Shown here: piece after piece, positions 1 to 64,000 of the stretch
Layout of the letters: the number at the start of each line of letters is the position of its first letter
Numbering within the stretch: position 1 is the stretch's first letter
DNA from: Thiogranum sp.
GTDB lineage: Bacteria > Pseudomonadota > Gammaproteobacteria > DSM-19610
Reading direction: 5' to 3'
Length of the DNA: 64,000 bases
Assembly: GCA_030148805.1 (NCBI GenBank)
Contig: JASBSS010000013.1
Coordinates: 62,001-126,000 of the forward strand
The notes under the pieces: model-generated
The model's database searches: none
What the model saw: only the letters and a program-made list of their open reading frames with translations
Told to the model about the DNA's origin: nothing
Translations under genes and position numbers: made by a program

Positions 1-209
1 ACGAGGCGTTGCTGCGCGAACTGATGACTTACATGATGCAGGACGCCGACTCGATCCCGTTCGTGCTCAAGACCATATTCGCCGCGCGCGCCATCGAGCG
101 CATCGGCGACCGCGCGGGCAATATCTGCGAGTATGTGATCTATCTGGTCAAAGGCAAGGACGTGCGCCACACCCGTCTACTCGAAGAAGGCGTGCCGGGC
201 GACGACTGA
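1..209 (+). CDS. phoU: PhoU phosphate-signalling protein, C-terminal end only
   Basis: The reading frame is open from the first bases and stops with TGA at 207-209, so only about the last 68 residues are in the window. They carry the PhoU ending with [10 protein letters not shown] followed by [10 protein letters not shown], the last helix of the second PhoU repeat. PhoU links the Pst phosphate transporter to the PhoR sensor and keeps the Pho regulon off when phosphate is plentiful. The pst genes would lie to the left and are not visible. It converges on argF, with 45 bases between stop codons. Confidence 0.9.
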
Positions 210-254
210 GCGCTCCCGGCGGGCTTGTCCAGCCGGGTCCGGGTCACCGGCAGT

Positions 255-1160
255 TCAGACGGCGACCAGAAACTCCAGCAGCGCCTTCTGCGCGTGCAGG
301 CGGTTCTCCGCCTCGTCCCAGACCACGCTCTGTGCGCCGTCGATCACCTCGGCGGTCACTTCCTCGCCGCGGTGGGCGGGCAGGCAGTGCATGAACAGCG
401 CGTCCTTGGCGGCCTGTGCCATCAGCTCGGCGTTCACCTGATAGTTGGCGAAGACTTTCCCCCGCTCGTGCTGTTCTTCCTCCTGGCCCATGCTGGCCCA
501 CACATCCGTGACCACCAGGTTGGCGCCGGCGGCGGCGGCCAGCGGCTGGTCGAACAGCTTCACTCGCTCGCCGGCCGCGGCGACGATGGCGGCATCGGGC
601 TGGTATTGTGCCGGTGCGGCGATGTGCAGTTGAAAATCGAACTGACGCGCGGCGTTGATATAGGAGTGGCACATGTTGTTGCCGTCACCGATGAAGGCCA
701 CCGTGGCGCCGCGGATGGCGCCGCGCTGCTCGCACCAGGTCTGCATGTCGGCCAACAGCTGGCAAGGGTGGTAGAGATCGGTCAGCGCGTTGATCACCGG
801 GCAGGCGGAATAGGCGGCGAAACGCTCGATCTTCTCGTGCTCGAAGGTGCGTACCATGATGGCATCGACCATGCGCGACATCACCCGCGCGCTGTCCTCC
901 AGCGGCTCGCCGCGTCCGAACTGGGTATCGCGCGGCGACAGGAACATGGCGTGGCCGCCCAGTTGCACCATGCCGGATTCGAAAGACACCCGCGTGCGGG
1001 TCGAGGATTTCTCGAACACCATCGCCAGGACCTTGTTCTTCAGCGGTTCGTAGATGCGCGATTGGCGTTGCCATTGCTTGAGTTCGATCGCCCGCTCGAT
1101 CAGGCGCGCGAGTTCCTCGGGCGAGAGATCCATCAGGGTGAGAAAATGACGTACGCTCAT
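255..1160 (-). CDS. argF: Ornithine carbamoyltransferase
   Basis: This 301-residue protein joins carbamoyl phosphate to ornithine to give citrulline, the sixth step of arginine synthesis, in the cytoplasm. The carbamoyl-phosphate loop STRTR is at residues 53-57, HPCQ (HPTQ in most relatives) at 131-134, and the ornithine-side HCLPAHR at 258-264. Length is normal for the anabolic enzyme. Its ATG overlaps the stop codon of argD by four bases (ATGA at 1157-1160), so the two are translationally coupled with argD first. argG, the next step, is in the same window near 19.8 kb but in a separate transcription unit. Confidence 0.95.
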
Positions 1161-2338
1161 GCCGGGCCACCCGTGAATTGCTCGATCAGATCGCTGACTT
1201 CAGCGACGATGGTGTCGGCCTGTTCGTCGCTGATGATCAGCGGCGGCAGCAGGCGTACCACCTTTTCGGCGGTGACGTTGATCAGCAGATCGCGCTCCAG
1301 GGCCTGCGTGACCAGCTCGGCGCAGGGGCGCTCCAGCTCGATGCCGAGCATCAGACCGCAGCCGCGCACGGCGACGACACCGCTTCTGCCCTGAAGGCGG
1401 GCGCGCAATCCCTGCAGCATGCGTTCGCCGAGCTCGCCCGCCCGGGCGTCGAGCCGCTGTTGCTCGATGGTATGCACCACCGCCAGCGCGGCGCTGGCCG
1501 CCAGCGGGTTGCCGCCGAAGGTGGAGCCGTGGTTGCCCGGCTGGAAGACCCCGGCGGCGGCGCCGCGCGCCAGGCAGGCCCCGATCGGGACGCCGTTGCC
1601 CAGCCCCTTGGCCAGGGTCATCACATCGGGCTGGATGCCGGCGTGCTGGTGGGCGAACCAGCGGCCGGTGCGGCCCATGCCGGTCTGGATTTCGTCGAGC
1701 ATCAACAGCCAGCCGTGCTGGTCGCACAGCTCGCGCAGCTGGGGCAGATAATCGCCCGCGGGGACACGGATGCCGCCTTCGCCGGTGATCGGTTCCACCA
1801 GCAACGCCACCACGTCACGGCTGTTGTGAGCGATCCGCTTCAGTGCTTCCAGGTCGTCGTAGGGCGCGCGCAGAAAGCCCTGCACCAGCGGCTCGAAGCC
1901 GGCCTGGATCTTGCGGTTGCCGGTGGCCGTCAGGGTCGCCAGGGTGCGCCCATGGAAGCTGCCCTCGGTGACGATGATCCGGGGGTTGTCGATACCGCGT
2001 CGGTGGCCGGACAGGCGGGCCAGCTTGAGCGCGGCTTCGTTGGCTTCGGCGCCCGAGTTGCAGAAAAACGCGCGCTCCATGCCGGCCACCCGGCACAGCT
2101 CGTCGGCCAGTTGTTCCTGCAATTTGATGCGGTAGAGATTGGAGGTGTGCAACAAGCGTCCCGCCTGTTTGCACAGGGCCTCGCTCACCGCCGGGTGGGC
2201 GTGGCCCAGGCCGCAGACCGCGATGCCCGAGAGCGCGTCCAGATAACGCCTGCCGTCGGTCGCGTAGAGGTAGGGGCCTTCACCATGGGAAAAAGTCACC
2301 GGCAGCGGTTTGTAGGTTGTCATCAGCGTGTCGACCAT
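1157..2338 (-). CDS. argD: Acetylornithine aminotransferase
   Basis: A 393-residue class III PLP-dependent aminotransferase that makes N-acetylornithine from N-acetylglutamate semialdehyde. Motifs: [10 protein letters not shown] at 94-103, the PLP-side aspartate in [12 protein letters not shown] near 215, and the Schiff-base lysine K244 in LAKGLGNG. The chosen ATG has a GGGGAA ribosome-binding sequence just upstream; an in-frame ATG five codons later (2323) has none. First gene of an argD-argF pair. A terminator-shaped hairpin with a U tract sits only 12 bases before the start codon, so expression must involve read-through or antitermination. The related SerC/AstC-type roles are possible, but the coupling to argF supports ArgD. 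Confidence 0.92.
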
Positions 2339-2350
2339 CGGATTCCCCGG

Positions 2351-2384
2351 AAAACAAAAACGGCGCTTTCGGGAAAAAGCGCCG
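2351..2384 (-). terminator. Terminator-like hairpin in the argD leader
   Basis: On the minus strand a perfect 9-bp stem (2376-2384 with 2361-2369, six-base loop) is followed by TTTTTGTTTT. It ends 12 bases before the argD start codon. It could be a second, tandem terminator of the upstream membrane-protein gene, or an attenuator of argD-argF. Confidence 0.7.
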
Positions 2385-2400
2385 GAGTCAAGCGGCCAAT

Positions 2401-2406
2401 TTTATA
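2401..2406 (-). promoter_or_regulatory. Possible argD -10 element
   Basis: On the minus strand TATAAA is the best -10-like hexamer between the two hairpins. A poor -35 (TTTCAA) lies 15 bases upstream. Transcription from here would start near 2394, just before the 2351-2384 hairpin. Confidence 0.35.
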
Positions 2407-2424
2407 ATGTCCAGGCGGAGATTG

Positions 2425-2454
2425 AAATAAAAAACCCGGCCTGGGGCCGGGTTT
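2425..2454 (-). terminator. Rho-independent terminator after the membrane-protein gene
   Basis: A 10-bp perfect stem with a three-base loop (2432-2454). On the minus strand it is followed by TTTTTTATTT. It lies 28 bases after the stop codon of the 2482-3075 gene. Confidence 0.85.
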
Positions 2455-2481
2455 CGGTGGCCGCCCGGACCGGCTCGGCTC

Positions 2482-3075
2482 CTAGAAGGGCAGACCGTGC
2501 ATATGGCCGGTCATGCACATCAGCATCGGAATCGACAGCAGGGTGTTGGTGCGCGAGGCCATCAACGCCACCTTCTTCGCCTTGGCGATCTCCTCCGGGC
2601 TGGCCTGGACCATGCCGAGGATCTTCTTCTGGTTGGGCCAGATCAGCACCCAGACGTTGAACAGCATGATGGTGCCCAGCCAGGCGCCGACACCGATCAC
2701 CTGCATGCCGGGGCTCAGGGTGAAGGCTTTGATGGCGCCGCCCTCGGCGAGGTTCTGCAGCGCACCGACACCGGTCAGCCAGGTCACCACCGCGCCCCAA
2801 CGGAACCAGGCCAGGGCACGCGGAGCGACGTACTTGTTGATCGCCGCCGGACCGGGGCCGCCGCCGTCGGCTTCCGCGACCGCCTTGGCAACCGCCGGGA
2901 CCTGGACGAAATTGAAGTAGTAAAGCAGGCCAATCCAGACGACACCGGCCAGGACGTGGAACCAGACCTCGAATTCAAGTACGTTGAGGCCGGAAGTGCC
3001 CAGCGCGAAAACGATGATCACGGCGAGTATGAAGCCGGAGATGATCGTGCCCCAGATGGAAGTAAGTGGATTCAT
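2482..3075 (-). CDS. Integral membrane protein, urate oxidase N-terminal-domain-like
   Basis: A 197-residue membrane protein with four or five hydrophobic segments, roughly residues 5-27, 38-60, 88-108, 125-150 and the C-terminal tail. The segment WFHVLAGVVWIGLLYYFNF resembles the N-terminal membrane domain of PuuD-type urate hydroxylases (Urate_ox_N), where conserved histidines have been suggested to bind haem. The cytochrome-like C-terminal domain is absent, so a urate-oxidising role should not be assumed. The ATG at 3075 is preceded by GAGGAG at good spacing, which decides against a longer frame starting at 3306. It is a single-gene unit ending in a terminator. Family fairly sure, function unknown. 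Confidence 0.65.
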   Translation of the reverse strand: MNPLTSIWGTIISGFILAVIIVFALGTSGLNVLEFEVWFHVLAGVVWIGLLYYFNFVQVPAVAKAVAEADGGGPGPAAINKYVAPRALAWFRWGAVVTWLTGVGALQNLAEGGAIKAFTLSPGMQVIGVGAWLGTIMLFNVWVLIWPNQKKILGMVQASPEEIAKAKKVALMASRTNTLLSIPMLMCMTGHMHGLPF

Positions 3076-3211
3076 TTTTCCGCTCCTCGGAAGTGAGTTT
3101 GCTCTTCTTGCACCGCCGGATAAGCCGACGGATTTGTTTAAGTTTGCGCAGTTTAAGGCCCCCCCTGGGGGATTGCAACACGGGCCCGCGGCTGGTGCAT
3201 AATGGCGCCTC

Positions 3212-4783
3212 ATGGACGCCGTGCAACTGAGCTTGTTCGCCAGTCGCGTAGCCGCCGTGTGCGATGAGATGGGCGCGGTGCTGCGCCGCGCGGCGTTTTC
3301 GCCCAATATCCGCGACCGCCTGGATTACTCCTGCGCGTTGTTCGACGCGCGCGGACGACTGTGCGCGCAAGCCGCGCATATCCCGGTACACCTTGGCAGC
3401 ATGGCCTACGCCATGGCCGATATGGTCGCCACCCGCCACTGGCGCGCCGGCGACATGCTGGTGCTCAACGACCCGTTTCGCGGCGGCACCCATTTGCCGG
3501 ACGTGACCCTGATCGCGCCGGTCTTCGTCGCCGGGGCCTGTGTCGGCTTTGTCGCCAATCGGGCGCACCACGCCGACATCGGCGCCAAGGCGCCGGGTTC
3601 CATGCCGCTGGCTCGCCGGCTGGAGGACGAGGGCCTGTTGATTCCACCGACCCTGCTGCTTGAGCAAGGCCGACTGTGTCGCGAAGTGCTGCAGGGGATT
3701 GTCGCCGCTACCCACGATGCGATGGTCACCGAGGGGGATTTCTCCGCCCAGATCAGCGCCAATCGCAGTGGCGCGGCGCGGGTGCAGGCATTGGTCGCGC
3801 AACTGGGCAGGGAAACCTATCTGCACGGTCTCGACGCGCTCAACGATTACGCGGCGCGGATGGCCCAAAGCGCACTGCGCGAGGTGCCCGACGGCGAGTA
3901 CCGCTTCGCTGACCTGATGGACGACGACGGGCAGGGCGCGACGGACATCCCGCTACAGGTTCGGATCCTGGTCGCCGGGCAGCGGGTGAAGGTGGATTTT
4001 GCCGGTACCGCCGCGCAGGTGGCGGGCAACATCAACTGCCCCTTGGCGGTGACCGCGGCCGCGGTGTTCTATGTCCTGCGCTGCCTGATGGACGCGCGCA
4101 CGCCGGCCTGCGCCGGCGCGTTCGAGGCCATCGACCTGGTCGTGCCGCCAGGGTCGTTGCTCAACGCCCGTGCCCCGGCGGCGGTGGCCGCCGGCAACGT
4201 CGAGACCAGCAGCCGGGTGGTCGACCTGGTCCTGGGCGCGCTGGCCGAGGCGATCCCCGAGCGGGTGGCGGCGGCCAGTCAGGGCAGTATGAACAATGTC
4301 GCCATGGGCGCGCGCCACGCGGGCGGCGGCTGGGACTACTACGAAACGCTTGGCGGCGGCATGGGCGCGGGCCGCCACGGTGGCGGCTTGCACGCGGTGC
4401 AGACGCACATGACCAACACCCTGAACACGCCGATCGAGGTCCTGGAGAGCGCCTGGCCGCTGCGGGTCTGTCGTTATGCCATCCGCCGCGACTCCGGCGG
4501 CGTGGGTCGGCGTCGCGGGGGCGACGGACTGATCCGCGGCTATGAGTTTCTCGCCCCCGCCACGGTGACATTGTTGACCGAGCGACGCCGCCACCGCCCC
4601 TGGGGGCTGGCCGGGGGTGGGGCCGGGAGCGCGGGGGAAAACCGTCTCAATGGAGAGCCGCTGCCGCCCAAGGTATCCCTGGAGGTCCAACCCGGCGACC
4701 GGCTGGAGATCCACACACCCGGCGGTGGCGGCTACGGGACGCCAAGGCCGGAACGCGGGCCCGCGCCGGGGGGCGGACAATAA
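3212..4783 (+). CDS. Hydantoinase B / oxoprolinase family protein
   Basis: A 523-residue member of the HyuB family (N-methylhydantoinase B, 5-oxoprolinase C-terminal half, acetone carboxylase alpha-like). Recognisable segments are RDRLDYSCALFD near the N-terminus, HIPVHLGSM, VLNDPFRGGTHLPD, NRAHHADIG, NVETSSRVVD and the glycine-rich end HTPGGGGYG. HyuB normally works with the ATP-grasp-like HyuA subunit to open cyclic amides in an ATP-dependent way. No hyuA is adjacent: a membrane-protein gene lies divergently on one side and a diguanylate cyclase on the other. The substrate cannot be inferred. Confidence 0.85.
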   Translation: MDAVQLSLFASRVAAVCDEMGAVLRRAAFSPNIRDRLDYSCALFDARGRLCAQAAHIPVHLGSMAYAMADMVATRHWRAGDMLVLNDPFRGGTHLPDVTLIAPVFVAGACVGFVANRAHHADIGAKAPGSMPLARRLEDEGLLIPPTLLLEQGRLCREVLQGIVAATHDAMVTEGDFSAQISANRSGAARVQALVAQLGRETYLHGLDALNDYAARMAQSALREVPDGEYRFADLMDDDGQGATDIPLQVRILVAGQRVKVDFAGTAAQVAGNINCPLAVTAAAVFYVLRCLMDARTPACAGAFEAIDLVVPPGSLLNARAPAAVAAGNVETSSRVVDLVLGALAEAIPERVAAASQGSMNNVAMGARHAGGGWDYYETLGGGMGAGRHGGGLHAVQTHMTNTLNTPIEVLESAWPLRVCRYAIRRDSGGVGRRRGGDGLIRGYEFLAPATVTLLTERRRHRPWGLAGGGAGSAGENRLNGEPLPPKVSLEVQPGDRLEIHTPGGGGYGTPRPERGPAPGGGQ

Positions 4784-5073
4784 TACCTTTCAATTCATGG
4801 GCTCACGATTTTATTCAGCAATTTTTGTGAACCCGTTCAGATTTTTGACACCCGGCCGCTAACCCTTTTGAAGCCGGATACCCGGTACATAACCAACAAC
4901 AATCCAAACCGGTGCGGCACAGTGCTGCAAAGGGTACGACTAGCTATGAAACCGTATATCGCCTTGAGGCGCTGTACCGATGCGCATATGAACGGCGCCG
5001 ACTCGGTCTGTCGACAACCTGCCACACATTCTTCTTTCCACGCCCGCCCGGATTCGCGCCGCCTGACACGCCT
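4784..5073 (+). other. Intergenic region before the diguanylate cyclase
   Basis: About 290 bases that are more A+T-rich than their surroundings at the left end. They include an imperfect inverted repeat near 4799-4838 (TCAC with GTGA, flanked by GGG and CCC) and a TTGACA hexamer near 4846 without a good -10 at the usual distance. The frame of the next gene stays open back to 4912, but without family similarity. No RNA gene or riboswitch was recognised. Confidence 0.4.
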
Positions 5074-6675
5074 ATGAGTTATCGCTCCCGTTTGTTGCTT
5101 TATGTAGGGATGCTGATGGGGTTGCTGGTAGGAATGATGAGCCTGTCGTTCAAGGCGGCCAGGGACGTCGTCGCCACCACCAACGCGGAGCATGTGCGGT
5201 ATATCGCTCAGCACCAGGGTGAAATGCTCGCCGCGCAGCGCCGGGCACTGGCCCGCGACGCCCAGCGGGTGGCCGCCGAGCCGGAACTTCACGCCGTGCT
5301 TCGCGGCGGCGAGCCGCAACGCCTGGCCGCGCTCGCGCGCCGCTATGGGGTCTCCGGAAACATCACGTTGGTGCTTTCGGCCACCGGAGAGGTTCTGCTG
5401 GGGGATTCGCAGCGCGGCTTGCGCCAGGCCCTGCGCGGGATCGGCTTGGCCGACAGCGCCAAAACCTTTTACCTGCAAGGCGGCGGGGATGTGCTGATGG
5501 TCGTCGCGCAACCGGTGATGGATGCGGGTCGGCGCCTGGGTAGCCTGGTGATGGGTCGGGCGCTGAATCAACAGTGGTTGACGGCCCAACAGGGAATCTC
5601 CACCGACTATCTGCTGTTTTTCACTCGCCAGGGACAGGTCGTGCTGAGCAGCAACCCGCGTTACCAGGCGGTGCGGATCGACAGCGCCGGCGAGTATCTC
5701 GACTACCAGGGCGACAGGTTCCGGTTGCAGGAGATCGTCTATCGCTCGGCGGCCGCGGAGCAGAACCTGCCCCGGCTGTGGTTCGGTGTCAACGAGGCGC
5801 AGAGCAGCCGCCTGTTGACCGGCTACGAGCACTGGCTGTTGTTCTTCGCGATCCTGGGCAGCCTGGCGGTGGCGCTGGTCGGGTGGTTGGTGCTGCGCAA
5901 TTTCAACCGCCCGATGTCGGCCCTGATGCTGATCACCCGGCAGATGATGAACGGTGAGTTGCCGGTGATGAAACGCTCGCACGCCAAATCCGAGATGGAT
6001 CAGCTGGTCAACCGCTTTGCCGATGTGCTCGACAGCCTGCGTCGCGAACAGGCCAAACTGGAGATGGCCAATCGCAAGCTGCAGGAAACGGCGATCACCG
6101 ACAGTCTCACCGGGCTGTACAACCGGCGCTATCTGCAGGAAGTGGCTCCGGGTCTGTTCGCGCAAGTGGTGCGCGACGATCGCTACCTGACCGCGGTGCT
6201 GATCGATCTGGATCACTTCAAGGCGATCAACGATTCATGGGGCCATCTGGGCGGGGATGCCGTGCTGGTGCACTTTGCGCAGTTGTTGCAGCACAACTCA
6301 CGCGCCAACGATTTTCTCTTCCGCATCGGCGGTGAGGAATTTCTCATCCTCAATGTGGCGGAACACCCCGGTGAGAGCGTGGCGCTGGCCGAGAAGATCC
6401 GCGAGCTGGTGAGCTGTTCGCCGGCGACGTATCAGGGCAGCACCATCCCGTTGACGGTCAGTATCGGTGTCAGTTGCTGTTACGGAAAAAGCGGCGAGAT
6501 CTCGCTGAGCGTGTTGATGCGCGCGGCCGACAAATCCCTCTATCAGGCCAAATCCTCCGGCCGCAACACGGTGGTGCTGCACTCCAGTTGTCGCCAGCAG
6601 GCCGCGCGGCGTCCAGCCGGACGACCGCGGATCACCGTGATAGAAGGCGGAAACAGCGCTAAACCACGCGCCTGA
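5074..6675 (+). CDS. Membrane-bound diguanylate cyclase with periplasmic sensor region
   Basis: A 533-residue protein starting MSYRSRLLLY. A first membrane segment (about 6-28) and a second (about 254-274) bracket a periplasmic region of some 220 residues that probably senses a ligand. A HAMP-like linker and short coiled coil lead to a GGDEF domain from about residue 345. The catalytic signature is GGEEF at 419-423, and RAND at 410-413 is the RxxD product-inhibition site, so the enzyme should make cyclic di-GMP and be feedback-inhibited. It has no EAL domain. The frame could start earlier (4912), but the membrane-anchor start at 5074 is the natural one. Confidence 0.88.
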   Translation: MSYRSRLLLYVGMLMGLLVGMMSLSFKAARDVVATTNAEHVRYIAQHQGEMLAAQRRALARDAQRVAAEPELHAVLRGGEPQRLAALARRYGVSGNITLVLSATGEVLLGDSQRGLRQALRGIGLADSAKTFYLQGGGDVLMVVAQPVMDAGRRLGSLVMGRALNQQWLTAQQGISTDYLLFFTRQGQVVLSSNPRYQAVRIDSAGEYLDYQGDRFRLQEIVYRSAAAEQNLPRLWFGVNEAQSSRLLTGYEHWLLFFAILGSLAVALVGWLVLRNFNRPMSALMLITRQMMNGELPVMKRSHAKSEMDQLVNRFADVLDSLRREQAKLEMANRKLQETAITDSLTGLYNRRYLQEVAPGLFAQVVRDDRYLTAVLIDLDHFKAINDSWGHLGGDAVLVHFAQLLQHNSRANDFLFRIGGEEFLILNVAEHPGESVALAEKIRELVSCSPATYQGSTIPLTVSIGVSCCYGKSGEISLSVLMRAADKSLYQAKSSGRNTVVLHSSCRQQAARRPAGRPRITVIEGGNSAKPRA

Positions 6676-6787
6676 GCGGATCGCTGTTGCCGTCCCCGGC
6701 TTTGACGTAAACTTGCGCCCTTCAACGACGAGAGCATCGGCGCGCGGCCCGGGTCCGCGGTCGGTCGATGCCGGAGCAGCGAAGGCG

Positions 6788-8560
6788 ATGTGTGGAATAA
6801 GTGGCGAGTGGCGCATGGATGGTGGCCAGCCCGAGGCGGCGACCCTGACCCGGATGTTGTCGAAGTTGGAGCGCCGCGGGCCCGATCACGAGGGTCGTCA
6901 CGTCGATGGCGCGATCGCCCTGGGGCATCGGCGGTTGTCGGTCATCGATCTGTCAGATGCTTCCAACCAGCCATGGGTCGATCCGGCGCTGGACCTGGCG
7001 CTGGTGTTCAATGGCGCGATCTACAACTACAAGGAACTGCGCACCGAACTGCAGGGCTTGGGTTACCGTTTCCGCAGTCAGGGGGACACCGAAGTCGTCC
7101 TGAAAGCCTACGCCGCCTGGGGCGAGGGGTTCGCCGAACGCCTGCACGGCATGTTCGCGGTGGCGATCTGGGACGGCCGCCGCCGCCAGCTGGTGTTGGC
7201 GCGCGACCGCTTCGGCATCAAGCCGCTGTATTACAACCAGACCCGCGACTGGTTCCGCTTCGCCTCCAATACTCAGGCGTTGCTGGCCGCCGGCGGCGTG
7301 GATACGGACATCGACCCGGTGGCTCTGCACCACCATTTCACGCTGCACGCGGTGGTGCCCGCGCCGCGGACCCTGCTCAAGGGCATCCGTAAGCTGGCCC
7401 CCGGTCATATCATGGTGGTCACGCCCGATGGCCGCGACCGGGTGCACGCCTATTGGCGCCTGGCGCCGGCCGGACGCGGTCTGCGCGGCGAAGGCGAATG
7501 GCTGGAAGCCACCCGCGCCGCCCTGGTCAAGGCGGTGCAGCGGCGACGGGTGATCGCCGACGTGCCCGTCGGGGTGCTGCTCTCCGGCGGTCTCGACAGC
7601 AGTCTGCTGGTGGCGCTGCTGGCCGAACACGGCGGCAACGATCTGTTGACCTTCTCGGTGGGCTTCGAGGATCACCCGCACGAGCGTGGCAGCGAGTTCG
7701 AGTTCTCAGACCAGGTGGTGGAACGCTACGCCACCCGGCACCACAAGTTCCACGTGCCCAACCACGAGGTCCTGGATCGCCTGCCGGAGGCCATCGACCA
7801 GATGGCCGAACCGATGGTGGGACAGGACGCGGTGGCGTTTTATCTGTTGGCCGAATGCGTGTCCAAACACGCCAAGGTGGTGCAAAGCGGACAGGGCGCC
7901 GACGAGGTGTTCGCCGGCTACTTCTGGTATCCGCGCATGCACCAGTCCCTGGGCGAGGGCGTGGGGCGATTCGCGCCGCATTACTTCGACCGCGATCACG
8001 AGGAGTATCTGGCCATGGTCGAACAGCGCTACGCCGGTCCCGATTACACCTCGGCGCTGGTCGACGAGCGCCTGGCCGCTGCCGGTACCGGCAGCTATCT
8101 CAACGACGTGCTGCACTTCGACGTCACCACCCTGATCGTCGACGACCCGGTCAAGCGGGTGGACAACATGACCATGGCCTGGGGACTCGAGGCGCGGGTG
8201 CCGTTTCTCGATCATGAACTGGTCGAACTGGTCATCGGCATGCCGGCGGAGATGAAACTGCGCGAGCAGGGCAAGTATCCGCTCAAACAGATCGCCCGGG
8301 GCCTGGTGCCGGACGCGGTGATCGACCGGCCCAAGGCCTATTTCCCGGTGCCGGCGCTGAAGTTCGTCCGCGGCACGTTCCTCACGTTCATGCGCGAGCT
8401 GCTGGAGTCGCGCCAGGCGCGCGAGCGCGGCCTCTACCGCCCGGAGTACGTGGCCGCGGTGCTGGCCGACCCGGAGCATCAACTGACTCGCCTGCAAGGG
8501 AGCAAGCTGTGGCATCTGGCGGCCCTGGAGCTTTGGTTGCAGCGCAACGTGGACGTCTAG
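6788..8560 (+). CDS. Asparagine-synthetase-type amidotransferase, N-acetylglutaminylglutamine amide type
   Basis: A 590-residue class II glutamine amidotransferase plus asparagine synthetase protein. MCGISG at the start provides the catalytic Cys2, so the ATG at 6788 is preferred over a longer frame. The nucleotide loop SGGLDSS is at 266-272. Length and the segments around HERGSEFEFSD and VGQDAVAFYLLAE match my memory of the amidotransferase that completes N-acetylglutaminylglutamine amide, an osmoprotectant dipeptide. Its usual partner, an acetyltransferase/ligase, is not adjacent: upstream is a diguanylate cyclase and downstream is grxD. An ordinary AsnB is the main alternative. Confidence 0.75.
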   Translation: MCGISGEWRMDGGQPEAATLTRMLSKLERRGPDHEGRHVDGAIALGHRRLSVIDLSDASNQPWVDPALDLALVFNGAIYNYKELRTELQGLGYRFRSQGDTEVVLKAYAAWGEGFAERLHGMFAVAIWDGRRRQLVLARDRFGIKPLYYNQTRDWFRFASNTQALLAAGGVDTDIDPVALHHHFTLHAVVPAPRTLLKGIRKLAPGHIMVVTPDGRDRVHAYWRLAPAGRGLRGEGEWLEATRAALVKAVQRRRVIADVPVGVLLSGGLDSSLLVALLAEHGGNDLLTFSVGFEDHPHERGSEFEFSDQVVERYATRHHKFHVPNHEVLDRLPEAIDQMAEPMVGQDAVAFYLLAECVSKHAKVVQSGQGADEVFAGYFWYPRMHQSLGEGVGRFAPHYFDRDHEEYLAMVEQRYAGPDYTSALVDERLAAAGTGSYLNDVLHFDVTTLIVDDPVKRVDNMTMAWGLEARVPFLDHELVELVIGMPAEMKLREQGKYPLKQIARGLVPDAVIDRPKAYFPVPALKFVRGTFLTFMRELLESRQARERGLYRPEYVAAVLADPEHQLTRLQGSKLWHLAALELWLQRNVDV

Positions 8561-8607
8561 AAAACGTTAAAACCCCTGTAATATTGGCTGTTTGTTGACG
8601 TCCTTGC

Positions 8608-8616
8608 TGGTACACT
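8608..8616 (+). promoter_or_regulatory. Possible extended -10 element for grxD
   Basis: TGGTACACT fits TGnTAnnnT, about 43 bases before the grxD start. No convincing -35 was seen. Confidence 0.35.
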
Positions 8617-8658
8617 AGGTCGCTTGACGGGACTATTCGAACCTAGAGGTAGCAACTG

Positions 8659-8982
8659 ATGGACGTGATGGATCGTATCAAAGAGGCGGTAGACAGCAAT
8701 CCCATCGTCATCTTCATGAAAGGCACCCCGCAGATGCCGATGTGCGGTTATTCCAGCCGTACCGCGCAGATGCTGCAGGCCTGTGAAGTCGAGTTTGCGC
8801 ACGTCAACGTCCTTGCCGATCCCGAGATCTTCGAGAATCTGCCGCGTTTTGCCAATTGGCCGACCTTCCCGCAGATCTATGTCAACGGTGAGCTGATCGG
8901 GGGACACGACATCGCGCTGGAGATGTATCAGAAGGGTGAATTGAAGCCCCTGTTGCAGGAAGCCGCCGGCAAACAGCACTGA
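8659..8982 (+). CDS. grxD: Monothiol glutaredoxin
   Basis: A 107-residue Grx4-type glutaredoxin that carries or delivers [2Fe-2S] clusters with glutathione in the cytoplasm. The active site at 29-32 reads CGYS rather than the usual CGFS, a conservative change. Also present are KGTPQMPMCG at the start of the domain, the glutathione-binding WPTFPQIYVNG and GGHDI. A glycine- and purine-rich ribosome site (AGAGGT) precedes the ATG. It ends at a palindromic terminator shared with convergent nhaD. Confidence 0.93.
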   Translation: MDVMDRIKEAVDSNPIVIFMKGTPQMPMCGYSSRTAQMLQACEVEFAHVNVLADPEIFENLPRFANWPTFPQIYVNGELIGGHDIALEMYQKGELKPLLQEAAGKQH

Positions 8983-9016
8983 GACGCGGCGCCGCTTGGC
9001 GGCGCCCCTCACGCCG

Positions 9017-9046
9017 AAAAAAGCAGAGCCCGGGCTCTGCTTTTTT
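9017..9046. terminator. Bidirectional terminator between grxD and nhaD
   Basis: A perfect 30-base palindrome: six A, a G+C-rich stem around GCAGAGCC/GGGCTCTGC, then six T. It reads as a stem followed by a U tract on both strands, and sits between two convergent genes. Confidence 0.9.
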
Positions 9047-9077
9047 CGTCTGCGCGATGGCCGGAGTGGGGGTTGGC

Positions 9078-10550
9078 TCAATGGGAGGTGAATTTGCTGC
9101 CATTGATCAGAAAGTGGATCCAGATGCTGGCGGCATAACCCAGCGCGATAGCCCAGGTCCATTTCAGGTGGGCGAAGAAGGTGTAGATGCCACGCGCCTG
9201 TCCCATCACCGCCACCCCGGCCGCCGAACCGATGGACAACAAGGAGCCGCCGACCCCGGCGGTCAGGGTGACCAGCAGCCATTGGCCATGGTCCATTTGC
9301 GGATTCATGGCCAGCACGGCGAACATCACCGGAATGTTGTCGACGATGGCCGACAGCATGCCGACCAGGATATTGGCCGTCGTCGGCCCGAGGTCGCCGT
9401 ACATCAGCTGTGACCCCACCGCCAGATAGCCGAGGGTGCCGAGGCCGCCGACGCTGAGAATGATGCCGTAGAAGAACATCAGCGTGTCCCACTCGGCGCG
9501 CTCCAGCGATTTGAAGATGTTGAACTGAGTCTGTTCCGAGGACGGCGCGGTTTTCTCCAGCTTGAGCGCGTTGACGCCTGGGGATTCGACCGGTGCCTGC
9601 GGATAGAAGCGGGTGCGCTGCTGGAGATAGTAGCCGTAGAGCTTGAGAAAACCCAGGCCGGTCATCATGCCCAGCACCGGTGGCAGGTGGAGGAAATTGT
9701 GCGCCGATACCGCCATGGCGATGGTGACGACGAACAACCCCACGACCACCCAGGCGCCGTGTTGCAACTGGGCGGTTTCGCTGGCTCGCGCCGGCTGGGC
9801 GTTGGGCAGGGTGAGGCTGAGGATCGAGGCCGGGATCAACCAATTGACGGCCGAGGGCAACAGCAGGGAGAAAAACTCCTGGAACTGGACCACGCCTTTT
9901 TGCCAGACCATCAGGGTCGTGATATCGCCGAACGGGCTGAAAGCGCCGCCGGCGTTGGCCGCCACCACGATGTTGATGCAGGACGCGGCGACGAACTTGT
10001 GATTGCCCCCGCCGACGGCCATGACCACCGTGGCCATCAGCAAGGCCGTGGTGAGGTTGTCGGCGATCGGTGAGATCATGAACGCCAGCAGCCCGGTGAC
10101 CCAGAAGATGGCGCGCAGTGAGAATCCGCGGGTCACCAGCCACACGCGCAGGGCGTCGAACACGCCGCGTTCGTCCATGGTGTTGATGTAGGTCATGGCC
10201 GCGAGCAGAAAGAGGAACAGTTCGCCGAACTCCTCAAGGTTCTGCTTGACGGCGAGTTCCGCCGTGTGGGTGTCGCCATGGGTGGCGTAGACCAGGGCGA
10301 CGATCAGCCAAATGAGACCGGCGGCCACCATGGTGGGTTTGGACTTGCGCAGATGCAGGGATTCCTCCGCCACCACGAAGGCGTAGGCGGTGATGAAAAT
10401 CCCCACCGCCAGCCAACCGGCCCAATGGGTGGTGAAGTCGCGCACCAGCAGGTCGGCGCTGGCATGGGCGCTGCCCGGGAGCAGCAGCAATGCCGCGAGC
10501 CACACAGGCCCAAGCGTGAGGGCGTTGCCGCTATTGACTCGGAATGTCAT
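9078..10550 (-). CDS. nhaD: Na+/H+ antiporter, NhaD type
   Basis: A 490-residue multi-spanning protein of the ion transporter superfamily. After a cleavable-looking N-terminal segment ending in GSAHAS it has many hydrophobic helices. SPIADNLTTALLMATVVMA and SPFGDITTLMVW are the two conserved transporter repeats, with intramembrane aspartates. NhaD exports Na+ or Li+ in exchange for protons and is common in marine and haloalkaliphilic gammaproteobacteria. The ATG at 10550 has AAGGTG seven bases upstream, which decides against a longer frame to 10724. A good promoter lies just upstream. Confidence 0.9.
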   Translation of the reverse strand: MTFRVNSGNALTLGPVWLAALLLLPGSAHASADLLVRDFTTHWAGWLAVGIFITAYAFVVAEESLHLRKSKPTMVAAGLIWLIVALVYATHGDTHTAELAVKQNLEEFGELFLFLLAAMTYINTMDERGVFDALRVWLVTRGFSLRAIFWVTGLLAFMISPIADNLTTALLMATVVMAVGGGNHKFVAASCINIVVAANAGGAFSPFGDITTLMVWQKGVVQFQEFFSLLLPSAVNWLIPASILSLTLPNAQPARASETAQLQHGAWVVVGLFVVTIAMAVSAHNFLHLPPVLGMMTGLGFLKLYGYYLQQRTRFYPQAPVESPGVNALKLEKTAPSSEQTQFNIFKSLERAEWDTLMFFYGIILSVGGLGTLGYLAVGSQLMYGDLGPTTANILVGMLSAIVDNIPVMFAVLAMNPQMDHGQWLLVTLTAGVGGSLLSIGSAAGVAVMGQARGIYTFFAHLKWTWAIALGYAASIWIHFLINGSKFTSH

Positions 10551-10578
10551 CCGTCGCACCTTGTTTTTCCGAAATGCT

Positions 10579-10607
10579 AGTGTATGGTCCCTGAGCGGTA
10601 CCGACAA
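10579..10607 (-). promoter_or_regulatory. Predicted nhaD promoter
   Basis: On the minus strand TTGTCG (10602-10607), a 17-base spacer and TACACT (10579-10584). The start of transcription would be about 22 bases before the nhaD ATG. Confidence 0.5.
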
Positions 10608-10631
10608 TGCAATGACCGGCCCAACGCACCG

Positions 10632-11003
10632 ATGCCCAAGCAGATTACAGTCCAGTGTTCCGTCGAAATCGCCGCTTTGCTGGAGACTGCGTTGCGTTGG
10701 TTCGTCGCCACGCGCTATCCCCACGGCGCGGATGAATGCAGCATCGCCGCGCGTGAGGCGCTGCTCGATCTGGCACGGCGTTTCCGCGATGAACTGGCGG
10801 TCGATGGGCGCTGTGTGTATAGCGGCCGGACGCGGGCTTTTTTAAGCGAAGCGGTCAGCTGTTATACCCGCCAGTGCGAGCAAGACAGCGGGCAGTCCTG
10901 GGCTTTTCGTCGCGACGAACTGATCGCCGTCTGCCGTGGCCTGTCCAACGGGGACGGTTACGCCGCGGCCTTGCAGCGCGATCAGGGGGCAGACCCGGGT
11001 TAG
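10632..11003 (+). CDS. Hypothetical protein
   Basis: A 123-residue soluble protein starting MPKQITVQCS. I do not recognise the family. It is mostly helical by appearance, has no signal peptide or membrane segment, and contains three cysteines spread through the chain. It is divergent from nhaD, and its stop codon overlaps that of the next gene on the opposite strand (11000-11003). Open codon pattern and the head-to-head arrangement support a real gene; function unknown. Confidence 0.55.
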   Translation: MPKQITVQCSVEIAALLETALRWFVATRYPHGADECSIAAREALLDLARRFRDELAVDGRCVYSGRTRAFLSEAVSCYTRQCEQDSGQSWAFRRDELIAVCRGLSNGDGYAAALQRDQGADPG

Positions 11004-11554
11004 TGCGTATCCTGCAGCGCCAGCTCATCGAGAATCGCCAGCACCAGTTTCTGTCCTTCCACGCCCATGCCGGCGGTGAGCTTCTCGGCGTCGCGTTCGC
11101 CCTGCACCAACGGGCGCAGGATGCCGGCCAGGCGCGCCATGTCGCCCCCGGCGCGTAACATCTGCTGGGCCATGGTGCCGAGCAATTGCAGGGTTTCGAG
11201 GTTGCCTCGGCGCGCGCCATTGACCATGGCGGCGATGCCGGGCGCGGCCATGGCGCCGTCGACGCCGGCGCCCAGGTCCGGCAGCGTCTCGGGGTTTTGC
11301 AGCCCCTGAAGAATGGAATGGATGATCACCTGGTCTTCGTCGTCGAGACCGTTGAGCAGGGTCGGTTCGCGAGCACCGGCGAGTATCCTGCGAATGGTCG
11401 CGACCAGTTGCAGCCAGCCATTGTCCTCGGCCTGTTTCAAGATATCGTCGAGGTCGGGCACCTTGGCGCGGTCGTGACAGGCGATGACCACCCGATGGAT
11501 GAGTCCGGTGTGGGCTTCGACGATCTGTTGCTCTTTTGCGGGCAGTGTTGTCAT
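11000..11554 (-). CDS. Conserved hypothetical protein
   Basis: A 184-residue soluble, leucine- and alanine-rich, probably all-helical protein. I cannot name the family. It starts MTTLPAKEQQ after a strong GGAGGAG ribosome site, so translation is well supported. The repeated helical pattern (DILKQAEDNGW, LNGLDDEDQ, ILRPLVQGER, LAILDELALQ) suggests a helical bundle rather than an enzyme. It lies downstream of rnt on the same strand, separated by a very stable hairpin, and ends with overlapping stops against the convergent gene. Confidence 0.6.
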   Translation of the reverse strand: MTTLPAKEQQIVEAHTGLIHRVVIACHDRAKVPDLDDILKQAEDNGWLQLVATIRRILAGAREPTLLNGLDDEDQVIIHSILQGLQNPETLPDLGAGVDGAMAAPGIAAMVNGARRGNLETLQLLGTMAQQMLRAGGDMARLAGILRPLVQGERDAEKLTAGMGVEGQKLVLAILDELALQDTH

Positions 11555-11584
11555 CTATGGCTCCTCCTCGTCGCGGCGGTGTCA

Positions 11585-11621
11585 GGCGGACCGGGCGTGC
11601 GCCGGGCACGCGCGGTCCGCC
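11585..11621 (-). other. Very stable intercistronic hairpin
   Basis: A 9-bp arm (11585-11593 with 11613-11621), a single G/G mismatch, then a 6-bp arm (11595-11600 with 11606-11611) around a five-base loop. No U tract follows on either strand, so it is not a classical terminator. It lies between rnt and the downstream hypothetical gene and could stabilise or separate their mRNAs. Confidence 0.6.
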
Positions 11622-11657
11622 GGATTCTCCAGGCCGCTTTCGTTCTATTTGACTCCA

Positions 11658-12320
11658 TTACTCCTCTGCGGCTACCGCGGCGCTGGCCGCCGTGGCGCCC
11701 ACGCCGATGGCCGCATCCCAGCGGTTGACGATGGCGCAGAACAGCTCGGCGGTACGCTCGGCGTCGTACTTGGCCGAATGCGCCTGCTCCTGGTCCCAGC
11801 CCATGCCGGCGGCGATGGCGGCGCGCGCCAGCACCGTCTGGCCGAAGGCCAGGCCGGCCATGGTCGCGGTATCGAAGCTGCTGAAAGGGTGAAACGGGTT
11901 GCGCTTGATCTTGCAGCGTTCCACCGCGGCATTGACGAAACCCAGATCGAAGGCGGGGTTGTGACCGACCAGAATGGCGCGCGTGCAGGCGCTGTCTTTG
12001 ACCGCGCGGCGCACCGGTTTGAAAATCTGCCGCAGCGCCTCGTCCTCGGGTTTGGCGAAGCGAAACGGGTGATAGGGGTCGATACCGGTGAATTGGAGCG
12101 ACTTTTCGTCCAGATTGGCGCCCTGGAAAGGCTCCACGTGGCAGGCGTGGGTTTCGCTGGGGTACAACCGGCCCTGGGTGTCATAATCGAGAATGACCGC
12201 GGCGATTTCCAGCAGGGCGTCGCGTTTGGGGTTAAAGCCGCCGGTCTCCACGTCGACAACCACCGGGAGAAAGCCGCGAAAGCGGGTCGCCAGCCGCGCG
12301 CTGTTGTTATCTTCTGACAT
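11658..12320 (-). CDS. rnt: Ribonuclease T
   Basis: A 220-residue DEDD-family 3'-5' exoribonuclease that trims tRNA and other small RNA 3' ends. Motif I is DVETGG at 23-28, motif II is in [10 protein letters not shown], and motif III is [10 protein letters not shown]. The segments [18 protein letters not shown] and FCAIVNRW are diagnostic of RNase T rather than the polymerase epsilon subunit. The ATG at 12320 gives the usual length. A TraB/GumN gene starts divergently 30 bases away. The C-terminal tail is unusually rich in alanine. Confidence 0.93.
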
Positions 12321-12350
12321 GGGTGCAGCATACCGGAACCGGATCGAGAC

Positions 12351-13253
12351 ATGAACGTGAAATCCCCTGCTTGGCGCGACTTTATCGGCCTCTGGCTCGG
12401 TCTGATCGTCATCCTGTTGACGCCCGCGGCCTGGGGCGCGGGGGAATTCGACCGTGGCCTGCTGTGGAAGATCGAGAAACCGGGGCTGGAGCCGAGTTAT
12501 CTGTTCGGCACCATGCACAGCGAGGATCCCGCCGTGGTGCGGTTGCCGCCGCCGGTGAGACAGGCCTTCGACCAGGCCCAGGCGCTGACCCTGGAGGTGG
12601 TGCTCGATCCGACGTCGCTGCTGGCCATGACCAGCGCCTTCATGCTGGCCGATGGCGCCAGCTTGCGCGAACAGGTGGGCGAGCGGCTGTATGGCGACGC
12701 CGTCAAGGCGCTGAGCGCCTATGGCATGCCCGAGGCCATGGTGGCGCGGATGAAGCCCTGGGCGGTAGCCGTGACGCTGATGACGCCCCCGCCCCAGGGT
12801 GGTGTGATGTTGGATCTGAGCCTCTATCAGCAGGCCGCGGCTGCCGGAAAACCGGTCGACGGTCTGGAAACCCCGCTCGAGCAGCTGTCCGTGTTCGAGG
12901 ATCTTCCAGCCCGCGATCAGCGGGTGATGTTGGCCAACGCGCTCGCCCACCTGGACGGGATCGAGCGGGAGCTGGCCCAGCTGAAAGCGGCCTATCTGGC
13001 GCGCGACCTGGCTAAGCTGGTCGAACTCAGCGATGCCTCGCTGGCCACCCTGGGCACCACCGATGCGGATACCGCGCGCCGTTTCAATCAAAAGCTGATC
13101 ATCGAGCGCAACCGGCGCATGGCCGAACGCCTGCCATCGCGCCTGCGACCGGGGCGGCGTTTCATCGCCGTCGGCGCGCTGCACCTTCCGGGTGAACAGG
13201 GCCTGCTGAAGCTGTTGCGCCAGCGTGGCTATCGGGTGACATCGCTCTATTGA
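12351..13253 (+). CDS. TraB/GumN family protein, exported
   Basis: A 300-residue protein with an N-terminal signal or anchor segment (about residues 10-30, ending WGAGE) followed by a TraB/GumN (PrgY-like) domain. The family hallmarks are [10 protein letters not shown] near residue 51 and the C-terminal [19 protein letters not shown] with a conserved histidine. Members are thought to be metal-dependent proteases or related enzymes of unknown substrate; erythromycin-esterase-like folds are related. It stands alone between rnt and pyrC and probably acts in the periplasm. Confidence 0.8.
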
Positions 13254-13271
13254 CCGGGGGTTCCAGCGGAT

Positions 13272-14303
13272 CTAGGTTCGCAGCTTCCAGCCCAGGGTTT
13301 TGCCCGCGCGCATCGGCACCAGCTCATCGCCGTCCAGGGGATAACTGGCCGGCACCTCCCAGGTGGTTTTTTCCAGGACGATTTCATCGCGATGGCGCGC
13401 CAGGCCGTAGAAATCCGCGCCGTGGAAACTGGCGAAGGCCTCGAGTCTGTCCAGCGCGCCGGCCAGCTCGAAGACTTCGGCATAGAGCTCCAAGGCGGCG
13501 TGGGCGGTATACAGACCCGCGCAGCCGCAGGCGCTCTCTTTGGCCGTGCGTGGGTGCGGCGCGCTGTCGGTGCCGAGAAAAAACTTGCGGCTGCCGCCGG
13601 TGGCCGCGGCGACCAGCGCCTGGCGGTGGCGCTCGCGCTTGAGCACCGGCAGGCAATAGTGGTGCGGGCGCAGGCCGCCGGCGAACATGGCGTTGCGGTT
13701 CAGCAGCAGGTGATGCGCGGTGAGCGTGCCGGCGACGTTCTCGCCACAGGCTTCGACAAACTCCACGCCGTCGCGCGTGGTGATGTGTTCGAGCACGAGC
13801 TTCAGCCGCGGCAGCCTGCGGGTCAGCGGACTGAGTATGCGCTCGATGAAGACCGCCTCGCGATCGAAGACATCGATCTCAGGATCGGTGACTTCGGCGT
13901 GTACCAGCAGCGGCAGGCCGAGTTCCTCCATGGCCTCGAGCGCGCCATAGGTGTTCTCGATGGCGGTGACGCCCGAATCGGCGTTGGTGGTGGCCCCGGC
14001 CGGATAGAGCTTCACCGCGTGCACCAGGCCGCTGTCCCTGGCGGCGCGGATTTCCTCGGCCGGGGTATTGTCTGTCAGATACAGCGTCATCAAGGGTTCG
14101 AAGCGCGTGTCCGCCGGCAGGGCGGCGAGGATCCGGCGCCGATAGTCCAGTGCCGCGGCGGTGGTGGTCACCGGGGGTTTCAGGTTGGGCATGATGATGG
14201 CGCGCCCGAACTGCGCCGCGCTGTGGCCGATCACTGCGCGCATCGCGGCGCCGTCGCGTACGTGCAGATGCCAGTCGTCGGGCCGCTTCAGGGTCAATCT
14301 CAT
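13272..14303 (-). CDS. pyrC: Dihydroorotase, class II
   Basis: A 343-residue zinc amidohydrolase that closes carbamoyl-aspartate to dihydroorotate in pyrimidine synthesis. HLHVRDG gives metal ligands H12 and H14; [12 protein letters not shown] holds the carboxylated lysine; LLVHAEVTD and VLEHITT give further histidines; GTDSAPH carries the catalytic aspartate. Length matches the short PyrC of enterobacteria. The ATG at 14303 ([12 protein letters not shown]) is preferred to a longer frame that runs to 14393. Single gene, divergent from the pyruvate dehydrogenase operon. Confidence 0.95.
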
Positions 14304-14570
14304 GTCGGGGATTCCAGTTGTTTTCCGTTGATTTCGCGACGCTTTTGCAGTAGTTGCCGGCAACTTTCGCCTTGACCTGATGGCGCAAAACAAAGATCAT
14401 AGCGCGCTTGGTTTTGCTCCGGCACACGGGCGCCCGGGCGCGCCTGACGTCGGGCCTGGCAACGCGGCCCTCGAACCGGCAGCATGCTAAATATTCTGTG
14501 AACTTTCAATAAGTTTCTAATTTCATTCACGGGGCACTGGTGCAGGCCCCTTGGAACAGCAAGGAGCCTC

Positions 14571-15563
14571 ATGAACGTCGCCGACAAAAAACGGCTGCTG
14601 CGCGAAATGCTATTTGCGCGGCGCTTTGAGGAGCGCTGCTACGAAGCGTATGTCGAACGAAAAATAGGCGGATTTCTCCACCTTTATCCCGGCCAGGAAG
14701 CCTGCTGCCACGGTGTGCTGGAGGCGGCGCGCCCGGGCCAGGACTATGTGATCACCGGTTATCGCGATCACGTCCACGCCATCAAGTGTGGCGCCGATCC
14801 CAAGGAAGTCATGGCCGAACTCTATGCCAAGGAGACCGGTTCGTCCAAGGGCCGCGGCGGTTCGATGCACATTTTTGCCGCCGACCACCATTTCATGGGT
14901 GGGTACGCGCTGGTGGGCGGGCCGTTTCCGCTGGCCGCCGGCATGGCCAAGGCCATCAAAATGAAGGGGGGGGAGGAAATCGCCATCTGTTTCCTCGGCG
15001 ATGCCGCCAACAACCAGGGCACCTTTCACGAATCGCTCAACATGGCCAAGCTGTGGGATCTGCCGGTGCTCTATGTGTGCGAGAACAACCTCTATGGCAT
15101 CGGCACCCGCATCGACCGCTCCACCGCGGTGATCGATCAGTACAAACGGGTTTCAGGTTACAACATTCCTTCGGCGCAGGAGGACGGCCAGGACATCGAA
15201 AAGGTGTTCAAGGCGGCGAAAAAGGCCGTGGATCACGTGCGTTCGGGCAAGGGACCGTATTTCCTCGAATTGATGACCTACCGCTATCGCGGCCATTCCA
15301 TGTCCGATTCCAACGCCTATCGCTCCAAGAAGGAAGAGCGCATGTGGTCGGAGCGCGATCCGATCATCCTGCTGCGCGACCGGCTGATCAAGGCCGGCGA
15401 GATCACCAAGGACGACTACAAGGCGATGGATACCGAAATCCTCGACACGATCGAAAACGACGTGATCGCTTTCGCCGAATCCTCGCCGGAACCGCGGGTC
15501 GAGGAACTGGAAAAATATGTGCTCGCGGAGAATGACCCGTGGGTGTACGGAGGGGGTCGCTGA
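14571..15563 (+). CDS. pdhA: Pyruvate dehydrogenase E1 component, alpha subunit
   Basis: A 330-residue thiamine-diphosphate-dependent subunit that decarboxylates pyruvate in the two-subunit (alpha2beta2) form of E1. The diphosphate motif begins GDAANNQGTFHESLN and ends CENN; the phosphorylation-loop-like YRYRGHSMSD follows. AAGGAG precedes the ATG. The beta subunit starts inside its stop codon (TGATG). E. coli-type gammaproteobacteria use a fused single-chain AceE instead, so this is the mitochondrial/Gram-positive type. The product could be a branched-chain or acetoin dehydrogenase E1, but the sequence character is pyruvate-like. Confidence 0.9.
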   Translation: MNVADKKRLLREMLFARRFEERCYEAYVERKIGGFLHLYPGQEACCHGVLEAARPGQDYVITGYRDHVHAIKCGADPKEVMAELYAKETGSSKGRGGSMHIFAADHHFMGGYALVGGPFPLAAGMAKAIKMKGGEEIAICFLGDAANNQGTFHESLNMAKLWDLPVLYVCENNLYGIGTRIDRSTAVIDQYKRVSGYNIPSAQEDGQDIEKVFKAAKKAVDHVRSGKGPYFLELMTYRYRGHSMSDSNAYRSKKEERMWSERDPIILLRDRLIKAGEITKDDYKAMDTEILDTIENDVIAFAESSPEPRVEELEKYVLAENDPWVYGGGR

Positions 15564-16543
15564 TGGCCGAGATCATGTATTGGGAGGCGATCCGCCGTGC
15601 CCACGATGAAGAGATGGAGCGCGATCCGCTGGTGATCTGCATGGGCGAGGACATCGGCGTGGCCGGTGGTACCTACAAGGCCACCAAGGGGCTGTACGAA
15701 AAGTATGGCGCCGAACGGGTGATCGATACGCCGATTTCCGAGAACGGCTATACCGGCGTGGGTATCGGCGCATCCTTCCTGGGCGTGCGCCCCATCATCG
15801 AGATCATGTCGGTCAACTTCGCCTGGCTGGCGATGGACCAGTTGTTCAACAGCGCGGCCAAGGTACGCTACATGTCTGGCGGCCAGGTCACCGCGCCGCT
15901 GGTGGTGCGTTCGGCCGGTGGCACCGCGCATCAGCTGGGCGCCCAGCACTCGGCGCGCATGGAGAAGGTCTTCATGGGCATCGCGGGGTTGCGCGTGGTC
16001 ACGCCGTCCAATCCGCGCCAGGCCTACGGGCTGTTGAAATCCGCCGTGCGCTGCAACGATCCGGTGTACATCAACGAGCACGAACTGATGTACAACATGA
16101 AAGGCGAGGTGCCCGATGGCGAGTACTTCCATCCCCTGGAAGGCTCCGAGGTGACCCGCGAAGGCAGCGACGTGACCCTGTTTGGTTACAACATCTCGGT
16201 GCACTGGTGTCTGCAGGCGGCCGAAACGCTGGCCAAGGAGCACGGCATCAACGCCGAGGTGGTCGATCTTTACGCGCTGGCTCCGCTCGATCGCGCCGGT
16301 ATCGCCGCGACGGTGCGCAAGACCCACCGCGCGGTGATCGTCGAGGAGGCCGAGCCGGCCGTCGGCGTGGGCGCGGAGGTCATGGCGATCATCAACGAAG
16401 CATGTTTCTTCGAGCTCGATGCCGCGCCGGTGCGCGTCTCCGCGGCCAACGTGCCCGTGCCCTACAACCACAAACTGGAAAAGGCGGCGATACCCAACGC
16501 CGCCGACGTGGTCGCCGCCGTGCGCAGGATGTTCGGCAAGTAG
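15563..16543 (+). CDS. pdhB: Pyruvate dehydrogenase E1 component, beta subunit
   Basis: A 326-residue partner of the upstream alpha subunit. Conserved segments include MGEDIGVAGGTYKATKGL, DTPISENGYTGVGIGA with the TPP-activating glutamate, and the C-terminal transketolase half from VTLFGYN to EEAEP. Start ATG overlaps the alpha stop as TGATG, so the two are made in step. Followed after 102 bases, containing a bulged hairpin, by the E2-E3 fusion gene. Confidence 0.92.
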   Translation: MAEIMYWEAIRRAHDEEMERDPLVICMGEDIGVAGGTYKATKGLYEKYGAERVIDTPISENGYTGVGIGASFLGVRPIIEIMSVNFAWLAMDQLFNSAAKVRYMSGGQVTAPLVVRSAGGTAHQLGAQHSARMEKVFMGIAGLRVVTPSNPRQAYGLLKSAVRCNDPVYINEHELMYNMKGEVPDGEYFHPLEGSEVTREGSDVTLFGYNISVHWCLQAAETLAKEHGINAEVVDLYALAPLDRAGIAATVRKTHRAVIVEEAEPAVGVGAEVMAIINEACFFELDAAPVRVSAANVPVPYNHKLEKAAIPNAADVVAAVRRMFGK

Positions 16544-16561
16544 GCGCTGACCGGCGCGGCG

Positions 16562-16608
16562 CCAGGAACGCCGGCTTTACAGCAGTATGACCCGGCGGGT
16601 GTTCCTGG
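16562..16608 (+). other. Intercistronic hairpin in the pyruvate dehydrogenase operon
   Basis: CCAGGAAC (16562-16569) pairs perfectly with GTTCCTGG (16601-16608). An inner five-base arm, a four-base bulge and a loop of about 17 bases complete the structure. No U tract follows. It may mark an mRNA processing or stability point between pdhB and the E2-E3 gene. Confidence 0.5.
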
Positions 16609-16645
16609 TAGGCCGCCGGTTGCAACCTCAGGATCTGGATCGAGC

Positions 16646-19600
16646 ATGGCTGAACCCTATGTGATCAAAATGCCGCAGCTTTCGGACACCATGACCGAAG
16701 GCGTGGTCGTCAGCTGGGAGAAACAACCCGGCGATAGGATCGAGCGTGGCGACATCGTCGCCACGGTGGAAACCGACAAGGCGATCATGGACGTGGAAGT
16801 GTTCCGTGACGGCTACCTGGCCGGCCCGCTGGCCGAGGTCGACAGCACCGTTCCCGTGGGCGATGCGATGGCCTATCTGGTGGCCGACGCCGAGGCCGCG
16901 CAACGCGATGCCGGCGCGCCGGCGCCGGGCAACCGTGCCCCGGAGCCGGCCGTCGCGCCGGTGAACGAAACGGCGCCGGTCCCGGACGCCCCGCCGGCGG
17001 CCCAACCGGCTTCCGCCGCGCCGGAGGGGACCAGTTATACCATCAACATGCCGCAGCTTTCCGATACCATGACCGAAGGCGTGGTGGTGAGCTGGGAAAA
17101 GCAGGTCGGCGACAAGATCGAACGCGGCACCGTGGTGGCCACGGTCGAGACCGACAAGGCGATCATGGATGTCGAGGTGTTCCGCGAAGGCTATCTTTCC
17201 GGCCCCCTGGCGCCGGTCGATGCCGTGGTGCCCGTGGGCGGCGCCCTGGCCTACCTGGTGGAAAGCGCCGCGCAGGCGATGGACAGCCAGGCCGAGACGG
17301 CGGGTGCGCCTGCTGGCGCGTCCTCTGCATCCAGCGCCGGGAAGGCGACGCCCGGGAAGTCCACCGGCACAGCCTCGACTGAGGCGCCACCGTCTCACCC
17401 GGTTGTCGGGTCCGGCGGCGGTGCTATCGCCGATCGTCCGCGCGGACGCGGCGCCAGCCCTTACGCCCGCCGGCTTGCCGGCCAGCGCGGTATCGATCTC
17501 GACGCCGTGCAGGGCAGCGGACCCGGTGGGGTGATCGTGGCCGCGGATCTCGTGGGCGCCGCGGCCACGGGTGGTCGCCAGAGCGGCTTCCCGCAGGTCG
17601 ACGTGCCGGGCGACGGCCGCCCCATGAACAAGCTGGAAAAAGCCATCAGCGATGCCATGACCGGTTCGCTCGGCATGCCGACCTTTCATGTCACCACGCC
17701 TATCAAGCTCGGCGCGCTGATCAAGGCGTCGAAAGCGCAGGGCGCGTCGGTGACGGTGGCCATCGCCAAGGCCTGCGCGCTGGCCATGCAACAGTTACCG
17801 AAGATGAACTGGTGCTACCAACCGCAGGATAAACTGGTGGAACGCAGCCAGGTCGATATCGGCATGGCGGTGGCGGTCGAGGGTGGCGGACTGGTGGTAC
17901 CAGTGCTGCGCCAGTGCGAGACGCGCGACCTGGCCGCGCTTAACACCGACTGGAAGGATCTGGTCGAGCGCGCGCGCAAGCGCCGCCTCAAGCCGCAGGA
18001 GTACAGCGGCTCGACCTTCCAGATTTCCAACATGGGCATGTTCGGGGTGAGTCATTTCGACGCCATCGCCACCCCCGGTATCGCCGCCATCCTGGCGATC
18101 TCGGCCAACACCGAGCAAGGCAGCCCGTTCACCATCACCGCCGATCATCGCGTGGTCAACGGCGCCGATGTCGCGCAGTATCTGCAGGCGCTGAAAACGC
18201 TGGTGGAACGGCCCGACGACTGGATGGGGCCTTCGGGTCCGGCCATCCCGGAGGGCGACTGGGATTATGACGTGGTGGTGGTCGGCGGCGGCCCGGGCGG
18301 CGAGGACTGCGCCCGCGATCTGGCCGGTCACGGCTTGAAGGTCGCGCTGGTCAATGACGCGCCGTTTCCCGGCGGCGAATGCCTGTGGCGCGGTTGTATC
18401 CCTTCCAAAGCCTGGCGTGCCGCGGCCGACCGCATTCGTGATCGCCTGCACGACGAGCACCTGGGGATCACGCCGGGCAAGCCCAGGCTCGATTGGAACA
18501 AACTCGAACAGACACGGCGTAAAGTGCTGGAAACCCGCGGCGAAATGGCGCTCAAGACCGACACCGGCGTCAAGATCAAATACCTCCAGGGTTTCGGGCG
18601 CTTCGTCGATGCGCACACCCTGTTCATCGATACTTCGGGCAACAACGACAACGCGCACGCCCGCGCCAGTGTGGGTGACACACCCAAAGGCGAGCAGGTC
18701 AGTTTCGGCTGCGCCGTCATCGCCACCGGCGCGCCGCCGTTCGTGCCGCCGATTCCCGGCGCGCGCGAGGGCCTGGGCGAGGGCGGTGGCGTGCTGACCT
18801 CCGACACGGTCTGGATGCTGCCGGCGCAACCGAAAAAACTGGTGGTCATCGGCGGTGGCGCCATCGGCCTGGAGATGGCGCAGCTGATGCAGGATTTCGG
18901 CGCCCGGGTGACGTTGCTGGAGGCGCGCGAGCGGATCCTCGCCGAGGTCGAAGGCGAGATCGCCAAGCACCTGAGCGCCGTGCTCAACGACGATCCGCGC
19001 CTGGAGATCCAAACCTCGGTGCAGATCAGCAAGATCTCCGGCAAGGCCGGCGACGTGCGCGTGGCTTACAAGGACGCCGCGGGCAAGTCGCGCAGCGTCA
19101 AGGCCGACTACGTCATCATGGGTACCGGCAAACGGCCGGTGCTGGATGGCCTGGGTCTGGAGCATCTCGGCGTCGAGACCGACGGGCCGGCGATCAAGGT
19201 CGACGCCCGTTGCCGTACCAGCGTGGCCCATGTATTCGCCATCGGCGACGTGGTGCCAGGCTATATGCTGGCGCACACCGCGGCCCAGCAGGGCCGCGTG
19301 GCGGCTGCCACCATCCTCGGTGAGGACCTGCGCTATGACCAGGACAAGGACTGCGGCGTCATCTTCACCCGCCCCGAGGCCGCCTTCGTCGGTCTGTCGC
19401 TGGAACAGGCCAAGGCCAAGGGTATCGACGCGGTCGAGGCCAAGGTGCCGATCAACATCGACGCCAAGGCGATGATCAACGATGAGCAGCACGGCATGAT
19501 CAAGCTGGTGGCGGACAAGGGCAGCCAGCGCATCATCGGCGTGCACCTGCTGGCCGATCACGCCGATACCCTGATCGGCGAGGCGGTGATGATGGTCTCG

Positions 19601-19729
19601 GCCGGACTGACGTTGCAGCAGGTGGGCAACGCCATCCACCCGCACCCGACCCAGACCGAGCTGTTCGGCGAACTGGCCCGCCGCCTGGCCTCGCGATTGC
19701 GCCGCAGTGCCAAGGTCAAGGCCAGATAA
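16646..19729 (+). CDS. Fused dihydrolipoyl acyltransferase (E2) and dihydrolipoyl dehydrogenase (E3)
   Basis: One 1027-residue protein holds two complex components. Domains in order: lipoyl domain 1 (about 3-78, lipoyl lysine K45 in ETDKAIMDVE), lipoyl domain 2 (about 130-205, K171 in the same motif), an alanine/serine/proline linker, a peripheral-subunit-binding domain (about 268-304), the E2 catalytic domain (about 325-530, H501 in DHRVVNGAD, where N replaces the usual D) and a complete flavin disulfide reductase (about 538-1027). E3 has GGGPGG for FAD, the redox pair C579/C584 in ECLWRGC, an NAD-binding GGGAIGLEMAQ and the C-terminal catalytic HPHPTQTE. With pdhAB this is a self-contained pyruvate dehydrogenase complex. 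E2 and E3 are usually separate proteins, and a subunit-binding domain seems redundant for a covalently attached E3, though it may hold E1. Confidence 0.9.
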   Translation: MAEPYVIKMPQLSDTMTEGVVVSWEKQPGDRIERGDIVATVETDKAIMDVEVFRDGYLAGPLAEVDSTVPVGDAMAYLVADAEAAQRDAGAPAPGNRAPEPAVAPVNETAPVPDAPPAAQPASAAPEGTSYTINMPQLSDTMTEGVVVSWEKQVGDKIERGTVVATVETDKAIMDVEVFREGYLSGPLAPVDAVVPVGGALAYLVESAAQAMDSQAETAGAPAGASSASSAGKATPGKSTGTASTEAPPSHPVVGSGGGAIADRPRGRGASPYARRLAGQRGIDLDAVQGSGPGGVIVAADLVGAAATGGRQSGFPQVDVPGDGRPMNKLEKAISDAMTGSLGMPTFHVTTPIKLGALIKASKAQGASVTVAIAKACALAMQQLPKMNWCYQPQDKLVERSQVDIGMAVAVEGGGLVVPVLRQCETRDLAALNTDWKDLVERARKRRLKPQEYSGSTFQISNMGMFGVSHFDAIATPGIAAILAISANTEQGSPFTITADHRVVNGADVAQYLQALKTLVERPDDWMGPSGPAIPEGDWDYDVVVVGGGPGGEDCARDLAGHGLKVALVNDAPFPGGECLWRGCIPSKAWRAAADRIRDRLHDEHLGITPGKPRLDWNKLEQTRRKVLETRGEMALKTDTGVKIKYLQGFGRFVDAHTLFIDTSGNNDNAHARASVGDTPKGEQVSFGCAVIATGAPPFVPPIPGAREGLGEGGGVLTSDTVWMLPAQPKKLVVIGGGAIGLEMAQLMQDFGARVTLLEARERILAEVEGEIAKHLSAVLNDDPRLEIQTSVQISKISGKAGDVRVAYKDAAGKSRSVKADYVIMGTGKRPVLDGLGLEHLGVETDGPAIKVDARCRTSVAHVFAIGDVVPGYMLAHTAAQQGRVAAATILGEDLRYDQDKDCGVIFTRPEAAFVGLSLEQAKAKGIDAVEAKVPINIDAKAMINDEQHGMIKLVADKGSQRIIGVHLLADHADTLIGEAVMMVSAGLTLQQVGNAIHPHPTQTELFGELARRLASRLRRSAKVKAR

Positions 19730-19765
19730 GCCCTTGTTTGAACAACCAGCGAGCACCTGAAGGTC

Positions 19766-20977
19766 ATGTCAAAAGTCAATAAAGTCGTACTGGCGTACTC
19801 CGGCGGCCTGGACACCTCCATCATTCTCAAGTGGCTGGAGCAGACCTATGGTTGCGAGGTGGTCACTTTCACCGCCGATATCGGCCAGGGCGAGGAGGTC
19901 GAGCCGGCGCGCGCCAAGGCCGAGGCCATGGGCGTGAAGGAGATCCACATCGAGGATCTGCGCGAGGAATTCGCGCGCGAGTACGTGTTTCCGATGTTTC
20001 GCGCCAACACGATTTACGAGGGCGAATATCTGCTCGGCACCTCGATCGCCCGACCGTTGATCGCCAAGCGTCTGGTGGAGATCGCCAACGCCACCGGCGC
20101 CGATGCCATCGCCCACGGCGCCACCGGCAAGGGTAACGACCAGGTGCGCTTCGAACTCGGCGCCTATGCCCTGAAGCCCGACGTGAAGGTGATCGCCCCC
20201 TGGCGCGAATGGGATCTTACCTCGCGGGAAAAATTGATGGCGTATGCCGAGCAGCATGGGATTCCGGTGGATTTCAAAAAAGGCAAAAAATCGCCTTACT
20301 CCATGGATGCCAATTCGCTGCACATCTCCTACGAGGGCGGCATTCTCGAGGATCCCTGGGCGGAGCCGGAAGAAGATATGTGGCGCTGGAGCGTGGCGCC
20401 GGAACAGGCACCGGACACGCCGAGCTATGTGGAACTGGATTACGCCCGCGGCGACATCGTCGCCATCGACGGGGAGGCGGTAACGCCGGCGCAAGTGATG
20501 GAGCGGCTGAACAAACTGGGTGGCGACAACGGTATCGGCCGTGACGATATCGTCGAGAACCGCTATGTCGGCATGAAATCGCGCGGCTGCTATGAGACGC
20601 CGGCCGGCACCATCATGCTCAAGGCGCACCGTGCCATCGAATCGCTGACCCTCGATCGCGAAGTCGCCCATCTCAAGGACGAACTGATGCCGCGCTATGC
20701 CAGCCTGATCTACAACGGCTACTGGTGGAGCCCCGAGCGACGCCTGTTGCAGACCATGATCGATGCCTCGCAGGAGCACGTCAACGGTACCGTCAGACTC
20801 AAACTGTACAAAGGCAATGTCATCGTCGCCGGACGCAAATCCGCCGGCGATTCGCTGTTCGATGAACGCATCGCCACCTTCGAGGACGACGCCGGCGCCT
20901 ATCATCAGGGCGACGCCGAGGGTTTCATCAAGCTCAATGCGCTGCGCCTGCGCATTGCCGCCAGACGCAGAGACTGA
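19766..20977 (+). CDS. argG: Argininosuccinate synthase
   Basis: A 403-residue ATP-dependent enzyme joining citrulline and aspartate, the seventh step of arginine synthesis. The PP-loop AYSGGLDTS is at 10-18; [13 protein letters not shown] and the C-terminal [10 protein letters not shown] are typical of the short bacterial form. It starts 36 bases after the E2-E3 gene with no visible terminator, so it may be partly cotranscribed with the pyruvate dehydrogenase operon. No ARG-box palindrome was seen upstream. Confidence 0.96.
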
Positions 20978-21029
20978 ACGCCGGCGCTCCGCCACAAGTC
21001 GGGGGCGCCGGTCAGAAGGAGGACACGCC

Positions 21030-21413
21030 ATGCGCATGCTGCATACCATGCTGCGGGTCGGCGACCTGCAACGTTCCATCGATTTCTACACCCAGGTGCT
21101 GGGCATGCAACTACTGCGGCAGAAGGATTATCCGGACGGCCGATTCACCCTGGCCTTTGTCGGCTACGGGGCCGAATCCGAACACACCGTGCTGGAGCTG
21201 ACGCACAACTGGGATACCACCCATTACGATCTGGGTGACGGCTACGGTCATATCGCCTTGGAGGTGGATGACGTCTATCGGGCGGCTGAGGAGATCCGCC
21301 AGCGCGGCGGCAAGATCCTGCGCGAGGCCGGCCCGATGAACGCCGGCACCACCATCATCGCCTTCGTCGCCGATCCCGACGGCTACCCCATCGAGCTGAT
21401 CGGAAAGAAATAG
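21030..21413 (+). CDS. gloA: Lactoylglutathione lyase (glyoxalase I)
   Basis: A 127-residue enzyme converting the methylglyoxal-glutathione hemithioacetal to S-lactoylglutathione. It has the two-module vicinal-oxygen-chelate fold with the expected metal ligands: H5 in [10 protein letters not shown], the glutamate in VLELTHNW, the histidine in GYGHIALEV and the glutamate in YPIELIGKK. The strong AGAAGGAGG ribosome site fixes the start. Length matches nickel-type bacterial GloA. It follows argG by 52 bases on the same strand. Confidence 0.94.
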
Positions 21414-21581
21414 GGTCTCTGCCGAAGCGACCCCGCAGGGGTTGGCCGCGCCATGCGCGGCACCCATCCTGGGGGTCTTCCAGGACCTACGGCTGAATAG
21501 ACTTACGACTGCGGGGGGATAATTCGGCTTGCCGGTGAAAGTGCGTTAATCTTGCGCCACCGAGACCGACCCTTCAGCGCC

Positions 21582-23072
21582 ATGCAGAATCCGCCCGTGC
21601 AAGCCTCGTCCGCGAGCATCGACAAGCCAGCCCTGGTGCGGGCGTTGCGCCAGCTGCTGCCGCCTGAAGCCGTCCTGGAGCGGCGCGAGGATCTGCGGCC
21701 CTACGAATGCGATGGCCTGTCGGCTTATCGCGAGCTGCCCCTGGTGACGGTGCTGCCGGAAACCGTCGAGCAGGTGCAGGCGATCATGCGTCTGTGCCAT
21801 CGGCGGGGGGTGCCGGTGGTGGCCCGTGGGGCCGGCACCGGCCTGTCGGGCGGCGCCTTGCCGCACCGGCAGGGCGTGTTGCTGAGCCTGGCGAAGTTCA
21901 GCGCGATTCTCTCCCTCGACCTGGATCGGTGTGTGGCGCGGGTGCAGCCCGGGGTGCGCAATCTGGCCATTTCCGAGGCAGCCGCGGCGCACGGTCTTTA
22001 TTACGCCCCGGATCCCTCGTCGCAGATCGCCTGCACCATCGGCGGCAACGTGGCGGAGAATTCCGGCGGCGTGCATTGCCTCAAATACGGCCTCACGGTG
22101 CACAACATCCAGGCACTGAAGGTGGTTACCATCGAGGGCGAACTGCTGAGCATCGGCGGCGGCGCCCTGGATGCGCCCGGCTACGACCTGCTGGCACTGC
22201 TCACCGGCTCTGAAGGCATGCTCGCCGTGATCGTCGAGGTCACGGTGAAACTGCTGCCGGTGCCGGAAAGGGCGCAGGTGCTGCTGGCGGCTTTCGACAG
22301 TGTCGCCCGGGCCGCCGAGGCGGTCGGTAACATCATCGCCGCGGGCATCATTCCCGCCGGCCTGGAAATGATGGACCGGCTGGCGATCCAGGCGGCGGAG
22401 GATTTCGTCCACGCCGGCTACCCGCGCGATGCCGCCGCGATCCTCCTGTGCGAGGTGGATGGGGGGAACGAAGAAGTCTCCGAGCACGTTTTTCAGGTAC
22501 GGCGCATACTGAAAGACAGCGGCGCCAGTGAGGTGCGTACCGCGCGTGACGAGCGCGAGCGCCAGGCCTTCTGGAAGGGCCGCAAGGCGGCGTTTCCCGC
22601 GGTGGGACGGATCTCGCCCGATTACTACTGTATGGACGGCACCATTCCGCGCCGCCATCTGCCGCAGGTGCTGGAGGAGATTTCCCGCCTGTCGCAACAC
22701 TACGGGCTGGCGGTGGCCAACGTGTTCCACGCCGGCGACGGCAATCTGCACCCGCTGATCCTCTACGATGCCAACAAGCCCGGCGAGTTGGAACGCACCG
22801 AGGCCTTCGGCGGCCGGGTACTGGAGTTGTGCGTGCGCGTTGGCGGCACCATCACCGGTGAGCACGGTGTCGGCGTGGAGAAGATCAACCAGATGTGTAC
22901 CCAGTTTGCCGCCCCCGAGCTGGCCCAGTTCCACGCCATCAAGGCAGCCTTCGACGCTAAGGGTCTGCTCAATCCCGGCAAGGCGGTACCGAGTCTGCAC
23001 CGGTGTGCCGAGCTCGGCGCGATGCACGTGCACCGCGGCGAGTTGCCGTTTCCGGACCTGGAACGTTTCTGA
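21582..23072 (+). CDS. glcD: Glycolate dehydrogenase, FAD subunit GlcD
   Basis: A 496-residue FAD-linked oxidase, first gene of a glcDEF operon that oxidises glycolate to glyoxylate and passes electrons to the membrane. The N-terminal FAD domain has VVARGAGTGLSGGALP, PDPSSQIACTIGGNVAENSGG and TGSEGMLAVIVE; the C-terminal domain has VFHAGDGNLHPLILYD and GEHGVGVEKI. In an autotroph this would salvage the 2-phosphoglycolate by-product of RuBisCO (inference). An in-frame start ten codons earlier (21552) is possible but lacks a ribosome site. Confidence 0.93.
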   Translation: MQNPPVQASSASIDKPALVRALRQLLPPEAVLERREDLRPYECDGLSAYRELPLVTVLPETVEQVQAIMRLCHRRGVPVVARGAGTGLSGGALPHRQGVLLSLAKFSAILSLDLDRCVARVQPGVRNLAISEAAAAHGLYYAPDPSSQIACTIGGNVAENSGGVHCLKYGLTVHNIQALKVVTIEGELLSIGGGALDAPGYDLLALLTGSEGMLAVIVEVTVKLLPVPERAQVLLAAFDSVARAAEAVGNIIAAGIIPAGLEMMDRLAIQAAEDFVHAGYPRDAAAILLCEVDGGNEEVSEHVFQVRRILKDSGASEVRTARDERERQAFWKGRKAAFPAVGRISPDYYCMDGTIPRRHLPQVLEEISRLSQHYGLAVANVFHAGDGNLHPLILYDANKPGELERTEAFGGRVLELCVRVGGTITGEHGVGVEKINQMCTQFAAPELAQFHAIKAAFDAKGLLNPGKAVPSLHRCAELGAMHVHRGELPFPDLERF

Positions 23073-23078
23073 GCGCGC

Positions 23079-24146
23079 ATGGCCGATCAGGATCTCAGCA
23101 ATCGGCTGCGTGAGCAGGTACTGGCCGCGGCCGACGCGCGCCGTCCGCTGTGCATCCGGGCCGGCGGCAGCAAATCCTTCTATGGGCGTACGCCGACGGG
23201 CGATCCGTTGGACCTGGGGGGCCACCGTGGCGTGATCAATTACGCGCCGACCGAGCTGACGCTGACGGCACGCGCCGGCACGCCGCTGGCGGAAATCGAG
23301 CAGTTGCTGCGCGAGCACGGCCAGATGCTCGCGTTCGAGCCGCCGCACTACGCCGAGGGGGCGACGCTGGGCGGCACCGTCGCCTGCAATTTCTCCGGGC
23401 CCAGGCGCCCCTGGGCCGGGGCGGCGCGCGATTTCGTCCTCGGCTGCCGGCTGATCAACGGCAAGGGTGAAATCCTGTCCTTTGGCGGCGAGGTGATGAA
23501 GAACGTCGCCGGCTACGATGTTTCGCGGCTGATGTGCGGGGCGCTGGGAACCCTCGGGGTGCTGCTCGAGGTCTCGTTGAAAGTGTTGCCCCTGCCCGAG
23601 TCTGAAATCACCCTGGGTCTGCAGATCGGTGAGCAGCAGGCGCTCGGGCAATGGCGCGCGTGGGCGCGCCAGGCGTTACCCATCAGCGCCCTGTGCCACG
23701 ATGGCAGTCAATGTTATGTACGCCTGAGCGGCCCCCCGCGGGCGGTGAGCGTCGCTGCCGGGCGAATCGGCGGCGAGCGTCTGGCGGACAAGGAGAATCG
23801 TTTCTGGTTACGGCTACGCGAACAGCGGCATGCCTTTTTCGATACGCGAAAACCGCTATGGCGGCTGTCGCTGGCGGCGGATGCGCCGGCGTTGCCACTG
23901 CGGGGAAAATGGCTCTATGAATGGGGTGGCGCCTTGCGCTGGCTGGTGGCCGAGACCGAGGCTGAAAGTGTGCGCGCCGCCCTCGGCGCCAGCGGCGGGC
24001 ACGCGACCTTGTTTCGCCACGGCGATCGCGCGCAGGCGGTGTTCCAGCCGCTTCCCGACGGCCTGATGCGGATACACAAAAAGCTCAAGCAGGCGTTCGA
24101 CCCGGCGGGCATTTTGAATCCGGGGCGCCTGTACCCGGATTTCTGA
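23079..24146 (+). CDS. glcE: Glycolate dehydrogenase subunit GlcE
   Basis: A 355-residue second FAD-binding subunit, six bases after glcD. It keeps the FAD_binding_4 features IRAGGSKSFYG, LAFEPPHYAEGATLGG and the GDAVRNVAGYD-type segment here reading VMKNVAGYDVSRLM, and ends with DPAGILNPGRLYPDF. It is shorter than GlcD because the C-terminal oxidase domain is reduced, as in other GlcE proteins. Confidence 0.92.
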   Translation: MADQDLSNRLREQVLAAADARRPLCIRAGGSKSFYGRTPTGDPLDLGGHRGVINYAPTELTLTARAGTPLAEIEQLLREHGQMLAFEPPHYAEGATLGGTVACNFSGPRRPWAGAARDFVLGCRLINGKGEILSFGGEVMKNVAGYDVSRLMCGALGTLGVLLEVSLKVLPLPESEITLGLQIGEQQALGQWRAWARQALPISALCHDGSQCYVRLSGPPRAVSVAAGRIGGERLADKENRFWLRLREQRHAFFDTRKPLWRLSLAADAPALPLRGKWLYEWGGALRWLVAETEAESVRAALGASGGHATLFRHGDRAQAVFQPLPDGLMRIHKKLKQAFDPAGILNPGRLYPDF

Positions 24147-24177
24147 AACGACCAACGACCTAGGCCAGCGAGCGAAC

Positions 24178-25401
24178 ATGCAGACCCGTCTGAGCGAGAG
24201 ATTCAGCCACACCCCGGAAGGCCGCGAAGCCGACAGTATCCTGCGCGCCTGCGTGCATTGCGGCTTCTGTACCGCCACCTGTCCGACCTATCAGTTGCTG
24301 GGCGATGAACTCGATGGACCGCGGGGGCGGATCTATCTGATCAAACAGTTGCTCGAAGGAGAAGCCGTGGGCACCAGCACGCGCCTGCACCTGGACCGGT
24401 GTCTCGGCTGCCGTGCCTGTGAGACCACCTGCCCCTCGGGGGTGCGCTACGGTCGGCTGGCCGACATCGGCCGCGGCATCGTCGAACGCCAGGTGCCGCG
24501 ACGTGGCTTCAGCGCCGTGCAGCGGTATCTGTTGCGCAAGCTCGTCCCCTGGCCGCGTCGCTTCGCTGCGCTGCTGAGGCTGGGCCAGTGGCTGCGACCC
24601 TTGTTGCCGCGCGCTCTGCGCGCCAAAGTCCCCACCCGCCAACGCCCCGGGAACCGGCCGTCGCAACCGCAGTCGCGGCGCATGCTGGTGCTGGAGGGAT
24701 GCGTGCAGAGCGTCGCCACGCCCAGGACCAACGCCGCCGCCGCGCGGGTGCTGGACAAACTGGGGATCGAGCTGGTGGCGGCGCCGGCGGCCGGCTGTTG
24801 CGGCGCGCTGAGCCATCATCTCAGCGCCCACGCCGAAGCCTTGGGTTTCATGCGGCGCAATATCGATGCCTGGTGGCCCTATGTCGAGCAAGGTATCGAG
24901 GCTATAGTGATCTCCGCCAGTGGTTGTGCGGTGCAGGTAAAGGAATATGGGCAGTTGCTACGGCATGACCCGGTCTATGCCGCCAGGGCAGAGCGGATCA
25001 GCTCGCTGGCGAAGGATTTGAGTGAAGTCATGGCGGGCGAGGCACTGCCTCGGCTGGACGGCCGGCGGACGGGTCGCACGGTGGCGTTGCACAGTCCCTG
25101 CACCTTGCAGCATGGGCAGCAACTCGACGGCCTGGTGGAGGGGCTGCTGACGCGAGCCGGGTTTCAATTGCAGGCGGTGCGGGATGCCCACTTGTGTTGC
25201 GGGTCGGCCGGCACCTATTCGATTCTGCAACCGCGGCTGGCGCGCCAATTGCGCGACAACAAGCTGGCGGCCCTCACGGCGGGTGACCCGGAGCTTATCG
25301 TCAGCGCCAACATCGGCTGCCAGTTGCATCTGGCGAGCGGTGCCGGGCAACGGCCGGTCAAACACTGGGTCGAACTGTTCGACGAGGCGCTGCTCGATTA
25401 G
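24178..25401 (+). CDS. glcF: Glycolate dehydrogenase iron-sulfur subunit GlcF
   Basis: A 407-residue electron-transfer subunit. Two [4Fe-4S] motifs lie near the N-terminus, CVHCGFCTATCP and CLGCRACETTCP, followed by two CCG-domain motifs, GCCGALSHH and LCCGSAGTYS, that bind haem-less or cubane centres in heterodisulfide-reductase-like proteins. It completes the glcDEF operon and probably delivers electrons to quinone at the inner membrane. A run of basic residues after the clusters may contact the membrane. Confidence 0.94.
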   Translation: MQTRLSERFSHTPEGREADSILRACVHCGFCTATCPTYQLLGDELDGPRGRIYLIKQLLEGEAVGTSTRLHLDRCLGCRACETTCPSGVRYGRLADIGRGIVERQVPRRGFSAVQRYLLRKLVPWPRRFAALLRLGQWLRPLLPRALRAKVPTRQRPGNRPSQPQSRRMLVLEGCVQSVATPRTNAAAARVLDKLGIELVAAPAAGCCGALSHHLSAHAEALGFMRRNIDAWWPYVEQGIEAIVISASGCAVQVKEYGQLLRHDPVYAARAERISSLAKDLSEVMAGEALPRLDGRRTGRTVALHSPCTLQHGQQLDGLVEGLLTRAGFQLQAVRDAHLCCGSAGTYSILQPRLARQLRDNKLAALTAGDPELIVSANIGCQLHLASGAGQRPVKHWVELFDEALLD

Positions 25402-25468
25402 CCCGGGAGGCTGCGCGCCGCGACGGTGGCGGACACCCGGCTGCGCCCGCCCGGCATCCGGTTGCGCC

Positions 25469-26872
25469 TCAATCGTTATCGTTCTCAGCGTCGCCGTTCC
25501 CACACACCGTCTCGTGCCGGGGGTCCGCGCCCTTGTCAGGCGGGGACGCGGGGCGACGGATATGCAGTACCCAATCGGCGCGATCGGCGGCGGTGAAGGG
25601 CGGGCAGGTGGCCGGAGACAGACTGCCGTCGCGCGGATTGAACCAGGTGGCGACGAAAGTGCGCGGTAGATCGTGCACCCGGGTCCGGCCGCCCGACGGC
25701 AGGTAGATCACGTATTCCTCGCCGGCCCGCGCCAGCGCCCAACCCCGGCTGACCAAGCGGTCGGCCGGTGCCATGCCGGCAAGGTCGATCTGTCGGGCAC
25801 GAAGAAACCTGTTCAGAAAACCCAGATAGCGCATCCCCTCGGCCGCGTCGGGCGAGTGCACAATGGCCGTGTCGTAGAGCAGGTAATGGAACAGACTCAC
25901 ATGGGCCCCCGCGGTCAGCGCGGCCCAGGCTTTGTGGCGGCGGTAATCGGCCGGGGGGGTTTCCACGCAGCAGTCGTTGTCCGAGATCAGTGGCTGATCG
26001 TCGCTGAACCTCTCGACCAACTCAGCGTGCACGCGGGCGGGTGGATCCAGCCAGTGCCCCGGGGTATCTTCGTGGCGGGGGATGTCTCGGGGCACGACGA
26101 GATGGGGCTTCAGTCCCAGGGATTTTTCATAACGGGTGATGAAGTCGGCCAGCTGTGCCAGCCAGGCGTCGGTGCGACCGTCGGGCAGGCTCTTGGGCTC
26201 GTTGGCGACCTCCCAGACGATGTTGGGCAGGCCGCCCAGGGTTTCTATGGCCTTGGCGATGAGCGCTTTCTGGTATTCGAACACCGGATCGGCCGGGTCG
26301 AGCCACTCGCCGTGAGTGTTGACGTCGACGCCGTTGATGTTGTTTCTCCCCTGATAGAAATCGTACTTCAGCCCCCACTCGCGGGTGGGGTCGCCGGTCT
26401 TTTCGATCACCCACCTGCTGTTGTGCCAGAAATCCAGCAACGGGATCTGGACCACGATATTCTTCTTGTTGGCATAGCTCACAACGTCGAACCAATAATC
26501 GAAATGGGCCTGGTTGAATTGTGAAAGATCGTATTTGGGTCTGCCGTCGGCGGCCGTGCCCGGGCCGGTGCGTTGATAGGGGACGATGGCGTTTCCATAC
26601 TGCTGGCCCATGGTGAAGGCGTTGCGCAAATAATTGATTTCGTGCCGGGCGAGCGTGTCGAGCAGGGTCTTGTAGTAGGTGGCGTAGTCGTTCTGATCGG
26701 TGGTCAGCGCGCCGAGCGCGGGATAATAGCCCACCGGATACCAGGTCTGACCATCGCGTTGCAGGCGGTGGGGGTCCTCGGGATGGATGCTGGGGATGCC
26801 CTGCGAGGCCAGAATGCGCGCCGCGCTGGCGGCGAGCAGCAGTGCGATCAGCCATCGGGATTTTGCGATCAA
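25469..26872 (-). CDS. Exported glycoside hydrolase-like protein (apiosidase-like barrel)
   Basis: A 467-residue protein with a signal sequence (about 1-23) starting at a TTG codon; no ATG is available after the in-frame stop upstream. The body looks like a TIM-barrel glycosidase of the DUF4038/apiosidase-like group: WYPVGYYPALG, EINYLRNAFTMGQQYGN, QIPLLDFWHNSRW and NIVWEVANEPKS, where the glutamate of NEP would be the acid/base. The nucleophile is less clear; the segment after DDQPLISDND could hold it. A C-terminal beta domain from about residue 385 (EEYVIYLPSGG to ATWFNPRDG) resembles the small domain that often accompanies these barrels. The substrate is unknown. It converges on glcF and is divergent from an acyltransferase. 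Confidence 0.6.
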   Translation of the reverse strand: MIAKSRWLIALLLAASAARILASQGIPSIHPEDPHRLQRDGQTWYPVGYYPALGALTTDQNDYATYYKTLLDTLARHEINYLRNAFTMGQQYGNAIVPYQRTGPGTAADGRPKYDLSQFNQAHFDYWFDVVSYANKKNIVVQIPLLDFWHNSRWVIEKTGDPTREWGLKYDFYQGRNNINGVDVNTHGEWLDPADPVFEYQKALIAKAIETLGGLPNIVWEVANEPKSLPDGRTDAWLAQLADFITRYEKSLGLKPHLVVPRDIPRHEDTPGHWLDPPARVHAELVERFSDDQPLISDNDCCVETPPADYRRHKAWAALTAGAHVSLFHYLLYDTAIVHSPDAAEGMRYLGFLNRFLRARQIDLAGMAPADRLVSRGWALARAGEEYVIYLPSGGRTRVHDLPRTFVATWFNPRDGSLSPATCPPFTAADRADWVLHIRRPASPPDKGADPRHETVCGNGDAENDND

Positions 26873-27240
26873 GTCTGAGCTGTCCTCTGTTCAAGGTGTC
26901 CGCGCGGTCGCGGCCGGCGCCAGGTCACTGCAAAATTAACCAAGGGCCCGATGGTAAACTGTACCGCCGCCCTCGGACCATAGCGCGGCCGTCGAGCAAA
27001 AACATCGCGGGGCTGGAACCCTTTGTAGGTCCTGATGTATTCACGCCGGCGTAGGCCCTGGCCGGCAGCAAAATCAGCATTGCTGGACATCCTCGTGGCG
27101 GCTGTTTATTCTTCCGTCCAAGCCCCGGACGGCGGGCAGTTGCGGCTTTCCCCGTGGCGCCAAGGACGCCGGGATGGCTCAGCCCGAAGCTGTCGCCAAC
27201 CGCCGATACATTCGATTTAGATTCCTGACCCGACGCAGAT
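26873..27240. other. Divergent intergenic region without a recognised gene
   Basis: A 368-base stretch between the glycosidase-like gene and the acyltransferase gene, whose promoters must both lie here. A short inverted repeat CAGCA/TGCTG at about 27066-27085 and G+C-rich self-complementary pieces near 27045-27066 are visible. No convincing -35/-10 pair, tRNA, riboswitch or small ORF was found. Confidence 0.4.
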
Positions 27241-30569
<3,329 letters not shown>

Positions 30570-30611
30570 TTACGCCAGTCGCGGGCGGCCAGAATTCACC
30601 GGCCGCCGGAA

Positions 30612-31808
30612 TTACTTCGCCGCCTGCGTGTCGGCGGTCCCCAGACTGGCGAAGGCTTCCAGGATCCGGTCGATCTGCTCCGGGGTATGCGCGGCACTCA
30701 CGCTGCAGCGCAACAGACTGTCGCTGGTCGGCGAAGCCGGCGGCATCACCAGGTTGACGTAAGCCCCGCGCCGCAACAGTCGACTCCAGCAGGCGATGGC
30801 CCAGTCGCGGTCCTCGATGGTCACCGCCACTACCGGACTGACCTGTGGGCTGAGCTTGAAGCCCAGCGATTTGAGTCCGTCGTACAGGCGTTGGGCGTTC
30901 TCCCACAGACGTTCTCGCAGCTGCGGTCGCTCCTGCATCAGGCGCAGCGCCACGCGCGTCGAGGCGATCACCGAGGGCGAGGGCGAGGCGGTAAAGATAT
31001 AAGAGCGGATGGCAAAGCGGATGGCCTGCAACTCAGCGTGGTCGCTGACGCAGTAGCCGCCGATGGCACCGAGACTCTTGCTGAAGGTGCCGACGGTGAA
31101 ATCGACCGCGTCCTCGACGCCGGCGGCCTCGGCCACGCCGCGGCCGTGCTCTCCCAGCATGCCGAGCGAATGGGCCTCGTCGACCAGCAGCAGTCCGCCG
31201 TGGCGATTTTTGACCTCGACGATGTCGGCCAACGGCGCCTGATCCCCAAGCATGGAATAGATGCCCTCCACGACGATCAGTGTGTTGGCGCTGCGCTTAC
31301 CCAGTCGCCGCAGGCGTTTTTCCAGATCGGCGGCGTCATTGTGGCGGAAGCGCACGATTTCCGCGCCGCTGAGTCTGACCCCGTCGTAGAGGCTGGCGTG
31401 ACTGTCGGCGTCGAGCACGATCACGTCGCCCGGCCCGGCCAGGGTCGAGGCCAGGCCCATGGTGGCCGCATAACCGGTGGAGAACACGATGCAGTGCTGT
31501 TTGGCGAAAAACGCCGCCAACTCCTCTTCCAGCGCGATGTGCCCGGCAAAGGTGCCGTTGGCCATGCGCGACCCGGTGGTGCCAGTGCCCTGTTCGGCCA
31601 GCGCCTGTTGCGCCGCCTGGACACACTCGGGTTCGAAGGTCAGTCCCAGGTAATTGTTGGTACCGGCCAGGATCACCCGCTGACCCTCGACGATCGCCTC
31701 GGTCGGCGAAAGAATCTTCTCGGTGACCGCGCCAAAGGGCATGACGCCGGCGCGCTCGAGTTCGGCGCGCACGTCGATGAGGGGTTGGAACTTGTCGAAC
31801 AGGCTCAT
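30612..31808 (-). CDS. spt: Serine palmitoyltransferase (alpha-oxoamine synthase)
   Basis: A 398-residue PLP enzyme. Strong resemblance to the soluble serine palmitoyltransferase of Sphingomonas and Caulobacter: GTNNYLGLTFEPECV near 49, GTGTTGSRMANGT, VLDADSHASLYDG with H138 stacking on PLP, VVEGIYSMLGD, LVDEAHSLG (D210, H213), and the Schiff-base lysine K244 in GTFSKSLGAIGG. FTASPSPSV is also SPT-like. It would condense serine with an acyl thioester to 3-oxosphinganine, the first step of sphingolipid synthesis. BioF and Kbl are relatives, but no biotin genes are nearby and a dedicated ACP gene lies four bases upstream. Probable order of transcription is acp, spt, then perhaps murA. Confidence 0.85.
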   Translation of the reverse strand: MSLFDKFQPLIDVRAELERAGVMPFGAVTEKILSPTEAIVEGQRVILAGTNNYLGLTFEPECVQAAQQALAEQGTGTTGSRMANGTFAGHIALEEELAAFFAKQHCIVFSTGYAATMGLASTLAGPGDVIVLDADSHASLYDGVRLSGAEIVRFRHNDAADLEKRLRRLGKRSANTLIVVEGIYSMLGDQAPLADIVEVKNRHGGLLLVDEAHSLGMLGEHGRGVAEAAGVEDAVDFTVGTFSKSLGAIGGYCVSDHAELQAIRFAIRSYIFTASPSPSVIASTRVALRLMQERPQLRERLWENAQRLYDGLKSLGFKLSPQVSPVVAVTIEDRDWAIACWSRLLRRGAYVNLVMPPASPTSDSLLRCSVSAAHTPEQIDRILEAFASLGTADTQAAK

Positions 31809-31812
31809 CGGC

Positions 31813-32055
31813 TCAGTGCTCCAGCCGCTCGAGCTGCGTGGCGAGGTCGTGGACCGTGCGGATATCGGGCAGAATGTTGAGCGGGATGGAAATGTCGAAG
31901 TGATCCTCGAGCTGCTCGATCAGTTCCATGACCTGCAACGAGGTCAGGCCCAGCTGGGTGACCAGTTCGCTGTCTTTGTTGAGCATCACCCCCGGTTTGG
32001 TGAAGGGCTTGAGGATCTTGAAGATGCGTTCGAGGAATTCGTCGTAGTCAGGCAT
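31813..32055 (-). CDS. Acyl carrier protein dedicated to the serine palmitoyltransferase
   Basis: An 80-residue acidic four-helix carrier protein. The phosphopantetheine serine is S39 in LGLTSLQVMEL; the usual DSL has become TSL, a form seen in specialised carriers. Four bases separate it from the serine palmitoyltransferase gene, so it most likely presents the acyl chain to that enzyme. The fatty acyl-AMP ligase at 49.4 kb is a plausible loader. It is divergent from the first ELM1-family gene. Confidence 0.85.
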   Translation of the reverse strand: MPDYDEFLERIFKILKPFTKPGVMLNKDSELVTQLGLTSLQVMELIEQLEDHFDISIPLNILPDIRTVHDLATQLERLEH

Positions 32056-32183
32056 GGAAAACCGATCGTGTTAGCTTGTGCGCGGCTTGCGCCCGTGGGC
32101 CGGAGCCGCTAGATTCCAGACACCGGATTGTACTTGGACTTGGGGTGGGGCGCCATGGGCGGTGTGCCGCGCCAGAGATGCCT

Positions 32184-33284
32184 ATGAGCCAGCCTGCCAA
32201 CGGCGCAAACGACATTGCGCCTGCCCCCGCTTCCACACCCCGGGTATGGTTGGTCACGGGCTATCGCGCCGGCGAGAGCCATCAGATTCTGGCCTTGGCC
32301 GAAGCCCTGGGCTGGCCCTACGAGCACAAGCGTCTCAGTTATCGCCGTGGCGGCGTCGGCCTCGGGTTGTTGCGCCGCGTCGATCTGCGGGGAATCGATA
32401 TTGCCGCCTCCAGCCCGCTGCAGCCGCCGTGGCCGGACCTGGTGATATCCGCCGGCATGCGCAACGAACCGGTGGTGCGCTGGATCCGGGCGCAGTCGGG
32501 CGGGCGCACGCGCCTGGTGCATATCGGTCGCAGCTGGGCGCCGCCGCGTCACTTCGACCTGCTGATCACCACGCCCCAGTACCGGGTGCCCCCGCATCCC
32601 AACATTTTGCACAACACCACCACGCTGACGCGTATCACCGCCTCTCGCCTGGAACGCGAGGCGGACCGCTGGCGGCAACATTATGCGCGCTTGCCGGGGC
32701 CGTATCTGGCGGTCGTGCTCGGCGGCCACAGCGGGCCCTACACCTTGGGTCGGCGCAGCGCGCGGCGCGCGGCGCGACGCATCAACGCGCTGGCCGCCGA
32801 GATGGGCGCGTCGGTCCTGCTGACCAGCAGCGCGCGCACACCGGCGGGCGCCTTGCAGACGTTGGAGCGACATCTAGAAGTTCCGTTCGACCTTTATCGC
32901 TGGCGCGCCGGCGACGCGCAAAACCCCTATTTCGGTATTCTGGCGCTGAGCGAGGCGCTGGTGGTCAGCGCCGACAGCGTCTCCATGTTGAGCGAGGCCT
33001 GCGCCACCGGAAAGCCGGTGTACATGCTGGATCTGGACAGTTGGGGTTTCGCCATGCGCCCCGAAACCACGGGTCTGGGGGATTGGCGCTTCGCGGCGTT
33101 GGCCTATAGCGCGATCATGCGTCTCGGTCCGGCGCGCTTGAGTCGCGATCTGCGCCTGGTGCATCAGGCCCTGCTGGCGCAGGGGCGGGCGGTGTGGCTG
33201 GGTGAGCGCTTCGAACGCCCGCCGCCGCCCGGCGACGAAACCGCTGCGGTGGTGCAGAAGTTGCAGCGGCTTATGCGGCGCTAA
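32184..33284 (+). CDS. ELM1-family protein 1 (putative GT-B glycosyltransferase-like)
   Basis: A 366-residue cytoplasmic protein of the family named for plant mitochondrial fission factor ELM1 (Mito_fiss_Elm1). Family segments: VWLVTGYRAGESHQILALAEALG, PDLVISAGMRNEPVVRWI, DLLITTPQYRVPPHPNIL, VVLGGHSGPYT and VVSADSVSMLSEACATGKPVYM. The two-domain Rossmann pattern resembles GT-B glycosyltransferases, and bacterial members often sit with lipid or polysaccharide genes, but I know of no proven activity. It is one of three paralogues in this window, the others being at 37.4 and 42.8 kb. The ATG at 32184 has AGAG upstream; ATG 32178 is the alternative. Confidence 0.72.
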   Translation: MSQPANGANDIAPAPASTPRVWLVTGYRAGESHQILALAEALGWPYEHKRLSYRRGGVGLGLLRRVDLRGIDIAASSPLQPPWPDLVISAGMRNEPVVRWIRAQSGGRTRLVHIGRSWAPPRHFDLLITTPQYRVPPHPNILHNTTTLTRITASRLEREADRWRQHYARLPGPYLAVVLGGHSGPYTLGRRSARRAARRINALAAEMGASVLLTSSARTPAGALQTLERHLEVPFDLYRWRAGDAQNPYFGILALSEALVVSADSVSMLSEACATGKPVYMLDLDSWGFAMRPETTGLGDWRFAALAYSAIMRLGPARLSRDLRLVHQALLAQGRAVWLGERFERPPPPGDETAAVVQKLQRLMRR

Positions 33285-33311
33285 GCGCCCAGCGGGTTTT
33301 CCAGCAACGCT

Positions 33312-35033
33312 TCAATCGCGCGCCATGGCCTGCACGCGGCCGTCTTCCAGGCGATAGACGACATCGGCTGCATCGACCAGGGCGCTCTGGTGCGAAATCG
33401 CCAGAATGGTGAGCCGGCCGCGCAGGTGCCGCATGGTCTCGCCGATGGCCGCTTCGCTCGCCGGATCGAGCGCGCTGGTGGCCTCGTCGAGGATCAGCAA
33501 TGCCGGCTTGTGCACCAGGGCGCGCGCGATGACGATGCGCTGGCGTTGACCCCCGGAGAGCATGGCGCCGCGCTCGCCCACGTCGGTATGGATACCCTGA
33601 GCCATGCGCGCGACAAAGTCCCAGGCATCGGCCGACTTGAGCGCCTCGATGGCGTCGCGCTCCGACAGTTCGGGATCGCCGAGGGTGATGTTCTCCAGCA
33701 CCGAGGCGTGGAGCAACAAAGTCTCCTGCGGGACATAACCGATCATGCGGCGCCAGGCTTTGACATCGAGCTCGGCCAGCGAGGTGCCGTCGAGGCACAC
33801 CTGCCCCGAGCGCGGTCGCAGCAGACCGGTCACCAGATCGATGACGGTGGTCTTGCCGGAACCGGAAGCGCCCACCAGGGTGGTGATTTTGCCCGCCGGG
33901 ATGCAGAGGTCGACCGCGCGCAATACCGGGCGTTGGGCGACGTATTCGAAACTGACCTGATCGAGACGGATCTCCCGCTCCAGGCTGGGCTGCGCGCCGG
34001 TTCCCAAGTGCTCCTCGGCGGCCTGCGCCTCCTGGATGGCGGCCTTGATGGACCAGAAGGCGCTCTCGCCGAGCACCATCTTCTGATACTGTTTCTGCAC
34101 CTTGCCGACCTGGCTGAGCATTTTGCCCAGCACGAAGACCAGGACCATCACCGGTGCCAGCGGCATGTCGAATTTCACCAGCGCCACGAACATGCCCAGG
34201 GCGATGACAATGGCGAACATCTCCTCCTGTGCCGAGTTCAAGGCCGCGGCGCTGAAGACCTGCTTGCGCAGGGCGCGATTGAGCCGGGTGGTGGTCTCGC
34301 CGAGGACGGTATCGGCGAGGTGTTCGCGCGCCATGGCCTTGAGCGGTTTGACCGATTGCAGGGTGTCGGTGAGACGCGACAGCAACATGGTCAGCAACTT
34401 GGTTTGCCGCTTACCGGCTTTACGCGCCATGCGCACCAGGAAATGCGAGATGGCGACCACCAGCGCGCCCGCGCCGATGCTCACCAGAGTGGCCTTCCAG
34501 GAGACCGCGAGCGCCACGGCGCCGTAGATGATCGCCTGGATCAGCAGGGTGATGACGGTGGCCCCGTTGATGAAGGAGTCCGAGGAGCGTTGTGCCTCGG
34601 TGGCCAGACTGTTGCTCAGGCGGCCTACCGGTTGATGGACGAAGAACTCCCATTTGCTGCGCAGCACCGCCCGGATCATCTCCAGGCGCAGGTCGGTGGC
34701 CACGCGCGCGGCGGTGTAGCCGACCTGCCGCTGCGCCAGCAGCAACAGCAGGCTCTTGACGGTCGCCCCGGCGACGATGACCACCAGCAGCACGCCGATG
34801 CTCGGCGTGATGCCCATCTGATGCAAGGTTTCGGTCACGATGCGTTCGAACTCGTTCTGCGAATCGGCGGCGCCGTCCCCGGCGTGGCTGCTGTCGCTGC
34901 GGATGGCGATGTTCATCAGTGGCAGCAGCGCCGAGAGGCCGACACCTTCGGCGACGCCCGCCAACAGCAGGGCGACGAGCATGATGACGGTCTGCCCGGG
35001 ATAGGCCCGGAAGAAACTCAGCATTAATTGCAT
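33312..35033 (-). CDS. ABC exporter, MsbA/lipid-flippase-like half transporter
   Basis: A 573-residue fusion of six transmembrane helices (about 1-310) and an ATPase domain (about 335-573). The ATPase has GASGSGKTT (Walker A, about 390), the signature LSGGQRQRI, LLILDEATSALD (Walker B) and a switch histidine in AISHQSAL. Half transporters of this kind work as homodimers that flip lipids or lipid-linked sugars. Its position between ELM1-family genes and lptFG suggests a lipid product of this locus as cargo (inference). MsbA, PglK-type oligosaccharide flippases and drug exporters cannot be told apart by eye. It starts MQLMLSFFRAY. Confidence 0.8.
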   Translation of the reverse strand: MQLMLSFFRAYPGQTVIMLVALLLAGVAEGVGLSALLPLMNIAIRSDSSHAGDGAADSQNEFERIVTETLHQMGITPSIGVLLVVIVAGATVKSLLLLLAQRQVGYTAARVATDLRLEMIRAVLRSKWEFFVHQPVGRLSNSLATEAQRSSDSFINGATVITLLIQAIIYGAVALAVSWKATLVSIGAGALVVAISHFLVRMARKAGKRQTKLLTMLLSRLTDTLQSVKPLKAMAREHLADTVLGETTTRLNRALRKQVFSAAALNSAQEEMFAIVIALGMFVALVKFDMPLAPVMVLVFVLGKMLSQVGKVQKQYQKMVLGESAFWSIKAAIQEAQAAEEHLGTGAQPSLEREIRLDQVSFEYVAQRPVLRAVDLCIPAGKITTLVGASGSGKTTVIDLVTGLLRPRSGQVCLDGTSLAELDVKAWRRMIGYVPQETLLLHASVLENITLGDPELSERDAIEALKSADAWDFVARMAQGIHTDVGERGAMLSGGQRQRIVIARALVHKPALLILDEATSALDPASEAAIGETMRHLRGRLTILAISHQSALVDAADVVYRLEDGRVQAMARD

Positions 35034-35110
35034 TTAGGGTCCGCCAGATGCAGGAGTGGCCAGTGATTGTCAGTGACGAATTATGCCTGTCGCCGCCATG
35101 GGCGCCAAAT

Positions 35111-36184
35111 TCAACGCATGCGCGTGATCAGCCCCGCGGTGGTCAGCAGCACCAGCACAACGGGCGCGAAGGCCGCGATGGAGGGCGGCAGCTGGATGAC
35201 CGCCGCCCCCGTCTGCACCAGTTGCGCGAACAGATAGAAAATGATGCCGACCGCCGCGCCCATGGCGAGATTGCGTCCGAAGGCATTGCTGCGCATGGTG
35301 CCGACGCTGGCACCGATCGGGACCGCCAGCAGCACCATGGCGCCCGTGGTCAGCGGCAGGGCGACGCGCTGCCAGAACAACTGCTCCACCCGGGCCGAGA
35401 ACTGGTGGGTGGTTTTCAGATAGCCGGAGTACTCGTACAGATCGCTGGGGGTCATGCCGGCCGCCGAGAGCGGCAAGGCGGGCAGCTCCTCGCGCGACCA
35501 GAACGGGCCCATCTCCAGATGCCGTTTGCGTTCGGTCTCCAGGGTGCCCTGATGCATGGTCTTCTGCACCACGTCCAACAGGTCCCAGCGGCGGCCACCG
35601 GAAACCTGGGCACGATCGGCATGGATGAAATTCACCAGGCGCCCCTCGGTATCGAACTCGTACAGGAAAATCTCCCGCGGCACCTGGCTGTTGCGAAGCG
35701 CGCGCACATTGAAGAAACGACGTTCGCTGTTGGACCACAGGCCTTTACCGGTGAGCAGGTTGGGTTGCCCGCTGCGAATCAGGGTCTTCTGGATCTCGGC
35801 CTTTTGGTAAAGGGGGGCGGCGAGGTATTCGCTGGCGCCGTACAACATCAGCACCAGTACCGCCGCCGGCAAGGCCACGGCGCGGAAAAAACGCAGCAGG
35901 GAAACGCCGGCGGCGCGCAGCGCGATAATCTCGCTGTGTTTGTTCAGCCCCGCGAGGGCGAGAATCGAACCCATCAGAATGATCACCGGCGCCAGGTCCA
36001 GGGAGCGTTGCGGCAAGGTGTAGAGTATAAAGCGCAGCGCGTCCACGACCGTGTAGCTTGCGGTCACGCGCTCGACCTCGTCGACGAAGGCCAGCAGGCC
36101 GAAGATCGACGACATGATCAGCCACACCAGCAGCCATCCGAGCAACAGCTTGCGGCCGATGTAGCGGTCCAGGGTCGCCAGCAT
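35111..36184 (-). CDS. lptG: LPS export ABC transporter permease LptG
   Basis: A 357-residue inner-membrane protein with three N-terminal and three C-terminal helices around a periplasmic beta-jellyroll. It starts MLATLDRYIGRKLLLGWLL, the classic LptG opening. With LptF and two LptB ATPases it extracts LPS from the inner membrane. The lptF stop and lptG start are one base apart (TGAGATG). No lptB or pepA is adjacent. Whether this is the sole pair or an additional copy devoted to another lipid cannot be decided from this window. Confidence 0.88.
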   Translation of the reverse strand: MLATLDRYIGRKLLLGWLLVWLIMSSIFGLLAFVDEVERVTASYTVVDALRFILYTLPQRSLDLAPVIILMGSILALAGLNKHSEIIALRAAGVSLLRFFRAVALPAAVLVLMLYGASEYLAAPLYQKAEIQKTLIRSGQPNLLTGKGLWSNSERRFFNVRALRNSQVPREIFLYEFDTEGRLVNFIHADRAQVSGGRRWDLLDVVQKTMHQGTLETERKRHLEMGPFWSREELPALPLSAAGMTPSDLYEYSGYLKTTHQFSARVEQLFWQRVALPLTTGAMVLLAVPIGASVGTMRSNAFGRNLAMGAAVGIIFYLFAQLVQTGAAVIQLPPSIAAFAPVVLVLLTTAGLITRMR

Positions 36185-36185
36185 C

Positions 36186-37307
36186 TCAGCGCCTCCGCCA
36201 GCGCCATCGGGGGGCGAGCAACAGCGCGGCGAACAACAGCAGCGGCAGCGCGTATACCCACCAGATACCGGGAACGGGCGCAATGGCGCCGTCGGCCACC
36301 CAGTTGCGCGCCACGCTGGTGAGAATGAACAGCCCGATATAGACGCCGATGGCGAGGATGAAACTGCTGTGGCGGCTCTGGCGTGGCGCGCTGCGGCTGA
36401 GCGGGACGGCCAACAGCGCCAGCGCCAGGGTGGCCAGCGGGGTGGACAGTCGCCACTGGTATTCGGCGATATCCTTGGTGGCTGTCGAGTGCGACAGATT
36501 CTCCGTCGATTCGGCCTTGCGCCGATAGCTGTTGTCCTGTTCGATACCCGGAATGGGGATGATCAGGCGCTTGAACTTCAAGATGGTATCCCGCGTCCCG
36601 TCGGTATCCAGCAGATAACTGTAGCCGTTGTGGAATTCAAAAGTGCGCTCGGCACCCGCCGGTGCCGGCGGCATGACCGCTTCGTGCGCGTAGATGACCT
36701 GGACCTTGTCAGCCGAGCCCGCGTCGGTTTGCAGAAATATTTCCCGCAGAATGCCCTTTTGCTTGTCCACGCTATGGGCAAACAGCACATACTTCGCATC
36801 CTGCATTTCAAGAAAATGGCCGGGTTCGATTTTGCGGATGTCGAATTCGGTGCGCGCGTCGGCCTCGATCTGATAGCTCTGGCGATACGCCCAGGGTCGG
36901 GCGAACAGGGAAATGGCGCCCACCAGCAAGGCGATGAGCACGGTCAACAGCAACACGCTGCGGATCACCCGCCCCTCGCTGAAGCCCGCGACGTTCATGG
37001 CGGTCATCTCCGAGTCGCGATACATGCGGCTGAGGGCGGCGATGATCGACAGATACAGCGCGGTGGGCAGGAGCACTTCCATGGCGATCAGGCTGTTCAA
37101 GCCGATCAGGCGGGCGACGATCGACAGCGGGATTTCGCCCTGGGCGGCTTCCGAGAGCTTGATCGCCAGGCTGTAGCCGGTGAACACAACGACCAGCAGC
37201 GTGATGCCCAGAATCATCGGTTTGATGATTTCTGCGGTGATGTGTCGACTGAGTACCACGATGATGTTGTTGCGCAGCCCGCCGGCGTCGGAAAAGACGG
37301 CGCTCAT
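36186..37307 (-). CDS. lptF: LPS export ABC transporter permease LptF
   Basis: A 373-residue partner of LptG with the same layout of helices and a periplasmic jellyroll. Helix 1 is IIKPMILGITLLVVVFTGYS and the fold continues with LPTALYLSIIAALSRMYRDSEMTAMNVAG, the coupling-helix region that contacts LptB. ATG 37307 is preferred over a TTG three codons earlier. It is first in a two-gene lptF-lptG unit lying between the second ELM1-family gene and the ABC exporter. Confidence 0.88.
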   Translation of the reverse strand: MSAVFSDAGGLRNNIIVVLSRHITAEIIKPMILGITLLVVVFTGYSLAIKLSEAAQGEIPLSIVARLIGLNSLIAMEVLLPTALYLSIIAALSRMYRDSEMTAMNVAGFSEGRVIRSVLLLTVLIALLVGAISLFARPWAYRQSYQIEADARTEFDIRKIEPGHFLEMQDAKYVLFAHSVDKQKGILREIFLQTDAGSADKVQVIYAHEAVMPPAPAGAERTFEFHNGYSYLLDTDGTRDTILKFKRLIIPIPGIEQDNSYRRKAESTENLSHSTATKDIAEYQWRLSTPLATLALALLAVPLSRSAPRQSRHSSFILAIGVYIGLFILTSVARNWVADGAIAPVPGIWWVYALPLLLFAALLLAPRWRWRRR

Positions 37308-37396
37308 TGTAACCAAATTCTCCGGTGCCTGCCGCTCGCTGCAGCGGCGCGCGGATTCCGCTACACTGCCGGCTTTGCCGTCGATGACGACCGACC

Positions 37397-38476
37397 GTGA
37401 CAGCCCGAAGCCCGCTCGCCCGAGAACCCTTTCCCCGTGTCTGGGTGCTGCTCGGCCACAAGGCCGGCGACAACACCCAGGTCAACGCGCTGGCCGACGC
37501 GCTGGGCTGGCCGGTGGAGCGCAAACGCCTTTTCTACCGACCCTGGGAATTGTGGACCAACCGCCTGGCCGGAACCAGCCTGGCGGGCATCGACCGCGCC
37601 GCCTCCAGTCCTTTGGGACCGCCCTGGCCGGAGCTGGTGATCACCGCCGGGCGGCGCAACGAGCCGGTGGCCCGCTGGGTGCGGCGCCAGTCGCCCACCA
37701 CCCGGCTGGTGGCGATCGGACGGCCCTGGGCGCCGCTGGAGGCCTTCGATCTGATCGTCACGACCCCCCAGTACTTCCTGCCCCAGCGTCCCAATATCCT
37801 GCATAACCGGTTGCCGCTGCATGCCCTGAGTGCCGAGCGTCTGGCCGCCGCGGCCAGCCGGTGGGAGCCGCGGCTGCGGCACCTGCCCCGCCCCTGGACG
37901 GCGTTGTTGGTCGGTGGCGACAGCGGGCCCTATGTGTTCAACGCGCCCAAGGCGGCCACGCTGGGCCGTCAGGCCAATGCGATGACCGCGGCGAGGGGCG
38001 GATCGTTATTGATCAGCGGCAGCGCGCGGACGCCGAATGCGGCCATGGACGCCTTGCTGCAGGAGATCAGCGTGCCGGTGTTTCACTATCGCTGGCAGAC
38101 GTCGGCGGCCGGCGACAACCCCTATGTGGCGTTTCTGGCGCTGGCCGACCGGTTGGTGGTGACCGGGGAGAGCATGTCGATGCTGGCCGAGGCCAGCGCC
38201 ACGGGCAAGCCGCTGCACATCTTCGATCCCGGCGACGCCGGCCGGTGGTGGCGTCATCGCCACAGCTATCGCTACAAGCCCCTGAGCCACCATCTGGCGA
38301 TGCGCCTGGCACCGCGACGCATGCGGCGCGATGTGGGCAACATCCAGCGCGCGTTGGTGGCCGCGGGCCGGGCGGTCTGGCTGGGGCAGCCGGAATCCGA
38401 CGCCCGCCGGATACACGTCGGCGACGATCTGCAGGCGGCGGTGGCGCGGGTGCGCGGGTTGTTCGACGCCGCCTAG
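37397..38476 (+). CDS. ELM1-family protein 2 (putative GT-B glycosyltransferase-like)
   Basis: A 359-residue paralogue of the protein at 32.2 kb, starting at GTG. Matching landmarks: VWVLLGHKAGDNTQVNALADALGW, PELVITAGRRNEPVARWVR, DLIVTTPQYFLPQRPNIL, LLVGGDSGPYVFN and VVTGESMSMLAEASATGKPLHI. Divergent from lptF and convergent with the GT8-like gene, whose stop overlaps its own at 38473-38476. Three related copies of one enzyme would fit successive additions to one lipid or glycan, but this is inference. Confidence 0.72.
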   Translation: MTARSPLAREPFPRVWVLLGHKAGDNTQVNALADALGWPVERKRLFYRPWELWTNRLAGTSLAGIDRAASSPLGPPWPELVITAGRRNEPVARWVRRQSPTTRLVAIGRPWAPLEAFDLIVTTPQYFLPQRPNILHNRLPLHALSAERLAAAASRWEPRLRHLPRPWTALLVGGDSGPYVFNAPKAATLGRQANAMTAARGGSLLISGSARTPNAAMDALLQEISVPVFHYRWQTSAAGDNPYVAFLALADRLVVTGESMSMLAEASATGKPLHIFDPGDAGRWWRHRHSYRYKPLSHHLAMRLAPRRMRRDVGNIQRALVAAGRAVWLGQPESDARRIHVGDDLQAAVARVRGLFDAA

Positions 38477-39411
38477 GCGGCGGAAAGGTTCAGTGGCGGT
38501 TGGCCGGGTGGCGCCAGCGGAGGCGTTCTGGCGAGAATCTCAAAGGCGTCGTGGCGTACGTGGTTGCGCTGCATCTCCTCGCGCACCATCTGCTCGCTGA
38601 CAATGCCCTGTTCCAGGCATTCCTTCAGCAGGCCGAAGAACAGATCGGTCTGATTCTGATCCGGGTGTTCCTTGTAGTTGCCGAGCAGGGCGTATTCGCC
38701 GAACAACTTGCGCCGCGCGCGCATCACCCAGGCCAGCGGCGGGAACAAGCGGAATCTCTCGGCGGGGCGCCAGTCGATCGGCAGGCCGGCTTTCCAGGGC
38801 TGGGTGCGACGACGGGTCACATGCAACATCTTCGTCTCAGCGGTCAGGCGGTCGAAGTCGTTCCACTCGTTTTCGAAGAAGCCGATGCTGTCGCGGTCCT
38901 CGTTCTTGAGACAAATCCAGGGCATATAGTCCTGTTTGAACTCGAACATGGCGTTGAAGGTGGGCTCGACCTGCCAGTGGGTCAACTTGGCGCAATCGAG
39001 CAGCATGACGCTGCTGGCCATGCAACGATCCACCAGCCCCTTCGGGCCCGAACGCATGCGGCACATGATGGCCTTGCCCTGCATGTCACGCGTGAGCAGA
39101 TCCCAGATATCGGCCACGGCGAAGATGTCCGGATCGATCACCACCGCCCGGCCTGCGTAATTCATCAACTGTGGCGGCAGGAAGCGCGTGGGGGTGAACG
39201 ATTGCAGGTCGTCGTTCAGCCAGGTGCGCTTGACACCGTCACGCAGGTACAACTGCCCCTCGCGCGCGGCGAAAAACGGATAGTCGCGGATGTCCATGAT
39301 GCGGATGTCGAAGCGCTCGGCGTGCACCGAATTGCGTTTCAGCGCGTAGGCGGCAACCTTGGCCCCAAGTATCTGTTTGTGGTTGGTCTGGATAAAAACG
39401 CAGTACTGCAT
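38473..39411 (-). CDS. Putative GT8-like glycosyltransferase
   Basis: A 312-residue soluble protein. The segment AGRAVVIDPDIFAVADIWDLL resembles the nucleotide-sugar and metal-binding DxD strand of GT-A fold, GT8-like glycosyltransferases, followed by KAIMCRMRSG and a later SSVMLLDCAKL, which fit the acceptor side. N-terminal CVFIQTNHKQILGAKVAAYAL fits the first Rossmann strand. The C-terminal tail is proline-rich. No membrane segment is seen. It has a well-formed promoter and lies divergently next to an O-antigen-ligase-like gene. Sugar and acceptor unknown. Confidence 0.6.
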   Translation of the reverse strand: MQYCVFIQTNHKQILGAKVAAYALKRNSVHAERFDIRIMDIRDYPFFAAREGQLYLRDGVKRTWLNDDLQSFTPTRFLPPQLMNYAGRAVVIDPDIFAVADIWDLLTRDMQGKAIMCRMRSGPKGLVDRCMASSVMLLDCAKLTHWQVEPTFNAMFEFKQDYMPWICLKNEDRDSIGFFENEWNDFDRLTAETKMLHVTRRRTQPWKAGLPIDWRPAERFRLFPPLAWVMRARRKLFGEYALLGNYKEHPDQNQTDLFFGLLKECLEQGIVSEQMVREEMQRNHVRHDAFEILARTPPLAPPGQPPLNLSAA

Positions 39412-39444
39412 CAGGAACACCAAAATCCGGGCGGCAACAGGACA

Positions 39445-39473
39445 ATCATAGTCAATAATGCCCTTGCCCTCAA
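39445..39473 (-). promoter_or_regulatory. Predicted promoter of the GT8-like gene
   Basis: On the minus strand TTGAGG (39468-39473), a 17-base spacer and TATGAT (39445-39450), about 34 bases before the start codon. Confidence 0.5.
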
Positions 39474-39478
39474 TGGTG

Positions 39479-39484
39479 TATAAT
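39479..39484 (+). promoter_or_regulatory. Possible -10 element of the O-antigen-ligase-like gene
   Basis: A consensus TATAAT 63 bases before the start codon, overlapping the divergent promoter on the other strand. No good -35 at 16-18 bases. Confidence 0.35.
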
Positions 39485-39546
39485 TCCGCATCCCGGCGTT
39501 CTTCCTGCCGTTGACGGGGCCTTCGATCCATTACCAGGTTCGGTTT

Positions 39547-40833
39547 ATGCTGTTGACCAGATCCGACTACGCGCAGCCCCTTGGGCTGGCCGGCCTCTAC
39601 CTGTTTGCCTTCAGCGGCGCGCTCAACCAGGGCGGGGTCTACGCTGGGATGGCCTTGATGTTGCTCGGAGCGCTCCTGCGTTGGGACGACGTCTGGACGG
39701 ACGTGCGGCGCCAGCCCGCCCTGGTGCTCTCGCTGGGGCTGACGCTTTACATCCTGGCCCAGGGCGTCATGACCTATCTGAACGTCGACACGCCCGGCGG
39801 CAAGCTTGCGCGCCACGTCTGGGATCTGGTCGCAATCGCCGGTCTGTTTTCGTTGCTGATCGCCTGGTGGCTGGCGGGGGACCCGGCCCGCATCGCCCGG
39901 GTGCTGCAACTGGCCCTGCTGGGGGTTTTTCTCGGGGTCATCAAAGGCGTGGACTGGACGCATTTCTCTGCTTATATCACCCAGCGCCCCCTGTTCGGCA
40001 TGGGCAACGGCGCGGGGTTGTACGCGTTGATCGTGATCACGGGCTTGCTGACGCTGCGTTCGACGAGGTTGTTTGAAGACAGCTGGTTTCGTCGCCGGTT
40101 GCCGGCGTTGACGCGCAAACTGATCGTGTTGCTGTTGCTGTTGTTCTTTGCCGCGGTGGTGTTGCTAAGCCAGACGCGCGCGGTCTGGCTGGCCGCCCTG
40201 CTGGTGACGCCGGTGGTGGTGGGGCTGCTGCTGCGCTCTGCCGCCAAGGAACCGCCCAGGAGAGGGATCGCCGGCTTCGAGGCTTCGATGCTGGGGCTCA
40301 TCGTCCTCGGCCTCATCCTCGGCTTTGGCACCATCGAAAAACGCCTGGACGCCGATCAGAGTGCGTTGAGTCAGATTTTATCTGGCGAATCAGCGCTTTT
40401 GCCCGCCTCCAGCGTCGGGCAGCGCATCTATCTGTGGCGTGACGCGATGCAGCGCATCGAGGCCAAGCCGTTGCTGGGATGGGGCGCGGGCAGCGCTCCG
40501 GCGCTCATCCGGGCCGCCGAGATTCCCGGCGGGCTACGCCACTATCATAATCTTTATCTCCAGTTGGCCGTGGAGCTTGGCGTGGTCGGGCTGGGGGCGT
40601 TCCTGCTGTGGTTCGGGTTGCTCGCGCGCACCGCGCTGGCCGATTGCGCCGGCGAACCGTTGGGTCCTGGTTACCGCCGTTTCTTATTGGCGGCCCTGGC
40701 GATTTTTCTGGTGGTCTCTTTTTTCCAGATACGCCACGACGACGAGCGCGGGCAGTCCCTGTTGCTCCTCCTGGGGGCGCTGGCCCTGACCTGCCGCCTG
40801 CGGTTTGCGACGCGCAAAGCGCGGAAGGACTAG
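39547..40833 (+). CDS. O-antigen ligase / Wzy-like polymerase family protein
   Basis: A 428-residue integral membrane protein with about ten to twelve hydrophobic helices. The periplasmic loop contains LRHYHNLYLQLAVELGVVGL, the conserved histidine segment of WaaL ligases and related polymerases. It also has SQTRAVWLAALL, with the arginine often needed for undecaprenyl-PP substrates. WaaL attaches polymer to lipid A core; here an acceptor other than lipid A is possible given the surrounding genes. ATG 39547 (MLLTRSDYAQPLG) is chosen over an earlier frame start. Confidence 0.78.
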   Translation: MLLTRSDYAQPLGLAGLYLFAFSGALNQGGVYAGMALMLLGALLRWDDVWTDVRRQPALVLSLGLTLYILAQGVMTYLNVDTPGGKLARHVWDLVAIAGLFSLLIAWWLAGDPARIARVLQLALLGVFLGVIKGVDWTHFSAYITQRPLFGMGNGAGLYALIVITGLLTLRSTRLFEDSWFRRRLPALTRKLIVLLLLLFFAAVVLLSQTRAVWLAALLVTPVVVGLLLRSAAKEPPRRGIAGFEASMLGLIVLGLILGFGTIEKRLDADQSALSQILSGESALLPASSVGQRIYLWRDAMQRIEAKPLLGWGAGSAPALIRAAEIPGGLRHYHNLYLQLAVELGVVGLGAFLLWFGLLARTALADCAGEPLGPGYRRFLLAALAIFLVVSFFQIRHDDERGQSLLLLLGALALTCRLRFATRKARKD

Positions 40834-40867
40834 TACGCGGGGTTGGCGGCTATGGATGTTTCGGGCG

Positions 40868-41779
40868 TCAATCCGGGGGAGAGCGGTAGTTGAATTGCGG
40901 GTCGAGCCGTTCCTCGACCAGGCGGTCGATGGTCTCGATCTGCCGCTCATCGAAGTAATCCCGATAGCCGCCCACTTTCGCTCGCCTTGCCTTGAACGAA
41001 TCCGGATTGTTGACGTCCGCCGCCGCCAGGCGACTGTCGCTGTTCTCGCCGTTCATTTCGCGTTGTTTCATTTTCTCGAACTCGGTGTAGGCGACCACTT
41101 CACCGACCTCCTCGGCGGCCGGCTTCTCGCCGAGCGTGCCTAGCAGCCGCTCCAGATACGTTGCCGTGTCCGCGCGCAGGTCTTCGTAGCGATACAAGGC
41201 CAGATGAGGGATCCGCGCTGCCTGTTGCTGCCATCGGTTCATGAACGCGATGATGGCGGGCAGGCCGGAATCCGGGTGCAGGACGAACTCATACATCGAA
41301 ATGTCCGCGCCGTCGGGCGGCATGTTGTCCAGCATCTTGTTGTGGGGTTTGACCCTGTGCAGCCAGTGGAAATACAGGGAAACGGCCACGTCGCGCGGGT
41401 CCCTGACCAGCAAAATCACCGGCTTGTCGTGAAACAAGGCGGGTTCAGGACCTTCGAGCCCGGTGTAGTGACGCAGATACCGGTCGTGGGTGAACAGGAT
41501 CACCGGCACTTGCGCGCGCAGCCGGTGGAAATTGTCGTAGTTCAACAGGCGGTTTTCGGGCAGGCCATAGCGGCGCTGATAGAAACGCGACAGCATCACG
41601 CGCAGCCAGGTACGGCCGCACTTTTCGTAGGAGACCACCACCGCGTCGGCTTTGCCGAGTCGATAGCATTCCTCGCGGCCACGCAGCCAGCGCTCGATGC
41701 CGATCTTCGACTCCTTGGGCAAGGGGGTGAAGTGCAGCGCTTTTTTGCGGATAAATTTTGGCAGGGCTACTGGCAGCAC
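40868..41779 (-). CDS. PAPS-dependent sulfotransferase
   Basis: A protein of about 303 residues from a probable GTG start at 41779; the frame stays open to 42016, so the start is uncertain. The PAPS 5'-phosphosulfate loop is in VVSYEKCGRTWLRVML and the 3'-phosphate motif in LLVRDPRDVAVSLYFHW, the two signatures of the Sulfotransfer_1 family. YRYEDLRAD is also typical. It would move sulfate from PAPS to a hydroxyl of a sugar or lipid. No PAPS-making genes are next to it. Its place beside glycosyltransferase and methyltransferase genes suggests sulfation of the lipid or glycan made here. Confidence 0.8.
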   Translation of the reverse strand: MLPVALPKFIRKKALHFTPLPKESKIGIERWLRGREECYRLGKADAVVVSYEKCGRTWLRVMLSRFYQRRYGLPENRLLNYDNFHRLRAQVPVILFTHDRYLRHYTGLEGPEPALFHDKPVILLVRDPRDVAVSLYFHWLHRVKPHNKMLDNMPPDGADISMYEFVLHPDSGLPAIIAFMNRWQQQAARIPHLALYRYEDLRADTATYLERLLGTLGEKPAAEEVGEVVAYTEFEKMKQREMNGENSDSRLAAADVNNPDSFKARRAKVGGYRDYFDERQIETIDRLVEERLDPQFNYRSPPD

Positions 41780-42114
41780 AGGGTCATCACCAAGTTTCGA
41801 GTTGTTTTCCCGTCGGGTGGTTCTTCCCTCGTCCCGCCATCCGTCCGCAGGGGGTCGAACTCCGGAAGGCGGATTATACAGAATCGCCAGGGCCGTCGGC
41901 ATTGATCTGGGTCTATTTGAGTTCGCGCGCACGCCGGTGGCATCCCGTCCCCCGGGGCTTGCGCTGGATTCTCGATGAACAGGTGGGGTATGCTTGGCGG
42001 GGTTAGCGCGTGACACTGAAAGCGGCGATCGGGGTTCGGTAGCCCACGCCCGTAGCCCAATCCAAGCTTCCCTGGCTGACCCACGTCCCGCCCGCGACGC
42101 GATAAGAGGATCGC
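41780..42114. other. Divergent region between the sulfotransferase and methyltransferase genes
   Basis: If the sulfotransferase starts at 41779, these 335 bases hold its leader and promoter. A TATAAT hexamer on the minus strand at 41873-41878, without a good -35, would give a leader of about 87 bases. The right end has AGAGGA before the methyltransferase ATG. Nothing else recognised. Confidence 0.35.
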
Positions 42115-42786
42115 ATGTACAATCGAAGCAATCCCAGTCCCGATTTTCTCGACATGGTGCAGATGTACGAAACCCTGCACGTGGAAGGCGAGCACTCCGC
42201 GGGCAAGTCGGGCGAAGAGACCTTTCCCGGCAAAATGCTGATCAAGCATGCTCCCGGCATCAAGGACATGATCGATCGCATCGGCGCCGATTCCATTCTC
42301 GATTATGGCGCCGGGAAGGGGCAGGGCTATCTGCAGAAGAATCTCCAGCTCACGCGGGAGCTCAAGGTCGAGAGCATTCAGGGATACTGGGGGGTGCGCG
42401 AGATCCGTTGTTATGACCCGGGTTACGCGCCGTTCAGCGAGCTGCCAAGTGGTCAGTTCGACGGCGTGATCTGTACCGATGTACTCGAGCACATCACCGA
42501 GCCGGACGTTCCCTGGGTGATAGAGGAGATGTTTGCTTACGCGCGCCGGTTCGTCTATGCCAACGTGGCCTGTTTCCCCGCCGTCAAGCTGCTCCCCAAC
42601 GGGCAAAATGCGCATTGCACCCTGCATCCGCCGGAATGGTGGGCTGGGGTGGTCCACGCCGTGGCGATGCGTTATCCCCGGATTTCCTATCGCCTGGTGA
42701 TGACCACCAAAACCGGTCGGCGGAAGAAATTCGGTTTTGCCAAGAATCGCAAGTCGGTTCATCACACCGTCGAGCGTCTGGTTTGA
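42115..42786 (+). CDS. Class I SAM-dependent methyltransferase-like protein
   Basis: A 223-residue protein with the Rossmann methyltransferase core: SILDYGAGKGQG as motif I (about residues 60-71), FDGVICTDVLEHI as the motif after strand 4, and a mixed C-terminal half with FGFAKNRKS. AGAGGA precedes the ATG. The acceptor is unknown; sugar O-methylation or lipid head-group modification would fit the neighbourhood. It converges on the third ELM1-family gene. Confidence 0.7.
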   Translation: MYNRSNPSPDFLDMVQMYETLHVEGEHSAGKSGEETFPGKMLIKHAPGIKDMIDRIGADSILDYGAGKGQGYLQKNLQLTRELKVESIQGYWGVREIRCYDPGYAPFSELPSGQFDGVICTDVLEHITEPDVPWVIEEMFAYARRFVYANVACFPAVKLLPNGQNAHCTLHPPEWWAGVVHAVAMRYPRISYRLVMTTKTGRRKKFGFAKNRKSVHHTVERLV

Positions 42787-42804
42787 TCCGTCCTCGCGGA
42801 CGAG

Positions 42805-43944
42805 TTATCCGTCCCCCGAATCGGGTCGACGCGACAGCAGGGCGATGATCCGCTCACGGGCGCAAAGCAAGTCGTCGGCCAAGCCCTGCGGTGGAGGCGG
42901 GGCGAAGGTTTCACCGCAGCGTACCGCATAGCCGCCGGCGATCAGTGATTCGTGGATCCGCGCCAGGTCGCGGGAAAACCCGACCACGCCGCTGCGGTAC
43001 AGCCAGCGTCCCAGGCAGCGATACAGCCGGTTGCCCAAGGGGCTATCGGCCGGGGCGTGCAGACGCCGGGTGATCGCCCCCCAGAGGCGGCTGTGCCAGG
43101 GTATGGGTAACGGGAAAATCGCCAACGGCTTGCCGCAGTCGGCGACCTCCAGCATCATCGACACGCTGTCGCCGGTGACGACAAAGTAATCGGCCAGGCG
43201 CAGAAACGCCTGATAGGGATTGTCCCCGGCCCCTGCCTGCCACTGAAACAGGCGCGCGCCGGCCGGTAGTTGGTCGCGCAGCGACGCGACCGTCGCCGGC
43301 GGGGTTCGCCGGCTGGTGGAGAAATACAGCGTGCCCCCGAGCTGCGCCTGAAGCCGGTTGCAACAGTGCAGCAATTCCCGCGTGGCGGCGGCGTCGAAGC
43401 GAAACGGCCGCGTGGGTCCGCCGACCAGCACCACGATCAACGGCCTCGGCAGCGCCTGCAGTCGCCCGCGCCAATGCTCGGCGGCACGCTCGATGGCTTC
43501 CTGGTCGGCGCGCATCAAAGGTAGCGACAATCGCAGCACGTTGGCGAGCTCGGGCAGGCTGTACTGGGGTAGGGTGATCACCAGATCGAAGCGCTCCAGC
43601 CAGCGCCGGGCGCGGCCGATCAATACCAGCCGCGTGCTCGGCGACTGCTGTTTGACCCATAGCGCGGCCATGCTGTGGCGTCGGCCTATGGTAATCACCA
43701 GATCGGGCCAGGGAGCGGCCAGGCGGTCGGAGCGTGCCGGGTCGAGATGCTCGAGGGTGGGGCGAAAGCGCGGTTTGCCGATTTCGTAGGCGGGCAAAGG
43801 ACGCAGACGTTTGATCTGGTAGGGCAGGCCGAGCGAGTCGGCGATGCGGATCGCCTGGGCATTGTCGCCCAGTTTGTCGCCGATGATCAGCCAGATCAGC
43901 GGTGCTTGGTCGGTCGGTAGCGGTGGTTGATTGGTCGCGTCCAT
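42805..43944 (-). CDS. ELM1-family protein 3 (putative GT-B glycosyltransferase-like)
   Basis: A 379-residue third paralogue. Landmarks: IWLIIGDKLGDNAQAIRIADSLG, PDLVITIGRRHSMAALWVK, DLVITLPQYSLPELANVL, VVLVGGPTRPFRFD and VVTGDSVSMMLEVADCGKPLAI. It differs more from the other two than they do from each other, especially after residue 280. It is third in a minus-strand unit behind the lipid kinase and Tam41-like genes, 19 bases downstream of the latter, so it probably acts on the product of those enzymes. Confidence 0.72.
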   Translation of the reverse strand: MDATNQPPLPTDQAPLIWLIIGDKLGDNAQAIRIADSLGLPYQIKRLRPLPAYEIGKPRFRPTLEHLDPARSDRLAAPWPDLVITIGRRHSMAALWVKQQSPSTRLVLIGRARRWLERFDLVITLPQYSLPELANVLRLSLPLMRADQEAIERAAEHWRGRLQALPRPLIVVLVGGPTRPFRFDAAATRELLHCCNRLQAQLGGTLYFSTSRRTPPATVASLRDQLPAGARLFQWQAGAGDNPYQAFLRLADYFVVTGDSVSMMLEVADCGKPLAIFPLPIPWHSRLWGAITRRLHAPADSPLGNRLYRCLGRWLYRSGVVGFSRDLARIHESLIAGGYAVRCGETFAPPPPQGLADDLLCARERIIALLSRRPDSGDG

Positions 43945-43963
43945 GGTCCTCGATTGGCGTCGT

Positions 43964-44917
43964 TCAGCGAAAGATCCCCCGCCGATACAGATCCCAGAAA
44001 AGCCCCCAGATGAAAATCAATGGATAGCGCCGGACCCGCGCCGGCACCTCGATCCGCTGGCCCGAGTGGCGCTCAAGTTTCCACGCGGCATAATCCAGCG
44101 CACCGTCGAAGGTGAACAGTGCTTTCAGCAGGCGTGCCACCGACAGCAGTTTCCCTTGTGCGGTGCGCAATGCCCAGGCGGCGCGACAGCGCCGCCGGCG
44201 GTTTGCCGATACCTGCAAGCGGTAGTAACCCTGCGTGTCGACTTCCAGCGGCAGGCTGAGTGCGGGCTGTACCAGTCGGGTCACGGCCAGATACCATTCG
44301 CGTCCGCTGCGGGCGAGTTCGCTCGCCCGCGCGTCGGACTCCGGACGCAGCTCGGCGCCATAACTCAGGCGCAGCGCCTCGCGCCAGAGTGACTCGATAT
44401 CCCCCTGAACCTTCACGCACGGCAGCGTGCGTTCCAGAAACGTGTGGATGGCCAGTGCCAGGCTGTCGCGGGTCCTCGCGTGCGTCGCGTCATCGCGTGC
44501 CCAGGCGATCGCGGTGGGTTGGCTGAAGCGTCCCCAGAAATAGGAATGGTACCAGCGCCGGGAACAGGCTTTGCGAAGTTGAGCGGCGCTTATTACTGCG
44601 TACTTGCAGCGCAGGGTGCGCCCATCGATGGGGACCTCGGTATAAAACACATTCGGTGGCAGCAGACGATTCCACAGCGCGCGAGATCGCCCCTGATTGA
44701 CACAACGATAATCGTCGACCACCAGATAAAGATCCACCAGGCCGTCAAAGGGGTCGCCGCCGCGCAGGCAGGAGCCGTAGAACAGCATCGCCTGGACACA
44801 TCCGCCGTGGCGCGCGCGCAAGGCGTCGATCAGAAACCGGAGCGCGGGATGCCGTGGCGCGGGTGTCAGCGTCGCCAGAGCGCCGGCCAATGGGTTGGGT
44901 TTCGCTGTCGTTTCCAC
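43964..44917 (-). CDS. Tam41-like nucleotidyltransferase (CpgA-like)
   Basis: A 317-residue protein. LFYGSCLRGGDPFDGLVDLYLV resembles the nucleotidyltransferase signature (GS, then D-x-D-like acidic pair) in the spacing seen in Tam41-type CDP-diacylglycerol synthases, and VVDDY follows as in that family. A later block WREALRLSYGAELRPE may contact lipid or phosphate. From memory, the Caulobacter ceramide-phosphoglycerate genes cpgA-cpgB also pair a nucleotidyltransferase with a lipid kinase. The gene sits five bases after the lipid-kinase stop. The reaction is inferred: activation of a phospholipid, phosphoceramide or polyol by CTP. Confidence 0.6.
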   Translation of the reverse strand: METTAKPNPLAGALATLTPAPRHPALRFLIDALRARHGGCVQAMLFYGSCLRGGDPFDGLVDLYLVVDDYRCVNQGRSRALWNRLLPPNVFYTEVPIDGRTLRCKYAVISAAQLRKACSRRWYHSYFWGRFSQPTAIAWARDDATHARTRDSLALAIHTFLERTLPCVKVQGDIESLWREALRLSYGAELRPESDARASELARSGREWYLAVTRLVQPALSLPLEVDTQGYYRLQVSANRRRRCRAAWALRTAQGKLLSVARLLKALFTFDGALDYAAWKLERHSGQRIEVPARVRRYPLIFIWGLFWDLYRRGIFR

Positions 44918-44922
44918 GTTCC

Positions 44923-46005
44923 TTAGCGAGTGATGCGGATGAACTCGATCGTTCCGCCGTTGCCGATAATCAGCGGTCCCTGCTCACGGCTGGCCTGGTG
45001 CATTTCGCCGTCAAGGGTAAACATGGCGTCCAGCCAAAGGCGGATCTCCCCGGCATTATGACTGAAATAGCCGTTCTGCGCGCTGACGTGGCGATTGGGC
45101 CTGCCGCGCAGCAGCCCGGGGAAGGCACGCAGGACGCGCCGGGCCGGGTGCTCCATCCAGGTGCAGTGGACCGGGTGGGGTTCGCTGCCCCAAAAGGGGC
45201 GCAAGCCGAGAAACAACCGTTGCAGGGAGGTGATCAGCAACTGTATCACCGGCCGCGCCGGTCCCAGGTCGCGCCCATCGAGCGCAATTCCGGTCGCCGT
45301 CGGCGCGGCAAAACGGGTGTCCTGGCGGATAATGCCCCACAAGGTGCGCAACACGACCAGTCCGGGCGCCAGTTCGTCGCGTATTCCCAGGGTATGGATG
45401 TTCTGATGGCAGTACTCGATCCCGTTGACGATGGTTCCGGTGCCAAAGAACATGCCGTATCTGGGCGGTTCGCCCACCGCGCCGGTCACCCGAAGTATCG
45501 CCCGTTGCACGCGTTCGCAACCGGTGTCGTCGCCGTCTGCCCAGCGACACAGGCGGCGTACGCAATCGATCAGCGGCCCGCGCAGGCCGGCGTCGGCGGC
45601 GTTCATGTTCGTGGTGCCGCCCGGTAACAATACGATTGCTGGGGTTTGGGGGAAGGGCAGCTGGGAGAGCAGGGCGCTCAGCACGTGCGCCCCGGTACCG
45701 TCGCCGCCGTTGATCGCCAGCGTATTCACCCCAAGCCGGGCGAAAGTCTCCAGGATGTCGGCGATGGCGTCGCTGTTGGCGGTGACGCGATGGTGGATGC
45801 GCGGATGATTTGCGACAATGGTTTCCACTTCGTGCAGGCGGGTGCGATTGCGGCGGCTGTTGGGGTTGCTGATCAGGCCCACGATGCGGGGGCCGGGATC
45901 GGGTTGTGAAACTTTTGGATTCAAGGCGTAAGCGACTGGTGTATGGCGAGTGCCGGCATCGTAATGCAAGCGGCCGGTTTCAACAAATAATGGCGGGACA
46001 GACAT
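44923..46005 (-). CDS. Diacylglycerol-kinase-family lipid kinase (ceramide-kinase candidate)
   Basis: A 360-residue DAGK-catalytic-domain kinase. VGLISNPNSRRNR starts the domain near 42 and GGDGT at 100-104 is the ATP-binding motif; LLPGGTTNMNA follows. Such kinases phosphorylate diacylglycerol, sphingosine or ceramide. Because it is in the same locus as serine palmitoyltransferase and next to a CpgA-like gene, a ceramide kinase like Caulobacter CpgB is the best guess. It lacks a clear ribosome site, and its ATG shares the four bases CATG with the divergent metallophosphoesterase start; a TTG 27 codons in is an alternative start. Confidence 0.75.
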   Translation of the reverse strand: MSVPPLFVETGRLHYDAGTRHTPVAYALNPKVSQPDPGPRIVGLISNPNSRRNRTRLHEVETIVANHPRIHHRVTANSDAIADILETFARLGVNTLAINGGDGTGAHVLSALLSQLPFPQTPAIVLLPGGTTNMNAADAGLRGPLIDCVRRLCRWADGDDTGCERVQRAILRVTGAVGEPPRYGMFFGTGTIVNGIEYCHQNIHTLGIRDELAPGLVVLRTLWGIIRQDTRFAAPTATGIALDGRDLGPARPVIQLLITSLQRLFLGLRPFWGSEPHPVHCTWMEHPARRVLRAFPGLLRGRPNRHVSAQNGYFSHNAGEIRLWLDAMFTLDGEMHQASREQGPLIIGNGGTIEFIRITR

Positions 46006-46966
46006 GAATAGGTGGGAAAAGTCGGCGGCCGAGGGACTGTGCGTCGCGCATTTGTCCGATCCTCACCTGACCTCGCTGCACCAGGCCCGCTGGTGGCAGC
46101 TGCTAAACAAGCGCTGGTTGGGGTATCGCTCCTGGTGTCGCAAGCGCCGCGATCTGCATCGGGCCGAGATCCTCGACGCGCTGTTGCAGGATCTGCGCAA
46201 CACCTGCCCCGAGCACGTGGTGATCACCGGTGATCTGACCCACATCGCGCTTCCCGACGAGTTCCGTCAGGCGCGCCAGTGGTTGGACCGCCTCGGTAGT
46301 GGCGATACCGTCACGGTGATACCCGGCAATCATGATGCCTATGTGCGCACGGCGTGGCGCAAGAGTTGGGCGCACTGGCTGCCCTATATGCAATCCGACC
46401 CCGCCTGGCGTTCGCCGGGCCGCGGCCGCAAGCTGTTCCCCAGCTTGCGGATACGCAACGGGGTGGCGCTGATTGGCCTGTCCAGCGCGGTGCCGACCGC
46501 GCCCCTGGTGGCCAATGGTCGCCTGGGAGCGCGTCAGCGCCGGCGGCTGGCCGAGATTCTCAGACAAACCGGCGAGCGCGGGCTGTTTCGCCTGGTGTTT
46601 CTGCACCATCCCCCCCGTGCGCAGGACGAGAACTGGCGCCGGCGCCTGACCGACGGGCGCGCCTTGTGCGACATACTCTGTCGCGAGGGCGCCGAGCTGG
46701 TGCTGCACGGCCACGGGCACATCAACGCCCGTACCGCCATCGAGTGCGCCGCGGGCGAGATTCCGGTCTACGGCATTCCTTCGGCTTCGGAGATCGGGCA
46801 TAAACCGGGTCGTAGCGCCCAGTACTATATGTACCGTCTGCTGCGCGCCGGCGGCCATTGGCAGGTGCGGGTCGAGGTGCGCGGTTGGCAGGCCGACTCC
46901 GGTGGGTTCGAGCCGGTCGAGGAGCATCAGTTTCGGGTGCCGGCGATGCCCTCCACCAGTTGCTGA
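46004..46966 (+). CDS. Calcineurin-like metallophosphoesterase
   Basis: A 320-residue cytoplasmic dinuclear-metal phosphoesterase. Motifs in order: HLSDPHL, VITGDLTH, IPGNHDAY, FLHHPPR and HGHGHIN. It resembles the Icc/cAMP-phosphodiesterase branch, whose members also include UDP-diacylglucosamine pyrophosphatase (LpxH)-like and nucleotide-lipid hydrolases. Beside a lipid kinase and a nucleotidyltransferase it may cleave a nucleotide-activated or phosphorylated lipid intermediate. It shares its start position with the lipid kinase on the other strand and overlaps the next convergent gene by 40 bases. Confidence 0.82.
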   Translation: MNRWEKSAAEGLCVAHLSDPHLTSLHQARWWQLLNKRWLGYRSWCRKRRDLHRAEILDALLQDLRNTCPEHVVITGDLTHIALPDEFRQARQWLDRLGSGDTVTVIPGNHDAYVRTAWRKSWAHWLPYMQSDPAWRSPGRGRKLFPSLRIRNGVALIGLSSAVPTAPLVANGRLGARQRRRLAEILRQTGERGLFRLVFLHHPPRAQDENWRRRLTDGRALCDILCREGAELVLHGHGHINARTAIECAAGEIPVYGIPSASEIGHKPGRSAQYYMYRLLRAGGHWQVRVEVRGWQADSGGFEPVEEHQFRVPAMPSTSC

Positions 46967-47724
46967 TCGGCCATCGAATCGACGTCGATCGCCGCCTCGG
47001 CGTAGGGCAGATGGATCGGCGCGATGGACACCTCCAGGCGGCGCGAGAGCTGGCCGAGGGCCTGAGCCAGGGTCATCCAGCCCAGCAAATAGCGCAACAC
47101 CGACCACCAGCCGAGTTGGCGGATGACGCGCAGCGGATTTTTGCGCTGTTGTTCGACGTGTCGCCAGGCGGCCGCCACCCGGTGCGAAGCCGGGGTCATG
47201 AAACTGAACAGATTGCAACCGCAGAAACCGCCGTCGCGGAAGCGCGTGACCGTTTTCTTCGCCGCCGGAAAACGTGAACGGATGCCGGCATAGTCGGTCA
47301 GCCCCACGCCGACATCGGCGCCGCTTTCGAGCGAGCGCTGCAGGAACTCGTCGACGATCTCCGCGCGCAGCAACGGGTGATCGGCGGTGGTGACCAGCAC
47401 CGCACTGCCGGCGGGCAGGGACTGCAGCGCGCTATAGGCGCTGGCGCTGGGGCTTGCGCACGGCTCGACCCAGCGAATGACGCCCCGGGCCAAGGCGTCG
47501 GCCAGAAACTCGCTGCCTTCCAGTTGTGCCTCGCGCCGACCCGAGATGACAATGGCCTCGACGTGGCGACTGGCGCTCAAGGCCTTGACCACCAGGTCCA
47601 GCATCGGCGTGCCATCGATTCTCACCATCGCTTTGCAACAGACACCGGCCGCGGCGGCCAGCGGATCGCGCCCGTGACGATCGGCAGCCAGGACGACGGC
47701 GGTGAACGCTGCGGTTTCCTTCAT
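46927..47724 (-). CDS. MobA-like nucleotidyltransferase with altered signature
   Basis: A 265-residue protein with the GT-A/NTP-transferase fold. The N-terminal loop reads VVLAADRHGRDPL and then KAMVRIDGTPML, where MobA- or IspD-type enzymes have LAGGxSxRMG and a lysine; the glycine pair is missing, so the nucleotide loop is unusual. DHPLLR in the segment VTTADHPLL fits the metal-binding acidic position. It is downstream of the ceramide-synthase-like gene by 12 bases in the same direction, and its 3' end overlaps the phosphoesterase gene by 40 bases. It may make a nucleotide-activated polyol or phosphate head group. Confidence 0.65.
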   Translation of the reverse strand: MKETAAFTAVVLAADRHGRDPLAAAAGVCCKAMVRIDGTPMLDLVVKALSASRHVEAIVISGRREAQLEGSEFLADALARGVIRWVEPCASPSASAYSALQSLPAGSAVLVTTADHPLLRAEIVDEFLQRSLESGADVGVGLTDYAGIRSRFPAAKKTVTRFRDGGFCGCNLFSFMTPASHRVAAAWRHVEQQRKNPLRVIRQLGWWSVLRYLLGWMTLAQALGQLSRRLEVSIAPIHLPYAEAAIDVDSMADQQLVEGIAGTRN

Positions 47725-47736
47725 GCGGCTGGCGGG

Positions 47737-48876
47737 TTAAAGGCTTTTTTCATACAGGCGGTAGGTCTTGTAGGCGACACCGCCAAGCGACTCGATGATA
47801 TTGCGCATACCGCTATTGTGTTCCAGGATCCAGGACATTTCCATTTCCCGGATACCGCGGGCCAACACCGGTCGGCGCAGGGTGTCGGTGATCATGAACG
47901 ACAGGGCCGGCCCGAACGGCGTATGGTGGTACTGTTTGCGTACCCCCATCAGGGGAATGCGGGCGGAGGTCGGATAACGGACCTTGAGCCGCCACAGCAG
48001 CTTCAGCCAGCCCAGCGGCAACAGGCGACCGTTGAGATCGGCGATCGCTTCATTGATGTTCGGCAGGCAGACGATCATGGCGGCGGGAGAGCCGTCCACT
48101 TCGGCGATCTGGACGAAATCATCATCGATCAAATGGGTCATTGCCTTGCCGACTTCCGCGAATTCCGCCGCGGTGATCGGTACCATGCCCCAGTTTTCCG
48201 ACCAGGCGTCGTTGAATATATCGCGCATCAGTTCCAGTTCCGCGGCCAGCTGCTTGCGGTTGAGCGTCCGGATGGTCACCCGGTCAGCCACCCGAGCGAC
48301 CAGGCGTTGCATCACTTTGGGCACGACAAAATCGGGATGCTGATGATAGGCAAGCAGATCAACCGCTTTTCGGTAGCCGGCCGCTTCGACGCTCGGCCCA
48401 TAATAAGGGCGGCCATGCGCCATCATGATGCGTGGCGGGGTATCGAAACCCTCCACCAGTAGGCCGCACTCCTCGTTGATGGACAGATTGAACGGGCCGG
48501 TGACGCGCACCATGCCTTCGTTTCTCAACCATTGTTCCGCCTTTGCGAACAATGCGTTGATCGCGCCCTGATCCTGTTCGGCCTCGAAGCAGCCGAAATG
48601 GCCGGTATGATCGGCAAATTTCGCCTGGTGCAGTGCGTCGATCTGGGCGCTGATCCGTCCAACCACCCGATCACCGCGATAGGCCAGCCAGGCGCGCCAA
48701 CGGGCGTGCTCGAAAAAAGGGTTTTTCTTGCTAAACCTCTCTTTTTGCTCGAAATTAAGAGGGCATACCCAGTTGGGGTCGGAACGGTAGAGGCGTTGCG
48801 GAAATTGGATGAAGCGATCCAGCAACTTGCGCTCGGTGACTTCGCGAAGGGTCAGCTTCGCGGCGTGCTCGGACAT
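47737..48876 (-). CDS. GNAT-fold N-acyltransferase, bacterial ceramide synthase candidate
   Basis: A 379-residue protein starting MSEHAAKLTL. It belongs to a large GNAT-like family of about 380 residues with FNLSINEECGLLVEG, IMMAHGRPYYGPSVEAAGYRKAVDLLAY and a second GNAT half from FNDAWSENWG to EMSWILEHN. As I recall it, bacterial ceramide synthase (bCerS) of Caulobacter is of this kind and acylates the amine of 3-oxosphinganine. The SPT, ACP, acyl ligase and CerR-like genes in the same locus support that role. It is first gene of a minus-strand pair with the MobA-like gene and has a predicted promoter overlapping a CRP-type site. Confidence 0.65.
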   Translation of the reverse strand: MSEHAAKLTLREVTERKLLDRFIQFPQRLYRSDPNWVCPLNFEQKERFSKKNPFFEHARWRAWLAYRGDRVVGRISAQIDALHQAKFADHTGHFGCFEAEQDQGAINALFAKAEQWLRNEGMVRVTGPFNLSINEECGLLVEGFDTPPRIMMAHGRPYYGPSVEAAGYRKAVDLLAYHQHPDFVVPKVMQRLVARVADRVTIRTLNRKQLAAELELMRDIFNDAWSENWGMVPITAAEFAEVGKAMTHLIDDDFVQIAEVDGSPAAMIVCLPNINEAIADLNGRLLPLGWLKLLWRLKVRYPTSARIPLMGVRKQYHHTPFGPALSFMITDTLRRPVLARGIREMEMSWILEHNSGMRNIIESLGGVAYKTYRLYEKSL

Positions 48877-49082
48877 TGGGCCTGATATCGGTGGTGAAAG
48901 CGAGCCATGATACCCGCAGCGATTCGTCGCCGCCACAAGCCCGGCTTCGCGGTCCCGGGGCGCCAGAAACCCGGCGGATGTGGTCTGTATCTTGCTTGCC
49001 TGCTGCTGGCAGCGGGCGGTTGTGCTCAGGTTTTGCCGCTGGCTGCCGACGTTTGAATTTGTCGGCAATTGTTGTCGTAAAA

Positions 49083-49111
49083 ATACTACAGCAATGTGAA
49101 CGCCGTCACAA
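49083..49111 (-). promoter_or_regulatory. Predicted promoter of the ceramide-synthase-like gene
   Basis: On the minus strand TTGTGA (49106-49111), a 17-base spacer and TAGTAT (49083-49088). The -35 is embedded in the CRP-type palindrome. The leader would be about 200 bases. Confidence 0.45.
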
Positions 49112-49112
49112 A
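49093..49112. promoter_or_regulatory. CRP/FNR-family binding site, near-perfect
   Basis: TGTGA (49095-49099), six bases, TCACA (49106-49110), flanked by AA on both sides. This matches the CRP half-sites in all ten core positions. It overlaps the minus-strand -35 and lies about 80 bases upstream of the predicted plus-strand start, so it could repress one gene and activate the other. Confidence 0.65.
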
Positions 49113-49147
49113 ATGCCAGGCGTTTTGTAAAAGCTCGGGAAAAAGTA

Positions 49148-49176
49148 TTGTGTTTTTATCCTATTGAAGGAATAAT
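49148..49176 (+). promoter_or_regulatory. Predicted promoter of the acyl-AMP ligase gene
   Basis: TTGTGT (49148-49153), a 17-base spacer and AATAAT (49171-49176). The untranslated leader would be about 190 bases. Confidence 0.4.
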
Positions 49177-49336
49177 GCACAGGGTAATAGCGGGGCCGAA
49201 GGGTATGGCTCGTCTCGTTGGGAAAATACAACGATCCCTGCGGACCGATGAGTTTGGTGTAGTACTGGTCACAGTACAGAGGCTGTTTTTCCCGCTAGCA
49301 GTAACTGAACTTTTTTTGGGGTGTTTCGGTCTTTGA
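49175..49336 (+). CDS. Possible small membrane-protein ORF
   Basis: A 53-codon frame starting MHRVIAGPKGM, with GAAGGA just before the ATG at rather short spacing. The second half is hydrophobic (VVLVTVQRLFFPLAVTEL) and could cross a membrane. It ends 40 bases before the acyl-AMP ligase start. It overlaps the predicted -10 of that gene, so either the promoter or this ORF may be wrong. No family recognised; low confidence that it is translated. Confidence 0.2.
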   Translation: MHRVIAGPKGMARLVGKIQRSLRTDEFGVVLVTVQRLFFPLAVTELFLGCFGL

Positions 49337-49376
49337 GACGAAACCTGGGAACTGTAACCTCAAAGGGAAAAGTCAT

Positions 49377-51146
49377 TTGGGCGCTGAATCGACACCAACA
49401 GGACACGACTTACCGTTTCGTGCCGCGGATTTTGCCACTTTGGCTGAAGCCTTGGACTATGCCGCCCAAGGTGAAACCGGTGCCAATTTCTATACCGGCC
49501 GCGGCAAGCTGTACGCATCGCTTCCTTACGCGCAGCTGCGCCAGGATGCCCGCGTGCTGGCGCGCAAGTTGCTTGGGATGGGTTTGGAAAAAGGCGATCG
49601 GGTCGCGCTGGTCGCCGAGACCAACCCGGATTTCCTGCGCTTCTTTTTCGCTTGCCAGTATTCCGGGCTGGTCCCGGTTTCGCTGCCCGCCTCGGTCAAC
49701 CTGGGCGGTCACACGGTCTATGTCACCCAGTTGCGCGGCTTGCTGGAAAGCAGTCAGGCGTCGGTGGCGATGGCGCCCAGCGGTTACGCTTCTTTTCTCG
49801 CCGAAGCCGGTGAGGGGCTGGACCTGAAGCTGATCGGCGATCCGGCGGCGTTCGATGCCCTGCCGGAGGCGGAGGTCGAGTTCGCGCCGGTCAACCCCGA
49901 GGACACGGCCTACATCCAGTACACCTCCGGCAGTACCAAATTTCCCCGCGGCGTGGTGATCGAGCAGCGCGCGGTCATGAGCAATCTGGGCGGCATCATC
50001 CGCCACGGCGTGAAAATCGGTCCGCAGGACCGTTGCTTCTCCTGGCTGCCGTTCTACCATGACATGGGTCTGGTCGGGTTGGTCCTGGTACCGGTCGCGG
50101 CGCAGATTTCCGTCGATTATCTCGACACCCGCGAGTTCGCCATGCGCCCGCGCCAGTGGTTGAACCTGATGACCGAGACCAAGGCGACCATCTCCTTCAG
50201 CCCGCCGTTCGGTTATGAGTTGTGCACCCGCCGGCTGCGCCCGGGCGAGGGTGGCAAATACGATCTGAGCAACTGGCGGGTCGCCGGCGTGGGCGCGGAA
50301 ATGATCCGCTCGGAGACGCTGACGCGTTTTGCCAATGCGCTGAAGGCCTCGGGTTTCAACGAAAAGGCGTTTCTCGCCTGCTATGGCATGGCCGAGTGTT
50401 CGCTGGCGATCAGTTTCGCGCCGCTGTTCGAGGGCCATTCGACCGATTGTGTCGACGGGGATCATCACTCCGATCACCAGGAGGCCCTGCCGATCCATTT
50501 GTCGGAGAATCCCGGGCGGGCGCGGTGTTTCGTCGAGTGCGGCATCCCGTTGCCGGAATACGAGGTCGAGATTCGCGACGACGAGGGACGCATCCTGCCG
50601 GACCGACGCAGTGGCGGCATCTATGTGCGCGGCGACAGTGTGATGTCGGGTTATTTCAACGCCCCGGAGGAAACCGCCGCCACCTTGTCGCAAGACGGCT
50701 GGCTCAACACCGGCGATATCGGTTACCGCGTCGACGGCAGCCTGATCATCACCGGCCGTAAGAAAGACCTGATCATCATCAACGGCCGCAACATCTGGCC
50801 GCAGGATCTGGAGTACCTGGCCGAGCATCAGCCGGAGGTGCGTATCGGTGACGCGCTGGCGTTCTCCGTTCCGGGTCCGGACGACGAGGAGGTCTGCGTT
50901 CTGGTGGTACAGTGCCGGGAATCGGATCCCAACAAGCGTGCCGCTCTGATCGACCGGCTCAACCGCCTGGTGCACCTGGAGCTGGGCATCGATGTCTTTG
51001 TGGAACTGGTGCCGCTGCACACGCTGCCACGCACCTCTTCTGGCAAGCTGTCGCGCTCCAAGGCCCGCCAGAACTTCATCGAGTCGCGCGCGCTGGAGCG
51101 GTTGCTCGACGAGCGCCAGGACGAGCTCAAACTCAAGCAGGGTTAG
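49377..51146 (+). CDS. Fatty acyl-AMP ligase
   Basis: A 589-residue adenylating enzyme. IQYTSGSTKFPRGVV is the AMP-binding P-loop, SWLPFYHDMGLVG is typical of the fatty acyl-AMP ligase branch, and GRKKDLIIINGRNIWPQDLE is the hinge and C-terminal core. Such ligases activate fatty acids and load them on a carrier protein without using CoA. In the Caulobacter sphingolipid cluster an acyl-ACP synthetase lies beside cerR, and the same pairing occurs here. The ACP at 31.8 kb is a likely recipient. Start is probably TTG at 49377 with AGGGA upstream. Confidence 0.88.
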   Translation: MGAESTPTGHDLPFRAADFATLAEALDYAAQGETGANFYTGRGKLYASLPYAQLRQDARVLARKLLGMGLEKGDRVALVAETNPDFLRFFFACQYSGLVPVSLPASVNLGGHTVYVTQLRGLLESSQASVAMAPSGYASFLAEAGEGLDLKLIGDPAAFDALPEAEVEFAPVNPEDTAYIQYTSGSTKFPRGVVIEQRAVMSNLGGIIRHGVKIGPQDRCFSWLPFYHDMGLVGLVLVPVAAQISVDYLDTREFAMRPRQWLNLMTETKATISFSPPFGYELCTRRLRPGEGGKYDLSNWRVAGVGAEMIRSETLTRFANALKASGFNEKAFLACYGMAECSLAISFAPLFEGHSTDCVDGDHHSDHQEALPIHLSENPGRARCFVECGIPLPEYEVEIRDDEGRILPDRRSGGIYVRGDSVMSGYFNAPEETAATLSQDGWLNTGDIGYRVDGSLIITGRKKDLIIINGRNIWPQDLEYLAEHQPEVRIGDALAFSVPGPDDEEVCVLVVQCRESDPNKRAALIDRLNRLVHLELGIDVFVELVPLHTLPRTSSGKLSRSKARQNFIESRALERLLDERQDELKLKQG

Positions 51147-51168
51147 GATTTGCATGGGTTCCAAAGCG

Positions 51169-51196
51169 AATAACCGGCGCCAGCCGGTTATTTTTT
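51169..51196 (+). terminator. Rho-independent terminator after the acyl-AMP ligase gene
   Basis: A perfect 10-bp stem (51169-51178 with 51183-51192) with a four-base loop, continuing into a run of six T (51191-51196). It ends about 25 bases before the probable start of the next gene on the same strand. Confidence 0.88.
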
Positions 51197-51221
51197 GCCC
51201 GCCGCAAGTGGCCGTACCGTT

Positions 51222-52178
51222 GTGAGTGGGTCGCAGGCCGCGCGGCGCGTGGCCGTCACCGGCGCCACCGGCTTTATCGGCGCCGCCATCTGCCGGCATC
51301 TCCACGCCCTGGGACAGCAGGTGCGCGTTCTGGCGCGGTCCCCTGAGCGGGCCCGGGCGCTGACACCGTGGGTCACGGAGGTCGTTGCCGGCGATCTGCA
51401 CGACGCCGAGGCGCTACGGCGTCTGGTCGCCGGTGTCGATGCCGTGGTGCATTGTGCCGGCGTGGTCCGCGGCGCCGCACAAGCGGATTTCGACCGCGTC
51501 AACGTCCAGGGGCTCGAGAACCTGCTCTCGGCGTTGGCGACCGGTGCCGCGCGCCTGCTGAGTTTCTCCTCCTTGGCGGCACGCGAACCGCAGTTGTCCT
51601 TCTATGCCCGCAGCAAACAGCGGGGCGAGGCACTGCTGCGCGCGCACGCGCGCGCGGTTCCCTGGACGATCTTGCGTCCTCCAGCGGTCTATGGTCCGGG
51701 CGACACCGAGCTGTTGCCTTTGTTTCGACTGATGGCGAAGGGCATCGCGCCGGTGCCGGGCGATCCCGAGGCCCGTTTTTCGATGCTCTACGTCGAGGAC
51801 CTGGCGGAGCTGGTCGGCGCCTGGTTGCGACGACCGCAACCGCCCGGCGGCGTGTACGCCCCCGAGGATGGTACCCCCGGCGGCTATGACTGGCACGAAG
51901 TCGCTGCCATCGTCGGGCGCTTGTGCGACCGGCGGGTGCGGTTGCTACGGGTGCCGACGGGTCTGCTCGCCGCGCCGGCCTGGGTCAACCGCACGCTGGC
52001 GCGGCGTTTCGGTTACGCGCCGATGCTGACCCCGGAGAAACTCAGGGAACTGCGCCACCCGGACTGGGTGTGCGATAGCGGGCCGCTCACCCAACTGCTC
52101 GGCTGGCAGCCGCGGGTCAGGCTCGAGGAGGGGCTGCGGCGCACGCCCGGCTGGTGCGACCGGCTTGCCTCGGGTTAA
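51222..52178 (+). CDS. NAD-dependent epimerase/dehydratase family reductase (CerR-like)
   Basis: A protein of about 318 residues of the extended short-chain dehydrogenase family. VAVTGATGFIGAA is the NAD(P) loop, FSSLAAREP follows strand 5, and YARSKQRGE is the catalytic Tyr-x-x-x-Lys. ILRPPAVYGPGD is typical of the family. Its place after the acyl ligase matches cerR, proposed to reduce the 3-oxo group of oxidised ceramide in Caulobacter. The frame could begin at TTG 51195, but that lies in the terminator U tract; GTG 51222 is more likely. Sugar epimerase is the alternative. Confidence 0.7.
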   Translation: MSGSQAARRVAVTGATGFIGAAICRHLHALGQQVRVLARSPERARALTPWVTEVVAGDLHDAEALRRLVAGVDAVVHCAGVVRGAAQADFDRVNVQGLENLLSALATGAARLLSFSSLAAREPQLSFYARSKQRGEALLRAHARAVPWTILRPPAVYGPGDTELLPLFRLMAKGIAPVPGDPEARFSMLYVEDLAELVGAWLRRPQPPGGVYAPEDGTPGGYDWHEVAAIVGRLCDRRVRLLRVPTGLLAAPAWVNRTLARRFGYAPMLTPEKLRELRHPDWVCDSGPLTQLLGWQPRVRLEEGLRRTPGWCDRLASG

Positions 52179-53578
52179 TCGGGCGCGCTTGGCGCGGCCA
52201 GGAGGTCGGGTAAGGTCTTGCCGGGGTTGAGGATACCATCGGGATCGAACTGCGCCTTGATGGCGTGCATCAGTCGCACACTGGCGCTATCGAGTTCTCT
52301 GGCCACCCAGTCGCGTTTCACCCGTCCGACGCCGTGCTCGCCCGACAGGGTTCCACCGAGTTCGAGCACGGTGCGGAACACCTCGTGCAGACAGGCTTCG
52401 GCGCGCTGCTGCTGATCGTCCGTGGCGGGGTCGAAGAGCAGGTTGACGTGCAGATTCCCGTTGCCGGCGTGGCCGAAGTTGACGATGGGGAGGCGATGTT
52501 TCTGCGCCAGCTGTTCCAGTGCGCCGACCAGCTCCGGGATGCGCGAGACGGGTACCGCCACGTCTTCGTTGATTTTCTTCGGTGCCACCCGGCGCAGCGC
52601 CGGCGACAGCGCCTTGCGCAACGCCCACAGGGCGGCGGTCTCGGCGCTGTCGCGCGCCACCTCGACGCTCAGGGCGTTCTGGCCGCGGGCGGCACTGAGC
52701 ACGCTTTCGACCAGGGCATCGAGCTGGGCTTCCAGGCCGTCGACTTCCAGCATCAACAGAGCACCGGCCTGCGCCGGCATCCGCCCACCCTGGGCGCGCA
52801 CCAGTTCGAGCGCGCTGGCGTCCATGAACTCCAACGCACAGGGCAGCACCGGTTGCGCCATGATGGCGGCCACCGCCCGCGCGGCGCTGTGGATGTCGCG
52901 ATAGAAAACGCGCAGCGTCCGTTTGGCCGGTTGCAACGGGGTCAGCTTGAGGGTGGCCTCGGTAATCACCGCCAGGGTGCCTTCGGAGCCGATCAGCAGA
53001 CGGGTGAGATCGTAGCCGACCACGCCCTTGGTGGCGCGGGTGCCCGTGTGGAGCGATTCTCCGGCGCCGGTGACCGCCCGCAGCGCCAGGGTGTTTTCCC
53101 GCGGCGTGCCGTATTTCACCGCCCGCGGCCCGGCGGAGTTGTAGGCCAGGTTGCCGCCCACGGTACAGACCGCAGCGCTGGTCGGGTCGGGCGGCCAGAA
53201 AAAGCCCGCCCCGGCCGCCGCGTCCTGCACGGCCTGATTGGTGACGCCGGGCTGTACCACCAGCAGCCGGTCCTGCGGGCGCAGTTCCAGAATACGGTTC
53301 ATCCGCTGGGTCGAGAGCACCAGCGTATGGTCGTCGCCAGGCACGGTCGCGCCAGTGGTGCCCGTGCCCTGGCCCCGGGCGATGAGGTTGACGCCGTGGC
53401 TGCGGCAGGCGCGCACGATCGCGACCACCTCCGCGTGCGTTTGCGGCAGTGCCACCGCCAGCGGGCTGCGTTGCAGGGTGCTGTTGTCGTAACCGTAGGC
53501 CTGGCAATCGGCCGGGTCGGTCAACAGGCGGTCCTCGCCCAGCAAGGGGGAAAGCTGGTGGAGAATAGCCTGTGCCAA
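52175..53578 (-). CDS. FAD-linked oxidase, GlcD/D-lactate dehydrogenase-like
   Basis: A 467-residue paralogue of GlcD. The FAD domain has LIARGQGTGTTGATVPG, FWPPDPTSAAVCTVGGNLAYNSAG and GVVGYDLTRLLIGSEGTL; the oxidase C-terminal domain has NFGHAGNGNLHVNLLFDP and GEHGVGRVKRDW. Likely substrates are D-lactate or D-2-hydroxyglutarate; no electron-transfer partner is adjacent. Stop codon overlaps that of the CerR-like gene on the other strand, and it follows dolP on its own strand by 25 bases. Confidence 0.85.
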   Translation of the reverse strand: MAQAILHQLSPLLGEDRLLTDPADCQAYGYDNSTLQRSPLAVALPQTHAEVVAIVRACRSHGVNLIARGQGTGTTGATVPGDDHTLVLSTQRMNRILELRPQDRLLVVQPGVTNQAVQDAAAGAGFFWPPDPTSAAVCTVGGNLAYNSAGPRAVKYGTPRENTLALRAVTGAGESLHTGTRATKGVVGYDLTRLLIGSEGTLAVITEATLKLTPLQPAKRTLRVFYRDIHSAARAVAAIMAQPVLPCALEFMDASALELVRAQGGRMPAQAGALLMLEVDGLEAQLDALVESVLSAARGQNALSVEVARDSAETAALWALRKALSPALRRVAPKKINEDVAVPVSRIPELVGALEQLAQKHRLPIVNFGHAGNGNLHVNLLFDPATDDQQQRAEACLHEVFRTVLELGGTLSGEHGVGRVKRDWVARELDSASVRLMHAIKAQFDPDGILNPGKTLPDLLAAPSAPD

Positions 53579-53603
53579 GGGGTGTCGACGTCCCGGACCG
53601 GGT

Positions 53604-54191
53604 TCAGTCCAGATATTCGAACAGTTTCACCACGCGCTGCACGCCGCTGATTTCCTGCGCCTTGGCCACGGTGGCGTCGGCTTCGCGGTGATAGACCAGC
53701 CCGAGCAGATACACCGTGCCGCTCTCGGTGACGATTTTCACCCGCGTCGGATCGAAGCCCTCGAGCTTGACGCCGAGCAGCGCGGATTTCACTTTGGTGG
53801 TGATCCAGGTGTCGCTGGAGCGCGACATCATCGAGCTGGGCGCGGCGATGACCAGTTCGTTGAATACCCGCCTCACCTTCTCCTGCTGCCGGGTGATTTC
53901 CCCGGCCCGCGCGCGAAACGCCTCGGTGGGCGTTTCCCCGCTCAACAACACCCAGCCGTTGAACACGGAGATATTGATATGGGAATTCTCATACAGCTGC
54001 TTGTCGTCGTTGAGCGCGCGCAGCACCCGGGTGAAGATGGCGCGGTCCTCCACCACGGCGCCAGTGGTGCGCCGGTCGTGACCGACCGAGGCGGTGGTCG
54101 CGACCGCGCCACCGACCACCACGGGCGCACAGCCACTGTTGAGCAAACAGAGCAGGGCCACAGCAGGGCCGCTAAGCAAACGCAGTGTCAT
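53604..54191 (-). CDS. dolP: BON-domain outer-membrane lipoprotein DolP
   Basis: A 195-residue lipoprotein with lipobox LLNSGC (cysteine near 21) and two BON domains (about 45-115 and 120-195). DolP (YraP) supports outer-membrane integrity and BAM function and is found at division sites in E. coli. GGAGAAG precedes the ATG. In E. coli the order is lpoA-yraN-diaA-dolP; here diaA is missing and dolP follows yraN by 27 bases. Confidence 0.9.
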   Translation of the reverse strand: MTLRLLSGPAVALLCLLNSGCAPVVVGGAVATTASVGHDRRTTGAVVEDRAIFTRVLRALNDDKQLYENSHINISVFNGWVLLSGETPTEAFRARAGEITRQQEKVRRVFNELVIAAPSSMMSRSSDTWITTKVKSALLGVKLEGFDPTRVKIVTESGTVYLLGLVYHREADATVAKAQEISGVQRVVKLFEYLD

Positions 54192-54218
54192 AGATCTTCT
54201 CCGCTATTCAAATGTTGT

Positions 54219-54581
54219 TCAGGTCTCGCAGCGAAAGGCGTCCTGGATCCACAGGATCGCCGCGCGCCCGGCTTCACCCTCGATGCCTACGACATCGAAA
54301 CGCACGGCGCTGTTCCACTGCCGGTGGCGGGCGAGATAGTGGCGCGCGCAACGCACGATGCGTAGCTGCTTTTGCGCCGACACGGTCTCCACGGCGCGCC
54401 CATAGTCGCTGCGGCGCCGATATCGTACCTCAACGAACACCAGGCTGTCGCCGTGGCGCATGACCAGGTCGATCTCCCCGCCGCGACAGTAGAAATTGCG
54501 TTGCAGCAACTTCAGTCCGCGGGCGCTCAGATAGTCGCAGGCGAGTCGTTCGGCCTCACTGCCGCTGGCTCTGCGGTTCAT
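54219..54581 (-). CDS. yraN: YraN/UPF0102 family endonuclease-like protein
   Basis: A 120-residue protein of the UPF0102 family, which has a PD-(D/E)xK nuclease-like fold. GSEAERLACDYL, GGEIDLVMRHGDSLVFVEVRYR and KQLRIVRCARHYL are the conserved blocks; the E-D-E-V-x-R set would be the putative active site. Cellular role is not established. Its start overlaps the end of lpoA by 26 bases, so the two are translationally linked. Confidence 0.9.
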   Translation of the reverse strand: MNRRASGSEAERLACDYLSARGLKLLQRNFYCRGGEIDLVMRHGDSLVFVEVRYRRRSDYGRAVETVSAQKQLRIVRCARHYLARHRQWNSAVRFDVVGIEGEAGRAAILWIQDAFRCET

Positions 54582-56466
54582 AGTGTCCCTCCATGGACGT
54601 CAACGGCGCCTCCTCCATCAATTGTGGCACGCCGCGCTGAAAACGCGCCCACTCCAGGGCGCGGTGCAGGTGTTTGCGCTCGTCGAGCGAGAGAATGCCG
54701 GTGGCGCCGGGAAACTGGGCAAAACCCGGCAAATGCAGCATGTTCAGCCAGGGAACGACCTGAAAGGCATCGAAGCCCAGTGCGAACAGGCGTCCATCGC
54801 GTTGCGCGCGCGCCGGCCAGAGGCTCTCGACATGACTTCGCAGCTCCGCCCAGGTGCCCTGGGTGTCGAGCGCCCAGGGGATGTCGCAGAACATCAGGCC
54901 GTCCATGTCGCGATCGATGGCCGGGTCGTCGCTGGCCTGGTAAACGTGCGAGGTGCTGTAAACGGGCAGGTCGCCGGCATGGTGGAAGCGCAGTTGCGGT
55001 TTGATCTGCCGCGCCTGGCGCGCGAACGCCAGCACGAAAATGGCCTGCGCGTCCTGTCGGCGGCGGGCTTCGAACTCCAGTCTTTCGCCCAACAGACGCT
55101 GCAGTGCCTGATGCCGGGCGCGGCTGTCGTCGAGGTTGAGCAGGCGGCGGATGGGGCGGGAGAAATCCGCACTCTTGTCGGCGTACTGTTCCACCGCGAC
55201 CACGCTGCCGCCCAGCCCGGTGTAGTGCTCGCGAAAGGCTTGATAGACGCGCGCCCCCCAGGCGTTGTCCGGAATCAACGCCAGCAGGCGCATCCGACCC
55301 TCGGCGATGGCGCGCTCGGCGACCTGGCGCGCCTCGTCTTCCGGCGCCAGGCCGAACTGATAGAGCGGCGGATCGGCATTGGCCGGGTCGCCGTCGATCT
55401 GGTTCAGCGCCAGGACCGGGACGGCCAGGGTGCCGGCTTGCGCCAGCGTCTGGACGCTGTCTTTCAACAGCGGTCCGATGACGAATTCGGCGCCTTGCGC
55501 GACGGCCTGCTGGTAAACCGACCAGATCCGCTGGGGATCGCCGGCGGTGTCGTAGAATTGCAGCGCGGCGTCGCTGCGCCCGCTCTGGTAGTATGCCGCC
55601 AGGATGCCGTCGCGGATGGCGTCGGCGGCGTCGGCGGCAGCACCGCTGAAGGGCAGTAGGACCGCGATATGGTTGGCCTGGGCGGCGAATTCGCCGACCT
55701 GACGTTGCAAGTCCGGCAGCAACGCCTCCAGCGCCGGGTGTTGGGGATAACGGCCGCGCCAGCGCTCGAGTTCCTGCCGCCAGCGGGCGCGCTCGCCGCG
55801 CTGTTCCCGGGTGATCAGCACCAGCTCCATCCAGCCACTGAGCGCGTCGGGCGGCGGCGCGGTTTTCAGCGCCTTCAGCGCTTCGCTCGAAAGACTGGAG
55901 AGTTGCTCCCAGATGCGGTATTGGTTGGCCAGCTTCACCGCCGGATCGCCCAGCAGTCCGTCGAGCCAGATCAACTGGCGTGCGGCCTCCAACGGATTGC
56001 CGCTGCGGGCGTAGGCGCTGGCGCGGACCTGATAGTATTCGCGACCGTGGTCGGTCAGACTTTCCGGCGCGGGGACCTTGGCCAACAGCTCCAGTGCCGC
56101 GACCGGTTGTTGCAGCGCCAGGGCGCGGCGCGCCCCGAGCAGGTAATATTGGCCGGCCTGTGCGGGCGGCAAGGCGGCTGGAGGCATACCGCCGAGCAGC
56201 GTCTGCAGGCGGTCCCAGGCGCCGCCATCGGCGAGCAGCGCGGCGGCTTGCAGTTGCAACCCGCCGCGGCGCGGCGCGGCCGCTGTCTCCGCCGCGCTGA
56301 GATACAGCTGCGCGGCGTCGAGGTAATCACCGCGCGCGATCAGCGGCCGCGCGGCGCTCTCCAGCGCCGCATCGCTGCCAGGCTGCGGTCCCGACGGAGT
56401 GGTGCTGCAGGCGACCAGACCGAGGACGATGACAAACAGCAGTGGCAGGGCGGAAAATCGATACAC
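54556..56466 (-). CDS. lpoA: Penicillin-binding protein activator LpoA
   Basis: A 636-residue outer-membrane lipoprotein that reaches through the periplasm to stimulate PBP1A. A GTG start gives signal and lipobox LVAC (cysteine at about 20). The N-terminal half is made of TPR-like helices, and the C-terminal half from about residue 265 has the periplasmic-binding-protein-like domain starting IAVLLPFSGAAADAADAI. First gene of lpoA-yraN-dolP, divergent from rsmI. Confidence 0.9.
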   Translation of the reverse strand: MYRFSALPLLFVIVLGLVACSTTPSGPQPGSDAALESAARPLIARGDYLDAAQLYLSAAETAAAPRRGGLQLQAAALLADGGAWDRLQTLLGGMPPAALPPAQAGQYYLLGARRALALQQPVAALELLAKVPAPESLTDHGREYYQVRASAYARSGNPLEAARQLIWLDGLLGDPAVKLANQYRIWEQLSSLSSEALKALKTAPPPDALSGWMELVLITREQRGERARWRQELERWRGRYPQHPALEALLPDLQRQVGEFAAQANHIAVLLPFSGAAADAADAIRDGILAAYYQSGRSDAALQFYDTAGDPQRIWSVYQQAVAQGAEFVIGPLLKDSVQTLAQAGTLAVPVLALNQIDGDPANADPPLYQFGLAPEDEARQVAERAIAEGRMRLLALIPDNAWGARVYQAFREHYTGLGGSVVAVEQYADKSADFSRPIRRLLNLDDSRARHQALQRLLGERLEFEARRRQDAQAIFVLAFARQARQIKPQLRFHHAGDLPVYSTSHVYQASDDPAIDRDMDGLMFCDIPWALDTQGTWAELRSHVESLWPARAQRDGRLFALGFDAFQVVPWLNMLHLPGFAQFPGATGILSLDERKHLHRALEWARFQRGVPQLMEEAPLTSMEGHYEPQSQRQ

Positions 56467-56473
56467 GACGGGG

Positions 56474-56503
56474 TTGGCTGGGTTGCGGATGAAGACATAT
56501 TGT
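56474..56503 (+). promoter_or_regulatory. Possible rsmI promoter
   Basis: TTGGCT (56474-56479), an 18-base spacer and TATTGT (56498-56503), about 46 bases before the rsmI start. Confidence 0.4.
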
Positions 56504-56555
56504 AATGAGGTCGGCGGGCGGTTGCATGTTATTTTACCGGCGCCAAGGGATGCCG

Positions 56556-57425
56556 ATGAACCACGCAGCTGACGAACCGCTGCGCGGCACCCTCTACGTG
56601 GTGGCCACCCCCATCGGCAATCTGGCGGATATGAGCCAACGGGCGATAGCCGTGCTGAGCGGCGTCGATCGGATCGCCGCCGAGGACACCCGGCGTACCG
56701 CCAAACTGTTGCGCCACTATGCCATCCAGACCCCGATGCTCGCGCTGCACGAGCACAACGAGCGTGATCTGGCCGCGCGGCTGATCGCGCAGATGGCGCA
56801 GGGCGAGAACCTGGCGCTGGTCGCCGACGCCGGTACGCCGCTGATCAGCGACCCCGGCTACCATCTGGTACGGTTGGCGCGCGCCGCGGGCTTGAACGTC
56901 GTTGCGGTCCCTGGTCCAAGCGCCCTGGTCGCCGCACTTTCGGTGTCAGGATTGGCGACCGATCATTTTGTCTTCGAAGGTTTCCTGCCCAGTCGGCAGG
57001 CGGCGCGCAAGGCCCGCCTGGAGGCTCTGCGGGGCGAGCAGCGAACCCTGATATTCTACGAAGCCAGTCATCGCGTGTTGGAGTGCCTCAAGGACATGCA
57101 GGTGGCCTTTGGCCTGGAACGTCAAGCCGTGGTGGCGCGCGAACTGACCAAGCAGTTCGAAACGGTGCGCGCCGATACGCTGCAGGCGTTGAGCCATTGG
57201 GTCGAGGATGACCCGCAACAGCAAAAAGGCGAATTCGTGCTGCTGGTGGCCGGCGACAGCGGTGTCGCGACCCACAGCGTGCACGTCGAGGCCGAGCGCG
57301 TGCTGAGCCTGTTGCTCGACGAGCTGCCGATCAAGACCGCCGCCAAGGTGGCCGCGCGCATCACCGGGGTCAACAAGCGCGCCCTCTATGAGCGTGCGCT
57401 TGGGCTCAAGCGCGATCCGCAGTAG
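56556..57425 (+). CDS. rsmI: 16S rRNA (cytidine1402-2'-O)-methyltransferase
   Basis: A 289-residue tetrapyrrole-methylase-fold enzyme that methylates the ribose of C1402 in 16S rRNA. GTLYVVATPIGNLADMSQRA, IAAEDTRRTAKLL, LVADAGTPLISDPGY and YEASHRV are the family blocks. AAGGGA fits the ATG at 56556; an ATG two codons earlier is the alternative. Its last 20 bases overlap queG on the other strand. Confidence 0.94.
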   Translation: MNHAADEPLRGTLYVVATPIGNLADMSQRAIAVLSGVDRIAAEDTRRTAKLLRHYAIQTPMLALHEHNERDLAARLIAQMAQGENLALVADAGTPLISDPGYHLVRLARAAGLNVVAVPGPSALVAALSVSGLATDHFVFEGFLPSRQAARKARLEALRGEQRTLIFYEASHRVLECLKDMQVAFGLERQAVVARELTKQFETVRADTLQALSHWVEDDPQQQKGEFVLLVAGDSGVATHSVHVEAERVLSLLLDELPIKTAAKVAARITGVNKRALYERALGLKRDPQ

Positions 57426-58536
57426 AGCCCGCGCCGCGCCGCTGTCGCTCCAGGGCCCAGGCGACGTGCTCGCGCACCAGCCCGGAGGGGTGATCCGCGC
57501 GCGCGTTCAGCGCCGCGACGATCTCCGGGTGGGGGTCGGCGTTGCCCAAGGCCACGGCGATATTGCGCAGCCAGCATACATGTCCGATACGGCGGATGGC
57601 GCTGCCTTCGGTGTGCCGGAGGAATTGCGCCTCGTCCCAGGCGAACAACCGTAGCAGCGTGGCGCTGTCCAGACCCGAGCGCGGCAGAAAATCCGCCTCC
57701 GCGCTCGGGCGGGCGAACCGGTTCCAGGGGCACACCAGCTGGCAGTCGTCGCAACCGTAGATGCGATTTCCCAGCAACGGGCGCAGCTCCCGCGGAATCG
57801 GGCCGCGCAATTCGATGGTGAGGTAGGAAATACAGCGGCGGGCGTCGAGCCGAAAGGGCGCGACAATGGCGCGCGTGGGGCAGATATCCAGGCAGGCCTG
57901 GCAGCTGCCGCAGTGTGCCTGGGCCGGCGTGTCCAGCGGTAGCGGCAGGTCGGTGAACAGTTCGCCGAGGAAGAACCAGGACCCCGCCTTTTCGTTAATC
58001 AGATTGGTGTGCTTGCCGATCCAGCCCAGGCCGGCCTGGCGGGCGATGGCTTTTTCCAGTACCGGGGCGCTGTCGGTGAACACGCGGTAACCGAAGTGGC
58101 CGACGCGGCGTTCGATGCGCGTGGCCAGCTGTTGCAGGCGCCGGCGCAGCACCTTGTGATAATCGCGACCCAGCGCATAGCGCGAGACAAAGGCGCGCGC
58201 CGGATCCTCCAACACGGCCTGGGGCGGTTCGGCCGCCGCGGGCCAGTAGTCCATGCGCGCTGAGACAATGCGCGTGGTGCCGGGTACCAGCGTCTGGGGG
58301 CGGCTGCGTTTGGTGCCGTGACGCCGCATGTAGTCCATCTCGCCGTGACAGCCCTGGTCGAGCCAGTCGAGCAGGTGCGCCTCGTCGGCTGCGAGGTCGG
58401 TGCCGGCGATGCCGACCTGCTCGAAGCCCAGTTCGCGCCCCCAGCCTTTGATCGCCCGCGCCAAGGCGGCGAAATCGATCTCCTCGACCGGCACGGCTGG
58501 CGCGCGCGCGTCACTGGATTTCGGGGAAAGCTTCAC
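57406..58536 (-). CDS. queG: Epoxyqueuosine reductase
   Basis: A 376-residue cobalamin- and iron-sulfur-dependent enzyme for the last step of queuosine in tRNA. Two [4Fe-4S] motifs are visible, CGSCQACLDICP and CDDCQLVCPWN. DSAPVLEKAIARQAGLGWIGKH holds the catalytic aspartate, and FFLGELFTD is typical. A HEAT-like C-terminal tail completes the protein. It starts head-to-head with nnr, with 37 bases between. Confidence 0.94.
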   Translation of the reverse strand: MKLSPKSSDARAPAVPVEEIDFAALARAIKGWGRELGFEQVGIAGTDLAADEAHLLDWLDQGCHGEMDYMRRHGTKRSRPQTLVPGTTRIVSARMDYWPAAAEPPQAVLEDPARAFVSRYALGRDYHKVLRRRLQQLATRIERRVGHFGYRVFTDSAPVLEKAIARQAGLGWIGKHTNLINEKAGSWFFLGELFTDLPLPLDTPAQAHCGSCQACLDICPTRAIVAPFRLDARRCISYLTIELRGPIPRELRPLLGNRIYGCDDCQLVCPWNRFARPSAEADFLPRSGLDSATLLRLFAWDEAQFLRHTEGSAIRRIGHVCWLRNIAVALGNADPHPEIVAALNARADHPSGLVREHVAWALERQRRGAGSTADRA

Positions 58537-58573
58537 GGTATCGTTCCAGGCCTAGATCACGGTAATCCACAGT

Positions 58574-60058
58574 ATGCCTCAAATCCCGGATATTGCGCTG
58601 TATACCGCCGCACAGGTGCGGGAACTCGAGCGGCTGGCGATCGATAGCGGTGCCGCCAGCGCCGCTGAACTGATGCAACGCGCCGGCGCGGCGCTGGCCC
58701 GACGAATCGCCGCCGAATGGTCCGCAGACCTGCCGGTGTGCATCCTGTGCGGGCCTGGCAACAATGGGGGCGACGGCTACGTGCTGGCGCGGTTGTTGCG
58801 CCAGGCCGGGCGATCGGTCGAGGTGTTCACCCTGGCGCCCTTGGCGCGCCTCGCCGGCGAGGCGCGCCAGGCTGCCGAGGCGTATCGGGCCGCGGGAGGA
58901 ACGCTCGCGCCGTTCGCGAGCGCCTTGCCGCCCCATGCCGGTCTGTTGGTCGATGCGCTGCTCGGCACCGGTCTCGATCGGGAGGTGAGCGGGCCCTACC
59001 GCGATGCCATCGATGCCATCAACCGGCACCCGGCCCCGGTGTTGGCAGTGGATATCCCCAGCGGTGTGCACGCCGACAGCGGTGCCTTGCTGGGGACCGC
59101 CGTGCAGGCCACCGTCACCCAGACCTTCGTCGCCCGCAAACGCGGGTTGTTCACCGGGGCGGGGAAGGCGTGCAGCGGGCGGATCGACTTCGACGATCTC
59201 GGTTGCGCGCCGCCCGCTGACGGGCAGGGGCAGGCGCAGCTGTTGACCGAGGCGCCGCTGGGCAAGTTATCGCGACCGCGCCCCAGCGACGCGCACAAAG
59301 GGGATTTCGGCCATGTCCTGGTGGTCGGCGGGGGCCCCGGCATGGCCGGGGCGGCACGCCTGGCGGGTGAAGCGGCTGCCCGTTGCGGCGCCGGGCTGGT
59401 GTCGGTGGCCACCCACCCCGAGCACGCCGCCGGGTTGAACGCCGGTCGGCCGGAATTGATGGTGCACGCGGTGGAAACGCGCGCTCAATGGGAGCGGCTG
59501 CTGGGACGCGCCACCCATCTGGTGGTCGGACCGGGGTTGGGACGCGAGGACTGGTCGCGGCGGTTGCTGTCCTGGGCGCTCGACTGCGCTCGGCCGCTGC
59601 TGCTGGACGCCGACGGCCTGAACCTGCTGGCGGCCGATCGGCCGCGACGCGGCGACTGGATACTCACGCCGCATCCCGGCGAGGCGGCGCGGCTGCTGCG
59701 CAGCACCCCGGCGGCGGTGGAACAGGATCGTTTTGCCGCGGTGCAGGCGCTGCAGGCGGAATTCGCCGCCACCGTCGTCCTCAAGGGCGCCGGTACCCTG
59801 ATCGCCACCGCCGACGCGCCCTGCCGGGTGTGCCTCGGGGGCAATCCAGGCATGGCCAGCGGCGGGATGGGGGATGTCCTGGGCGGCGTGATCGCGGCTT
59901 TGTGGGCACAGGGACTCACCGCATTCGAGGCCGCTTCGGCCGGGGTCGCCCTGCATGCGCGGGCCGCCGACCTGCTGGCCGCCCGATGCGGCCAGCGGGG
60001 CCTGCTCGCCGGCGATCTGATTCCGGTGATCCGGGGGTGTCTCAATGACCGCTATTGA
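58574..60058 (+). CDS. nnr: Bifunctional NAD(P)H-hydrate epimerase / ADP-dependent dehydratase
   Basis: A 494-residue fusion of NnrE (N-terminal, about 1-215) and NnrD (C-terminal, about 225-494) that repairs hydrated NAD(P)H. N-terminal GPGNNGGDGYVLARLL and VDALLGTGLDR are YjeF_N motifs. The kinase-like half has HVLVVGGGPGMAGAARLA, VVGPGLG, LLDADGLNLLA and NPGMASGGMGDVLGG with the catalytic aspartate. tsaE starts within its last 14 bases. Confidence 0.94.
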   Translation: MPQIPDIALYTAAQVRELERLAIDSGAASAAELMQRAGAALARRIAAEWSADLPVCILCGPGNNGGDGYVLARLLRQAGRSVEVFTLAPLARLAGEARQAAEAYRAAGGTLAPFASALPPHAGLLVDALLGTGLDREVSGPYRDAIDAINRHPAPVLAVDIPSGVHADSGALLGTAVQATVTQTFVARKRGLFTGAGKACSGRIDFDDLGCAPPADGQGQAQLLTEAPLGKLSRPRPSDAHKGDFGHVLVVGGGPGMAGAARLAGEAAARCGAGLVSVATHPEHAAGLNAGRPELMVHAVETRAQWERLLGRATHLVVGPGLGREDWSRRLLSWALDCARPLLLDADGLNLLAADRPRRGDWILTPHPGEAARLLRSTPAAVEQDRFAAVQALQAEFAATVVLKGAGTLIATADAPCRVCLGGNPGMASGGMGDVLGGVIAALWAQGLTAFEAASAGVALHARAADLLAARCGQRGLLAGDLIPVIRGCLNDRY

Positions 60059-60512
60059 AACGCAATTGGCCGACAGCGAGGCCACCCAGGCCTGGGGGGC
60101 GCGCCTGGCGGCGTGCTGCGAGCCCGGCCTGCTGGTCTTTCTCAGCGGCGAACTCGGCGCCGGGAAGACCACCCTGGTACGCGGACTGTTGCGTGGATTG
60201 GGCCATGTAGGAGCAGTGAAAAGCCCCACCTATACCTTGGTCGAATCCTATCAGCCGGGCGACTTTCCGGTGCACCACTTCGACCTCTACCGGCTGGCCG
60301 ACGCGGAGGAACTCGAATGGCTCGGCTATCGCGATCTGCTGATCCCCGAGGCTCTGTGTCTGCTCGAGTGGCCGGAGCATGGCGCCGGTATGCTGCCGCC
60401 CCCGGATCTGCGCCTGACCTTGTGGCATCAGGCGGAGGGACGGAAGCTGCGGCTGGAGGCAGCGACGGAGCGGGCGCAAAGGGTACTTCAGCGTCTCCAG
60501 AGGCAATATTAA
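60045..60512 (+). CDS. tsaE: tRNA threonylcarbamoyladenosine biosynthesis ATPase TsaE
   Basis: A 155-residue P-loop ATPase needed for t6A modification of tRNA together with TsaB, TsaC and TsaD. Walker A is GELGAGKTTLVRG near 35; SPTYTLVESY and HHFDLYRL are family-specific. Overlap with nnr shows translational coupling. The usual order nnr-tsaE-amiC-mutL-miaA is kept. Confidence 0.95.
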   Translation: MTAIETQLADSEATQAWGARLAACCEPGLLVFLSGELGAGKTTLVRGLLRGLGHVGAVKSPTYTLVESYQPGDFPVHHFDLYRLADAEELEWLGYRDLLIPEALCLLEWPEHGAGMLPPPDLRLTLWHQAEGRKLRLEAATERAQRVLQRLQRQY

Positions 60513-60563
60513 TTTGAATTACTAACTAATATTGCTATCCTAGCGAGAATTAAGGCTAATTTG

Positions 60564-60592
60564 TTGAAATGCCGCCCCCGATGCGGTATATA
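60564..60592 (+). promoter_or_regulatory. Predicted promoter of amiC
   Basis: TTGAAA (60564-60569), a 17-base spacer and TATATA (60587-60592). An A+T-rich stretch just upstream (60511-60563) could act as an UP element. Transcription would start about 30 bases before the amiC GTG. Confidence 0.6.
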
Positions 60593-60627
60593 TCGCGGAA
60601 GCTGGAACGATTTTGGGGGAGATTCGC

Positions 60628-61923
60628 GTGGGACGTTGGGTCTGGCTGCTCCTGTTGCTGCCCTGGCAGCTGAACGCCGCGACGCCGTTGCAGGTCGAGG
60701 GGGCGCGCCTGTGGGCGGCTCCGGACAATACCCGCGTGGTTTTTGACGTTTCCGGTCCGGTCAAACACCGTCTGTTCAGCCTCAAGCAGCCGGATCGGCT
60801 GGTCATCGATCTGTCCGACGCGGCCATTGCCCGGGGGGTGGAGCAGAGCTTCAACAGCGGCGGGCTGGTCAAATCTTTGCGCAGCGGGGCGCGCAACGGG
60901 CACGATCTGCGTCTGGTGCTGGATCTGAACGGACCGGTGAAGCCGAAAAGCTTCGTCCTCAAGCCCAATGACCAGTACGGCCATCGCCTGGTGATCGATC
61001 TCTACGACGCCAAACGCAGCGCCAGCGTTCCCAAGACGCAGGTCAAGAGCGAACCGGCGAAGCTGCGCGATCTGGTGATCGCCATCGATGCCGGGCACGG
61101 CGGCGAGGACCCGGGCGCGCGCGGCATGAAAGGGACCCGGGAAAAAGACGTGGTGTTGGCGATCGCCCGGCGCCTGGCGACGCTGGTCGATCAGGAACCG
61201 GGAATGCGCGCGGTCATGGTACGCGACGGCGACTACTACATCGGCCTGCGCAAGCGCATGGAGATCGCGCGCCAGCACCGCGCCGATCTGTTCATCTCCA
61301 TTCATGCGGACGCTTTCAAGGACACGCGGGTGAAAGGGGCCTCGGTGTATGCCGTGTCCCGCCGCGGTGCCTCCTCGGAAATGGCGCGCTGGCTGGCCGC
61401 GCGGGAGAATGCCGCCGATCTGGTCGGCGGGGTGAGCCTCGATGACAAGGACGATTTGCTGGCCGAGGTGTTGCTCGACCTGGCGCAGACCGCCACGCTG
61501 GAGGCGAGCAACGAGGTGGCCGCCAACGTGCTCAGCGAAATGAAGCGGGTCGGTTCGGTGCACAAGAGTCGCGTGCAGCACGCCGGTTTCGTGGTCCTGA
61601 AATCCCCGGACATCCCCTCGCTGCTGGTGGAAACCGCCTTTATCTCCAATCCTTCGGAAGAGTTGCGGCTGCGCAGCGGCAAACACCAGCGGCAGGTCGC
61701 CGCGGCGATCATGGCCGGGGTGCGCAAGTACTTCGCCGCCAACCCGCCGCCGGGAACCCTGCTGGCCAAGGCCGGCGTGCGTCGCCACGTGATCCGCCGC
61801 GGCGACACCCTGAGCGAGCTGGCCCAGCGCTATGGCGTGAGCATGGCCTCGCTGCGCCGCCACAATCAGTTGCGCGACGACAATCTGCTGGTAGGCGCGG
61901 TGCTCACCATCCCCGGCGGTTGA
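60628..61923 (+). CDS. amiC: N-acetylmuramoyl-L-alanine amidase, AMIN-amidase_3-LysM type
   Basis: A 431-residue exported amidase that cuts the peptide from glycan strands during daughter-cell separation. The GTG at 60628 has GGGGAG six bases upstream; a TTG five codons earlier is rejected. Signal peptide about 1-17, AMIN domain about 20-120, amidase_3 about 145-370 with [14 protein letters not shown], the metal-binding histidine in ISIHADAF and the catalytic VETAFISN, then one LysM repeat about 385-430 ([17 protein letters not shown]). AMIN and LysM both bind wall; E. coli AmiC lacks LysM, but Pseudomonas AmiB has it. Confidence 0.93.
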
Positions 61924-61972
61924 GCGCCGCGGGCCCTTGCGCGGCCGGGCCGGCGCGGTAACATGGCGGCCT

Positions 61973-63748
61973 ATGCGCATCCGTCCGCTCGACCCCCAGC
62001 TCGTCAATCAGATTGCCGCCGGCGAGGTGGTGGAGCGGCCCGCCTCGGTGCTCAAGGAGCTGCTGGAGAACAGCCTCGACGCCGGTGCCCGCCGGATCGA
62101 GATCGATATCGAGGAAGGCGGCAAGCGGCTGCTGCGGATTCGCGACGACGGACAGGGCATTCATCGCGACGACCTGGCCCTGGCCTTGTCGCGGCACGCC
62201 ACCAGTAAAATCGCCTCGCTCGAGGATCTGGAAAACGTCGCCAGCCTGGGATTTCGCGGCGAAGCCCTGCCCAGCATCGCCTCGGTATCGCGCCTGCTGC
62301 TGCAATCGCGCACCGCGGCCGATGCCAGCGGCTGGCAGGTCCGCGGTGACGGGCGTGAGCAGAGTCCGGCGCCCGAACCGGTGGCGCATCCGTGTGGCAC
62401 CACGGTCGAGGTGCGCGATCTGTTCTTCAATGTCCCCGCGCGGCGAAAATTCCTGCGCGCGGAAGCCACCGAGCACAAGCACCTGGAAGGCGTGTACCAG
62501 CGCATCGCGCTGAGCCGGCCGGATATCGAGCTGCTGGTGCGGCGCAGCCGCAAGCTGCTGCACCACCTGCGCGCGGCCGAGGATGAGGCCGGGCGCTTGC
62601 AGCGCCTGCAGGCGGTGCTGGGCGAGGCCTTCAGCCAACAGGCCGTCGGCCTGGACCGGGACGTCGCCGGCCTGCGTCTGCATGGCTGGATCGCCTTGCC
62701 CACCTTCAACCGCAGCCAGCCGGATTTGCAGTATTTTTTCGTCAACGGCCGGATGGTGCGCGACAAGTTGCTCGCTCACGCCGTGCGCCAGGCCTATCAG
62801 GACGTGCTCTATCACGGCCGTTTCCCGGCTTTTGTGCTCTATCTCGACATCGATCCCGGCAGTGTCGATGTCAACGCCCACCCGGCCAAGCACGAAGTGC
62901 GTTTTCGCGATTCGCGACTGGTGCACGATATGGTGTTTCGCACCGTCCAGCGGGTACTGGCCGACGTGCGCCCGGCCGTCGCCGGCGGTGGCGCCGTCGC
63001 GGCGCCGGCGGCCACGGGCAGCGGCGACTATCCGGTGGCGCCCGCCCGGCAGCAGCCGATGCCCCTGCAGGTGAACGAGCAGCTCACGCAGTACCGCAGC
63101 CTGCATGGCGAGCCCGCGCCGTTGGAGCAACCGGCAGACTCGCTGGCCGTCGAGTCGTCCGAGCCGCCGCCGCTGGGCTTTGCGCGGGCGCAGTTGAAGG
63201 GGGTCTTCATCCTCGCCGAGAACGCCCAGGGATTGGTGTTGGTGGACATGCATGCCGCGCACGAGCGCATCAGCTACGAGCATCTCAAGCGCAGTTACGA
63301 GGCACAGGGCATTCGCTCGCAACCGCTGCTCGTCCCCCTCAATCTGGCGGTCAGCGAGGCCGAGGCCGATGAAGCCGAACAACGCAGGGACTGGTTCGCC
63401 GCCCTGGGATTCGAGCTCGATCGCCTGGGGCCGGAACGTCTGCTGGTGCGCCAGGTGCCGGCGCTGCTGGCCGATGTCGACAGCGCCGCCCTGGTGCGCG
63501 ACGTGCTCGCCGATTGCCGCAATCACGGGCGCAGCCGCCGGATCGAGGAGACCCTCAACCGGTTGCTCTCTACCATGGCCTGTCACGGATCGGTGCGCGC
63601 CAATCGCCAGCTGACGCTGCCGGAGATGAACGCGCTGTTGCGTGACATGGAACGCACCGAACGCTCGGGTCAGTGCAACCATGGCCGGCCGACCTGGGTA
63701 CAGTTGGACATGAAGACGCTCGACGGTTTGTTCCTGCGCGGCCGCTGA
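61973..63748 (+). CDS. mutL: DNA mismatch repair protein MutL, endonuclease type
   Basis: A 591-residue GHKL ATPase. The N-terminal part has [20 protein letters not shown], the Mg site NSLDAG, RDDGQGI and ATSKI. The C-terminal part has [12 protein letters not shown] at 425-436, fitting the DxHA-xx-E-xxxx-E endonuclease motif, and also ACHGSVRA and CNHGRP for metal binding. E. coli MutL lacks this site and relies on MutH, so this organism probably uses MutH-independent repair with beta-clamp-guided nicking. The start [13 protein letters not shown] is favoured over an earlier frame. Confidence 0.95.
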
Positions 63749-63765
63749 GTCGGCGTAGCTTGACG

Positions 63766-64000
63766 ATGGACCAGCCGCTGGCGATTCTGCTGATGGGCCC
63801 CACTGCCTCGGGCAAGACCGGGTTGGCGGTCGAGTTGGTGCAGCGCCTGGCGCTGGAAATCGTCAGTGTGGATTCCGCGCTCATCTACCGTGGCATGGAT
63901 ATCGGCACCGCCAAACCCAATGCCGCCACCCTGCAGCGGGCGCCGCACCATCTGATCGACATTCGCGACCCCTCGCAGGTGTACTCGGCGGCGCAATTTC
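63766..64000 (+). CDS. miaA: tRNA dimethylallyltransferase, N-terminal part
   Basis: The frame runs off the right edge after 78 codons. [17 protein letters not shown] is the P-loop; [17 protein letters not shown] and [18 protein letters not shown] are conserved MiaA blocks that bind tRNA and dimethylallyl-PP. It modifies A37 of tRNAs reading UNN codons. It starts 17 bases after mutL, and hfq usually follows. Confidence 0.95.

Follow-up and report, generated by a model that had tools for sequence, protein, structure and literature searches.

The closest described system is the phosphosphingolipid pathway of Caulobacter. Its ceramide kinase CpgB (CC_1160, CCNA_01218) has been assayed, and the criterion given for a bacterial ceramide kinase is a GGDG motif without the CxxxCxxC of the eukaryotic enzyme (PMC10331486). 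CpgC (CC_1161, CCNA_01219) contains an InterPro CDP-DAG-synthase domain, and on domain grounds the formation of an NDP-ceramide was previously suggested for it (PMC11324152); its mode of action is given as unknown in PMC12275187 and PMC13228409. CpgA (CC_1159) has a domain by which the CMP of a CDP-alcohol is displaced (PMC11324152, PMC12275187). Further gene products are a phosphoesterase (CC_1158), a CofC-like protein (CC_1153) and CpgD (CC_1152) (PMC11324152, PMC12275187). CpgB and CpgC are needed for CPG, CpgA and CpgD only for CPG2, and a CpgA mutant still produces CPG (PMC12275187). CC_1153, CpgA and CpgD are all required for CPG2 (PMC11324152, PMC12275187). No report of a CTP:ceramide-1-phosphate cytidylyltransferase activity, in whatever organism, was among the papers found.

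The window, i.e. the whole stretch of 64,000 nucleotides analysed here, belongs to a gammaproteobacterial assembly of 3.8 Mb (G000, 96% complete). Between about 30.6 and 52.2 kb it harbors a full phosphosphingolipid locus, in which SPT, ACP, CerS, CerR, an acyl-AMP ligase and LptF/LptG-type permeases surround a kinase/nucleotidyltransferase pair. SPT scores above its curated cut-off, while CerS and CerR were assigned by homology and position, the latter by reference to the Caulobacter-type locus L072:

30612..31808, minus strand: serine palmitoyltransferase, SPT (NF047599, 623.5 bits, cut-off 500)
31813..32055, minus strand: acyl carrier protein, AcpR-like (PP-binding, 1.7e-10; adjoins SPT)
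33312..35033, minus strand: MsbA-like ABC exporter, possible sphingolipid flippase (ABC_membrane and ABC_tran)
35111..36283, minus strand: LptG-like permease (TIGR04408, 267 bits, cut-off 240)
36186..37316, minus strand: LptF-like permease (TIGR04407, 312 bits, cut-off 230)
42805..43944, minus strand: ELM1-family protein with GT-B fold, candidate head-group transferase (PF06258, 1.4e-53)
43964..44917, minus strand: Tam41-fold nucleotidyltransferase, predicted CTP:ceramide-1-phosphate cytidylyltransferase, CpgC (CC_1161) ortholog (structural model, family profile)
44923..46005, minus strand: lipid kinase, predicted ceramide kinase, CpgB (CC_1160) ortholog (DAGK_cat, 1.5e-10; clade support 100/98)
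46004..46966, plus strand: calcineurin-like phosphoesterase in the CC_1158 position (PF00149, 4.3e-13; equivalent place in L072)
46927..47724, minus strand: MobA/CofC-like NTP transferase, CC_1153 ortholog (PF12804, 1.4e-15; adjoins cerS in L072 and others)
47737..49068, minus strand: bacterial ceramide synthase, CerS-like, GNAT type (Acetyltransf_1, 8.8e-5; cerS position in L072)
49377..51146, plus strand: fatty acyl-AMP ligase, AasR-like (NF006624, 806 bits, cut-off 600)
51195..52178, plus strand: NAD-dependent reductase, CerR-like (Epimerase family, 4.6e-29; position in L072)

The initial annotation had described a GGDGT lipid kinase, followed after five bases by a nucleotidyltransferase and then by an ELM1-family gene. 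The three frames were recovered at exactly these minus-strand coordinates, with 5 bp between the first two genes and 19 bp between the nucleotidyltransferase and the ELM1-family gene. The LptG- and LptF-like permeases (35111-37316, minus strand) also exceed the cut-offs for ordinary LPS export proteins. Located between parts of the sphingolipid locus, at 39511-42786, are O-antigen ligase-like (Wzy_C), sulfotransferase and methyltransferase-like genes, which suggests that LPS or glycolipid decoration genes are interspersed here. The gene product of 38473 to about 39411 (minus strand) has no Pfam or NCBIfam match and is perhaps a glycosyltransferase, judged by eye. It is found with 76-82% identity in several relatives, near comparable loci and in two copies in one of them (L020), and is more conserved than most of the surrounding enzymes.

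The kinase frame encodes 360 amino acids with the motif NGGDGTGAHVL. Homology starts near 45906 and the ATG overlaps that of the divergent phosphoesterase by two bases (46004-46005); the true start probably lies further downstream. Inspection of the translation revealed the GGDG motif and no CxxxCxxC of the eukaryotic ceramide kinase type. A tree of locus kinases and other DAGK_cat proteins from the same genomes, in which NAD kinases served as outgroup, places the 19 locus kinases, including those of the window and of Caulobacter-type loci, in one clade (100/98, recovered in 100% of bootstrap trees), and the YegS/DgkB-like paralogues fall outside of it. Curated YegS/DgkB models were far missed by the window kinase (27.5 bits versus a YegS-family cut-off of 118.65, and 25.7 versus 284). 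A grouping with YegS/DgkB, named at the outset as the result that would speak against a ceramide kinase, was therefore not seen at the sequence level. Like Caulobacter CpgB, the window kinase is a DAGK_cat protein with GGDG motif, encoded directly upstream of a CpgC-type gene in a ceramide locus; the differences are that the window locus lacks CpgA and CpgD and that the activity, assayed for CpgB, is predicted here. The best assignment from these data is a predicted ceramide kinase orthologous to CpgB.

The arrangement of the pair is not due to chance, since in 29 of 35 loci (window included), which are spread over many families, the kinase gene is found directly upstream of the nucleotidyltransferase gene and in the same orientation. 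At least one of five ceramide genes is located within the stretch read in 30 of the 35 nucleotidyltransferase loci, again counting the window. Among 274 gammaproteobacterial genomes, the nucleotidyltransferase was found in 15, CerS in 20 and both in 14 (Fisher p 5e-18, not corrected for phylogeny). The single genome with the nucleotidyltransferase and without CerS (G005) is 62% complete, and an SPT-like gene adjoins the nucleotidyltransferase there.

A CpgA/CpgB-like pair had been proposed initially. The CpgB half of this proposal is supported by sequence, as described above, while the partner corresponds to CpgC. This assignment is based on L072 (genome G610), in which the genes encode, in this order, acyl-AMP ligase, CerR, ACP, SPT, nucleotidyltransferase, kinase, CpgA, phosphoesterase, LptF, LptG, CerS, NTP transferase and CpgD, which is the order of CC_1165 to CC_1152. 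CpgD of L072 has nine published residues at their published numbers (G12, R16, K26, T88, N90, T93, G111, D112 and W201); these residues and the gene order are the grounds on which genome and locus were classed as Caulobacter-type. The L072 nucleotidyltransferase was found at 1.6e-60 with a profile of gammaproteobacterial members only. By gene order and homology, the window nucleotidyltransferase is thus the CpgC ortholog and the gene pair is CpgB/CpgC; it occupies the place of Caulobacter CpgC beside spt and cpgB, although its identity to the CpgC-type homolog of L072 is only about 35%. CpgA was rejected as an identity, because it is a CDP-alcohol phosphatidyltransferase and the CDP-OH_P_transf domain is absent from the window gene product, which shares the pathway with CpgA but bears no resemblance to it.

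The nucleotidyltransferase is a protein of 317 amino acids (FYGSCLRGGDPFDGLVDLYLVVDDYR). As a single query it matched nothing in Pfam, not even at E 10, and a search of PDB sequences was likewise empty; the L072 homolog had no Pfam match at E 1. PF09139 was matched by seven of 17 homologs (E up to 1; best 4.6e-11), with L023 reaching 43.2 bits against a cut-off of 24. PF09139 also had no match in the window genome or in 14 control genomes, Caulobacter included, which is uninformative because the model misses the Caulobacter-type homolog as well. An AlphaFold2 model built from the 17 homologs (pLDDT 90) gave Tam41, the mitochondrial and bacterial CDP-diacylglycerol synthase (6ig2, 6ig4, 7ecd), as best Foldseek matches (6e-9 to 2e-8). 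The VIA-align Z scores were 18.8 for 7ecd (229 residues, 3.1 A) and 16.1 for 6ig4, compared to 7.8 for the next family, the aminoglycoside nucleotidyltransferases; the match covers the catalytic core and a part beyond it. The family profile found Tam41 in the PDB at 3.9e-7. The likeness to Tam41 noticed in the initial annotation is borne out by both methods. Invariant in 35 homologs are G48, D62, K105, R130, Q133, Y186, E189, R191 and E193, which sit in the Tam41-aligned motifs YGS, IDF, IKY, GRF and LSY..R. The two proteins have the catalytic motifs in common and, for the greater part of the chain, the fold as modelled, whereas identity is only 13-16% and most of the conserved C-terminal helical part of the window protein (residues 238-312, approximately) is not covered by the match. 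The shared fold does not determine the acceptor, which is phosphatidic acid for Tam41 and predicted to be ceramide-1-phosphate for the window enzyme. Judged by the modelled fold and the conserved site, from which acceptor and nucleotide were deduced, the enzyme most likely makes CDP-ceramide from ceramide-1-phosphate and CTP.

Searches with CpgA as profile and CpgD as single protein found neither in the window genome, in G080 (same genus, one complete contig) or in the relatives G205 and G127, while both were found at full strength in G264, G134, G150 and G610. In the window genome, CpgA gave only weak matches to PssA- and PgsA-like proteins. A CpgA hidden elsewhere in this genome was considered and rejected: of the three CDP-alcohol transferases encoded there, one resembles PgsA and adjoins a UvrC-like gene, one resembles PssA and adjoins a Psd-like gene, and the third is small and PgsA-like, so that none is a clear CpgA. 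The locus thus represents a variant, specific to this lineage, that lacks the genes for forming CPG2. Since CpgA and CpgD are absent, the pathway probably ends with CPG itself or with a ceramide phosphate that has another cap, and a product identical to Caulobacter CPG2 is unlikely. The CC_1153-like NTP transferase gene (46927-47724, minus strand) is retained despite this absence, so that its product may act earlier in the pathway. Among alphaproteobacterial sphingolipid loci, L064 encodes two CpgA-like CDP-alcohol transferases (11513-12631 and 16127-17338).

The nucleotidyltransferases of CpgA-less gammaproteobacteria with ELM1 form one clade (99/99). In five of six loci of this clade the ELM1 gene directly follows the nucleotidyltransferase gene, and three to nine ELM1 copies are encoded in clade genomes without CpgA/CpgD versus none to two in others. 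The model of the ELM1 protein (AF2, pLDDT 88) has a GT-B fold, with Z up to 18.6 to UDP-GlcNAc 2-epimerases and 15.7 to MurG. The tie between the absence of CpgA/CpgD and ELM1, as read from the sequences, is only suggestive, because one clade represents one evolutionary event and because several alphaproteobacterial loci without CpgA/CpgD also have no ELM1 in the stretch read. Three ELM1-family genes are located in the window (32076-33284, 37397-38476 and 42805-43944) and nine in the whole genome, which is unusually many; only one of them is part of the kinase operon. A role of ELM1 in a sphingolipid locus was not documented in the literature found. The ELM1-like protein 2903 of Acinetobacter baumannii is needed for LOS core assembly and thought to be a glycosyltransferase (PMC10936431). 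It shares with the window protein the family, a glycosyltransferase-like structure and the context of envelope glycolipids, but acts in LOS core assembly, while the window gene sits in a sphingolipid locus.

Taken together, the pair probably performs the first two head-group steps in the synthesis of a phosphosphingolipid via CDP-ceramide, with CPG alone or another capped ceramide phosphate as end product. By family and locus, SPT, ACP, acyl-AMP ligase, CerR and CerS would form dihydroceramide. The kinase would convert it with ATP to ceramide-1-phosphate, as expected from its orthology with the enzyme assayed in Caulobacter, and the CpgC ortholog would transfer CMP from CTP onto this product, yielding CDP-ceramide. 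CMP would then be exchanged for the head group by a transferase. Where the locus is of the Caulobacter type, the CPG that depends on CpgC is extended to CPG2 with CpgA and CpgD, both of which are gone in the window lineage, where the GT-B-fold ELM1 protein is a candidate transferase. The order envisaged initially, ceramide phosphorylation followed by head-group chemistry, is broadly supported by the presence of a ceramide-kinase-like gene beside that of a Tam41-like enzyme in a sphingolipid locus. Counting against the CDP-ceramide route, CPG is still produced by the Caulobacter CpgA mutant. The retained CC_1153-like gene and the missing Pfam match of the window nucleotidyltransferase itself also count against the pathway.

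As one branch of the above explanation, the pair might stop at CPG, together with the phosphoesterase and the NTP transferase, and ELM1 might serve the sugar chemistry of LPS or capsule encoded nearby. Taken on its own, this branch is less likely than not. It is in line with the requirement of CpgB and CpgC for CPG and of CpgA and CpgD for CPG2 only (PMC12275187), the nearby Wzy_C, sulfotransferase and methyltransferase-like genes, the role of the Acinetobacter ELM1-like protein (PMC10936431) and several alphaproteobacterial loci with neither CpgA nor ELM1 in the stretch read. The 19 bp spacing of ELM1 to the nucleotidyltransferase, its kept place in the clade and its elevated copy number argue against it. 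A lineage-specific route, in which a Tam41-type cytidylyltransferase forms CDP-ceramide and ELM1 replaces CpgA/CpgD to place an undescribed head group on an outer-membrane sphingolipid, is put forward tentatively and considered rather doubtful.

The substrates of the pair can also be read differently. It is unlikely that the substrate of the nucleotidyltransferase is, as for CpgD, a small molecule of the head group (glycerate or phosphoglycerate) instead of a lipid; acceptors in the superfamily are diverse and the structural matches after Tam41 are aminoglycoside nucleotidyltransferases, but the distance between their Z score and that of Tam41, with an alignment extending beyond the catalytic core, speaks for the lipid, and the CofC-like NTP transferase already present in the locus is a better small-molecule candidate. 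Quite unlikely is a glycerolipid pair, in which a diacylglycerol kinase supplies phosphatidic acid and the Tam41-like enzyme converts it to CDP-diacylglycerol. Tam41 is a CDP-DAG synthase according to the PDB entry titles and the kinase has a DAGK_cat domain, yet this kinase clusters with those of sphingolipid loci and misses the YegS-family cut-offs, and the distribution of the nucleotidyltransferase follows that of ceramide synthase genes. Moreover, CdsA is encoded in the window genome, so that a second CDP-DAG synthase is not required.

For the preferred CDP-ceramide pathway, the Tam41 fold and the kept catalytic motifs in the CpgC family make the function of CpgC directly testable, with ceramide-1-phosphate and CTP as substrates and CDP-ceramide as product. 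That CpgA and CpgD are missing together shows that such loci differ in what follows the CpgC step, and it makes ELM1 proteins, which have no defined role in bacteria, candidates for head-group transfer. In Caulobacter, phosphosphingolipids aid survival without LPS and are a target of polymyxins; the spread and the variants of these lipids therefore bear on outer-membrane biology.
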